Shown: positions 1-64,000 of the stretch, piece after piece
Numbering within the stretch: the stretch's first letter is position 1
Layout of the letters: every line of letters starts with the position of its first letter
Origin: Argopecten irradians
Lineage: Eukaryota > Mollusca > Bivalvia > Pectinida > Pectinidae
NCBI RefSeq assembly: GCF_041381155.1
Contig: NC_091137.1
Location: 18,149,655-18,213,654 of the forward strand
DNA length: 64,000 nucleotides
Direction: 5' to 3'
Position numbers and translations under genes: made by a program
Notes under the pieces: generated by a model
What the model was told of the DNA's origin: nothing
Databases searched by the model: none
Seen by the model: the letters and a program-made list of their open reading frames with translations, nothing else

Positions 1-329
1 CGGACTTGAACTATCTTTCCATGACACATAACCAGTACGTGGTTTAATTTAAACCTGTATGCAGTTAATTTGTTTTTTTTATAACTTCTACTAAACATCC
101 TTATCATAAATTAAATTATATGATAATATTTATTGATACATTATACTTTATATTAATCAATTCAAATAAACATTACAGTACGAATGATTTCCAGTAATCA
201 ACGGTAATTTTATGTTGCAATAAATATTATGTTTCTGATCGAAATAAATATTTCCATCTAGTCCATATAGACTACAGAATAAATAGATCTTTCTCATATC
301 TCTGTAACACATCTAGTCTGTCTGTGGTC

Positions 330-545
330 TGAATGTAGTGGACATATTATCTGAACACGATGTCCTACTGTAATGGACACCGTGTTCACACGTAGTGCAC
401 TCCGTGTCCATCTGTAGTCTAAACCTCGTGCACTCCGTGTCTACCTTTAGTCTAAACCTCGTGCACTCCGTGTCTACCTGTGGGGTAAACCTCGTGCACT
501 CCGTGTCCACTCGTAGTTCACACCGTGTGCACAATGTATAACCTT
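330..545. repeat. 33-bp minisatellite, about 6 units
   Basis: Degenerate tandem repeat built around CTCGTGCACTCCGTGTC and TAGTCTAAAC, period 33 bp. The reverse strand is an open frame repeating VDTECTRF; the in-frame 33-bp period explains this, and there is no sign of a gene. Confidence 0.85.
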
Positions 546-755
546 TAGTCTACTACCAACTGTAGCTACATGTGTATGATAAATTGTTGTTTTGTGTTTC
601 TTATTTGTTATTGTTTTTTTGGAAAAAAAGTACCCAGGTAAGTTATGAAATATTTGTGAGTGAGACGACAATTGTGACGTCAAAATGATAATGACGTCAT
701 AATAGCGCTTGAAGTTTATTGTCTATTTGACTACCAACTACGCTTGATAAGGTTA

Positions 756-945
756 CATTCCGTCTTTGAACATTACAGAGTTAGTTCCCTTGCGGGAAGG
801 TATCCATTGTGACGTCATTATTTTATGGGCGCAATTTACGTCGTTTTCTCCGAAAAGTATGACGTTACGCTCGCAAATATACTTGACGTCACAACCTATA
901 CCTACTGCAAGGGCAGATACCTCTGTAATATGCAAATACAGAATT
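756..945. mobile_element. Palindromic CRE-bearing MITE, family A copy 1
   Basis: Imperfect palindrome. The left end ATTCCGTCTTTGAACATTAC pairs with the right end GTAATATGCAAATACAGAAT. Internal arms carry TGACGTCA at 810-817 and 884-891. Same family as the copies at 3343, 8306, 26297, 33172, 41473 and 63513. No coding capacity. Confidence 0.85.
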
Positions 946-1570
946 GTGGGACTGCAATGAAAATGCAAATATTGAAATAATGATCCAAGTAATTGCATAG
1001 GATATATATAGCTACTCTCTGTTTTGTTTTCATCAAAGAAGACATTCCGGTGACAAATGAAAAATCTTGGGTCCGCTATCTTGGGTACAAGTTGTAACGT
1101 TACGCTACAGTTCTGCTGGTACGGCGCGGTCCATTTGAGTTAAAGCACAACTGGTACGAATTGTAACTCGAACAAACGAATATTATTCAGGATATTGTTC
1201 AAACAGCGTAAACGGTTTTACGTTAGTGTTACAAGCGCTTTTTCGACCATGAATGATTTGATCAAGCACGTCATTGTCCCTGATGATAATATTTTTTTGA
1301 CATTTGATGTGGGGTGTTCAAGTCAACACTGAATGTGGGGTGTTCAAGTCAACACTGAAAGTTTATGGTAATTTTTCGTGGTTTGTAAATTATTAAGCTG
1401 TAAACGTAAAATTCACTTTGTTAAATTGATATTGAAGATTATACCAAGGCATTTGACTTGTAGGTAGATATTTACTGTAACCATCTTTTATAAGTTTCAG
1501 TGTTTGCACTGACTTTGCAATGAAAGGGTGATGCCTTCAATTCATCTGTTCATGCACAGGCGAATGACGC

Positions 1571-1690
1571 TCTGTCAATAATATATAGCATAAATATAAA
1601 AAATACCCTGTATATTTTATGAACCGTAGTATATAGGGGTAATATATATATGTATGCTATATATTATTGACAGAACGCCAAGCTCCAGTC
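1571..1690. repeat. Short inverted repeat upstream of STRAD start exon
   Basis: TCTGTCAATAATATATAGCA is followed about 70 bp later by its reverse complement TGCTATATATTATTGACAGA; weaker pairing extends outward (GACGC/GCCAAGC side). Likely a small MITE or foldback, 165 bp upstream of the start exon. Confidence 0.8.
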
Positions 1691-1854
1691 GTTCATGCAT
1701 ATGGTTTCTTGTGTTTGTTTTGATATGAATTTAGTATCCTCATCTTTCTATCAAGATGTCAATTGGTCTCGCATTAGACCCATCTTTATGTGATGTTTGA
1801 AAATTGTCAGTATTCCATCTCTAAAAAGTTTTCAATTTGTTTTTTGTTTTTCAG

Positions 1855-1988
1855 ATCAACTCATATGTAGTTGATGATTTTATTCAAAGTAAAGATTCAC
1901 CACACATACTTCTGGAGAATTGAAGATTGATTTAGAAGTGTTACAGTCACGCAGATGTACATAGATTTAATGTGTCATGTCCCTTCTG
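1855..1988 (+). other. STRADA: STRAD 5' UTR/start exon
   Basis: An acceptor (T-rich tract, CAG at 1852-1854) opens this exon and CTG|GTAAGT closes it. Only the last 12 nt code: ATG TCC CTT CTG, giving MSLL. The start was chosen because it is in phase with the 6508 exon and gives [15 protein letters not shown], which follows the human STRADB N-terminus pattern (MSLL-C-C-S-TQ). Because the exon begins with an acceptor, at least one earlier untranslated exon must exist upstream; I could not place it. Confidence 0.75.
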
Positions 1989-4900
1989 GTAAGTCTTACC
2001 TTATGTAATATATGTACTATGTAACAATCTACTTTTGAGGGTAGATATTAGAAATAATAATTATAAGGTTAATGGTAAAAATGTGTGTTAAACAATGTTG
2101 ATTCCCTTAGAAATCCTATGACATCAAACATACAAATACGAAATTCTTAAAAAAATATATAATCAATTCAAAATAACAGGATCTAATAACTCATACTTTG
2201 TGTATTATTATCATTGCAAAGAGGGATCAAATAAAATTTCAAAAAGTATTTCATATTCAGTATATAACATTACAATTTTCATATTCAAACTGTTTCCATT
2301 CCTGGCTGTATTGTTTGAAATGATAACTGAAGACAACTTAATAGAGTTGTAGTTTCTATTGAATGTTTTGTGTAAACTCATGACTGAAATTAATATAATT
2401 AGCTATTATTATTATTCACAGAATAAAGTAATTATTCCTAGCCTCAACATCTTGAATATAACTATACTGTCAACTTTAGATGTATATATTTCATTTCATA
2501 GAAATTATATTCAATGCCACAAATGGTTTAGACTTATAATTTCAATACTATAACATTTGAAATAAATTTCTGGGCATTTCTATTCTTTTAACAGGTCTAA
2601 TTAAATGTGAGTGTTGTGGCTATTGATACATTTTAATTTCTAATATTTTTTTTTATAGTTTTGTACATTATAGATATAAAGTACACTCCTTGATATTTTT
2701 ACATTAAAATAAGTATATACTAGTTAGTATCTAGTCAGACTATCCAATGTCTTCACACTGTAGAGTTTTGATTCATGAAGATAAGTATTTATAATATATA
2801 ATTATCATAAAATAAGCAAAGATGATTTTCATACTCCTTCCATTTACAAGATAGCCTTACACATCTTATGTGGTGCATATATAATATATTGTTGTCCTTT
2901 TATATAACCTCCTGTTCTGATTCAAAAACATTACCCAGCTCACTGGCAGCTTCATTCTGATTTTGGATTTACATGTACCAAGGTACAAGTATTTATATTG
3001 AAATAAAAGTATGTCTCTGTAATTCCCCATCCCTGAATTTCAAGGTGCAGGTTAGAAGTACAAAATTTACCTGATCGTTATTTTGAACTATTAAATTTAA
3101 TAATGGACTTGAAAGTATATATGATATAATACCCAGTATATGCATGCTTGAGTGTATCATTTACACTGTAACACATTGTTTCTTTTTAGAATACAAACTA
3201 ATTATACATGGTGGTGGGACAATATTTGGTTTATGAAGATATTTTCCTGTTTATTATACAGATATGTCTGTAATATTTTTCTTGATTATTTATAATAAGC
3301 CCATATTTTGACTCTGTTCATCCTATTTATTGATGTCTATTTGTATTCTGTATTTGCACATTACAGAGTTATCTGCCCTTGCAGGTAGGTATTGATTGTG
3401 ACTTCATGTGTTTGTGAGCGTAACATCATACGTTTCAGCGAAAATGACGTGAATTGCATTCACAAAATTATGACGTAACAATCGATACCAGCTACCCACC
3501 AGGGAGTTAAGTCTGGAAGGCCAAAAACAATATATGCATGTTTCAGGTTACATGACTGAAAAAAATAGGGTAGGTCGGTCGGGAATTTATTTTATTTTAT
3601 GTTTTTATTTTTTAGCTCACCTGGTCCGAAGGACCAAGGTGAGCTTATGCCATACCGTGGCGTCCGTCGTCCGTCCGTCCGTCCGTCAACAATCGACTTC
3701 TTCTCCATAACCGCTGGTCGGATTTCAACAAAATTTGACTGGTAGCATTCTTATGGGCTACTAACTGAAAATTGTACAAATGATGGGGCTGACCCCCCAG
3801 GGGCCTGAGGGGCGGGGCCAAAAGGGGTCAATTTGGCTATTTCCATTTTTAACGACTTCTTCTCTGAAACTAAGCATGGGATAGCACCCAAAATGCAATG
3901 GTAGCATCCTTATAGGGTGAAGATTCAAAATTGTACAAATGGTGGGGCTGACCCCCTGGGGGGCCTGAGGGGCGGGGTCAAAAAGTTTCAGTTTGGCTAT
4001 TTCCATATAAACGACTTCTTCTCTGAAACTAAGCATGGAATAGCATGCATAATGCAATTGTTGCATCCTTATAGGGTGGGGATTCAAAATTGTACAAATG
4101 ATGGGGCTGACCCCCTGGGGGCCTGAGGGGTGGGGTCAAAAGGGGTCAATTTGGCTTTTCCATATAAGCGACTTCTTCTCTGAAACTAAGCATGGGATAG
4201 CACTCATAATGCAATAGTAGCATCGTTATAGGGTGGGAATTCAAAATTGTACAAATGATGGGACTGACCCCACGGGGGCAAGAGGGGGGGGGGGGGTCAA
4301 AAGGGGTCAATTTGACTATTTCCATATAAACAACTTCTTCTCTGAAACTAAGTATGGGATAGCACTCATAATGCAATTGTAGCATCCTTATAGGGTGGGG
4401 ATTCAAAATTGTACAAATGATGGGTCTGACCCCCCAGGGGCCTGAGGGGCGGGGCCAAAAGGGGTCAATTTGGCTATTTCCATATAAATGACTTCTTCTC
4501 TGAAACTGAGTATGGGGTAGCACTCATAATGCAATGGTAGTATCCTTATAGGGTGAGGATTCAAAATTGTACAAATGATGGGGCTTACCCCACAGGGGCC
4601 AGAGGGGGGGGTCAAAAGGGGTCAATTTGACTATTTCCATATAACAACTTCTTCTCTGAAACTTAGTATGGGATAGCACTCATAATGCAATGGTAGCATC
4701 CTTATAGGGTGGGGATTCAAAATTGTACAAATGATGGGACTGACCCCCTGAGGGCCAGAGATGCAGGGCCGAAAGGGGTCAATTTGGCTATTTCCATATA
4801 AATGACCTCTTCTCTGAAACTAAGCATGAAATAGCACTCATAATGCAATGGTATCATCCTTATAGGGTGTGGATTCAAAATTGTACAAATGATGGGACTG

Positions 4901-7900
4901 ACCCCCGGGGGGCCAGAGGGATGGGGCCAAAAGGGGTCAATTTGGCTATTTCCATATAAACGACTTCTCTGAAACTAAGCATGGGAGAGCACTCATAATG
5001 CAATGGTAGCATCCTTATAGGGTGATGATTCAAAATTGTTCAAATGATGGGGCTGACCACCGGGGCCTTAGGCGCGGGGCCTAAAAGGTTAATAAGGTTA
5101 CTATTTTTATATAAATTACTTCCTCTCTAAAACTATGTATTGGATAGCATATTCGTTTGGTATCTATAGCATCATTATATGGTTGGTATTCAAAATTAAA
5201 CAAATCATGGAGTCAATTTTGCTAAAAAAATTTTAGGAGAGGTGGGGGAGGGGTTGAGTTGCTTTATAATACTACATTACAAAGTAATTTGTCTTTCAGG
5301 CTTAAGGCTAGCTAGAAGTCTTTTATTTCTCATTACCATAATTGAACTTTATCTGGATAAACTTAAAGCCAGCATAAAAATCTAAATTGAAAACTTCACA
5401 CAATTCATTTTTGTTTTGAAAAAGTGTGATAAAATAGGTAGGGTCGGAGGTAAAAACTAGGATAGGTAGGGGTACCTGAAACATACATATTTTTTTTTTT
5501 TTTGGCCTAATATGCAAAGACGGGATATGGTCTGTAATGTAGTTTTTAAATTTGCATATATATTCATACCACCTCCCCCAACAAGATAAGAGGAGAGAAG
5601 TGTTAATGAAACCAGCTTGTCTGTCGATCTCCTCAACAACTCCTCCTTAACTACTGGTTCTACCGGTATTTCAATGAATCTTGGCAGCAATGTTGGAGAC
5701 CATATACACTTAGATGTACAAAAAGCCTTTATTTTTCAAAACATACATCTACATGTGCAGAAATCCTTTGCTTTCCGAAGCATTAATTTTAGAATTAATT
5801 TTTTCCCCTGGCCAGTTGTTGTAATATACATGTGTTGATGTATTTAATTTGACACATCACATGCTACAGTACACGGTTTCCATTGAAACAATGATGGAAC
5901 ATTTGGCTGCTACGGTATCAAGTAAGGGGTAGTGAAGGATAGTTAGCGATTGGCTTAAAAGTCTGTCTATTATATATTATTGTCTACTCTATTATTAATC
6001 ATAAACAATATCTTATTATAGAACAATACAAACATCTTAAAGGGTAACTTTAATGCCTCAGACATCTGCAGGATTTGATGATGTATTGTAAGACTTATGG
6101 TTTTGATAGAATTTTCTATGAAGTAGCTACTATGTAGCGGGATTGGACTGGGTCGATCATCGGTGACCAGGTAGCTCAGTCCGTAGAGCACTCGGCTAGT
6201 GTTCGGAGGGTCCTGGGTTCGAATCCTGGTATAGTCGCTACACTTTCTCCTCTCCTGTTACAGAATTGGCACCCAACAAAATAATCCACGGTAGTGGTGT
6301 TTGGAAGGGTCTCGTATGTCTTTGAGGCAAAGACTTCAAGATATATATATTATATATACCTATATATCTTACCAATCACCTCTGTGTAACGATGCTCAGT
6401 ATGAAAGTATTTAATGCATGAATGGCCAATTCGACAAGTGTATCAGATTGTAACAGACACTGATTTAATTGTGGTAATTAATTGATAAGTGGTGTGACAT
6501 TTTTCAGCAGCAATGCACCTGTGCCAGTTCAAAAACCCAAGAATCACCATCATCTGTTCCATACGGTCGTAAACATCCTAATTCATCTGCGGTAAGTTTC
6601 TTGTTTTTGTCACCTAAAGTCAACTTTTAAATAAATGAGTTTGACAAATTAAAACGTCAGAATGATTCCCGGGGAAGTTTGCTGCTTTAAGTTTTGTCTT
6701 TTGAGGTTGAAATGTTTGGTATTTACATCACTCTTTGCATCAAAACAAATACTGCATTGTCATACCTATGTCACAGGCATTCAGTGATATTCATCCGATA
6801 GATTTAACCAAAAAAACAAAAAAAAATTGGAATTGCTGAGAAAATGAATGGACATCAGTAGAAACGTATAATCCAACACTAAATTGATTCCTTACTATTC
6901 TTATTATTTAAAGACAGACATTTTTTCAAATGAGTCAGTTACAATAATGATTTTTGAATAAAAAAAAACCAGAGTTTATATTGATATATTTTATATGGTT
7001 TATTTGTGCTAACTGCTTGCAATGTCTAACTTGTTTATGGTAAGTAACTCATTTACCCCTGAAATTTCATAATGGACTGGTCTAGTCTTTAATTTAGAGG
7101 AGCCTAAATGTATCTTCAGGGGTGAATGTGTTTAAATGTTTTAAAAAGTAAAATAATTATGTAAAATTATTTTAAGTGAGTATTTACACCATTTAGTTAT
7201 GTAAATTAACAATGTTATGGTTTTAACAGTAAAACTCTGTTTTGAGTGAGTATATTTATTATTTATTTTTACTTGTTATGTATCTATTCTGTTGTTGTTG
7301 GTGGGAAAGAAAAGATATATTAATGTTACACAATTTTTTATATTATTTCATAGTAGCTTTTTAAAATCTGGTTATGTTTGGTTGTATATTTCAGAAAATA
7401 TTGATGAGTTTAAATAACTACTGCAAATTTATATAAGGAAATGCAGATAAAATTTTCATACTTGAGTTGTTTTTTAATTTAACCATAAAAATACTTAAAG
7501 AGTCAACAGAGAATATTTTATATAACATTCCATCATAATAACAGAAATAAGAAAGATTTTACTCAATTATTGACTTCTTCCAATATAATACATGTAGTAC
7601 CTTGTGTATTACTTCAGACTGGATCACTAGGAGATCCGTTAATTGTTATGCATGTGCCTGCCGTACATATCATTCTTTATCTTACTTAATTGTTACGTCT
7701 GTCAAATATGTTAATGGTGCAGGGTTCTGTCACATTTATGTTTAATGGGGGGGAAAATGAGAAAAGAAGTAATTTCATTATACAGTGTATTTAAATCCAA
7801 AGCCTTTTCAGGAAATATATTGCTTGATTTCTGGATCATAATAAATTTGTTATGATACTAGAAGGGTCCAACATTTCCAGAAATATGTCGGATGGTCTGT

Positions 7901-8994
7901 TGAAGTAGTTAGTTCTGAAAAGCAATCTAATAAACACATTGCTGATTAATTTGTTTTGCATGATTCTGTTTAGTTCACAAGCATGCCTTTGTTCCATGTT
8001 CCCCACCTTATCTGTAAATTCATCCGATCCTTTCTTGATTTTCAAAGTGTTAATAGTTAGTAGCAGCCGTGTTAATAAATATAAGTACTTGATGCTGTGC
8101 TTGCTCATCATGAGGCAATTAATATTTATGCATTAAATATTAAAAGTTTTATCATGGTTATAATCTGTGCAAAAATATCACCTTAATATGATCAGCTGGT
8201 AATTAAATCGATGTTTAGGATCGTAAAGAAGTGATAAGAGATACTTTGTAACTCCTTATTCCAGTAAGATATTTGTTGATTGTGTGCATGTTTATATACC
8301 ATGTAATTCTGTCTTTGCATATTATAGAGTTGCCTCCCTTGCTGGTTGGTATCCATTGTAACACCATTATTTTGTGAGAAAAATTCATGTCTTTTTCGTT
8401 AAAAAGTATGACGTTACGCTCACAGACACATGACGTCACAATCATTACTTACTCGCAAGGACAGATTTCTCTGTAATGTGCAAATACAGAATATCTTAAC
8501 TGGGTGATTATCTCATAAATAAAAAAAAAATTTGCTATTTAAGTAAGCTGGTAAATTTCCTATGGCCACAACTTAATTAACACAAAATTAAGTTTGCAAG
8601 TTTATTGAACACAAAAAGAAACCTAGTATGACAGAATAGTCAGAATATGTAGAAAAAGATAAAGACAATGAATATATAGAGAAAGGCATAACCTTCAGTC
8701 CTGATGCCATACTATTTGTCCATCTAGACTGGCCACCAGTCTCTAGGTTATTCAAAACATCATTAAGATTTGGCTTGGTTATCTTTGTCTTTACTCTATG
8801 TCTGATTCTAGTCCAAGTTTCAAACTAAGGGGAGATAATCTAATATGTAGAACTCTGCTGAGAAACTCCATCAACAACTTTAGGTCTGGTGGCAAGTCTA
8901 CATATTATATCATCATCATGACCCCCAAATCTATTCCTATACCCTTTAAAAAAATTTCCATGATAGATCATACTGGGGACAATTCAATAAAGAT

Positions 8995-9038
<44 letters not shown>

Positions 9039-12000
9039 TAATCTAGTGGTCAATAGATCAGCTTACTGTACATAGTTATTTCATGTTTTATACCATCAGA
9101 ACCTTCAGTAAATAAAATACATCATTTTGAAATATTTTCAATTTCAACAAATTGTATTTCATAAAATATGAAAGGGATCAATCAACAGGCTAAGTCTATA
9201 CAGGTTCTCTCACAGAACCTGTATAGGCTTGAAATATTTTGAAAGATGCTGCTGACAAATTTGTAATTATCATATATACTGAGATGTATCGCCTTACCAT
9301 CTGTTAGACAAATTTAATTAGGGCCCCGCATCGAGATGCGGGTGCCCTATAGTAATCAGGTTGTCCGTCCGTCCGTCTGTTTGTCCGTCCGTCCGTCTGT
9401 CTGTCCGTTTTTTTTCTTTTGCACATTAATGATGGAAGGGAGTGGAGTATTTTCCCCATATTTTACATGATGATTCCCCATCCATCCTAGATCTGCTTGG
9501 TAATTTTTCAGGCTGAAATTAAATTAAAAAATCGGCCATCTTGGATTTTAACATTTAAAAAAATCACAATGTTGTTGCTCTTAACTGATAAACATTTTGT
9601 TATAACATTATGATGCAAAGTTGTTCAGAATTAAACAAGGAGTTGACTGTCCAAAGGTAAGGTCATGGGCCAAGGTTACTAAGTCAAAGGTCAAGGTCAA
9701 ATTTAAAAAAATTATTTTCTCATGAACATTTTGCTACAACATTTATAATGAAGCAGAGTTGTTCAGAATTAAACAAGAAGTCAACTCACCAAAGTTTTGA
9801 CTGACCAAAGGTAAGATCATGGGGTCACTGCATCAAAGGTTGTGGACACATTTTCCATTTTTGGACTTATTAACAATTTGTTATGACATAATAAATAAAA
9901 TTATTCATTGCTTAATATATTAATTAAAGTCAATATGATTTGAATCAAAATGGCTACATGATATGATTAGAATCAAAAAGGCTGCAAATCAGTCATCTTG
10001 GCACGTCAGACACATAGCGGGGCCCTTTCTGACGTGTCAGTGTTCTAGTTTTTTTTCTATTTCAGAGTCACTATCAGAAAGATGGAGTGAGTCCTGGAGA
10101 CCCAGGGGACAACCAAATACATTCCACAATGATGTCATCAGGAAATTTTGCACCAGATACCAAACATTATGAGTTGTACACTGTTATAGGTAAGAGGATC
10201 AAATACAAAAATGTATATAATTAACGTAGTCAACCTACAGGGTTTTTTCAGTCTGATTTGGGGCCGAATTTCGGCCCCATTCCCCATGGCAAATCCTCTT
10301 AATTTTTCCCAATTCAAGTCTTAAATTTCCCAAAATTAAAGTTTATTGAAGACTATCCAAAAACATTGCATGAACTTAGTTGGCTAGGGCTTTAAATATT
10401 TGTGAATTGGCTTCAGAAAAGTACATAAACTACACTGGAAATAAAAAGTCTGATTAGTTATGCTTTATTTCATATTTCATAATTTTTCTCAAATCTTGGT
10501 TTTGTCGCACATTTTCTCAAATTCAATGCTACTGGCCCCATTCCCAGAGTGAGAAAAAGCTCTGACCTTATTAGTGCCCTCCAATGAATAGATGAAAACT
10601 GTATAGCATATTTCCTTGAGTATAAGCCACATTCCAAATACAGGTTTAAATGCTGCAGCATTTGCACTATTTCATTCAAAGGTTAGTCCAGAGGTTCTTT
10701 TAAGAGCCCCCTCATAAAAAAAAATAAGTGCCCTGTGTGATTATTAAGTGAAATATGGTAGTTCAGTTCAGAAAGAGTAACTTTAACATACAAATATACC
10801 TTAAAGATGCTCCACCGCTGACAATTGGTATTTTTTTCACTATCAAAAACAGGAGCAGACGATTTCATATTTTTCTTCAGTTTTAAAAGTTACTTACTTT
10901 ACACCATTACCACCATTGAAAAGTTTGAGCTTCTAATTTTACTTCAAGTTGAAAATATAAAAAATAATTAATTGCATCCCGAAAAAAATCTGTGGCACTA
11001 TATCATACATGGAATGAAGTACTGATTGCGCATGCACCAAAGGCAAAATAAATTATCTTATATTATTTTTTGTGTTAATTAGACATATATATACAAGATT
11101 AAACACCAATTATTGTTCTAATGTTGAATGCCATTTTTGCTCTGTCGGCGGTGGAGCATCTTTAACTTGCTGACTAAGTCATTGTGAAGAATGGATTGAC
11201 CTTTAATCTTGATTTGTTTTGTCAAGGTCATAGATAACTGTTTCATGTTAGAAGTTATTATCAGTACTATGTTGATTTTGTGTGACAGGGCGTGGATGTA
11301 ATGATCGTGCTAGTATAATACTTACCAAACACATACCTTCAGGAAAACACATCGCCATCAAAAAGACGAATCTCGAGTCATGTGACATTGACTTCTCAGT
11401 TCTCCAGGTAATGATCGCTCTCTTATACACCTGTTTGTACCTGTAAATTTATTTACCAGGTAATGATCAGTGTCTATACCTGTAAATCTATTTCCCATTT
11501 CTTTCAATGAAGAAGTTACCATATGATAGGGTGTAGAGAGTTTGTTAAATGCTATCTTTAATTGCTGTTACTGTGGTTGAATTCATTGAAAAGTGTAATA
11601 ATTTAAAAATTGGCCCGGCAAACCACTTAGTACAATATTTTACTTAAAAATTAAAAACTCCATGTTATCTCTTACAGAATGAGGTCATATTATGCCGCCA
11701 GTTGCAACATGAGAAAGTCTTACCCATGCTCACCACATTTGTACATAACCATGAGCTCTGGACAGTGATGCCACTCATGGCATATGGTCAGTATGTACAT
11801 TGACCACTGGTCAACATTTGAGATCATTTTGAAATAAATACATGTACATTGTTCAGTAGCTTGTGTCTAAGTGTCTTACAATATTCTTTTGTCAATAATT
11901 TTGGTATTGTTAATTAATATCACACTTTCCGTATGTCAATTATCGTTGATCAACTAATCAAAAAAAAGTGTCCCATAAGTAATTTCAAATTGGGAAACAT

Positions 12001-15000
12001 TTTTTTTTCTTTTGTGAGAATATCAGTTGATACCATAATGGGCAATGGCAAATTAAATGTTGATATTATCATCTTATTTTCAATGGCAAATTAAATGTTA
12101 AATATTATTATCTTATTATCAATGGCAAATTAAATGTTAAATATTATTATCTTATTATCAATGGCAAATTAAATGTTAAATATTATTATCTTATTATCAA
12201 TGGCAAATTAAATGTTAAATATTATTATCTTATTATCAATGGCAAATTAAATGTTAAATATTATTATCTTATTATCAACAGTGTATAAGTCCATGAACTT
12301 TACATCATAATTAGAGGAGTAATATGGCTGTTGTAACTTTAAATTGTAACTAGAGGTGTTATATTGCTGCTGTAACTTTACATTATAACTAGAGGTCTTA
12401 TATTACTGCTGTAACTTTACATTGTAACTAGAGGTGTTATATTGCTGTAAGATTTACTTTGTAACTAGAGGTGTTCTATTGCTGTAACTTTACATTATAA
12501 CTAGAGGCATTAAATTGCTGTAAGTTTACATTGTAATAAGAGGTGTTATATTGCTGTAAGTTTACATTGTAATAAGAGGTGTTATATTGCTGTAAGTTTA
12601 CATTGTAACTAGAGGTGTTATATTGCTGTAAGTTTACATTGTAACTAGAGGCGTTAAATTGCTGTAAGTTTACATTGTAATAAGAGGTGTTATATTGCTG
12701 TAAGTTTACATTGTAATAAGAGGTGTTATATTGCTGTAAGTTTACATTGTAACTAGAGGTGTTATATTGCTGTAAGTTTACATTGTAACTAGAGGTGTTA
12801 TATTGCTGTAAGTTTACATTGTAACTAGAGGTGTTATATTGCTGTAACTTTACATTGTAACTAGAGGTGTTATATTGCTGTAAGTTTACATTGTAACTAG
12901 AGGTGTAATATTGCTGTAAGTTTACATTGTAACTAGAGGTGTTAAATTGCTGTAACTTTACATTGTAACTAGAGGTGTTATATTGCTGTAACTTTACATT
13001 GTAACTAGAGGTGTAATATTGCTGTAACTTTACATTGTAACTAGAGGTGTTATATTGCTGTAACTTTATATTGTAACTAGAGGTGTTATATGCTGTAACT
13101 TTACATTGTAACAAGAGGTGTTATATTGCTGTAACTTTACATTGTAACTAGAGGTGTTATATTGCTGTAACTTTACATTGTAACTAGAGGTGTAATATTG
13201 CTGTAACTTTACATTGTAACTAGAGGTGTTATATTGCTGTAACTTTATATTGTAACTAGAGGTGTTATATGCTGTAACTTTACATTGTAACAAGAGGTGT
13301 TATATTGCTGTAACTTTACATTGTAACTAGAGGTGTTATATTACTGTAATTTTACACTGCCACTAGAGGTGTTATATTGCTGTATCTTTACATTGTAACT
13401 AGAGGTGTTATATTACTGTAATTTTACATTGTAACTAGAGGTGTTATATTGCTGTAAGTTTACATTGTAACTAGAGGTGTTATATTGCTGTAACTTTACA
13501 TTGTAACAAGGGGTGTTATATTGCTGTAAGTTTACATTGTAACTAGAGATGTTATATTGCTGTAACTTTACATTGTAAAAAGAGGTGTTATATTGCTGTA
13601 ACTTTACATTGTAATAAGAGGTGTTATATTGCTGTAAGTTTACATTGTAACTAGAGGTGTTATATTGCTGTAAGTTTACATTGTAACTAGAGGTGTTATA
13701 TTGCTGTAAGTTTACATTGTAACTAGAGATGTTATATTGCTGTTACTTTACATTATAACTAGAGGTGTAATATTGCTGTAAATTTACATTGTAACTAGAG
13801 GTGTAATATTGCTGTAACTTTACATTGTAACTAGAGGTGTTATATTACTGTAATTTTACACTGCCACTAGAGATGTTATATTGTTGTAACTTTACATTAT
13901 AACTAGAGGTGTTATATTGCTGTAACATTTACATTGTAACTAGAGGTGTTATATTGCTGTAAGTTTACATTATAACTAGAGGTGTTATATTGCTGTAATT
14001 TTACATTATAACTAGAGGTGTTATATTGCTGTAAGTTTACATTGTAACTAGAAGTGTTATATTGCTGTAACTTTACATTGTAACTAGAGGTGTTATATTG
14101 CTGTATCTTTACATTGCAACTAGAGGTGTTATATTACTGTAATTTTACATTGTAACAAGGGGTGTTATATTGCTGTAATTTTACATTGTAACTAGAGGTG
14201 TTATATTACTGGAATTTTACACTGCCACTAGAGGTGTTATATTGCTGTATCTTTACACTGCCACTAGAGGTGTTATATTGTTGCTGTAACTTGGTGTTAC
14301 AGGATCTTGTAAGGACCTGATCCACGCTTACTTTACTAATGGTCTCCCGGAACAGGCATCCTCCTACATCCTCAGGGATACACTCCTCGCACTGGAATAC
14401 CTACACTCCAAAGGTATCATACACAGGTAAGTACATTTATACATCATACACAGGTAAGTATATTTATACATACAATTACGTCATACACAGGTAAATACAT
14501 TTATATATACAATGTACCTCATACACAGGTAAGTACATTTATACATACAATGAATGTCATACACATTTAAATACATTTATATATACAATGTATATCATAC
14601 ACAGGTAAGTACATTTATACATACAATGTACGTCATACACAGGTAAGTACATTTATACATACAATGTACCTCATACACAGGTAAGTACATTTATATATAC
14701 AATGTATATCATACACAGGTAAGTACATTTATATATACAATATACATCATACATATGTAATACATATACATATGTAAGTACATTTATACATACATTGTAT
14801 ATCATACACAGGTAAGTACATTTATATATACAATGTATATCATACACAGGTAAGTACATTTATGTATATAATGTACATCATACACAGGTAAGTACATTTA
14901 TATATACAATGTACATCATACATATGTAAGTACATTTATATATACAATGTACGTCATACACAGGAAAGAACATTTATATATACAATGTACATCATACACA

Positions 15001-18000
15001 GGAAAGTACAGTGTACATTTATAGATTATACACAGGTAAATACATTTATTTCATACACAGGTAGGTACCATACACACCTAAGTATCACACACAGGTAAGT
15101 ACCAGTAACCTTTATACATATATCATACACTGGTTGGTATCTTACAGGTAGGTATATATCATACACGGATAAGTACATTTATATAATATATACTGTTAAG
15201 TATATTTATATATCACACATACTGCATACAGTTAAACATGTTTATAAATAATTCACTTATAACGAATTTATGAATATAATGTAGTAATTTTTATGCCCCA
15301 TCAAAGTTCCTATAAGATGTCCTAATATGTTTACTGTAAATTTATGAACTACATGTTTATAATGAAGTGATTTTGTTGGGCTCCGGAGGTTCATTTTAGT
15401 GTAATTAAGTCTCTGTGAGGTTGAGTTGCTCTACAGTAACTAGGGTTGGATACTGGTACTGGATACTCATAGTATTGTTACTCTTTTAAGAAAATACCGG
15501 AATGTACCCGTTTTAAAAATAACTGATACTCTTATTTGTATTCGAAAAAATAACCACATCTTATTGTAAGGAAAATCCACATGTAAAAAGTGACTAAGTG
15601 AAGGAGACAGGCAGTGTATGTAAAAACATGATCTTCAAAAGTCTTGCAGATCTGTTTCATAATGAAATATAATTGTTTGCACAACAACTTGTGTATTTTC
15701 TTACATAATTACATTGTTAAAGCAAATAAAATATATATGCAGTATGTTAGACAACCAGTTTATTTCTTCAAAAAGTATCAGTATCGGTAACGTTACAGGT
15801 GTGGTACTGTACCGTTTTATTTTGAACAGTATCCAACCCTAACAGTAACACTATCTGTTAAAGGTTCTGTCCTTTTTGTTGCAGGAGTGTTAGAGCCAGC
15901 CACATATTGGTTGCCGCCTCCGGGAATGTTTGTCTGGCAGGCCTAAGAGACGCCCACAGTATGATACAGCGAGGACAGAAACTAAGAATCGTACATGACT
16001 ACCCACAACACTGTATTAACTCACTACAGTGGCTTAGTCCTGAGATCCTGGAACAGGTGTGTGTTACATCCATGTAGTTTTGTACTCTAAGACTAATTAT
16101 TTCCGCATGTGATTAAATTTTGCGTATTTCACTGGCTATAGAAATCTCAGAAATTGATTTCTGCAAAAATGTTTCAAGTTTAGGTATTGGGGAGACGTGA
16201 GACGAAAACTCAGTTCTACGATAATTCCTCCCATAGAAATCAACTGGTAGATCGAAAATTTATTTTAAATGAAATAGTCCCTTGGATATGATAATACTAA
16301 ATGAAGCTGCCACGAAAATAAAATGATTGACAAGTTGGAGTTGTAGTACTGTACAGGTATTATTAGCTCACCTGATATGCAATATCATGGTGTCCTACAT
16401 CATGGTGTCCTACCGTCTGTCTGTCCATCCATCCATCAACAATCAACTTCTACATAACTGTTGGTCAGAATTTAACAACATTTTACTGGTAGTATCCTTA
16501 TGGGATGCTTACTGAAAATTATACTACTAATGGTTAGGCAAACCCTCTGGGAGCCTGAGGGGCTAGGCGTTCCATATAAACAATCTACTCTGAAACAAAG
16601 CATTGCATATACACTCACATTGCATTGGTAGCATCATTATGGAGTGGGGATTCAAAAATTGTAAAAATGGTGAGACTGACCCCTTGGGGGCCTGAGGGAC
16701 AGGGTCAGAAGGGGTCAATCTGGTGATAAACAACTTCTTCTCTGAAACTAAGCATTGGATTTAACACTCATAATCAAAATGTATTGATTGGAGTCAAAGT
16801 TAAACAAATCATGTGATCAATTTTGCTATTCCCAATTGTTTTTGTGATAATTACTGTATAAACGAGGTGAGTGATACAGGCCCTCTAGGCCTCTTGTCAC
16901 TAGTGTTCAACATTTTACATTTGCTTATATTTATTTGTTTATCAAAACCAGTAAATATGTTTTCCTGTGTTTCTATAGAACTTGACGGGATATGACTGTC
17001 TGTCTGATGTATACAGTGTTGGTATAACGGCATGTGAACTGGCCAATGGCTACGCACCGTTTACAGATATGCCTGTTACACAAGTAAGTATGATCAGTAA
17101 GAAAACATTTGTGATTTGGGTTGTTCAGCTTGGTTTTGTGATGAATTTGACCCTGAATGGGATGTTGTCAGATCCTCTATGGAACGAAATGGGAATCAAG
17201 ATCTGTATTTATCAGATTGAGTTTGGGTTTCAGCCTGGTTTTGTGATGGGTATGCTTCAGTGAGGCAGCATGACAGTTATATATAAACATCCATACAGGA
17301 GAATTGAAAAAGTGCTCTAGACAACAAATTACCAAACAGATGTATTTGTCAGCAGCTGGTCTCTATTTGAATGAAAAAAAAAGTAACCATGGCAATGATA
17401 AGATGTGAAACATGATAAAACGAAAGTCCATTGATCTTGGATTCAGATCTAAGAGTAATCTTCAATAAAATTCAGAATGGTGAGTAAATGTTGGTGAAGC
17501 TCTGCTAAAATGCAGCTAGTAAATTGTCTTTTGTTGGATATAACCATTATATTACATAATGGACACCTAGGAGTCAGTATATGATAGTTATAACAAACTT
17601 TGAGGACAAATAACATGACTGTGTTATAAGAACAGTATGTTCTACACTTACAACAAGCACCTTATGGGTATCTTGACATGGAATGCAAAATACTAATATT
17701 ATTTATGATAAAGTATGCTTGTTATAAATGTGTTTTATTGTTATAAAATACCATTGATACTGACATCAAATATATTTGATAAATTTTGGTTTAATTTGAT
17801 TTCAGATGCTTTTAGAGAAAATTAATGGTACAAAGCCTGTCCTAGCAGATAGCACAACGATAGCAGATCTTGTCGGTAAGGAAAATATAAACACTTGTTT
17901 TATTTTGTTTATCTTGTATCCATCAATAAAATCAACCAATCAAACTGATGCAATTTTTTTCCCTCTTTGTATGATCTATAAGATCTAGGCAAGCTTCTAG

Positions 18001-19203
18001 TGGTATTGATGATATTCCAAACGTCCATCCATCTATTGTTGTTCTTCAATTAGAGGAGAATGACGTCTGATGTTGGTATTTTATCATCAAATTTACTACT
18101 TTAAATACCAGATCAAATGTTGATCTTTAAGTTAATCAACTTGGTTGATCCTTTTCATTTCTTAATCAAATCAGCTTATGATTTTAATGTTTATCAACTT
18201 ATCTGTAAACTGATATTTAACCTGGATCAATCAAATCCATTTGTTGATCTTTGACCTGTAACATGTGTTATAAATTCCAGGCCCTGAATCAGGAGTTGAT
18301 GGTGAAGCTACAAATAGTAGAGAGATCACAGACCTGGCTAATGCCAGGAAGTTTTCTCACCATTTCCATAACTTTGTGGAACTTTGTCTGGAGAAAAGTC
18401 TAGATACAAGGTATGCTTGGTGTATGGTGTGGAGAAAAGTCTAGATAATGTTACCTTTATAACAAATTTTCCCAGAACAGAGTAATACATAATAATAGTG
18501 TACTTACTTATTAACTGTTGTTATTTGGATAAAATTTAAGATTAATTTGTAAATATGTTTTCAACTAGTAAACTTATTATGTATTTTCTTCTCAGGCCAA
18601 GTTCCTCCACATTATTAGGTCATTCATTTTTCAAACATCTGAAGAAAAGGACATCTGAGATGCTACCTTCTTTACTTCAACCCTTATCACCACTCACAGA
18701 TATCAGCAAGATACCCAAAGGTACAAAATTATCTCCCCTTGTCTCATATCAGCAAGATATGAAAAGGATAATTATATCCCCTTGTCTTAAATATCAGCAA
18801 GATATGAAAAGGAAAATTATCTCCCCTTGTCTACAGATATCAGTAAGATATTCCAGGATTCATAATTATCTCCCCTTGTCTTATACATTGGCAAGATATC
18901 CAAAAGGTAAAAATTATCTCCTTTAATTTACACCTACTAATTTCACCAGGTACATATTATCTCCCCTTCTTTTATCACTCAAAAATGTACGTATATTTAT
19001 CTATCTCACTCTTCATTCACAGACATTAAGTGAATGTTCATGATTATTTCCCATCGGTGTGATCATGATGTATATAATTGTATATGGCCAAACTAACAAT
19101 ATTTTATCATCCATATCCTTCATTTATAGCACAAGAAGATGATGTAGATGAGATGACAGATGAAATCAACAACATGTCCATGGAGGAAGGTTGGGAATTC
19201 TAG
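1855..19203 (+). CDS. STRADA: STRAD pseudokinase (STE20-related kinase adaptor), complete, 12 exons
   Basis: Allosteric adaptor that with MO25 (CAB39) activates LKB1/STK11 upstream of AMPK; cytoplasmic. Exons, all with AG/GT borders and matching phases: 1855-1988 (ATG at 1977), 6508-6591, 10066-10189, 11289-11407, 11678-11786, 14303-14426, 15885-16056, 16979-17083, 17806-17875, 18281-18410, 18596-18720, 19130-19203; 1248 nt, 415 aa, close to human STRADA (431) and STRADB (418). The start MSLL, followed by CTCASSKTQ, resembles STRADB. Degenerate Gly-rich loop GRGCNDRA (74-81); VAIK-type lysine kept (IAIKK, K98). HRD is replaced by HRS (190-192) and DFG by GLR (210-212), the known STRAD pseudokinase changes. 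[15 protein letters not shown] (about 258-272) is the strongest family match. It ends in GWEF; the C-terminal WEF binds MO25. The symbol could equally be STRADB or plain STRAD: invertebrates normally have one gene. Confidence 0.95.
3343..3518. mobile_element. Palindromic MITE, family A copy 2 (degenerate)
   Basis: Starts TATTCTGTATTTGCACATTACAG-like and carries the family core (GAGCGTAACATCATAC, then AAAATGACGTGAATT). The CRE sites are mutated (TGACTTCA, TGACGTAA). The right terminus is eroded to GGGAGTTAAGTCTGG. Confidence 0.8.
3614..5240. repeat. Mollusc-type repeat: palindromic head plus about 9 tandem units of ~158 bp
   Basis: Begins with a 29-bp hairpin (AGCTCACCTGGTCC ... GGACCAAGGTGAGCT), then CCGTCCGTCC runs, then tandem units near 157-159 bp marked by AAATTGTACAAATGATGGG (near 3770, 3930, 4089, 4246 and onward), CATAATGCAATGGTAGCATC and CTTCTTCTCTGAAACTAAG. 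Units decay toward 5240. Open frames on both strands here (108-125 aa) are artefacts of the tandem structure. Confidence 0.9.
6165..6340 (+). mobile_element. tRNA-derived SINE
   Basis: Has RNA polymerase III internal promoter boxes: A box TAGCTCAGTCCG (6172-6183) and a perfect B box GGTTCGAATCC (6216-6226). A tRNA-like acceptor can form between GTGACCA and TAGTCGC with one mismatch, but the anticodon stem pairs poorly and an unrelated tail follows, ending near an AT-rich hairpin. I therefore call it a SINE head, not a functional tRNA gene. Confidence 0.75.
8306..8492. mobile_element. Palindromic MITE, family A copy 3
   Basis: ATTCTGTCTTTGCATATTAT at the left, GTAATGTGCAAATACAGAAT at the right, with the GTATGACGTTACGCTCAC core and one intact TGACGTCA near the right arm. 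Confidence 0.85.
9003..9034. repeat. (AT)n microsatellite
   Basis: A run of about 16 AT/TA dinucleotides preceded by an ACACAC tract. Confidence 0.95.
9320..10048. repeat. Interspersed repeat with GGGCCCCGCATC head
   Basis: Opens with GGGCCCCGCATCGAGATGCG, a hairpin, then GTCCGTCCGTCCGTCTG runs. Direct internal repeats occur (AAGTTGTTCAGAATTAAACA-like near 9620 and 9760). It closes with GCGGGGCCCTTTCTGACG. The organisation matches dispersed elements common in bivalve genomes (recalled, not searched). Runs almost into the polypyrimidine tract of STRAD exon 3. Confidence 0.75.
10190..11288. other. STRAD intron 3
   Basis: Non-coding. Most of the 3' half is one full-length TTAA-ended MITE (10801-11165). 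The rest is AT-rich with no recognised element. Confidence 0.8.
10801..11165. mobile_element. TTAA-ended MITE, family B copy 1, 365 bp
   Basis: Terminal inverted repeats of about 24 bp: TTAAAGATGCTCCACCGCTG at the left and the complement of it at the right (CGGTGGAGCATCTTTAA). Exactly 365 bp, the same length as the copy at 24740-25104. TTAA at both ends may be a piggyBac-type target duplication or simply part of the TIR. Confidence 0.9.
11408..11510 (+). repeat. Tandem duplication of STRAD exon 4 splice donor
   Basis: The real junction CCAG|GTAATGATC (exon end 11407) recurs 52 bp downstream as CCAGGTAATGATC (candidate donor after 11459). Surrounding text also repeats (ACCTGTAAATTTATTTACC against ACCTGTAAATCTATTTCCC). 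Use of the second donor would shift the frame. Confidence 0.85.
12044..12280. repeat. 39-bp AT-rich minisatellite, 6 units
   Basis: Near-identical units beginning ATGGCAAATTAAATGTTAAA and ending CTTATTATCA, period 39 bp, inside STRAD intron 5. The first unit is the most diverged. No coding meaning. Confidence 0.95.
12295..14290. repeat. 36-bp minisatellite, about 55 units, in STRAD intron 5
   Basis: Unit core TTGTAACTAGAGGTGTTATA followed by TTGCTGTAACTTTACA. Period 36 bp with occasional single-base deletions and short variants. The array runs to within about 12 bp of the exon 6 acceptor and may supply part of its polypyrimidine/branch region. Because 36 is a multiple of 3, the minus strand reads as an open repeat of [12 protein letters not shown] over 212 codons. 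This is not a gene: no start context, splice signals or relatives, and every frame is equally repetitive. Confidence 0.95.
14415..15170 (+). repeat. About 38-bp tandem array made of the STRAD exon 6 splice donor
   Basis: The last exon bases plus the donor (ATCATACACAG|GTAAGT) and about 22 bp of intron (ACATTTATATATACAATGTA) form the repeat unit. Including the authentic site at 14421-14432 I count 11 exact ACACAGGTAAGT strings, plus variants (CAGGTAAAT, CAGGAAAGT, CATATGTAAGT, CAGGTAGGT). The array decays near 15170. All copies are in sense orientation. Confidence 0.95.
15171..15884. other. STRAD intron 6, 3' part
   Basis: AT-rich. It includes a weak inverted repeat: AGGGTTGGATACTGGTACTG near 15433 against CAGTATCCAACCCT near 15828. 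The region between may be a MITE of about 410 bp with subterminal GATACTG/CAGTATC motifs. Confidence 0.55.
15430..15842. mobile_element. Probable MITE with AGGGTTGGATACTG termini
   Basis: Left terminus AGGGTTGGATACTGGTACTG and right terminus ending CAGTATCCAACCCT are reverse complements for at least 14 bp. The GGTACTGTACCG region near 15812 pairs further. No coding capacity. Confidence 0.7.
16360..16905. repeat. Diverged copy of the AGCTCACCTG repeat in STRAD intron 7
   Basis: Starts TTAGCTCACCTGATATGC, then CCGTCTGTCTGTCCATCC, CTTCTACATAACTGTTGGTC, and two degenerate units with CTTCTTCTCTGAAACTAAGC. It ends AACGAGGTGAGTGATACAGG. Related to the element at 3614-5240. It ends about 75 bp before exon 8. 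Confidence 0.8.
17535..17755. repeat. Possible degenerate MITE in STRAD intron 8
   Basis: Text such as GCTTGTTATAAATGTGTTTT (near 17718) resembles the end of a candidate element at 52118-52265 (GCTCGTTATAAACGTGTTTT). The left boundary and inverted partner are weak. Confidence 0.4.
18385..18450 (+). repeat. Duplication of STRAD exon 10 3' end
   Basis: GGAGAAAAGTCTAGATA occurs at the exon 10 end (about 18390-18406) and again in the intron about 41 bp on (about 18431-18447). A second GT donor is not preserved in the copy. Confidence 0.85.
18700..18975 (+). repeat. Tandem copies of STRAD exon 11 end and donor
   Basis: GATATCAGCAAGATACCCAA plus donor and AATTATCTCCCCTTGTCT recur about four times (from 18720, 18778, 18838, 18893) with drift. 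The last copy keeps a donor CCAAAAG|GTAAAA after 18906. The intron stays open in the exon's frame up to 18926, so either intron retention or the distal donor would give a changed C-terminal region. Confidence 0.9.
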
Positions 19204-19770
19204 TTTCTGACTCAATGGCAGAAAGGACTTTATAGTGGGAATAATCTGTGATGACAACAAGTGTCATGTACAAAACATGTACCTAATATCAGGGGCACAT
19301 GATTATTTTGATTTCAGAGAACTTAATGAATGGTGGCCTCAGTTTCATATAACATGCATAAAATTCCTGATACTAACTATTCCATTGGAAAACATTTCTG
19401 TGTTTTAGAAAAAATTATTTACTATAGAAAATTAATTTAAGTAGACAAGTTATGAAAGGTTTTTATTAATATGTTAAAATGATATACAATGTATTGATGT
19501 TTTTGTACACTGAAAATGAAAAGTAATTAAGTTTGTGTCATGTAACATTAAGAGTACAATTAAAAAACAAAAGGAAATTTTGTCTTGGTATTGTTCAAAT
19601 AGCTGTCATGAAAACATATGTATTTGGTCGCCTTTTCCCATCTGAAGTAAGTTTTATATGTGAATGTACAAAATGTATATGGAAAATTGTCCCCTTTTTA
19701 TCATAAAAAATAGATGTCTCAATGACTATGCTATACGTTTATGTTGGTATATTGTACTTCAGTTTTGAAC

Positions 19771-20365
19771 AAAGGACTATATATGGTAATGGCTCTTTTT
19801 GGCCCCTAAATCTACCAAATTTCAAATTAAGTATTTAGAAATTAAGTTGCTGCGTTTGAAATATTGAATACGCACTTGATAAAAACTTAATGATTTTTTT
19901 GTTGACAGAAAGTATGTTTTTGCTATATAACCATGGTAACTTTGCATAAATTATGCAAATTTGAAAACTTGGTCAATTTTGGCATATATTTTTTTTACAG
20001 TTTTTCTTTTAAAAGCAATAGAGCGCAACCTAGAACAAACTTTATATTTCAAGGGAATTACCAGACACAAAGAATACATCATTTTGAGAAATATAAAGTT
20101 TGTTCTAGAATGCGCTCTATGTTAACTAGATGAAAAACTGCATAAAAAAGGCCAATTTTGATGAAATTTTCACATTTTGCATAATTTATGTATAATAAAA
20201 ATGGTTGCCATGGCAACTAGAACTGCTATATTACCTAATAGCACTATCAAATATGTCAGGTATGTAGTTAATATTTGAAATGCAAGATTAACATCTTAAA
20301 ATAACAGACTTTGAAATATAGTGGATTTATGGGCCACAAAAAACCCTTACCATACCTAGTCCTTT
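19771..20365. mobile_element. Foldback MITE of about 595 bp downstream of STRAD
   Basis: Outer termini AAAGGACTATATATGGTAAT and (right, reverse complement) AAAGGACTAGGTATGGTAAG; then GGCCCCTAAATCTACC against GGCCCATAAATCCACT. Inner arms pair strongly: TAGAGCGCAACCTAGAACAA against TTGTTCTAGAATGCGCTCTA, and AACCATGGTAAC against GGTTGCCATGG. Confidence 0.85.
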
Positions 20366-20489
20366 AAATTGATGTTATATATTGATTTAAACATGAAGAC
20401 AATTCTTTAAAGTGTTGTTGCATTTAAGTGTACAAGGGATGTGAAAGAGTGTAAGTTTATATCCAGATGAAAAAAATTGTGTTAGTTTT

Positions 20490-20859
20490 AAAGTGCATAG
20501 TCGGGCAATGAAAACCAGTATAAATGCGTTCATTGGCTTTCCAAAAGTCCTTACATATCAAAATGATGATCAAATTGTGCCTACTTTGTCCAGTTTAGAC
20601 CATTGAAATTATGGAAAGCCCCATGTAAATTTACCACAGTGCTAAAAATAAATTCTGAAAGCAAGGCTGTGTGGGAATGTCAACACGGATATAGGTAGCC
20701 GGGAGGACATTTTAGGATTCCTTTACTATAAATTAATTTCCTTGCGTGCAGAGCGATTTTGACAGGATATTTTATTTTTCTGTTTCACAAGAAATTATAC
20801 TGGATATATTAACACCATTTTAACCGACTTAAGCCTTCCTTTGCCCGACTATTCACTTT
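20490..20859. mobile_element. MITE with AAAGTGCATAGTCGGGCAA termini, 370 bp
   Basis: Left AAAGTGCATAGTCGGGCAAT, right end CTTTGCCCGACTATTCACTTT (reverse complement AAAGTGAATAGTCGGGCAAA). No coding capacity. Confidence 0.85.
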
Positions 20860-21005
20860 AAAACTATTTACTCACATTACAATTAAATATATAATGAGCA
20901 CAAAATTGTATCACCATTCAGTGCAAGTATATATACTATTTTTTTCACTGGTGGATTAAAATGAAGGGAAGTAACTCTGACAGATCAGAATGGTATTAAA
21001 TAGCA

Positions 21006-21321
21006 TACTGTATTCGCCTTAATTAGTGCCCCTCCCTCAATGAGTGCCCCTCCCCTTTTCTGAAGAAGGAGTTGAAATTGTATAAACGCCCCCATCTCAT
21101 GGATTTAACTGTGTTTTATAACATGTGATGCCTCTAACATCAGCATTGTATACCATTTTACATGAAGTTGGAAGTCTTTTACAAGTAAATAACGATATAA
21201 TAATGCATGTTTACTGTAACAGAATTTTTTCATTCACAACTTACATTTTTGGTTCACTTATAAGTGCCCCCTTTGTTAAATCTTTTTAAGTGCCCGGGGC
21301 GCTAATTATGGCGAATACAAT
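21006..21321. mobile_element. MITE with GTATTCGCCTTAATTAGTGCCC termini, copy 1
   Basis: Left CTGTATTCGCCTTAATTAGT, right GCGCTAATTATGGCGAATAC; they pair as TIRs. Inner GTGCCCCTCCC and GTGCCCGGGGC stretches are typical of the family copy at 22153-22553. Confidence 0.85.
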
Positions 21322-22152
21322 ATTTACACAAATTTACATAGAACATAGATTTAAACACTATGTTCTTCATACATAAAACCTTCAAAATTGTATCTTTTGC
21401 AATTGTAAATTTTGATATCACATACCGCATTTAACCCAATAAGCGCCCAGGGCATTTAAAAATTAGCAAAATTATTTATGCCTTGGCAATTGAAATTGAG
21501 GCCTCAAAAAGTGTGAGGGGTGTCTGTTTTAATTTCAGACCAAATAAGGTTGGTAACTATACCGTCACTGATGTTGCACCATAGTTGCTAGCCGTAATAG
21601 ACTGTGTATAAGCTAATGTGTATGCAGTCAGACTTTAAAATCTTGTTCATTCAGAAGAGTGGGACATATTAAATTACCCGTTCACATGTTCGATCATATA
21701 AACAACCTTTAGGGAAAATAGTTGTAGAATAAAGTGTAATTATTTGGTTAACAATACATTATATGACATGTAGCAAAGAGAGTAGCATTGTAAAAAAAAT
21801 TGATAATTATACAAACAAGTGGAAGTTATAGTATCAGATACAGGGGCTACATGTATCTTATCCTCCTGTGTCAGCTATAGGCTTGTCAGAGGCTACACAC
21901 ATGTGCATAATACATGTTTATTGCACAAATGGCTGTGTTTACAAAAGCCTTATTGTATCGTCACCATGCTTACATGATGTTTCATTTATTATGTCATGAT
22001 TAAAAAATTGCTTACTCAAAGACTGGACATGGGAGCAGAAAACGGCATATTTTCGGCAAATAAGTTCTCAAAAAACTAGTGATAGAGGAGACAAATGCTC
22101 CTTCATATTAATCTTGTTGTGAAGGATACATATAATCCACCCGCAGAATCAC

Positions 22153-22553
22153 TATACCGTATTTGCTGTACTATTAGTGCCCAGAGCACTTACAACATTA
22201 TAACATAGGGGACACTTATTAGGTAACGAAAATTTAATTGTGGATGAAAAACCTCTTTGCAAAAGCCAGCCATATTTTAACTCTTTCTATACTCATGATA
22301 TATTAATCTGTCACAGTAGGCATGCATGTCTTCATTCCTTTGACACACCTCATTATGATTTTTGTGATTCACATGTGAACATTAATGACCCCAAAGTTCA
22401 TGTAATATTGGATACCATGTCAATGTTATAAGCATTATACAGTCATAAAACATTATTAAATCCATAGGATAACAGGGGGCCAGGGCTTTTATGTAACAAA
22501 GTCAACTCCTCATGAAGAGGGGAGGGGCGCTAATTAAGGCGAATACGGTATAT
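22153..22553. mobile_element. MITE with ATACCGTATT termini, copy 2
   Basis: Left ACTATACCGTATTTGCTGTA with TTAGTGCCCAGAG, right GGGGCGCTAATTAAGGCGAA then TACGGTAT. It is related to the 21006 copy by its right end. The 63-codon open frame inside is not supported as a gene. A further fragment (ATACCGCATTTAACCCAATA) lies at 21423. Confidence 0.75.
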
Positions 22554-23843
22554 ACTGGTATTGATATAAATTAGGTAAAATTTACAATTAACATAATTTA
22601 ATTAGTGCAACCAAGCTCTTGTGAAATATTCCTCGTTGCCCACATATGAAGGCCGTAGTATGATATTATCGGATAGAACAGTATTGAAACTTGACCATTA
22701 TAAGCCATGTGCTTGGTATAACCATACAACAGATTTCAAACCATCAAAAAGGTCGGTTGATATTGTGATTTTACCTATATACTGTTAACATGGAGTGCAT
22801 TTGTTAAAGATATTATTGTTACCATATATATATAACTGTAATGAATAAATTCTGTTGGACAAAATAGGTGTTTTTATTGACTTTATCATAGCAAGCCTAT
22901 CTATTTCAAATCAAATTTTAGAATGCATTTGATATAGAGACAGAAATATTTAATTTAATTGTAACTTGTTTGAGCTTTTAAATATATAGTTTAAAGTACC
23001 TAGTATTATAATATGAACTAACTCACGTAGAAGACTCTGATAGTTATCTAGCTACCATAAAATAAAGAGAAGTACATGCATGCAGAGATTTAAATAATCT
23101 CAAGTTACAAATAAATAAGTCTATAAATCTAATATTATACTTTATTATCAAAAGCAGAAACATACATATGTATATATGTTTCTGTCAAAAGCTCTGAATT
23201 TTTAATTGTCAGTGAAGCAAAAGTCCTTGGTGGAAACGTACAATGTACATTTGTATTTTAACATTTTTTTTCAATACCTGCAGTTGTCACTTATAACATA
23301 CGTAACAACTACCTGATTACATATCTGAATAACAAACGATAGGCATCTACATCACATGTAGCATGAGTACCAGTGTGTGAAAAGAAGGGAAGTTACTCTG
23401 ATTGAAAAGAATAGAAATAAGAATAGGTTACTGTACTGTGTGCGTCAGTAACTTGTACCACATTTTAGATTTAAACCTATAATTGCTGATATTAAACATC
23501 ACTGCTGATGTGTTTCAGACATTGGTTTCTTATTTCTTTGTTTCTTATTTGTGTTTCTTTGTCGTACGACGAACACTTATTAACATGGACTGAACGGTAC
23601 TAAGTATTAAGGGGAAGTAACTAGAGTACGAGGTTGGGAGGGTATTATAAACCAAAAATCATTGAATCGATATTACTAACATATTTAAAATATCTAAATG
23701 TTATTAAAAAATATATATATATATTTCATTATTTATACTTATACTAAAAGTGTATGTTTTGTGTGTACAGCTGGAAGATTTTAATAATTTTATGTTCACA
23801 TATTATAATCATATATTACCATAAGAGATCAATTTTTCTTTGC

Positions 23844-23850
23844 TATATAA
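23844..23850 (+). promoter_or_regulatory. TATA box of U2 snRNA gene
   Basis: TATATAA ends 23 bp before the U2 5' end, at the usual -30 region. A proximal sequence element should lie about 25 bp further upstream, but I cannot assign one by eye. Confidence 0.5.
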
Positions 23851-23873
23851 ACATATGAAAATTTAAACATGGT

Positions 23874-24062
23874 ATCGCTTCTCGGCCTTTTGGCTAAGAT
23901 CAAAGTGTAGTATCTGTTCTTATCAGCTTAATATCTGATACGTACCCCACCGGGGTACTTCGATATTAAACTGATTTTTGGACTTAGGTGAGATGTCAGG
24001 GGCTTGCTCCGCTCTTGCCACGGGTTGGCCCGGTATTGCAGTACCTCCGGGAACGGCCCACT
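23874..24062 (+). ncRNA. U2: U2 spliceosomal snRNA
   Basis: Core RNA of the U2 snRNP, which pairs with intron branch points in the nucleus. The first 67 nt, from ATCGCTTCTCGGCCTTTTGG on, match the near-invariant U2 5' domain, including the branch-site recognition element GTAGTA (23907-23912). A stem IIb hairpin follows (GTACCCCACCGGGGTAC, 23942-23958), then an Sm site ATTTTTG (23974-23980), and stem-loop IV with CGGTATTGCAGTACCTCCGG. Length about 189 nt, the usual size. The 3' end is placed by comparison with vertebrate U2 ending shortly after GGAACGG. Single copy in the window; function is likely given the intact Sm site and TATA box, but a pseudogene cannot be excluded. Confidence 0.95.
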
Positions 24063-24206
24063 CTCCCCAGGGAGAGTTAAATTCAAGTGAATGTAGAAAA
24101 AAATCCCCAACCATAGGAAAGAAACTGGAGAAAAACACCTCTTCAAAGAAGGCGGGGTCTTGGAAATTGAATTTTCATATACTTTACTAATGAAATATGT
24201 TCACAA

Positions 24207-24581
24207 AACTTGACCTTTCCCATGTAATTAGTAGATGGTCGTGCGACCGCAACAAGCTTTATTTCGGTTCGGTATTAATTTTCCATGCTTCAGAAATCAC
24301 AAACGATTATTAATTTTCCATGCTTCAGAAATCACAAACGATTATTAATATTTACAGTTTTGCATGCTTGTAATCGCTATTGTTTTGGAGTAGTTATGAA
24401 AAAAAGTTTCCTTTTAAAAATCATAACTATCTTTTATTTAAGAATCATAGTTATATTTAATTTGATGACATCACTGTAATCGTTTGTGATTTCTGAAGTA
24501 AATTGCACTGCTTTCCGTAGTACTGAAAAAAGCATATTGCGGCCGCGAGACCGTCCACTGATAACCGGGGAAAGGTCAACA
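24207..24581. mobile_element. MITE with TTGACCTTTCCC termini
   Basis: Left TTGACCTTTCCC, right GGGAAAGGTCAA. Subterminal GGTCGTGCGACCGCAA pairs loosely with TTGCGGCCGCGAGACC. An internal 35-bp tandem duplication contains TTCCATGCTTCAGAAATCAC; the reverse motif GTGATTTCTGAAG lies near 24486. Confidence 0.8.
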
Positions 24582-24739
24582 CCTTTTAAATGAACTTGTT
24601 GACATGACCTTGAGGGAAATAAATATGCACATAGGCCACCGTAGGTTTCTGATCATGTTGTTATTGTTTTGATACCATTGTGGCAGTTTTCATCCCCATC
24701 TTGGACCTAAGAAAGATGTATATAATTTCAATATCATTT

Positions 24740-25104
24740 TTAAAGATGCTCTACCGCTGACAAATAGTATTTTTTTCACAATTAAAAACTGGAGCAAACG
24801 ATTAGGTATTTTTCTTCAGTTACAAAAGTTACTTACTTTACACCATTACCACCATTGAAAAGTTTGAGCTTCTAATTTTACTTTAAGTTAAAAATATAAA
24901 AGATAATTAATTGCATCCCGAAAAAATTCCGTGTCACTATATCCAATATGGAATGAAATACTGATTGCGCATGCACCAAAAGCAAAATAAATTATTTTAT
25001 ATATTTTTTTGTGTTAATTAGACATATACATATACGATTAAACACCAATTACTGTTCAAATGATGAAGATCATTTATGCTCTGACGGCGGTGGAGCATCT
25101 TTAA
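24740..25104. mobile_element. TTAA-ended MITE, family B copy 2, 365 bp
   Basis: Same TIRs (TTAAAGATGCTCTACCGCTG on the left, GGCGGTGGAGCATCTTTAA on the right), same length and same interior landmarks (CACCATTACCACCATTGAAA, GATTGCGCATGCACCAAA) as 10801-11165. Confidence 0.9.
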
Positions 25105-26296
25105 CTATCGTTTTCTAATAAATTTCCAATTTCAATTCAAATATTTTTTGTTGGGTTGATTTTCCACTTGAAGTTGATTAAAATATATATTATTGTAATA
25201 TTTATATACAATGGGATTGGGCACAAGTTTTCCAACTTCTATGAAGCCCTCCCCCTACAGAGTTATGATTAGTTTACCATAACAAGGAACACAAAATGAC
25301 ATAAATATACATATTTACATCTCTCTGGTCCAACAAGCTTGCCGTGTCTGTACTGCTACATTTTTCCATCAAAAGATCTAACAGATTTTCATTTTCGATA
25401 GTGAATTACGTTTTACGTACTGATCTCTTCAAACAATTTCACAGCAAGACCATTTTCACACTACACTGCATTAATATGAAAAGAGAAATATATTTGAGTA
25501 AGATGGGTATTGAAAGCTGCCAGTGTGTTCGTTACGCTTTCTGATATTTTGACTCATAATAAATGTACCCTGAGGTGAGAGTTTAGAACCGAAATCTTGA
25601 TCGTGACGAGTCGCCACGGTTTCCTACCCAAGATAATGTTTGCATGGTATAAAGGTTTATGTCAGATATATATTGTCGTGTGAAAAGTTATGGATTTAAC
25701 AACAAATGTTATTTTTATGGTTCTGTTTCTATTCCAATACGCCTTGAGATATATTTATTAGGATTTCTGACCCTGACAAACCCTATTATAATGTAGAGTG
25801 TCTAGAGGACGGCTAATAGTGCTTACAAAAGAGAAAATCGTGAATGTGGCTTTAATGTAATGTTATCGGACGAAAGATTGAAATAAATCCTTATAATGTA
25901 ACAGAGAACTTTGGGGTTTAGATTCAAATTAATGATAAAAGTCTGTTAGTTACGATTGTATGGTGACACATACCAATAAAGAGAACCAATGGTGTTCATT
26001 TCATTTCGTGATTAATCGAATAGGGCACTATACATGTATATAGCCAAAGGAGAACCATCTGTATCTCTATCACAACAAGTCACCGTTCTTGTCAATATCA
26101 GGAATTTTCGCCGTTTTAATGGGATTTTCCCCATTTATGTTTAGATTTCATGAATTATAATTACAAGTTTTTCATGACCAAGTGTCCTTGTGTAATCGAA
26201 AATTTATGACATTATATGTGAATGAAGTTGGACGTTTCAAATTTTGAATTTCAAGACCAACAATTGGAGTTAGGCGCCTCAAACGAAAGTGTTTTA

Positions 26297-26458
26297 TTCC
26301 GTCTTTGGATATTGCAGAGTTACCGCCGGCTAAGTATCCATGGCGACGTGATTATTTTGTGAGAGAAACTTTAGGTCGTTTTATCTGGAAAGAATGACAT
26401 TACACATGACGTCATTGTCAATATATACCCACAATAATTGTGCAACTCTTTACAGACA
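26297..26458. mobile_element. Palindromic MITE, family A copy 4 (degenerate)
   Basis: TTCCGTCTTTGGATATTGCA on the left. Body with GTGAGAGAAACTTTAGGTCG and TGACGTCA near 26407. The right end is eroded to CAACTCTTTACAG. Confidence 0.75.
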
Positions 26459-27221
26459 ACAGATGAAAAAGCCATGGCGATTTAAACCTTTATTTCTGTG
26501 AATTTCAATACTTCATCAAGTTAAACTAAATAATAACATGTTGTTAATAGATTTAAGAAAATAGAGACTTTGGTATGTATATATATATGAAAACAAACGC
26601 TTTGCTCCGTATATGTTATCTTCAACAGATAAGCGTAAATTGCGGAATGTATTGAGCAAACAATGGGTAATTATATTAACAAACAAATGAAGGCATGCCT
26701 CTTATATTAAATCAGTGTCTGTATTGTTGGTGTGAAGGTTTACGAAGCGAGATTTTTTCCAGTTTGTTACCAGAAACATTTATCTCTTATTTAATTCTAA
26801 CATTACATCATCCCCGACATTCCAAAGAGTTACTATCACTATGTAATACTCACCCAAGGGATACAGATATGTCATAGAGAAACTGAAAGCATTTCAGGAA
26901 AAAAACCTGACCAAACACAGGCTTGAACAGAGACTTTCCCTAAAATATTGCAGAGAACAATCTTTTAAAGGAACCAATTTATATCTGTCATCTGTTGTCG
27001 CGCACAGACGAAGTCCAAGGCTGGATACCCCAATAACGTGGAGGACATTCTTTGCAAAACAAATGTAAGGACTGTGCATGTAATACTATACATTTTGTCA
27101 TAGTAATAGTTACCAGAAAATGGATTTCTACAAAGTTCACCAAGAGAAAGACTTTGAAGAAATTACTTATGTAGGTATGTATATTGTTTTTAGTTTATTA
27201 TTAGTGTTAATAATCAATAAA

Positions 27222-27650
27222 TAACAAGAGATTCCAGAGAGATCCTGGCGCGCACGAAAGATTGATCATTGTCTGATAACTGTAAGAGGGATCTTTTCTT
27301 TGCTTTTCAAACTTCAACAAAATTCAAGATGGCGGCCTGTCGCCATCTTCTAGACCAATCGGCCCCAAAATCAAATATGCGCAACTAGGACCTTAGGGAA
27401 ACCTACCTACGAAATTTGAGAACGATCTCTTCAGTACCTTCTGAGAAAAAACCGGTAACAAACTTTAACTATCAAAATCAAAGATGGCTGCCTGGCGGCC
27501 ATATTATTTGTTGGATCAGTCTCAAAATTAGCATGACACCTCTAAGGACCAAAGGAACCATGTATGTTCTATTTGAGAAATTTAACTGAATTGTGTCAAT
27601 GATCACGTGATTTTATCACCTCACTCGATTTTGATCATTGTGTAAATGAG
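27222..27650. repeat. Interspersed repeat related to the 59-62 kb elements
   Basis: AACAAGAGATTCCAGAGAGA at the start and tandem 'ATGGCTGCCTGGCGGCCAT'-type units match the repeats at 59161-62125. Two to three degenerate units. Confidence 0.75.
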
Positions 27651-28415
27651 TCCGCCGACCACAAGATATCCATTACTATATATTGATGTCTTTAGTCAAG
27701 GGGGGAAGTGATGAAAGTGATAACATGATGAAGAAATTAACATTAACGCAATGGGTCGTGAAAATAAATCGGGCAAAGCATGTCAATATCAAAACACAAA
27801 ACATAATCATAAAATAACTATACATTTGAGAACACATAATAGGGACTGGTTTTTAAAACTCGGCAATAATCCTATACATATTTGTATATTTACAAAGAAA
27901 CCATGACAGTGTATCAGAATAATCCAACATTGAAACGATGTTTGATGTAAGTATCCCCGATATTATCGTATCGATACCATCGCTGTCGTAATAGCCACAC
28001 ATGTATGTCATAGTAAAACTGAAGATATGTCAGGAGAAAAAAGCGTGACAAAGGACATGCCTACAGATATGTAGCTATTCTTATGATGTACATCAAACCA
28101 AACTACCTAGAACATCCGATGTCGCACAAAGAGCCTTCTGTTTTGCTATGACATATTCTGGGAATGGATATTACTACAGTGAAATATCAGGGATGTAAGG
28201 CACTAGTAATCATTAAGGCACTAGTAATCATTTTTCTTTCACATATTTAGGCCAATAAATTGAGAAATGGTAGTGTGATGGTGACCTCGTCCTAATTGAT
28301 CGCGGCTGAGGTGAACTCATAAAATTGATTGGCCACGAGAAAATGAAATAATATCAATAAAAAAAACAACACCTTAAAACAAATAAGCAACAATAATGTA
28401 AAAGGATAACACTGA

Positions 28416-31400
28416 TCACGTGGTTACTAGTAGTTGTTTCAGTTCGTTTTCCTTCAGGGCAATAGTCAGCATGATGCCCGATCCCAAGCAGATCCCCAAC
28501 ATAGTGAAAATAAGATGGCGTAAAGGATTCTCCGGTGGATTGCTGCTTATCTCAGGAATCTGGAAAAAATTAACAAAATATTCCAGATATAAACGTGGTT
28601 ATTTGATCAAAATACTTAAATCTAATTTATCTTAAACAAGTAAAGTGAAAAGTGTTTAGTTTCATTAATGCTTATCATGTAGTGATAAGAAGCTAGCTAG
28701 AAGATATACAGTTAGGGCCATAATACAATACGCAAGTGATTCTAAGTAATTGTACATTTTTAAAACTCCTCACCAGAAATCAATTGCAAACGTAAAGTTA
28801 ACAACGTAAAAGCTAGTTATCTAGCGATTATTTTGAAATAATGCAAATGTGTGTCCATTGCAATATGTCCGAGTTGTGAGCGATTATATCCAAACAACGT
28901 TTGATGAGATGACGTCGCAGTTTTCTTCTTTGTCTATAGTAAAATGGCGCCATAAAATTACCTGTCTAGAATTAAGATACATTCTTGACAAATGTGGCAA
29001 GGAATATATTTTGGATACACTATGCAGGATGCAAAAATAGTTCTTCGTCAGTACACAAAATCGTGTGACAACTGATTGCAAAATGACGCTAAAAAGGACG
29101 CTAAAACATGACATTATAAAACTTCATACAAAGGTTCATGCTATTTCATTATTAATAGACACGAGATTGTGTCTTTGAACATTATTATAAAGAGACTTTT
29201 GAAAAAAATTATCAATAAACAGTCACTCGTTAGGGAACTTGTTTACTCCATGACTTAAATTTAACTTTATATTTGTAACATGATGATTAGTTTTTCCCGT
29301 TTACAAACATCACATATTGTTTGTAATAATTTTCTGCTGTATAGGATAATGCCAAATTAGAGAGTCATCATTCTGTCGCTTAAATATGCAACTGTTACGT
29401 GCTATTTATAAATGTAATTCTAACGAAAATGCGCAATGAAAAGTAGTCCGAATTCGAAAGCAATATACAGCCAATTGAAATCAAGAGATTGGAGACGACC
29501 GCTGAGAGGCACAGTATGCGTTACCACACTTGTGTATATTTCGATAATCAGCTGCTATCGAGTTTATCACATTATTTATTCACAGTTATGAATATGATAT
29601 ACAATATGATGAAGAAGTAATGGTCTAGATAGATAGATATTTTTCAAGATATCGCCAATTTAATATTACATGATTTATTTGAAGCGGTGGTCTTTTAAAA
29701 GGTTTAATCTCTTTTTATGCTTGTTATTTCGAAACCTATATATAATAAAACGATATCTACTCACCATATCCACTAGAGAAATATAAATAAACATGCCAGC
29801 GACACAGACTAGAATGTACTCTTTGATTCCTGTGATGTTGCCCATAGCAACTCCCGCCAAAGCACCAATCATTGACAGAATAGACGACAAACAATTAAAT
29901 CCTAACGCCTGTTTTATGGACATCCCTTTCTTCAGCAGAACAGCAAAATCACCTACAAAAGATAATTTGTTCGTTTATATTCATTATGAATATGCATTTT
30001 GCTCTTGCTCATGGTGTTAAAGTGCATTTGGTAGCGCAATGTCCAGATGTCATTTTTTTATCATATCATTGATATTTATGGGAAACTTATAAATTCGTTA
30101 GTTTTGAAGATTACATATGTTTTACAACAGTTGGTTAGAATGAATATGATATGAAATATAATCTGAATGTTGAAAACTAAAACGGAACAAATTACTTTCT
30201 TGTAATAGAAATCATTACGCTAGCTAGCCATCACAATGTTCCTCACAAAAGGCACGTTCAAAAAGTGTTTATTTGCTTAAACGAACCCTGCATATATCAA
30301 CCTATAAAATGAGTATCGAAGAAAGCCGGATGCGAACTACAAGATTTCACAAAGACCAAGATATGTATAGATTATTAAATGCAGAGACACACACCTACCA
30401 GGAACCCACTAGTAAAGGTAGGGCATGGTGATATGTTCTTGCTGTACATAAATTAATGGTGACACAAAATATGCGAGCACACAAGGTCAGGAACTGAATA
30501 AGATGCTGTATATACTTGAGTTTCGCGGTTATAGTGGGTTCATGATGGCCGCATTGTAGATTGTTCGGTCTGCCACCCTAACGTAACCAAGGCACTGATC
30601 ACTCGAACCTAATGACATTGCCACTCGAAAACAGGATTACTATGTACAGTAGTAATATAAATAAGACAAAGGTGGAATTGCAATGACGCTCACGAGGAAA
30701 CAGAGTCTCACAATCAGAGGGCAATTTGATGCTCACTAGAAAACAAATTCTCACAATCATAGGGCAGTGACGTCCACAAGAAAACATGAATTTCGAAAAG
30801 TGAATTTATGATTTCGAGCATATTGGGATAGATAATCATTGATGGTATTTAATACAAACCAGCTGGTACCCAAAATAATCATATAAACACTGTACTACCG
30901 ATTTCGTGTGGCAGTTCGTGACACAGAACTGCTATGGACGTGCTTAGGCCAGTAGTAACGCTGACAGCGAACGCCACCCCTATTGCTAGTCCATCACTAA
31001 GGTTGTGGATACCGTCTCCAACTATGACCCGCCACAGCATGGCCCCAGTAGAGCCTGGTGGGTCGTCGTGGGAATGACCGTGTGAGTGACCGCGTTGCGC
31101 TTTTGTAGTGTCCATTTCTATAGACCTATTGGTCACCACTCTCTCCAGTATCATATTGTTCTCAGCATCTGATGAGAGAATCACATTCAATTTAGAAGCA
31201 CATCATTTAAACTTTTGCTCTCACAACAATATGTGATGATTAAAGGCGTTCAAGAGATTACAGCGTCATTAGGAGGTCAGGCTGTGTTGTATCAACTACA
31301 TGTACTAAGTATTATAATTACAAAACAACATACATTCAAAATGTTTCAAAATTAATAAACATATTGTTAATCAAATGCAATTATACAGGGAAAAAATATT

Positions 31401-34400
31401 TATTAAAACATGGATAACATAACAAGTTTGGCATATACTCCAGTGGTTTAGAAGGAGTTGTTTGGACAAATTTTGAAACCTGTGTACAGGGACATAGTTA
31501 CCATGGTAAGCAAAAATTTGATAAAAAAAACCTACATGCACATCTATACATGGTCCAAGTTTCATTGAAAGAGTAGTATAAGAGGAGTTGTCCGAACAAA
31601 ATTAACCTCTGTATAGTGACCTGGTTACCACGACAACATAAATTTCGACAAACAAAAAATCTACATGCCCATCTACACTGTGTCCTCAACAATACTGCTA
31701 AGTTTAATTGAAATCGGTCCGATAGTTTAGGAGGAGTTTTCCGGACAGGCAGACAAGCTGGTTCCAGTATAACTGACCCCCCCCAGCCCAGACAGACAAG
31801 CTGGTTCCAGTATAACTGGAACACACATTAACTTCGTTAGTGTATGAGGACACCATTAGGCCATAACTTTAACCACCGGTTGAATTGTTTTGAATCAAGA
31901 CGATAACCTTTGTGCCAGAGTCTTAGAAATTAATAATACCAATTTTCAGTGTTGACACGAGTTATAGTCACAACATGGAAGAAAATTAGAGACATTAAGA
32001 TTTAGATTTATGAGAAAGCGCTTTTGTACTAGACTCATTTACGATGCAACTGCACATTTCATTGTTATATTGACAAGTTGTTAAAAGAAACTTCTATTGT
32101 CCCACAGTCATTATATATATACTTGATTGTCCACCGTACGTGATAAGAATTTGTATTACGCCGAAGTGTAAATACATAATATGTGACATACAGACAAAAA
32201 TTGTATATTTAAACTAAACCTCAGTATGTAAACTACGTTTCAATTCGTATTTCAAACGCTTTTATGTTTCTGTCAAAACATATGAATTGTATACCTTTCT
32301 ATCTACAACTACGTGATGTCAATATATTCTACATATCCTGCCTGCCACAATTCTGTCAAATTCTATAATTACATGTCATCGTATTGTAACCCTGTCATCT
32401 CAAACAGGTAATGATTAATACTACCAACATAAAGGCGCTACAATACACCATCACCAAAATCAACCGTAAACAAACCTGGTGATCGAATCACCATCGTCAT
32501 ATTCACTGGATCGACTTCTTCAGCATCCAGCTCCTTCTGCAAAATAATATTAGACATTAGCAAACATCAACTGATGTTGTAATATACGAATATATCATAT
32601 TCGTGACGTCATTGTACAAAGTGTTTTACATGAGACCTCATATGTGTGATATAGTACGTTGACTATAAAGTTTAAAATGCATGTTAATTAGTAGATAGGC
32701 TTTCATGTGTTGCATAAATAATTGCCATACGAAAAAATGTTCTATCCAGCTTATAATCTCGATCTCCATGGGTAACGATCATATACGATCTTGAAATTGG
32801 AGCATATTTGATGGTGTTCCTGGTGATCGATGGTCCAGCGTATATGATGTGGAAATATAACAAATTTCGCTGAGTAAATTGAATGAATTCAACATACCTT
32901 TACCTTCTTATTGCTCGCAATGTTCTGAATTCTACCGAATAGGAAAAAGAAATAGAAGACAGAGAGTGCTGCCAGACCCTTGTAGACACTTGACAGATCA
33001 TGCGAGTCGGACGTACCGTGAGAATGGTCCTCAGATGAAGACAATGCCTGATCAAAAGATGGAAATCAGATGTCGATCAAATACATAGGTGGTAGGGGTA
33101 CTTTATACCCATGTTAGTCTTGTTGAATGTGCATGCATACACCCCATCGTCCCCCAACCACGACATACATATTCGGTCATTGTATATTACAGTTACCTAT
33201 TTTGCGTGTAGATATTCATTATGATGTCAGTATTATTTTGAGTGAAATTCACATCGTTTTCTCTGAAAAGTATGATGTTGTGCTCTCAAACAAATAGCGT
33301 CACAAACAATACCCATCCATAAGGGCAGACAACTATGTAACGTGCAAATTCAGAATATGTAGAAGATAGACTGGATAAAATGTACAGGCCGAAGCCCTAA
33401 ACCGAGACACATGACCAACAGAGAGATATGAAGTCATATAAATTATTGGCATAATTATGTTGTAAACAAGCTTTTCATTGCAGTCAGATTGACACTGGAA
33501 CAACTGCTACTGAGACGGACATTTTAAACTTGTTTTCGTTAAAACAGCACATACTACTAAGAGTGTATTTAAACGTAAGACTGTTCTAAAAAGAGAAATG
33601 CCTCCAGGACAAGACTATACAAAAAATGTTTCACTGTAAATACGAAAACACAGTAATGTTATTCTAAATCTTTTTGTGCTACTAACATATCACAATCCAA
33701 AAATATATGTATATCATCTCATCTCTGTCGGAATTCACTAAATTTTAATTAATATGTTTGTATCATATAAACATGCGCATGTAAGAAATCATTTTCTTTT
33801 TTCTTTGTTATCAGGAAAATTCCATACTATGAATAAACATTGTATTGGGATAATGTTTCTTGTGTCTGACAAAACCTACCTTTTTTCGAGGCGAAGTTAT
33901 ACAATACCCAACCAAAAAATGATAAATACAAAATTCATTTTAAGACACAACTAGAATACCTGGCTTTATCCTAAGTGTTAAATTTCAAACACTGTCATTG
34001 TTCCGCTAAGTATTGTCTCATATTATTGCTAGCAGAGATTATCAGTCTGACAATAAAAAAAACACTTATCATGATCATAAAATAGATAGATAAAAGTTCA
34101 TAGTAATATGACACTAGTATCACGTTCATATCAACTTCTGAGATCTAATGTTGTAAAAAAAATATGTAATTTCATTTAAATTAACATACGTGTGGTAGCA
34201 GATGCAGCATGGCGTCCCCAGTTAATGCTCCTACTGCCATTGCTACCAAAAAATGTAGGAAGTTCTCAACAAACATATGATGCAGCAAAGACAGGATTCC
34301 AACACAGAACAGACCAGCCACGCTGATTACTACAATGGCTCCACAGGCATACAGCCACGCTGGGAGAGAAATCAGAATATAAAATAAAAGTAATAATATA

Positions 34401-36736
34401 CATCAAAAGACAGGAATAACATATGATAAACCAACCTATTTCCGACTTCATGTTGGATTTTCATGTCTATATAACTACACAATAACACTCTTTCTCTATT
34501 CTTTCAGGACGACTTTATTTCGGGTTTGATATCTAAGTACACATCTGTACTTTTGTCACGACTTAATTCCGTGTAAATCTCACGACAATCAAGTTTCGTG
34601 ATGTAGTCGACGGTACCTATATTTGAAACACTTTTGTGATGTAGCCTTTAAAGATTTCACGGTACCTGTGTTTGAAACACTTTCGTGATGTAACCTTAAA
34701 AGATTTCACGGTACCCGATGTTAACTTTTATCAATCACACTAGAATAAGAATGGGATTAAGTGCTTTAAACAAACATAGACATTCTTACAACTTAACCAA
34801 TAACAAATTCTGTGACCTTTGCGTGAACTCCTCCGAAGATGAAATTCATTTCTTTTTACATTGTCAAATATATAACAGAATCCGTTCCAATATGTTCCGC
34901 ACTGTTTGTCATATATTCGCTCCAAATGTCAATTCTAACCTCATTGTAGAGCTCATGCCAAATGTTCTTGTCAAAATAATTTCATCTGGCTTAGAAACTC
35001 TAGTATGTATGTGTGAGTGTGAGCGTGTGTGACATTTGTATGTCTTTTGTGTAATTGTACATATTGTTTGTTTGATATATATTGAGGAGAGCATCTAGTA
35101 GCCTTCGGGCTGTTTGTTATCCTCGTGAAATAAATAAAGAATTAAATTAAATAACTTTTAAATATTCCACGGTAACTGTGTTTGTTTGTTTTTCGTGATT
35201 TCGCATCATGCGTGGAATGCACAGAATTTAAATGTCCAGATATTTACGACTTACCATCCCCACCTCCCAACTTTCTTACTCACTTTCGGATTTTACAGAT
35301 GACTTTTCTCTGCGTTCCCGTATGTCAGAGTGTGTAGGAGAGCGGTACAACATATCATCGCAATGGTGTTGGTCTAACTGCACTATGAGTAACGGACACA
35401 ACTCTTTAAACTGTGTCTTCGTCAGGCCTTGGTCAGTAAAACGTAGAAGTCGCAGCAAGTCCATTGGTTTCAAACACTATGTTAAAAGCATGAATATGTA
35501 CGACTTATGCATGAGGATCAAACACCGTGAAATTTTCTTATTGTTTTTTTTTTTTTTTTTTTTTTCATTTTTTTCTTCTTCTTTTTAAGCAAGCATGGAT
35601 TGTCATTTTACAATTATGTACGAGGATAAAACACCGTGAATTGTTTTTCTTTTCAATTTTTTAAATATTGATTGTTAAAGTTAACACTTTTCGAAATTTT
35701 AGTATGAAAATGAATAGCCTTAATTCAGTCAAATCTATATTGAAACTTGTTGAAAACACAATTTCGGTACGGACCTGTAACCAGATCTTGTCAATAATTC
35801 GTGTAGAAGTCGGCAGTCGTGGCTATGCTTGTCTGTCTTGAGCATTTCTGACACAAGTATTAATTACTTTAGCTTGGTTAACTATTTTACCTTGTAACTG
35901 CAGTTAAAATGTACTGGAACAATACTGACCTTGCTGAGTAGTTCGTCCGGTACAGATCGGGCCCGTTCGTGACCTGCATTTCTTTTTACGAGGTGGTCAT
36001 GTGCATAGTCATATTCTTTCGAGACATGCTCAGTTGTGTGTTTATTATTGGAAATATTCCTTGTAGAGTCATTTTCTACAGAATGTTTATGATTGTTATT
36101 ATTATCGACTGTCTTTTCTTGTTTGAAATGATGTTTATGTTCGTGATCGTGAATGTGATAATATTCATTTGTTAGTTTGTCCCCAGCAACTTGATCGTGT
36201 GTTTCACCATGCTCGTCGTTGGTCACGTGATCGTGTGTATTATCGTGATCATGTTCGTGTTTGTGTTGATTATCCTCATTTGTTGAATGATCATGGTCCC
36301 CGTCATGTTTGTGATCGGTACCGTCGTTATGTCCATGGAATTTTCGCCTATGCACATGAACATGACTGTGGCTATGTTCGCCAGGATGTGAATGCTCGTG
36401 TCCAGTATGATCATCAATTCTTAAGGGATGATCGTGATCGTCGTGAAACTGCACAAATTTTTCCGACGAGTTAGAAAGATGGATTTCAACACTGTGGTCT
36501 AACTGTATGACACCGAGCCTCAAGCTTTCCAAGAGATGTTCATATCCTTCAAATGGCATGATATAATCTGAGGAATATTTTTCAAAGATGTAGTCGAGCA
36601 CATTGTCAGCTGTCGTTGTACTCACAGAATCTAAAGTTGTTAATTCGGGTGTATCTGGTTTTGGTGAAGATGCTGCACTAACTTTTGATGAAATAAACAG
36701 CAGACTAGATAAAACTGTCACAATACGATGAGCCAT
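28416..36736 (-). CDS. SLC39A10: LIV-1 subfamily ZIP zinc transporter (SLC39A5/6/10-like), 8 coding exons, 660 aa
   Basis: Membrane importer moving Zn2+ into the cytosol. Coding exons (minus): 36736-35930, 35476-35284, 34359-34190, 33047-32898, 32536-32476, 31168-30899, 29952-29765, 28559-28416; all phases agree, 1983 nt. Residues 1-21 are a signal peptide; 97-250 are a His/Asp-rich ectodomain; ELCPLLIVQLDQHHC (294-308) corresponds to the LIV-1 CPALLYQ...C motif. TM1 is about 335-357, and TM2 ends in GDAMLHLLPH (381-390). A His-rich cytosolic loop GHSHGHSHDD (487-496) follows TM3. TM4 carries DGIHNLSDGLAIG (512-524) and TM5 CHELPHEIGD (543-552), the zinc-binding HEXPHEXGD signature. The LPHE form favours ZIP10/ZIP6/ZIP5 over ZIP8/14; the exact orthologue is uncertain, so the symbol is tentative. 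Confidence 0.93.
29953..30898. other. ZIP intron between exons 7 and 8
   Basis: AT-rich, 946 bp. No recognised element or coding sequence. Confidence 0.6.
31400..31850. repeat. Interspersed repeat in ZIP intron 6
   Basis: Recurring phrases CCTGTGTACAGGGACATAGTTACC / CCTCTGTATAGTGACCTGGTTACC, CTACATGCACATCTA and AGGAGGAGTTTTCCGGACA give a two-unit arrangement. ACAAGCTGGTTCCAGTATAA is duplicated at 31754 and 31797. The style matches a widespread mollusc repeat (recalled). The 108-codon frame inside is an artefact. Confidence 0.6.
31851..32475. other. Rest of ZIP intron 6
   Basis: No coding sequence, repeat or RNA gene recognised. Confidence 0.5.
33172..33356. mobile_element. Palindromic MITE, family A copy 5
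   Basis: TATTCGGTCATTGTATATTACAG-like left end, GTAACGTGCAAATTCAGAAT right end, with CGTTTTCTCTGAAAAGTATG in the core. CRE sites are decayed (GATGTCAG, AGCGTCAC). Lies in ZIP intron 4. Confidence 0.8.
33357..34189. other. ZIP intron 4, remainder
   Basis: AT-rich; I see no gene or further repeat. Confidence 0.5.
34610..34721. repeat. About 58-bp tandem duplication, split by a LINE
   Basis: GTGATGTAGCCTTTAAAGAT plus TTCACGGTACCTGTGTTTGAAACAC-like text occurs twice. A third diverged piece (TTCCACGGTAACTGTGTTTG) resumes at 35165 beyond the LINE insertion. Confidence 0.75.
34722..35160 (+). mobile_element. 5'-truncated LINE (3' end) with 9-bp target duplication
   Basis: Body 34731-35151, flanked by the same 9 bp TAACTTTTA (34722-34730 and 35152-35160). 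It encodes the C-terminal part of a LINE ORF2, with RIRMGLSALNKHR and a zinc-knuckle-like FCDLC...HFFLHC motif (34744-34860). The tail is AATAAATAAAGAATTAAATT. Inserted in ZIP intron 3, antisense to the gene. Confidence 0.85.
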
Positions 36737-36751
36737 TTTGATCACTCGTAC
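36737..36751 (-). other. 5' UTR part of the ZIP start exon
   Basis: On the minus strand GTGTTTCAG precedes the exon at 36751, which carries 15 untranslated nt before ATG (36736). The ATG opens a textbook signal peptide (MAHRIVTVLSSLLFISSKVS). An upstream in-frame ATG at 36766 lies in the intron and is rejected. Confidence 0.7.
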
Positions 36752-36794
36752 CTGAAACACAAACACCAGATGTTAATAACGTGTGATGTACATC

Positions 36795-38732
36795 TATCAA
36801 CAGTTTGATTCCGAATATAGAACACTGTCTCAAGTTCGATTCAGTATTTATGTTATCTGTCATTATTACAAATAAAGCAAAATCCAATCCCAAGGCCATA
36901 TGGAAATACATTAATTCTAAATCAAAAGTGAAAGCTGGTGAGGGAGATTTATACAGTATACCAGATGACAAGAGCTCTCTTAAGGTTTCACAGGATAATC
37001 AATAGGCGGATGTGCTAGCAATGTTTTTCAGTCAAGTATTTGTAACTGAGCAAAGCGAAGATATACCTAGAATTAGAAACAAAACAGTCACTGAGGACAT
37101 GATACCTCTCCAAGTCAACAGACAGCAATTACATAACTATCTTTCAAAACTTTAAACAGAAAAATCACCCGGACTAGATGAACTTCACCCTCACTACTTG
37201 AAAAACACAGCAAATTCTATAAGCATACCGCTAACAATCCTGTTCAATCAGTCACTGACCACCGGAGATCTACCACTAGATTGGAAAAATCCAAGAGTCT
37301 GCGCCATATACAAAAAAAGGTGACAGATGTGAACAAGGAAATTATCGCCCGGTCAGTCTGACCTTAGTTGTATGTAAAATACTGGATACCATTATAAGGG
37401 AGCACATAACGAAACACATGAGGAATAACAAATATTTTTCTACAAAACAGTACGGATTCATATCAGGAAGAACCACTTCTCTATAATTACTTGAAGTTTT
37501 AGATAAATGGACACATGCGCTGGACAATGGTCATGCTATTGATTGCATATATATGGATTACAAGAAGGCCTTCGACACGGTCCCTCACCAACGTCTCCTC
37601 AATAAACTAGGCGCATAAAACTTCTCAAGTCAACTAATCACTTGGATCTCAAACTTTCTTATAGGAAGGCATCAAAAAGTTACCATTAACGGGGAAGATT
37701 CAGAGTGGACAAAAGTCACTTCTGGAATACCACAAGGTTCAGTGCTCGGACCACTTCTCTTTGTCATCTTTATTAATGAGCTCCCTAATCTAGTAAACTC
37801 TGAGACATATCTTTTTGCAGACGACATAAAAATTTCCAAAATAATTTCCAACGAAGAACACAGGAAAATCCTGCAAAACGACTTGGATGCCATGAGTAAA
37901 TGGAGTCAAGATTGGTTATTAAAATGCACCCGGACAAATGTAAACACATGCATATTCGAAAGTCTACAGATACAAACCACCATTAGAATTTAATGAATAA
38001 ACAACTGCTAACTACAACAAGACATTGAAGTAACTATAGTATCAGATTTAAGCTTTGAAAACAATATCAGCAACAAAGAAAACAATGCAATGTTGGGTAT
38101 GTTACGTAGAACATTTCATTTTATCATGTTTATGGACACAAAGTTATTTATGTACAAAGATAGGTATGATAGAGGAGTTAGAGAAGCTACTCCAGAAGTA
38201 GGTGACCGGGTTCCGATGAGGAACGTTGTTATATGTGGCATACAGAAATTGGATGATAAATGGGCTAAGGATCCCTACATTATCCTCTGTGTGGACAGAG
38301 GGACGGGGCTGTCAGGTCCCAGCTAGATTACGCAAGTTCAATCTGGTATCCGTACAAAAACAAGGAAATCAACCTGATAGAAAGTGCCACCAGATGCCTG
38401 CCCGGACTACAGAAATTGCCATACGAGGAAAGACTGAAAAACTGAAATTGCCCAGTTTATCATACCGAAATTTAGACAAATTCTGGGAAAACCAAGACCT
38501 ACTCTATAATTATAGAGCAGAGTTATTACTATGAACTGTGTTAACAATAAAAACATGCACATCTTGAAATTATCAACATGGAAATCTAACATTTCTTCGA
38601 AACTTTATAGATTATTACCTGCAATGCTACATGTACATTACATATCATGTATGCATTTATTGTATGATTATGAGTCCGGTGTAGAGGACCTCAATCCTGT
38701 ACTGGAAAATAAACTTAATTTAACTTAATTTA
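36795..38732 (+). pseudogene. Degenerate jockey/CR1-like LINE ORF2 (reverse transcriptase)
   Basis: 5'-truncated non-LTR retrotransposon in ZIP intron 1, antisense to it. Recognisable blocks: NPKAIWKYINSKSK (about 36890), EKSPGLDELHPHYLK (37160), GNYRPVSLT (37341), IYMDYKKAFDTVPHQRLL (37547), SGIPQGSVLGPLLFVIFIN (37721) and the catalytic FADD (37814-37825). The C-terminal LDYASSIWYPYKNKE starts at 38323, with RCLPGLQKLPYEERLK after it. At least four in-frame stops and two frameshifts; clearly dead. A foreign patch interrupts it at about 38156-38317. The 3' end has AATAAACTTAATTTAACTTA. Confidence 0.9.
38156..38317 (+). mobile_element. Ty3/gypsy-like integrase C-terminal fragment inside the LINE
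   Basis: Open frame RYDRGVREATPEVGDRVPMR, then GIQKLDDKWAKDPYIIL. This resembles the segment after the integrase core of Ty3/gypsy polyproteins ('P-x-x-GDRVLVRN...KLxDKW...Y-V'). It interrupts the LINE between KLFMYK and (Q)LDYASSIWY, replacing only a few residues. No LTR or target duplication visible. Confidence 0.7.
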
Positions 38733-40596
38733 AAGCCCAGAGTCAGACCGTCTTCTGGTTAATTAGAACACATCATAAATGGTTTTATGAAATAAAACTT
38801 ATTCATATCGATACATATGCACTGAAAGTAACCTTTTGAGAAATTATAAATGACAAAAAAGTCGGCATCATTTTAAATCTAAATACGCCATAACTAACTT
38901 TTATTTTGTTATTTTTTTCTTCAATGATCTCTTGAAACCCATCAGGTTTGATGAGTTAAGCTGTAAAAATAATCCAAATGGATCGACAAACATGTATGAT
39001 GCCGTATAAACATTAGTTACAATAAAGAATTAATGCACTGTAAAATTATTGTTTGTTTATGCTTTATATATGATATTTGCAGAAATTACGCTATACAATT
39101 ACTTATAACACTGTAGAAATGTGAAATGAAATTGTAGACCACAAGTTGGCTTCGTGGTATATACTTATTTCACTGTCCTTTAGATGTAAGTACAAAAATC
39201 ATTTTCTACTATTATTTTTACCTGTAATATTAAATCCTACTAATACTAAGTATTGAAATTCATAAAATGTTGGTAATATTTGGTGTTGAATAAATACCGA
39301 AAACTCTTCTTGATGCATGTTAGCATAAGAATATGGTGAAACTGAAAATTGCATTTTGTGTTGAATTTTGTGAAAGTTTGATTGCTTTATCATGTTATAA
39401 TTAAAATGTTCGTTAAAAACTATTTCCGAAAGAATTTAAAAGGTAAGCTTCTCAGCTCCTCAAATCAAACTTAAGAAGAGGTTTGCAATTTTTGGAAAAT
39501 TTATTTCGAGGGTGAATAAATCAATGTCACCAATAAATTTGTTAAATAAGCTTAAAGGATCACTTTTTAAGATGGTTACCATCTTTGATTTTTTTAATCA
39601 ACCCGAAAAGAATCAACGTTAAGAAAAGAATCATCAGGTAAGTTTTAGCACAATTCCTCTGGTCAGAGGTCCGATGAAGTTTTAACGTGAACACCGATAA
39701 GAATAAGGCCCATCCACAAACATGGGTCAAGTGGTCTACGGTAGTGACTACGGGTTAAGAACGCGAGCACCAATGGATGAAGCACGGTGATATTTTTGCT
39801 AGATGACTAAGGGTTATTGTGACCTTAAGGCGATTTGAAAACAGACAAATGTAATTGTGGAGCTTACATAAAGCTAGTAATAGGTTAAATATGTTTAAAC
39901 TTAACGCATGTTCATTTAATGAACTTTTTAGTAATATAGCTGTCATAAGTTGTTCGTTGATAACATCAACATGTCAACATAACCCGTGTTTGTCCGCAGT
40001 CATAGATAAGTACTTGATAAGTACCACTCGAGAGATATCTATATCACAAGGGCGTACTGTAACGTGAATCTGCGATATAACATCATGGCTGCCTCACATT
40101 TCCTTCACGTTTTATAAGTTATCTTGCATTATAACTTAACGACGAAAGTATTGTCGATATGAAGGCAAATGATCGTAGAATGTGCAATGCTTACTTTTGG
40201 CCACATAATGCATTTTGGGTTCAGAATTTTAATGATATACATGTATGAATGTAAATAGATAAATAAGAGCACCATTAATTCGTAAAATCTTATTTTACTA
40301 AACAACATGCTATTCTTACGTATATTGTCTTAAAGAGCTACGAAGCTAGTCTCACGTTTGACTATAATTAAATAACATTTCCAAACATACAATTTCAAAC
40401 TAATTAAATCTAAAGCTATAGAAATTATGAGAATGATAAATGAAGATACATGGAAAGTATTGTAAGTCATCATCAACATTTCTTCACTGTGAGCCTATAG
40501 TATCCCATCAGCCATTACGTTTTATAGAGGTACATCATTGTACATATGTATATAGGAAACACATAGCGATGATACAGATAATGGACCTGTACTTAC
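38733..40596. other. ZIP intron 1, 5' portion
   Basis: AT-rich. No gene or clear element recognised. Confidence 0.5.
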
Positions 40597-40850
40597 CTTG
40601 AACAGTGAAGGATGATGACTTGTGTACGTTTATCAGCCGATATCCCTAGGGCCGGTATGTATAGTATCTTTTAAAATATTTCTCCGGTCCACCTGGGTTT
40701 TTTAACCGTGAAGCTGTTTACACCCGATACTGACGGTAAACATGTACTTGTCGTTGAATATTCATAAAGACAAAAATATTGCTGATAGATCTTAATCACG
40801 TCTGACGAGAAACGTCCTAATTCATGGCTTCCGATCACATGACATGCTTT
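40597..40850 (-). other. Candidate ZIP 5' untranslated exon (3' border at 40597)
   Basis: A strong minus-strand donor CAAG|GTAAGT sits at 40597/40596, upstream of the ZIP start exon, which needs a 5' partner. The exon start and TSS are not determined; 40850 is only a guess. If correct, intron 1 is about 3.8 kb and holds the LINE remnant at 36795-38732. Confidence 0.4.
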
Positions 40851-41472
40851 TTTGCGCATTCAACAGGTTCTTAAAAGTTTGCATTCTTCACTAAGATTTT
40901 GCTCCCTTACTCTCCGAATCTTTGATGGCTTGTAGGAACAATGGTGTCAGCTGTGGAATGCCAGTAGGACTCGACATAAATAGTGATACCTAGTAGCCGG
41001 ATTGTTGTTGTTGTTGTTCACTCGATACCTTCATCACACCCTGCCCCGGGGTTCAGTAGATTATCTTTAAGTTTTTCAATCATAAAGACATTTTCTCTTA
41101 CTGCTTATACAAAATTGAGGATTTTGTTACATTAGTTGAGCATTTTCGTGACTGTCAGTCATGAACCGACCTGATTGACAATAAAGATATTCCTCTCAAG
41201 GACTACTGTCACGTGTTCTTTATTATATAACATATACAAACGCTATATAGAAGGAATCATCTGTATTCACAGTCAGGTTGTTGTAAAAGTTTATGTTTAT
41301 TGCTGCTGATTTTAACAGCTGCTTGCCTTTAGGTATATTTTAAGTTTATTATGCACGGAAGGTTTCATAAACCTACTATACGTACACAACGAAAAGTGTA
41401 ATAATGCTATTTAATCCACATAATTATTTGCTTTTTCTCATATTCTTTTGTGTGGTTGATATTAGTATTATG

Positions 41473-41632
41473 TATGTGTACATTACAGGCTTATCTGTCC
41501 TTGTGGGTAGGTAATGATTATGGCATCATGTCTTTGCGAGCATAACGTCATACTGTCAGAGAAAATGACGTAAATTTCCCTAACAATGTAATGACATTAC
41601 AATGGATACCTACCCACAAGGGGGTTTGCAGT
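41473..41632. mobile_element. Palindromic MITE, family A copy 6
   Basis: TACATTACAGGCTTATCTGT left, with TTGCGAGCATAACGTCATAC, AAAATGACGTAAATTTCCCT and GATACCTACCCACAAGGG. Outer ends are eroded. Confidence 0.8.
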
Positions 41633-42364
41633 CCATCTTCAAGTACATGGTTTGTATTCTGTGTGAAGAGGGTTTTTTCATAACAAAGGCAAGAATTTAT
41701 AAGGATATCAAAGGAAAATCAGTCGTCGCTCAACGTTTTAATTAATGACTATTAATGAGAATGTTCTGACTGTTCAATTTTTTTATTGAGTGTTTGGTAA
41801 AATTTGATTAGTGTTTATAATCCCCGTGTCATTAAAACCTTAATTCTTTTACGCTCCATTTGAAGTCTGACGACTGGTGTATATGAGCATGATGAAGTAA
41901 CAATGCTTATTAATTACAAATTTAATAAATTTTCGAATATGAAATCTGTGTCAGAGAAGTTATGTTCGCTATTGTAGTAGAATAAATTGAATATACAGCA
42001 TATCATATAGTATTTGGTTTGCATTTTAACCTTGCTCTTCTCTGGCGAAAATGTGAAGTGGCTAAAATTAAATAAAACTCAAAATGTATCATTTTTTCAG
42101 GTACAAATGCCAAATTTATGAATAGTGGGAAAAAACCCTAAAACGGTATTTAAAATTAGCCTTAGATTTAGACAATACTATTAAGTTGTTTTTGTTTAAT
42201 TTCATAAAAAATATTTCAGATTATTTCATGATCCTAGAGTCATATGCTCCAGAGGAACGGTCTTCATCGACAACACCCGGCATATGGGGTAAGAATCATT
42301 GTGTAAACATATCCAACAGACTTGATGCTGTGTGTAAAATACTGTGGTAAAAAACGTGGTAAAA

Positions 42365-42635
42365 AATTAATACTAAAAATAATATGAAATAACTTATTTT
42401 TGTTTTCGGTGCATGAGCAATCAATACTTCATTCCACATAGGACATATTGCAACGGATTTTTTTCGGGATGCAATTAATTATTTTTAATATTTTTGTCTC
42501 TTTTGTAAAATTAGAAGCTGGCACTTTTCAATGGTGTAAAGTAAGTGACTTTTGTAATTGAAGAAAATAATAATTTTTCTGCTCCTGCTTTTGAGATCGA
42601 AAAAATGCCATTTGTCAGCGGTGGAGCATCTTTAA
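42365..42635. mobile_element. TTAA-ended MITE, family B copy 3 (truncated, inverted)
   Basis: Reverse orientation relative to copies 1 and 2. Keeps CGGTGCATGAGCAATCAATA, TTTCGGGATGCAATTAATTA, and the terminus TGTCAGCGGTGGAGCATCTT+TAA at 42635. The other TIR is missing. Confidence 0.85.
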
Positions 42636-42745
42636 ATGAAAACTGTTAGTGATACGGTAGTTATTAATGAAGTAGTCACGAAACTGATACCTTTTGTCAA
42701 TATAAGTGACCTTATAGAAATTTAGAAATGAATGCTCGCTTCCAT

Positions 42746-42938
42746 GGGCCCAGTTTCATGAACGTTCCATAAATTTAAGGAATCCCTTAATTTAAAATTC
42801 TCCATAGGAAAGCATAACATATTTTAAGGAAACGCTCTTTAACTTAAGATTTTTCCTTAAATTATATAATGCTTTTCTATTGGGAAATTTAAGTTAGGGA
42901 ATTCCTTAAAGTTAAGGAATGTTCATGAAATTGGGCCC
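42746..42938. mobile_element. Palindromic MITE with GGGCCCAGTTTCATGAAC termini
   Basis: GGGCCCAGTTTCATGAACGT at the left is mirrored by GTTCATGAAATTGGGCCC at the right. Inner arms pair further (CTTAAATTATA, TTAAGG motifs). 193 bp. Confidence 0.9.
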
Positions 42939-45493
42939 TGGGTTGCTCTTTTAACTTACCTGAATCCCTACGCCAAATTTCCTGAGATAAAATAATGAAT
43001 GACATTTGTACATTTTGGTATAATTTACGTTTGATTTATTTCTTTTAGACAATGAAAGGGAAAAAAAGTTGTTGGCACGTCAACTTCACATTATGATATG
43101 ATATTTTATTTAGAACTTGGTAAAAAAGAACCTCAATCGCAAATAATCTATTTTTGAAGTAACAGAGATATAAATCATTAAAGAGACAATTCACTCAGGC
43201 TAATTTCTTTTACATAACCAGAAGCAAAATATGGCATGTTTTAAAAAGTATTGTTCTAAACATTTCTTATGGGAACATATAACATAAAAATATGACAAAA
43301 TCCACGTCAGTTGTTTAAGTATTGTTATATATTAATAGCGTTTGAAAATATCAAATTTTATTAATACGAATTAAGCAGGTACAACATGTACCGTGTGTAC
43401 CTAAACCCGAGTCCAAAGGTCACCGCGTGTTACAAAATAAACTTCATAACCACTGAAAAGGTTATAAAATGAAATTTTAGGCAAGGACACAGATACACTA
43501 ATAAAGTAAACACACTACCTCTTCAGTGAAGCGAATTTGAGGCAGTTTCAAGACAAAAGTGTGTGCATTACTCTACCGAGCAAGGGACAAGGGTTTTCGG
43601 CATACAAGATAGTTTCGACCACAATGTGTAATGGCGGACAGCGAGCGAGTTTGAACATCTACACACATGTCACAACTTATGTGCTTTTTCCAGGCATATT
43701 ACAGTAAAACCGACTGATCTAATTTCCATTAGAACTGGATTTTTCCCGATATATATACAAATTTTAATGTTCTCTTAGACTGAATAGTCCCTTTAATTAT
43801 TAGTTGGAGTGCATAATAGTGATTCTCTCTACTCTATATACCAAATGATGAGTTGATGGGCGAGAGAGATTGTGTTTGCTTTTGGTTTGCACAAGTATTA
43901 CATGTTTATGTTTAATAAGCCAAATGACAAACCCTTATGCAATGAATATGAAACGAGGGATACTTAAAGAACATATAATATAACGAGTACTTAACTTAAG
44001 TAGATAGAACATGGAAAACATCATGAAGATTTGTACGAAGACCATTAAAAAGGTACGAGGTAGGAGTGGTGGATGAAAAGTCATTTGTACTTCTAATATG
44101 TAAGTTTACATCTCAACAAATCCCCTTTTATGACCATTCCAATTTACATATGTCAATAGGAACTTTGTTTGATGTATCATCAAATGACATTTACATAAAA
44201 ACGACGATGTTCTAAACATCTGCTTTGTTAAAGCTATTCATATGCTTATCAGAACACATTTATGGTAAATTAAACATTATGTATTCTCATAGGCAAAATT
44301 AGTCCATGTTTTTCATTTGAAATGTACTTTTGGTATAAGTTAATTTAAATGTACTGCAGATTTAATGCCAACTAACATAAAACCGGAAAACCACAGCCTC
44401 CCAAAACTGACATTAACACACCACAACATATGCACATATGGAAAGCCATCTTTAAATGACTATAGCTGCTAAAGGGAGGTTAAATTTTGTAAATACGTTT
44501 AATTAATAATTAATAGATGGGGATAGACTGACATCAAACAAGAGCAAGTTAATAACATATGTTTCTAAAAAAAAAGTAATATACGTTAAAATAGAAAATA
44601 TTAATTGCCATGACTAGAGGTAAAAACCGTTACAGAAAAATACAGGGATGTTGCCATCCATAAATGGAAAATAAACAATTTTGGAAATTTTGATCATACC
44701 ATTTTTCATTCAGATCAGTGACATGCTGTCAGTATCTACTAGATTCATTGTAAATAAATGTTCGGGATAAACAGATTATTTTGTTCTACGTTCTTGCATT
44801 TCATGCGATACGTAATGTTTTTTATACGCCATTTTCATGGATATTATGCATTCGGTCTCTTTGCAAGGTTTCTTCATTTGATATAACATAATATCATGTG
44901 CTCATTTTACAAATTGTATAAGTTATTTTATATCCAAGATGTATAAAATGTATAACCTGATAAATTTCTTCGTTGAACTTCGTTTATCTGTTCCAATATA
45001 TACCATTACACTCTATTAAATATCTTATATAAGTATATCAAGAAAGAGCAACATCCACAAATTATAAGTGAATTTTAGAAAGCATTTGAGCATAAAGAAA
45101 AATTCTAATCCGTTTAAATGTGAAAAAAATGCTGCCATTAATCTATTGTATATATTCAGGTGTCTCGGGTTTTTTAAACCGGACCTGATTATTTATATAA
45201 TAATTCTGCATCTGTCGTGATGGGCGATGTGCTCTTAGGTCAATAGTTGAAGTTAGCGTGTGTGATCTGCATTTTAAGAAAAGTAAATTTACGCGATAAG
45301 TGTTCGCTAAATGTCTGTTAAAGATCATTGTACTGACAAACATGTATCACATTAAGATATTTCATTGTCAATATATCGGTATAAAAACGACCATATCACA
45401 ATTTTTTGATTAGCTTTGTGAGTTAATATTCCTCTTAGTGTTCGATATTCTGCCTTCGTGTATGATGTCATATTTCCGCCGTTGTGTTATTTG

Positions 45494-45692
45494 AGGTAGC
45501 GTTATGGATGTCCCGACATACTTTCACAAGCCTTCCACCTCTGGGTCGCGAGTTCGAATCCCATGTGGCGCAGTTACCAGCTACTGAACTCTGGTTTTTC
45601 TCCGAGCACTCCGGCTTTCCTTCACTAACAAATCTGGCACGTTTTTAAATGACACTGGCTGTTAAAAGGACGTTTAACTAATAAAACCAAAC
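45494..45692 (+). mobile_element. tRNA-derived SINE with mollusc-type tail
   Basis: B-box-like GAGTTCGAATCCC (45549-45561) after a degraded A-box region. The tail contains GGTTTTTCTCCGAGCACTCC, GGCTTTCCTTCACTAACAAA, CTGGCACGTTTTTAAATGAC and CTGGCTGTTAAAAGGACGTT, a composition I recall from dispersed bivalve SINEs. Ends in an A/C-rich tail. Confidence 0.75.
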
Positions 45693-47037
45693 TCGACAAA
45701 ATTGCGATACCGTAACGCGACCTAAAATAACACGATGGCACAAATGTGCCACCAACTATACTAAAAACCGTATTATCAAGGATACACTCTCCTTAAATGT
45801 CAAAATTTTCTGTGATAAACTTTCCTCCTCTGTCTAGTCTTGGATGATCACACATTGATGGATTTTTTCTTTCTTATTTCACAAAAGACAACAGTCATGT
45901 TTTGTAGTTTTTGGGGTGAAATCAACAAACCCCTCAGTATCGTTTTCGTTCGAGAGTCTGAACTAGATATGCGATCTCCCAACCTGATGCACAAAGACGT
46001 GCGAGTTGTCCTTTGTTTTGTCTGTGTCTTTTTGTAGAATGTTCCTCATGCCTAAGTATTTATTTCTGCATCGTTGATTTTTAAAGAATATATTATCATT
46101 TTATTGTCGTTATTGTTCACATGTACCTAAGTGTTGAACAATATCAAACACATAATAGGGAAAAGGCGTTTGTACTATCATATTGCAAAAGGTGAAGAAC
46201 TCCAAGGTGACACCATTGAGCCTTATTTCGTATGACATAACGTAGTGCAACAAATTGACATGTGTATTAACTAAAAGGGACCAGGTACAATATTGCGCGC
46301 GCACATTGGGTGGCCAGGAACAGACGAGGACCCAACTTATAGTACAATATACATGTAAATATTGATACAGCGTTAGATGATTGTCTCATTATGCACAACC
46401 AGCTCTCTTGGGCAATTAACATATATAGCATGTCTTAATCTACGTAAAGGGAGCACTAAGTACAGTTATTGGGCCATTTATTTACAAAATAATGTAACAA
46501 AGTAAAGATCACATCATCATTTACATATAATTGTGTATATCTACCAATATATTTGTATTTGGTTATAGTGTATAGTACTTAAATTATCGGATAATTTATT
46601 TATCAGAAAAAATAACGGATTTTTTTATCCGTCTGTGTATCGATACAAACAAAATTTTCTAATCCCCTTTAACTTGAGTCATTTTATAAGGATTCGATAC
46701 ATTTATTACTTTTGTGTTTCTATGTTAGAAATTTGTTTATATAGCATTTTTAACCCTCGTCCTTGTCCGTATTTGACGCCATTCGACGTCGCGCTAACGC
46801 ATAACGTTTAAAAGTATCAACAGTACACTTGCTACATACATGTGCATAGATTCCTCTCTGAAAACTCACCACCTTTTAATCATCTGGTTTTACTCAGATT
46901 GTACCCTTTATTCAACTTTAATTAAAAAACAAACAGTTTAATTAGCGAGATTTTTCTTTTTTCTCTGTTTGAGCGCGACTTTTGTGTCATTGCCTAGAAA
47001 GAACAGTTTTATACGAGATATCAGTCAGTTTATTATA

Positions 47038-47357
47038 GTCCATCCTCGAAACTCCAGGGCTTCCGATCACTTACGATCTCTACACCCCTGGACTATCTCA
47101 TAGTGAAATTGAAGGCAGCTCAGCGGAAAACATTTGACCAATCACAGGCTAGCAAAGATTTCCTTTGAAGACTACAGAGAGAGCGACGCCTAACATCTAA
47201 GCCACACATTCAACCACAGTGTACCGTTATACGGCTCTTTTGATGTACATCAAATGACTAAATTACCTGTTCTATTCTGTTGCCTCCAGTTTTACTATGA
47301 GATAGTCCAGGGGTGTAGAGATCGTAAGTGATCGTAAGCCCTGGAGTATCGAGGATG
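47038..47357. mobile_element. MITE with about 75-bp TIRs, family C copy 1
   Basis: Left CCATCCTCGAAACTCCAGGG ... CCCCTGGACTATCTCATAGT, right the near-perfect complement (ACTATGAGATAGTCCAGGGG ... CCCTGGAGTATCGAGGATGA). Internal sequence of about 170 bp without coding capacity. Confidence 0.9.
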
Positions 47358-47599
47358 ATTATAGTCTATACGACGAACATAGAAGGGTGCGTGTAGGGAA
47401 ATGAAGCTACCGATAGTAAATATCAATGAAAGGGAAGACAAACAATGGTTTAAAATATCAAGAATTTTGTATTTGAACGGAATTAGGTTTTCGAAACATA
47501 GATAATCTATCTGTAATATTTATTTCATACAACTAATATTTTTGTATCAAAAGTGGGATTTCCCTGATAAAGAAGATAAGAAATATATATCACTTATGT

Positions 47600-47908
47600 C
47601 ATCGATATTCCAGGGATTACTATCGCTGTCTTGATATCCACCCCTGGACTATATCATAGTAAAACTGGAGGCAGTTCAAGAAAAATACCTCATAATTCAC
47701 AGGCCTACAAAGGCTTCCTTTGAGGATTACACAGAAAGTGACGCCCAACTTCAAATCCACACAGTCAATCAGTTTACCGTCATTCCATTATTTTATGTGC
47801 ATCAAATGATCAAATTACCCGTGTCGACTCTTTTGCCTCCATGTTTACTATGAGATAGTCCAGGGATGGATAAAACGTCAGTGCTAGTAACCCCTGGAGT
47901 ATCGAGGC
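47600..47908. mobile_element. MITE family C copy 2
   Basis: Starts CATCGATATTCCAGGGATTA, with CCCCTGGACTATATCATAGT. Right arm TACTATGAGATAGTCCAGGG ... CCCCTGGAGTATCGAGGCT. The interior is collinear with copy 1 (AGGCAGTTC, CACAGGCC, GACGCCCAAC). Confidence 0.85.
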
Positions 47909-48345
47909 TATCACTTGATACGATAACTAAGACATAATTATCTAATAATATCGAATACTTATTTGGAAAAGTAGAATAATATGGAACCAGACCTTCAGGA
48001 AAAATAAACGTTTTCAGTTTCGTAATTGATACATGGAATAATGGACGTAGGAAACGTTCATCGACTCTTTCGCATGTTGGTAAGTTTATCCATCTATTTT
48101 GGCATCCATTTGTGAAACTTCAATCGGTCAGATGTCAGCACATCCCGTTACTTCTCGTATATTGGATGAACTATCTAAAAACACAGAATTGTGAAATCGC
48201 TTTAATTATCACACATATAAAATGCATGCTGTCAAAGCACTAAGTATTATTAAAGTTAGGCGTCGGTTTTAAAAATAAGTCGAGAAACACAATTGCCGTA
48301 TAATTTATGTGTATATTCGTGTGTATCGCCCCGTGTCAATTCTGC

Positions 48346-48550
48346 ATCAATACTCCAGGGATAACTACCTGTCGGTATATAACTTATATCCATCCCAAGA
48401 CTATGTCACATTAAAACTGAAGGCATTTCAGACGAATTGACCAGTAAAAGGGCTAAACAGAAATCTTAACAAAGTTTCAATGTCCAACTGCAAAGCCAAT
48501 TCAACCGATTTCGCTTTATAAAACTATCCTAAAAGTTGTATTATATATTA
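48346..48550. mobile_element. MITE family C copy 3 (truncated)
   Basis: ATACTCCAGGGATAACTACC and CATCCCAAGACTATGTCACA, then AAAACTGAAGGCATTTCAG, match the left half of copies 1 and 2. The right TIR is absent. Confidence 0.75.
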
Positions 48551-49937
48551 GAAGGGAAATAACTCAGATAGAAAATAATGAAGATCAAAAACGACATCAA
48601 GGAATTGAAATTATATGAGAAACAAACACTATCAACGCATAGAAATACGTTCCAAACAATATCCAACATATCTACAATGCATATGTGGAATTGGATTGTC
48701 TTTTTTTCATTCTTATCATAACATGGATCTTATCTTCTGCTCATGTGTCTTCCTTTATCCATAGCAATCATACAGAAAATTGTATATTTCTCGAAATTTC
48801 CAATACTTACGTCTCTGTAGCGATAGAAAGTGTTTGGTGTTTCAATGGGAGACAACCTCAACGGAACATCTGGGCGAGTACCATACTAGTGCAAGGGATC
48901 TATGTATTTTGTTCTTTTTCACTGGATCTTTCTGAAGTAATTTTCGGTTTACATTGGGTTTGATTTAACAACGTCACAGTTCTATGCTTTTGTCTCGTGT
49001 TTTAATATCATTCTTTCAGTACAGGCATATATATATATATTATATATATCCATTCATATTTATGATAACGACGTCTGGTTTTCATGAATATCTTTTTTTT
49101 CCGATCAACTAAGACGTGATGAAATTGTAGTAGAATTGTTGTCATAGGCAACCATGTTTTCCTGTAGACTTAACACCCATTGCGGTTGAAGTAACGCAGA
49201 GTTTGCGGTTTATCACCGGAAGGTGATGGAAAATTGAGAGGGTAGGTCCACGAAATTGTCAAATAACGAAATTCTAGAGAATCTATCAAAAAACTGAGTC
49301 GCTCACGGATTGTAGCACACATTGAAGAATTCAAGGCATGTTTCGCATATTGTCGATGTTTTTTGTGGAGTTCAAACACTCCACGACAAAAATCGAAATC
49401 GGATTTTTTTGTAAACAAATCAAAATTTCATAATGTTTTAAGCCATATTATTTTATATAAACACTTTCCATTTGTGTGTTGATGTTCTAAAAACACCCCG
49501 ACTGAATGACATTTGTTTTTGTCAAGAAATTTCCATGAAATACTGAATTGAATTTTTGAAGGATGAGGTTGCGGTTGCATAAAGTAAAAAAATGGGGGTT
49601 GCGGTTTTTGGTCATTCAATAGCTATAATGGGCGGATGATATTTGCCATTTTCCATGACCTCAGAGTGTTTCAGAGATGTTTGCGTTGAATGTTATTATC
49701 ACTAAGACAATCAATTAAGTTTCCGTTCCGTATTGATCAGTTTTAATATTAGCAATGGTATGTATATGTAAGAATGGTATGTCAGCTTTAACTTTTCATT
49801 TGTTATTATAAAACTGTGTAGCAACAAACAGGAAAATTATACAAAATTATCATGAAGATCATGAAGCATTTTTCACCCCACGAAAACACACCCGTACCCG
49901 TTATAAAAATACATGATGTGTATTGTGTTACTCTGTA

Positions 49938-50262
49938 GTCTTCGTCACAGGGGGCCAACTCAATGAAAATGGATGTTGTCATACATTTTTTGTATTTGGA
50001 GGATGGACTGATGAGTATAAATGACAGTCATGTGATTTTTTCCCGAAAAATACGAGATTTGAAAAATTATTAAAAAATCGGGATATTTACTATAAAACAG
50101 TTTTATAGTAAATATCCCGATTTTTTTAATAATTTTTCAAATCTCGTATTTTCAGGAAAAAAATCACATGACTGTCATTTATATTCATCAGTCCATCCTC
50201 CCAAATACAAAAAATGTATGACAACATCCATTTTCATTAAGTTGGCCCCCTGTGGTCTTCGT
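49938..50262. mobile_element. Foldback MITE (hAT-like) with 8-bp target duplication
   Basis: Element 49946-50254 (309 bp) is almost a perfect palindrome: arms of about 150 bp with only a few mismatches, centred near 50100. Ends are CACAGGGGGCCAACT and AGTTGGCCCCCTGTG. It is flanked by the same octamer GTCTTCGT (49938-49945, 50255-50262). An 8-bp duplication with CA..TG ends fits the hAT superfamily. Confidence 0.88.
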
Positions 50263-50928
50263 AATAAGAGTAGGCCCTAGTAGCCGCTACAGAGACGCCT
50301 ACTGCTACAGGCGCTTGATAACACAGTAAATAAATAAAAGTAAATAAAAAAAAATAAATAAAGATTGAATTGACCTTTGATAATTGAATGATTCTTATAG
50401 AGATTCATGTACCGTTCCCTTCCAACAACCTGATTTTATTTTTGAGTTGTGAATGGTCACTTTCATTGAACTCTCAACCATGCTACTTTTCAATTAGCAA
50501 AGAACAACAAAAAATCCTTCTCGAATCTCAAACTACCTAATTAGAGAAACAGGAGAGTTTATAAATGGGAAACAGAATGATCTATAACCTATGAACATGT
50601 GTCAAGCTTGTTACTGTTTGTCCCATTTAACTCAGAACATCTGTTTTCGGCAATATTTCGAAAAATAATCAACCGATTTTAATGCTCGATACATCGTTTT
50701 TTTTAGAATTCTGTTTGTCGTAACAGAATCAAGGTAATCAGACAAGAAACAAAAATGTTTCCTTCTTCGGCACTAGTAAAATTTTGTCCCACGACGACGT
50801 CCCTATTACGCTTTAAAAAATCTACGCGTTTTATATGCTAAATTCAGATTATGTGAACATGACTAAGAAATAGCAACTGGGCGAATGAAAAAAATCCCTA
50901 TGAAATCATAGACTATGTAAAAAATATT

Positions 50929-51073
50929 TGGTGGTGGAAAATGAAGAGCACTTCTTTTTTCATTGTTCTTTAAATCAGCAAGCAAGAGTAAGATGTCTTG
51001 CCAACTATAATATAAATCAAAATCTCTCCGATAAAGAAAAATTAATTGATATTCTAAAATCCATATATTCATA
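50929..51073 (+). pseudogene. LINE ORF2 C-terminal scrap
   Basis: Frame VVENEEHFFFHCSLNQQARV then DKEKLIDILKSIY and stop. Matches the H-F-x-x-H-C zinc-knuckle end of LINE ORF2 (compare EIHFFLHC in the 34.7-kb LINE). Flanked by a repeat of TAGACTATGTAAAAAA (50909 and 51074). Confidence 0.65.
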
Positions 51074-52117
51074 GACTATGTAAAAAACACTTGAATCATT
51101 GCTAAAAAAACGATATAAAAAGATACACAGTTTACTGGCACCTAATTATAAATAATTTAGTAATCGATGCAGTAAGTCGAAAAGGGGGATAAGCTGCACC
51201 AGATGGTATCATTTCGTCCATTTAGGACTCATCTGACAATCCGCACTCATAAAACCTACTTTATCCCAACCGCAACAATCAATGACGTTACTTTTTTACT
51301 TTACATTTTCCGCAACCACGAAAAACTACTTTATGTCAACCGCAATAATGACGTTACTTTTACCGACACATTTTCAAAATCGTATCTCTCAATCATCCGG
51401 TATTAGATTTAGAAAATCTTTTGAGAGGCTGTTTACAAGGGTTCGAAATTATAATATAATCAGTTGATATTGGTCTAGACTAGATTTGTAAAGCAGCATG
51501 AGATCATGAACTTGACAATTGGCGAAAAGTGGCAAAAATTATGCACTGTACGTAGGTGTTTGAAATACTGGGGCCATACAGAAACAGGTTACCGCTTCCC
51601 GATTTTGGATATATCAACTCTGTTCTCCGTGCACACTTCAGATTTCTGAAAAAAGCTTCCTGATGAGAAATATGACATTTTCTCTTCCGACTTACCTCCG
51701 TTTTCCGGCTCATAACCGCAAACTCTGCGTTACTTCAACCGCAATCTCCAAAGTACGGTTGAAATTGTAGTAGAATTGTTGTCATAGGCAACCATGTTTT
51801 CCTGTAGACTTAACACCCATTGTCACTGTCCGTTGTTATAATAATTACACCACACAGTTATACGAGTCAAATAAGACTGAAGTCTTCTACCAAGTCTTCT
51901 ACCATATCCCAGGTGATACACCTAACTGTCCTTCAGACAGAGGTTACTTTTGTATCTCAAAATGTGGTTTACTGTAGTCATGGTAACGCCGGCATTTCTA
52001 ATTTGGCTATAAAGAACGCATCAACTAAAAGTAATTCATGCTTTGTTACCAAACTGTCCTATACGTAGTTGCTTGAATTTAAAGGCTGTATCGAAAATAC
52101 GTTTCAAATACTGTACA

Positions 52118-52265
52118 GTAAAGCACAGGTATAACGAACGTATGGGGACCAGCTTAATCAATTCCTTATCAACAAAGTTAATTAAATATTACAGACATCT
52201 TATGGGAACCTTGACGGGAACAATGAATTAGCAGTAAGCATGCTCGTTATAAACGTGTTTTACTA
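52118..52265. repeat. Possible MITE with TAAAGCAC...GTGTTTTA ends
   Basis: TAAAGCACAGGTATAACGAA at the left and TCGTTATAAACGTGTTTTAC at the right are imperfect inverted repeats. Related text at 17718. Confidence 0.5.
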
Positions 52266-53529
52266 TATGCTATTAATGCTATGATGGCACGATGCTCTTT
52301 GCGTTCCATAAACATGTATTCTGTCAAAAAGTTCAACTATATCACTTTGTATCAAAATATCTTTTAATACCGAAATTGCTAAAGAATAATTTTGAAATAT
52401 GTCACGAGTGAAATATATCATAAGTTACTTTTAAAATGAAGTTTAAGAAAGTCACAACAAAATCATCACACCTCAAAGGGGAATACGGGGGATCTCGAGA
52501 TATCAAAGTGGCGTTAACTGGTACAATATTAGGTTCACATTCGGGCGATAGTGACGTCAATACTCACTTCAAAATATGACGTCACAATCATCGGAAGGTG
52601 AGACTAATCCAACGGTAATCGCCTTTCACAAACGTGGTTGTGATCTCTCGAAACCGACGTATTATAACAATTTATAAAATAAGATACTTCAAGTAATTGT
52701 TTTAAAATGTATTTTATTCATGATCAACAAAGTATAAAAACTTAAAGTTAGATTTTTTTATTTTTAAAAGTTTGTAAAAGAATAACATAAAAATTACATT
52801 GTAAAAGATACAATTTTATATCGTTTCCAAAAATAGATAGTGAAAACATTTCATAATGGTATATTTGTCATTTGAATTTAAAACTAAATAATATTGAAAC
52901 CAATAATTTAGGACGAACAATAACATGATTACAATAATAGATACAGACAATGAGTTGTGAAGATATCTACCAGAAATAGTCCAAACTAAGGTAGACTTCT
53001 GCATAACAGCAATCATCTCCAAGTTAGATATAATTATCACATTCTAATTAACTGGCGAATGTAATTGTTCTATGTTCTGTGATTTCACTTACTGCAAAAC
53101 AAGCATTTAACTGCAGTAAAAGAACTTTCTCTGCTTTCGAGATGTATGTGCGAGGTTTGCAAATATTTGGCATTAAAGTGATTGTCATTGAACCCTTTTT
53201 ATTTTCAAAAACGCTCGCAACAATGGCGGTTTGTCTATTGTCCAACATTCGTTTTATTAATGCTTAAAAATTAATGCTATCTAGTATTCCTGATCCTTTT
53301 GAATTACATGAACTTTATATTATTGATGTTCCATTCAATTTCCAATTAAAATATATACTTTTGATTGATACATACCAGCGGGTGTATCACAGAAAACAAC
53401 AAACGTCATAATCATCTCTACCTACGTCGTCAAGAGTAACCTTTTGATATTAGTTCTTTGGAAATACATATAAATAGCTTCCACATTTCTTGGTGGCTCG
53501 TCGCCATTGTTATGCCATGTCCGTAGTCT

Positions 53530-53655
53530 TTACCAGGTCCAGCCACCTCCAGATCCTCCCTCAAGGAATCCAGTCCGGCGTTGAGTGCCCTGTACAGCGT
53601 GACCCTGGGACGCGGCTATCTGGGCCTGGTTAGGAAGGTAACCCGGAGGGGCGGG
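53530..53655 (-). CDS. DAZAP2: DAZAP2 distal last exon (canonical C-terminus)
   Basis: TTTTTCAG precedes it. Encodes PAPPGYLPNQAQIAASQGHA, VQGTQRRTGF and LEGGSGGGWTW, stop TAA at 53532-53530. The ending matches the family's GGSxGGxTxW terminus, so this is probably the ancestral exon. A poly(A) signal AATAAA lies at 53258-53253 on the minus strand, about 270 bp downstream. Confidence 0.88.
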   Translation of the reverse strand, partial: PAPPGYLPNQAQIAASQGHAVQGTQRRTGFLEGGSGGGWTW

Positions 53656-56600
53656 CTGAAAAAGAAATGTTGAAAATAACATCATGTCTTACAAAAATCA
53701 TACCGGTAAACAGATGTTAAATCTGACAGCAAAACCACCTTATACTCCAAGTGGAATCAAATAAATGTTCATATATGTAGCAATCGTAATAATCGTGATC
53801 AGTTCTCGGGTATTAATTTCTTAATTGTCAGTATTCTTTGATTGATCATCATAATCATAATGCTGTTCTGAACGTTCCACTCTGTTCCAGATGACAGAAA
53901 AAATATATATAATCCGCATTCCTTAAAAGTCTACTATATTTGATAAACATTTTGATTTTAACAGTACACACCTGTCACATTAACTTTCAACCACTAATAT
54001 CATTAACTCCTACAAACCAACAAATTTTCGTGTAGATGTTCGCGGACTAGATATAGTATACATGTATATTCATTTTTCAATCACAGGTAAAGTAGACTCA
54101 TATGACTCTGGATCGCCAAATTAAAACGCTGTGAAAAAGTATTTAGGTTTTAACACGTCTTGCGCAATAAATTAATGTCGTCTGAGGCTGTATTACATGC
54201 TATTCATGCAATAAACCTTGTTACGTCAAAGGTCACAATCAATGAGATTTCAGTTAAAATCATCCTAACAATTATTATTTTTGGAGAATTGGGTTGCAGT
54301 CGGGTTTCTAAGAATTTCTTATAACTAAAGGAAAAAATCAAAACGACGAGATATCTGTAATAATAGTATTGAGGTATAAGAGAAAATTCCGCTTTCATTC
54401 TACATTCAGGGTCACAAAAGTTGTAAAACCCTCTGCAAGCCTTGGGTATTAGTGCATTTTGTGACTATCGGGTAGAATAAACCGGACGAGAAATACATCA
54501 CCCCATCTGTGAGAAATACATCCTAAGGTACGACAATCATATCACCCCATATGTGAGAAATAATAGAAAGACAATCATATCACCCAAGGATTCCCCATAT
54601 GTGAGGAACGACACATATAACAATCATATCACCCCATATGTGAGGAACGACACATATAACAATCATATCACCCCATATGTGAGGAACGACAGTTATAACA
54701 ATCATATCACCCCATATGTGAGGAACAACACATATAACAATCATATCACCCCATATGTGAGGAACGACACATATAACAATCATATCACCCCATATGTGAG
54801 GAACGACACATATAACAATCATATCACCCCATATGTGAGGAACGACACATATAACAATCATATCACCCCATATGTGAGGAACGACAGATATAACAATCAT
54901 ATCACCCCATATGTGAGGAACGACACATATAACAATCATATCACCCCATATGTGAGGAACGACACATATAACAATCATATCACCCCATATGTGAGGAACG
55001 ACACATATAACAATCATATCACCCCATATGTGAGGAACGACAGTTATAACAATCATATCACCCCATATGTGAGGAACGACAGATATAACAATCATATCAC
55101 CCCATATGTGAGGAACGACACATATAACAATCATATCACCCCATATGTGAGGAACGACACACATGACAATCATATGACCCCATATGTGAGGAACGACACA
55201 CATACAATCATATCACCCCATATGTGAGGAACGACAGATATAACAATCATATCACCCCATATGTGAGGAACGACACATATAACAATCATATCACCCCATA
55301 TGTGAGGAACGACACATATAACAATCATATCACCCCATATGTGAGGAACGACACATATAACAATCATATCACCCCATATGTGAGGAACGACACATATAAC
55401 AATCATATCACCCCATATGTGAGGAACGACAGATATAACAATCATATCACCCCATATGTGAGGAACGACACACATACAATCATATCACCCCATATGTGAG
55501 GAACGACACATATAACAATCATATCACCCCATATGTGAGGAACGACAGATATAACAATCATATCACCCCATATGTGAGGAACGACACATATAACAATCAT
55601 ATCACCCCATATGTGAGGAACGACACATATAACAATCATATCACCCCATATGTGAGGAACGACACATATAACAATCATATCACCCCATATGTGAGGAACG
55701 ACACACATGACAATCATATGACCCCATATTTGAAAGATACAGCCTGATTATATTATTAACTTACAGCAATTTAATCTTCAAGGAAAATAACAACAGCGAC
55801 ATAAGTTTATGGCTTTAGAAAACACATTTATTAATGATAAACAAAAATAATTAAATTTAACAATGACTCTAAAACAATGTCTGTATTACCTCATAAAGTT
55901 TAACAACTTAAAATGCCAAACATTGCTCCAAATAACATAAATATTAAGGACAAAATAACAGAAATTAACAAAGATTGGAAAAAATACAGAATTAATGAAC
56001 TTCTATTGACTCCTTATGACATCAAATTGTTCAATGAATTTACATAATTTCAGTATAATTAATTTTTAATGGTTTTCATAGTAAATCAGACTTTCTGATC
56101 AGCAGATACTTTTTCTTCATACACTATGAAGCAATAATTTCGAATATGGCATGAAAACCCGACGTTATGACGTCACAATAGAGACATCGATGTTGCGTAT
56201 TGATTAACAAAAAATAAACCATTGGAAAGTCAATGGAATCGTACATTTAAATGTACTTTATGTTATTAAGCAGTCTGAAAAATTAATTATAAGCATTGAT
56301 GTCACTATTTTTGACTTCATCCAATTATGAAATAAATTTTGTTTGCAAACTTTTGGGAGAATCTGCTACGCGGATTCACAGAGTTTGCAAACAAAATTTC
56401 TTTCATACCCAGATGAAGTTAAAAAATAGTGACATCAATGCATAAGTAAACGTATATTCCCAAACAAACAGAATAGCAAAACAACAGTGAAATTTCACAA
56501 GCACTAATAGCGCTTAATATTCTGTTTCTCTTAAAGTCCATAAAAGTATCATATAAATGTACATAGTATGTTTATGATGCTTTAAACAATTAAAATGTAA

Positions 56601-59600
56601 GCATTAACTCAATATGATCATGATTATTTTGATATATAAAATAATGACAAATTTTAAGATCAATATGTCAATTACGATTTATCACAGTTTTATACGCTTG
56701 TAACAAGCATGATCGCATCTTCATTCACCAAACACGTCAAAATTATGTCTTCATATATTTAAGCAAAAGAACCCATTTCTTTATTTTTGTTTCAAATAAT
56801 TACCTTTTAGTTTAAATTACATTTAAAAGTATATTATGAATCAATATTCACAAGACACAAACAACAAAAGTATGAATTTGCAACAATTTCCAAATAAATG
56901 ACTCAACTTGACTGTTCTTATCTTTTACGAGTAAAATAGGAACATATGGCCTACATGTATTTAGTATTGAGGTGACCTTCAGATAAATATATAATAATGA
57001 GAAGTAACAAGAAAGTTGTAAAAATGATATTCTTTGGGTGAAAGAAACCGTTGATACACTTCATAACTTTTATTTGGTGTTTCATAAGGTTAAATTCTGA
57101 GATAAACATATTTTAAGTTATGTTTTTTGTCAATCTGATTGCTACATTATTATTATTACACGCATTTAGCATAACATATTTGAAAGAAAAATTTGTAGGA
57201 AGCCATTGTCCTCAACCTCCAACAATGCTAATATCCATAACTTTTGGTGTGCTCTTTTTACTTCCATACTGAGGTCAAGAATTTTGATGTGATCATTTTT
57301 TCCTTCATAACAAGTCCCTGATTTTGGTGTAGTCAAAGTTGCTCAATCACCAGGATGCAGTCCTTTGTCTCCTTATCATAATGTAAAACCGCCATCACAC
57401 TCTGTATATCTCCGCTGTGTACCCATGACAACATGACCTTGAGCTGCAGCCATCTGGGCCTGATTTGGAAGATAACCCGGGGGTGGAGGCTGTAACAAAT
57501 GTATATATAGAATTGAACATTTGTATTCTTTAACAAATGAAGGCGAAATTAAAATTTGTTTCTGTCTCCAAAACACTATTTAAAGTGAGATTCAACAATA
57601 ATAAAACATTATGGTAATTTACACAATTTACATAAGACCTGGTATGGGACGGTTATAGCTCTGATAAGTTATTAATGTTAGATACCATTACTATTGTAAA
57701 ATGTACAGTATACATATACAACTGTATATTAGTTCTATACAATTCATTATACATCGATTTCTGGAAAAAATATTGCAGAACACATTTGTTTAATTGGAGC
57801 AAAATAATTGAAAGTATAGAAACTTATGCTGGAGTTAAATACTGTATAACGCTTTAAATCCTATATATATATAATCGATCATATACTCAGAGGTTAAATT
57901 TTGAGGTTCACTAATTCTTTAAGCTATCTTAGACACACAAAACCATCCACACAATTCAACTGCTATACAGTTCCAAAAGAAATTATGATATAGCTATTCT
58001 ACTGAATGTATGTATATATACTTACACTGGATTCATGACAGCAGACTTGTCTTTTGCATTTTGCCAATAAAAACTTGCGATAAACAATGTTATTTACGCA
58101 TGTAAGCGACCGTTTTGTTTCAGTTAAATGGACAGAAAAACATAACTGTCCAAACTAACAAAATTGCAAGGCAACATGACTTAAAATCTTTTTCCGAGGG
58201 AATTTGCGTCAAGCATGTTCAAGAATTTAAGATGTTGTTATATATTAAATCAAATATTTCTATCACTGCAACTAGAATTGGCATACAAAAGACATTCTGA
58301 CACTCTCAAATATGAGGCAAAATGTGTCATTTTCTTTCAGTTTTTTTTATGGCTAAGCAACTTCTCACATTGAAAACATATATTTGTATTGCTAACCAGC
58401 TAAAAGTGTATCACTTTAGAATTATTGGCTTTTGCATTTTAAAAAACATCCCCATTTACTGTTATTCAAACAAATCAAAAATTATCTAATAACCATAATC
58501 AAAATATCAATGCAAGTGATATAACTCTACAGATTATATAACTATGAATAGATTAAATAGATAAATTTTAAGACTTAACTGAATAGTAGACTAGATAATG
58601 TTGAGATTGCACAAAAAAATACCGTAGTGAAATGAACAGTAAAATTACCAGGAATGATACAACAAAAAGAAGGGTTGTACAGTTTCGATAGTCATACCAT
58701 ATATGAAACCACTATATCAGGTCCCAGAGAATTATGCTACATCATTCAAAATCTACAAATTCAATTTCAATAATTCTAAATCAGTGCATCCTTTGAAGTT
58801 AAATTTACACAAGATTGTCTCTTCAAATTTGAAATTGTACAACCCTGTCAAATTCCACTACTTACAAGGCATCAAGTGGAGTATTTCTACCAAGTTAATC
58901 TATAAATATTGTACTTACTGGGATTCTAGGCTGGGCTATTCCATCAAATCTACAGCCATTATCAAACGTTGCCCCTACGTTGACAGTCTGTTGTGGCTGC
59001 TGGTAGTACACAGCAGGGGGTGGTGCATTGCCCTGTGGAACTGGGTTCTGAAGAATAAACCAGAAATATGTTTATTTCCAAATAAATTCCAGATTAATTA
59101 TTACTTTGTATGTCATTTTTTCCATGTAATACACATCGATCATTTGTGAAATTTCAAAGAACAAGAGATCCCAGAGGGATCTTGGCGCCCACCAGAGAAT
59201 GATCTTTGTCTGACAAATGAGAGGTAATTTTCCCTGCTTTTCAAACTTCAACATTCAAAATCCATCTTGTTGACCGATCAGTCCCAAAATGCAATTATGC
59301 ACAACTTGGGCTCTAGAGGAACCTACAGATGAAATTTGCGAAAAAATCTCTTCAGCACTTTCTGAGAATTAGTGTTAACAAACCTCAACTATCAAAATCC
59401 AAGATGGCAGCCTGTTGGCCATCTTGATGACCGATCGGTCCAAAATGCAATATGCACAAGTAGGGCACTAGAGGAACCTACCAATGAAATTTAAGACAGA
59501 CCCCTTCAGTACTTGTTGAGAAATAGTGGTAAGAAACTTTAACTACAAAAATCCAAGATGGCAGCCAGTCGGCCATCTAGTTGACCGATCTATCATGAAA

Positions 59601-62600
59601 TGCAATATGCACAACTAGCGCCCTTGAGGAACCTACAAATAAAATTTGAGAAAAATACCTCAGGTACTTATTGATTAATAGCGGTAACAAATCTTAATTA
59701 TCACAAGAGATCCCAGAAGGATCTTGGCTCCCACCAAAGAATGATCTATATCTGACAAAGGAAAGATGGATCTTTTCTCTACTTTTTAAACTTTTTCAAA
59801 CATACTACATAGAAAATTTGAGACAGATCGCTTCAGTACCTTTTGAGAAATAGCGGTAACAAACTTCAACTATCAAAATCCAAGATGACTCCTTGGCGGC
59901 CATCTTGTTGATCAATCGGTCCCAAATCACAATATGCACAACTAGGGCCCTAGGGGAACCTACATGTGAAATTTGAGAAAGATCCATTCAATACTTTCTG
60001 AGAAATAGCGATAACAAACTTTTAATATAAAAATCCAAGATGGCTGCCTGGCAGCAATTTTGTAGACCGATCGGTCCCAAATCACAATATGCACAACTAG
60101 GGCCCTAGGGGAACCTACATATGAATTTTGAGACAGATCCCTTCAGTACTGTCTGAGAAATAGCGATAACAAACTTTGAATAACAAAATCCAAGATGGCT
60201 GCCTGGCGGCCATCTTGTTAACCGATCGGTCCCAAAATGCAATATGCACAACAAGGTCCCTAGGGGAACCTACATATGAAATTTGAGACAGATCCCTTCA
60301 GTACTATCTAAGAAATAGCCATAACAAGGACATAGTCATTCAGATCCCCCGCCAATGGAGATATCAAAACTGAAGTAAGTTTGATTTTGGAGACTTACGT
60401 GTATGAAAAAAAACAGGAAAAAGGAAGTTGAGCTAAAGAAAGATGGAGTATAATTCAAGTAGAGCGGGGCTGCAATTGTTGAATCAGGTATACAGTCTTG
60501 ACATTTATATTAGACTATATACACAAAGATGGGTGGAGTTTTGCAAAGTAACATTTACCATTTACCATGATATTTTCAGCAATGTTTCCAAGATGGGGGC
60601 CTGGCGGCCATCTTGTTCACCGATTTGTCCAAAAATGCAATATGCACAACAAGGGCCCTTGGGAAACCTACATATTAAATTTGAGAAAGATCCCCTCAGC
60701 ACTTTTTGAGAAATGGGGATATCAAACCTTAACTATCAAAATCCAAGATGGCCGCCTGGCGGCCATCTTGTTTTTCCTATCAGCCTCAAAATCTGTATGG
60801 CATAAATAGGGACCAAGGGTAACCTTCATGTGAAGTTTGAACAAAATTCCTTCAGTAGTTCTCAAGAAATATCGATAACAAACTTCAACTGCCAAAATCA
60901 AAGATGGCTGCCTGGCGGCCATCTTGTTTTTCCTATCAGCCTCAAAATCTGTATGGCACAAATAGGGACCAAGGGTAACCTTCATGTGAAGTTTGAACAA
61001 AATTCCTTTAGTAGTTCTCAAGAAATATTGATAACAAACTTCAACTGCCAAAATCAAAGATGGCTGCCTGGCGGCCATCTTGTTTTTCCGATCAGCCTCA
61101 AAATCTGTATGGCACAACAAGGGACCAAGGGTAACCTCCATGTGAAGTTTGAACAAAATCCCTTCAGTAGTTCTCAAGAAATATCAATAACAAACTTCAA
61201 CTGCCAAAATCAAAGATGGCTGCCTGGCAGCCATCTTGTTTTTCCGATCAGCCTCAAAATCTGTATGGCACAACTATGGACCAAGGGTAACCTCCATGTG
61301 AAGTTTGAACAAAATCCCTTCAGTAGTTCTCAAGAAATATCGATAACAAACTTCAACTGCCAAAATCAAAGATGGCTGCCTGGCGGCCATCTTGTTTTTC
61401 CGATCAGCCTCAAAATCTGTATGGCACAACTAGGGACCAAGGGTAACCTCCATGTGAAGTTTGAACAAAATCCCTTCAGTAGTTCTCAAGAAATATCGAT
61501 AACAAACTTCAACTGCCAAAATCAAAGATGGCTGCCTGGCGGCCATCTTGTTTTTCCGATCAGCCTCAAAATCTGTATGGCACAACTAGGGACCAAGAGT
61601 AACCTTCATGTGAAGTTTGAACAAAATCCCTTCAGTAGTTCTCAAGAAATATCGATAACAAACTTCAACTGCCAAAATCAAAGATGGCTGCCTGGCGGCC
61701 ATCTTGTTTTCCGATCAGCCTCAAAATCTGTATGGCACAACTAGGGACCAAGGGGACCCTCCATGTGAAGTTTGAACAAAATCCCTGCAGCAGTTTTTAA
61801 GAAATAGTGATAACAAGCATTGTTTACTGACGGACGACGGACGACGGACGGCGGACGACGGACCACGGACCACGGACGCAGGGCGATTTGAATAGCCCAC
61901 CATCTGATGATGGTGGGCTAAAAATCCAAGATGGCTGTCTGTCAGCCATCTTGTTGACCTGTCGGTCCCAAAATGCAATATGCACAACTAGTGCTGTAGG
62001 AGAACCTAAATATAAAATTCGAGACAGATCCCTTCAGTACTTTCTGAGAAAAAGCGGCTACAAGAATTATTAATGGACGAAAGGCGATTTGAATAGCCAA
62101 CCATCTGATAATGGTGGGCTAAAAACATATCGGTAATTTCCATCATTAGCAATTATATATATATGTATTAGATTTGAGGAACCAAAATACAGATAGGTAA
62201 GTTTACACATGACAGGCAGTGTTTCTTCAAAATTATCTTTACACTAATTCCGATTTATTTTTAATTTTGGGATCCTTGCCAAAAATCTTTTGAAAGCCTT
62301 TGCTTAGAGAATGAGACTTAGTCTATTCAGCATTTGGTCTATATTTGTACAGCCGCTGTTGTATTATTAAGACTATAATATTATTGATTAAATTGAGAAC
62401 AAAACAACCATCATTTTAAAAAGGGCAGTAACTCAAATATTGTCATACACTAACCTGGGCCACTGGTGTGTAGGGTGGTGGTGGAGCAGAAGCATAAGCT
62501 GGAGGCTGCATCACTGAAAATACAACACTGATTTATTACACCTGATGTTGAAATCATTGAATAATTATAACTTTCCACATTTCAGATTTATTATGTAGTA

Positions 62601-63094
62601 CATGAGCTATAAGTAGCTATATAGAAGCTGTAAGAGTTTGTATTATATATACTATACTTTGAAACTCTAACAAATATTGTTCATATGTTTGAAGCCATAC
62701 TTTTTTCATTCCATTTGAACAAATTTTATTGACATGATGTTGCAATCAAAAGGATTGAATAGCAGGCATACTTTTGACAGAAAATAAACATTTTTTAAAT
62801 GAATCATTAACACAAAGAGATTTACCAGAACAAATTTATATACCGGTTATGGACAATAACATAAGAGGTGAGTGAAAGAGTGAACCCTTTAGTATCAGTC
62901 TCATGTCCCTGAGAAAATCTTACTTGGTGCCTGTTGATATGGCCCCATACCATAGCCTTGCGGCATTTGCTGTTGGTAGTGTTGTGGGTATCCAGCAGGA
63001 GGTTGGCCTGGATAACTAGGCTGTGTCGGATAACTTGGTTGTGTCGGATAACTTGGTTGTGTCGGATAACTGGGCTGTGTTGGATACCCTTTTC
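53530..63094 (-). CDS. DAZAP2: DAZAP2-like proline-rich adaptor, 5' end outside the window, two alternative last exons
   Basis: DAZAP2 is a small Pro/Tyr-rich protein of nucleus and cytoplasm that binds several partners (DAZ, E3 ligases, TCF4; known for the family). Exons on the minus strand: 63094-62924, 62513-62455, 59047-58919, then either 57489-57376 or 53655-53530; phases agree throughout. The first visible exon reads KGYPTQPSYPTQPSYPTQPS (human N-terminus: SKGQYPTQPTYP), with four 18-bp repeats of YPTQPS. The next gives PPAYASAPPPPYTP, and the 59-kb exon VNVGATFDNGCRFDGIAQPR, matching human EGGYDAGARFGAGATAG. The last exon carries PPGYLPNQAQ and TQRR (human PPGCPPNAAQ, TQRK). Visible length 160 aa with the distal exon against 168 in human; only a few N-terminal residues are missing. 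The start exon was not found between 63095 and 64000. Confidence 0.9.
53656..54479. other. DAZAP2 intron next to distal last exon
   Basis: AT-rich; no element recognised before the minisatellite begins near 54480. Confidence 0.5.
54480..55740. repeat. 39-bp minisatellite, about 31 units, between the two DAZAP2 last exons
   Basis: Unit CATATCACCCCATATGTGAG followed by GAACGACACATATAACAAT, 39 bp (13 codons). Most units are nearly identical; variants replace ACACATATAAC with ACAGATATAAC, ACAGTTATAAC or ACACACATGAC, and units near 55200 and 55470 are shorter. Both strands stay open for about 200 codons because 39 is a multiple of 3 (plus: NHITPYVRNDTYN; minus: VVPHIWGDMIVIC). I do not regard either as a gene. 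Confidence 0.97.
55741..57068. other. DAZAP2 intronic region below the proximal last exon
   Basis: AT-rich. It contains the inverted repeat at 56294-56443 and CRE-like TGACGTCA at 56168-56175. No coding sequence. Confidence 0.55.
56294..56443. mobile_element. Palindromic MITE, about 150 bp
   Basis: GCATTGATGTCACTATTTTT at the left and AAAAATAGTGACATCAATGC at the right. Inner arms GAAATAAATTTTGTTTGCAA against TTTGCAAACAAAATTTC. Arms about 62 bp around a loop of about 28 bp. Confidence 0.9.
57376..57489 (-). CDS. DAZAP2: DAZAP2 proximal alternative last exon (duplicated)
   Basis: Preceded by TTGTTACAG. Encodes PPPPGYLPNQAQMAAAQGHV, VMGTQRRYTE and CDGGFTL, stop TGA at 57378-57376. The stop replaces the conserved terminal Trp (GGxTxW in the family). 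A poly(A) signal AATAAA lies at 57074-57069 (minus). Same phase as the distal exon, so use of one or the other would swap the last ~40 residues. Confidence 0.85.
   Translation of the reverse strand, partial: PPPPGYLPNQAQMAAAQGHVVMGTQRRYTECDGGFTL
57490..58918. other. DAZAP2 intron between the 59-kb exon and the proximal last exon
   Basis: 1.4 kb, AT-rich. I see no element or RNA gene. Confidence 0.55.
59161..60345. repeat. Tandem-unit repeat 'ATCCAAGATGGCTGCCTGGCGGCCATC', degenerate part
   Basis: Starts AACAAGAGATCCCAGAGGGATC. Units of about 150-160 bp carry the palindromic box AAGATGGCNGCCTGGCGGCC, ATGCAATATGCACAACTAGG and GAACCTACATATGAAATTTG. A second AAGAGATCCCAGAAGGATCT head at 59703 shows one copy inserted in or fused with another. 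Confidence 0.85.
60590..62125. repeat. Same repeat family, homogeneous 156-bp tandem array with palindromic tail
   Basis: Eight or so units; those from about 60740 to 61800 are near-identical with a 156-bp period (agatgg boxes at 60902, 61058 and onward). The 3' tail has GACGGACGACGGACG runs and CCACCATCTGATGATGGTGG hairpin at about 61899-61918; a second tail lies at 62098-62121. The period is 52 codons, so the plus strand shows a spurious 304-codon frame. Confidence 0.9.
63009..63082 (-). repeat. DAZAP2: 18-bp coding repeat (YPTQPS) x4 in DAZAP2
   Basis: Four 18-bp units (minus TATCCGACACAACCAAGT) encode YPTQPS. The human protein has about one and a half such units, so this is a local expansion within the exon. 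Confidence 0.9.
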
Positions 63095-63512
63095 CTAGAA
63101 AAAATAAAACAAGAATAGGTTACTGTATATGTGCAGTTTCAGAATCTGTGAGCAAAACTTTTGCAATAAGTTAACATATTGTTACATCACTACAAACTAC
63201 TATATTAAAAGCCACATCTGAGACTTTACAGTTGACAACCAATCTGTAAGTGGAAATTATATTTATTGGGTATATGTATCAAAATTAATTTTCTACTTTG
63301 AATTGAAAGATTAGAAAATTAGTTTGAGGAAGGCATAGTCATAATTGTTTTGAAACAAAAGGATAAACTCTGAAAAGTTGGATGTTACGTGTATGGTATC
63401 TTGTTCCAATATATATAGATTATGCAAATCTACACAGACTACTAGGGGTGACTTGATTTACCTGATTTCGGTCTATATAGGCAACACAAGTGACTTTTGA
63501 TATTCATGATAT

Positions 63513-63599
63513 AGTATTCTGTATTTGCATATAACAGAGTATCTGTCCTTGCAAGTAAGTATGGATTGTGATGTCATGTGTTTGCGAGCATAACATACA
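63513..63599. mobile_element. Palindromic MITE, family A copy 7 (left half only)
   Basis: TATTCTGTATTTGCATATAACAG, TATCTGTCCTTGCAAGTAAG and GTGTTTGCGAGCATAACAT match the left half of family A; the right half is absent. Confidence 0.8.
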
Positions 63600-64000
63600 A
63601 AAATTATTTGTGTTTTCGGTAACCATATTGAGTGCCGACCCTATAGTATAAAATCAGGGCCTACTAAAAAAAATTTTATCAGTTTTGTCATCAAGCAAAC
63701 AAAGTACAAAGTGAAAGTATTAACAGAAAGCTTATCACTTTTGCAACTACAAAATTTTCTATCTTAATCAATTTACTTTTACACTCATTTCACTACGTCC
63801 TTAAACGCCTTTTCGGAAAGGTTACTCTTTATAGGACATTGGCCTCTAATCGCAATATTGTGATATTTATGGTCTTGAAAATATACAATCAAACTCCTGC
63901 TATCTAGAGCAAAACTATTGCAATAAGTTAACCTAGCAAAACTATCGCAATAAATTATCATATTGTTATATCACTACAAACTACTGTATCAAAAGCCACA
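63600..64000. other. DAZAP2 upstream intron/edge of window
   Basis: No exon or element recognised. A 30-40 bp phrase (GCAATAAGTTAAC..ATATTGTTACATCACTACAAA) near 63160 recurs near 63910-63980, a local dispersed duplication. Confidence 0.45.

Follow-up and report, generated by a model that had tools for sequence, protein, structure and literature searches.

The STRAD gene of Argopecten irradians raises two questions at its exon 6: how did this exon come to be followed by a tandem array of copies of its own end and 5' splice site, and how are these decoys tolerated? We analyzed a window of 64,000 nucleotides (contig NC_091137.1), with all positions counted from its first letter. The most probable reading (roughly 80%) is that the array is a mirage-type minisatellite that has grown from the exon 6 donor and whose decoys are tolerated, not selected.

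The STRAD gene and its surroundings

Judged from its predicted product, the gene on the + strand of the window is STRAD. Eleven exons joined in frame yield a protein of 411 aa, and its best match is P0001, the STE20-related kinase adapter protein alpha-like isoform X2 (STRADA-like X2) of Argopecten irradians. Identity and coverage between both are 100% (rounded); the first residue, at a tandem CAGCAG acceptor, differs because such an acceptor permits one Q more or fewer. This NAGNAG tandem acceptor (6505-6511) belongs to STRAD exon 2, and P0001 agrees with its downstream AG, which gives one Q fewer. For the piece encoded by exons 6 and 7, the top matches were three solved STRAD alpha entries. 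A 47-aa protein query found no homologue, whereas the full-length protein query did match. The STRAD identity assigned in the first-pass annotation is thus borne out, and its numbering of exon 6 fits as well: as the first exon agrees with the start of P0001, the exon at 14303-14426 is the sixth coding exon. The junction formed from the first donor of the array (14427) is present in P0001, and it is this database protein that points to the use of that donor.

A 39-bp array (6.1 copies) and the 36-bp array (Table 1) together occupy 12043-14280, which is 88% of the intron before exon 6. This minisatellite stretch ends 22 nt upstream of exon 6, and the exon is therefore sandwiched between arrays. 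We do not claim that the 36-bp array has grown from the exon 6 acceptor, its extension through the acceptor being no better than that of 9% of random positions. The intron after exon 6 also contains a MITE-like stretch of about 400 bp (15442-15840) with 14-bp inverted ends (AGGGTTGGATACTG/CAGTATCCAACCCT). Elsewhere in the window, a tRNA-like stretch (6165-6235) carries GGTTCGAATCC and is possibly a tRNA-derived SINE. A His-rich gene on the minus strand (28416-36751) bears the motifs HNLSDG and HELPHE, from which we take it to resemble a ZIP/SLC39 zinc transporter. A + strand fragment at 37619-37993 is reverse-transcriptase-like, given GIPQGSVLGPLLF and its FADD motif. Finally, a 39-bp minisatellite at 54593-55733 (29.3 copies, 97% matches) has long open frames on both strands.

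Anatomy of the donor array

Table 1. Positions of the STRAD exons, splice sites and repeats discussed in the text (a slash marks the splice junction)
Feature	Position	Strand	Description
STRAD first exon, ATGTCCCTTCTG/GTAAGT	1977-1988	+	codes MSLL; agrees with the MSLL start of P0001
Donor copy, CCAG/GTAATGATC	11404-11492	+	11404-11416 repeated at 11456-11468 (+52), similar tail; alignment
36-bp minisatellite, 54.9 copies	12296-14280	+	TRF; ends just before the exon 6 acceptor
STRAD coding exon 6, 124 nt	14303-14426	+	ends CAC AG, phase 2; in-frame joining
Mirage minisatellite	14418-15224 (end approximate)	+	23 unit-like repeats, consensus CATACACAGGTAAGTACATTTATATATACAATGTACAT; TRF, anchor scan
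Authentic exon 6 donor, GTAAGT	14427-14432	+	CAGGTAAGTAC, 10/11 matches to the U1-complementary string
First decoy donor	14454-14459	+	27 nt downstream of the authentic donor; CAGGTAAGTAT, 11/11 U1-complementary matches
Nine further intact CAG/GTAAGT decoys	14529-15100	+	donors at 14529, 14605, 14643, 14681, 14719, 14812, 14850, 14888 and 15095
Example of the 7-bp hairpin, GTACATT...AATGTAC	14609-14631	+	predicted; overlaps donor positions +5/+6
STRAD exon 7	15885-16056	+	acceptor outside the array
Exon-end duplication, 21 nt	18386-18447	+	18386-18406 copied at 18427-18447, 20/21 identical; copy without donor
Second mirage	18699-18921	+	end of exon 18596-18720 plus junction; TRF, 4.8 copies of 45 bp

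Exact matches to the exon-end/donor string ACACAGGTAAGT number 11 in the window, all on the + strand, and start at positions 14421, 14448, 14523, 14599, 14637, 14675, 14713, 14806, 14844, 14882 and 15089. Only the match at 14421, with its donor at 14427, is authentic. This exact count confirms the first-pass annotation, which had reported 11 sense-oriented copies of ACACAG/GTAAGT, one of them authentic. When up to two mismatches are allowed, the window contains 31 matches against a shuffle mean of 6.57 (100 shuffles; largest 15; none of the 100 reaches 31). The window has 13 copies of the string CAGGTAAGT on its + strand, 11 of them inside the array, and a single copy on its minus strand.

TRF assigns a period of 38 to the array and the units found by the anchor scan are mostly 38 bp long, in agreement with the unit of about 38 bp described before. 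In the anchor scan, 27 nt separate the first anchor from the second, core units measure 37-38 nt with one of 55 nt, and the distal units are degenerate. The array is mostly intact up to about 14916 and degenerate beyond. It lies where it had been located in the first pass, but it reaches to about 15224, slightly beyond the end given there.

The unit carries 11-12 nt of coding exon, as it contains the exon stretch CATACACAG followed by GTAAGT. The first nine bases of a regular unit are the last nine of exon 6, and in some units the match extends 2-3 bases further to the left. Identity across the junction is complete (24/24) at +178. Of the 22 non-authentic units, 10 retain CAG/GTAAGT, and each of these intact decoys agrees with 10 or all 11 positions of the U1-complementary string. 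The computed U1 duplex energy of the unit at 15061 (GTAGGT) is comparable to that of the intact sites (-13.2 versus -13.5 kcal/mol). Departure from the consensus increases with distance from the exon (rho = 0.67, P = 0.0005), and the intact decoys sit closer to exon 6 (P = 0.016).

Predicted RNA structure of the repeat unit

A hairpin is predicted in the regular units, with all seven pairs present in 8 of 13 of them, and the first unit (27 nt) is without its 3' arm. The hairpin would cover positions +5/+6 of the decoy donors, whereas the authentic site, in its shortened unit, would be more open. Such structural masking is compatible with the mirage explanation and not exclusive of it, but we consider it unlikely. 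The stability of the tandem unit exceeds that of 99% of 300 shuffles, and the authentic site opens at a lower energy than 10/10 intact decoys with flanks of 150 nt, 9/10 with 80 nt and 8/10 with 40 nt. However, the differences are slight (0.04-1.96 kcal/mol at flank 150), one or two decoys open more easily than the authentic site at flanks 80 and 40, and the authentic value of 2.9 kcal/mol (flank 80) is ordinary compared to 66 GTAAG sites elsewhere in the window (quartile 2.79, median 4.15). Covariation does not go beyond shuffles either (287/500 reach it), and pairing partners slid by +2 score higher than the proposed ones (0.106 versus 0.082). Moreover, 10.8% of 1000 shuffled units yield a 7-bp arm, and the first decoy folds into a different hairpin.

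Pairing of the upstream and downstream arrays across exon 6 was rejected, as its duplex energy was reached by 14.8% of 500 shuffles. Complementarity between the two arrays extends to 9 nt (TACATTGTA, 39 places), with no 10-mer.

Reading frame and selection

Eleven alternative donors were translated, namely the ten intact decoys and the imperfect site at 14491. Each of them leads to a stop directly after KGIIHR, and the exon would measure 151-792 nt with the decoys against 124 nt with the authentic site. The phase 2 exon end and the immediate stop after HR, as anticipated in the first pass, hold for all of them. With such a stop behind every alternative donor, and with decoys that match the U1-complementary string almost or entirely, the array could serve regulated unproductive splicing: the decoys would divert some transcripts to an NMD-bound isoform and array length would set the dose of STRAD. 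This is improbable, since the donor columns of the 13 units compared show no excess conservation.

Columns were compared across the 13 units that keep an exact 38-nt register, 10 of the 23 being left aside. Changes affect 11 of 195 cells in the exon-plus-donor columns and 19 of 299 in the other columns (P = 0.85), and the nine donor columns alone have 10/117 cells changed against 20/377 in the rest (P = 0.27). Among these 13 units the test detects no preservation and no removal of decoys, and its power is low because the units share history. As donor columns change as often as the spacer, selection on the decoys is not seen. Selection on the array, which the first-pass annotation had considered, is unsupported by this low-power test, and the third option raised there, a minisatellite grown from a donor, is supported. 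A search with the truncated 190-aa product (E ≤ 1e-30) gave one match among 29 candidates, a 333-aa Pinctada protein. This counts only weakly against unproductive splicing because the transcripts would be degraded and NMD products are rarely recorded.

Donor choice and recursive splicing

When two 5' splice sites are comparable, preference is reported to go to the intron-proximal site, for a reason that is not known (PMC6002489). The exon-proximal rule by which tolerance of the array had been explained is therefore the opposite of what is in print, and use of the first of eleven donors would be a puzzle because of this printed preference. Use of one of two alternative donors does not preclude occupancy of both (PMC5861446).

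The copies could also act as dual-specific or recursive sites, with AG/GT serving as acceptor and then as donor and the mRNA remaining unchanged. Every intact unit reads AG/GT, and UBC has a tandem array of such dual-specific sites in which the AG/GT sites are used, likewise in register with the repeat (PMC10809524). Scored as acceptors, 4 of 12 array sites reach 4.0-5.2 and exceed the 90th percentile (2.28) of the 3194 AGs in the window, one of them also the 95th (4.50), but 5 of the 12 score below 0 and the pyrimidine fraction is 0.51 versus 0.68 at the 11 acceptors of the gene. These scores are not decisive because those of the array overlap with weak real acceptors. In UBC, both intron ends lie within the repeat and the units are coding (PMC10809524), whereas the STRAD units are intronic. 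A dual-specific array would have both intron ends in the repeat and an intron length that is a multiple of the unit; the STRAD acceptor at 15885 lies outside. Recursive use of the copies is very improbable.

U1 telescripting was set aside: AATAAA and ATTAAA are absent from the + strand between 12509 and 15725, and the array therefore has little nearby to suppress. An assembly artefact, by which the array would be spurious or its copy number wrong, is hardly credible, for although an amphioxus mirage was aberrantly assembled in a draft genome (PMC3087553), the units here differ mutually, with insertions and a decay gradient, unlike the copying of one unit.

Duplications at other STRAD donors

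Three more of the 10 STRAD donors examined have copies of the exon end or junction just downstream (Table 1). In the array at 18720, GT is lost at the junction in 3 of 4 intronic copies and the last copy retains GTAAAA. The copy at donor 11407 includes only 4 exonic bases, with 17/24 identity at +52. Neither these duplications nor the class name 'mirages' figured in the first-pass annotation.

A donor was called a first copy when the last 30 exon bases are copied downstream and have no copy upstream. This holds for three of the 10 STRAD donors, compared with 3.1% of 12,000 random positions (P = 0.003). Raising the threshold to 28 or 30 leaves two donors (P = 0.017 and 0.013, respectively), without the focal one. 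This enrichment test is post hoc and small, its thresholds having been set after the data were seen, and the exon 1 donor (1988) stands outside all donor-duplication tests. With n = 17 donors, P is 0.014 at threshold 24, 0.048 at 28 and 0.037 at 30, figures that assume zero matches for seven donor strings of the ZIP gene, which were scored by another measure and include two alternative strings for a single exon. The excess is no longer clear once the first-copy condition is lifted: downstream copies then occur at 11.6-13.4% of random positions, and a junction 24-mer copy (at least 19/24 within 1.5 kb) is found at 2 of 10 donors versus 16.1% of 3000 random positions. To a large extent the effect thus stems from the abundance of repeats in the genome. 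None of the 11 STRAD acceptors has an upstream copy above background, and the seven ZIP-gene donor strings have no downstream copies. An ungapped junction scoring without drop-off inflated the scores around arrays and was discarded and replaced.

It is conceivable, though doubtful, that scallop genes repeatedly grow minisatellites from their own 5' splice sites and that decoy survival depends on the strength of the authentic donor. The strong first site 14427 (10/11 U1 matches) would then tolerate intact decoys, whereas the weak site 18720 (6/11) would persist where the near copies have lost GT, a reading that rests on two arrays in one gene. If true, such genes would offer a natural library of multi-donor introns from which to learn how, despite the intron-proximal preference, the first site prevails among many identical ones.

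Comparison with known systems

Canestro et al. 2002 is reportedly the original paper on amphioxus mirages. The name denotes tandem repeats that span exon-intron boundaries, as described in amphioxus for Adh3, BflGb6 and BflGb9 (PMC3087553). There, RT-PCR suggested that regular splicing is undisturbed, lengths vary between haplotypes and unit sizes of 10-72, 150-160 and 157 bp are reported; many, but not all, copies retain AG/GT, and edge units differ from a homogenised core (PMC3087553). The STRAD array likewise has a unit that spans the exon-intron boundary, is minisatellite-sized (38 bp) and keeps AG/GT in many but not all copies (CAG/GTAAGT in 10 of the 22 non-authentic units), and on these features (boundary-spanning unit, unit size and partial AG/GT retention) it is a mirage. 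Unlike the amphioxus cases, it has a mollusc host, it lies at a 5' splice site with ten intact near-perfect decoys, and several donors of one gene are affected. Our literature search, with queries that did not use the word 'mirage', found no mollusc mirage.

Duplications of AGGT can create introns (PMC4974935). Splice signals are carried along in both situations, there across an intron-exon boundary, but no new STRAD intron is visible and the existing intron would rather seem to have been lengthened. In that mode of intron gain both splice sites derive from the copies of one segment, whereas the STRAD array does not include the acceptor. Human internal tandem repeats at exon-intron boundaries can also create introns (PMC2812944). 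They are, like the STRAD array, boundary minisatellites that affect gene structure, but the human cases concern primate paralogues of recent origin that lie in segmental duplications and have novel introns (PMC2812944).

Probable origin and tolerance of the array

The mirage reading draws on several lines of evidence. The unit holds exonic bases identical to the exon end, departure from the consensus grows away from the exon, and donor and spacer columns change equally (13 of 23 units). Three of 10 STRAD donors qualify as first copies, with a duplication downstream (post hoc), and the database protein carries the first-site junction. Amphioxus mirages share the anatomy, with RT-PCR there suggesting no interference, and TRF repeats constitute 15.10% of the A. 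i. irradians genome (PMC7090048). The reading is weakened because the published preference for the intron-proximal of two comparable donors would lead one to expect decoy use (PMC6002489), and because the enrichment test is post hoc and small and its control without the first-copy condition shows none.

A tandem duplication across the exon 6/intron junction would have carried the donor, along with 11-12 coding bases, into the intron, where the unit may then have multiplied by slippage or unequal exchange. Whole units could come and go with the exon end and donor left intact because the first unit is authentic by position alone, so that copy number could drift while the message stays unchanged. 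Exon definition favours short exons. The decoys are probably ignored because the first site emerges earliest in transcription and matches U1 almost perfectly, and because the authentic site gives the shortest exon. Misuse of a decoy would produce a transcript with an immediate stop, which NMD should remove. The STRAD array, a mirage at a 5' splice site, is most likely neutral and tolerated.

Significance

An exon end and splice signal repeated into the intron is a known but rarely described kind of repeat. As far as the literature searched shows, the STRAD array adds a molluscan case to a class of repeats known from cephalochordates. Its eleven identical near-perfect donors are a natural substrate for testing 5' splice-site choice, on which exon definition, transcription order and intron-proximal preference predict opposite outcomes. 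The array also suggests how an intron may lengthen from its own boundary with the message unaltered, and such arrays may recur in scallop genes.
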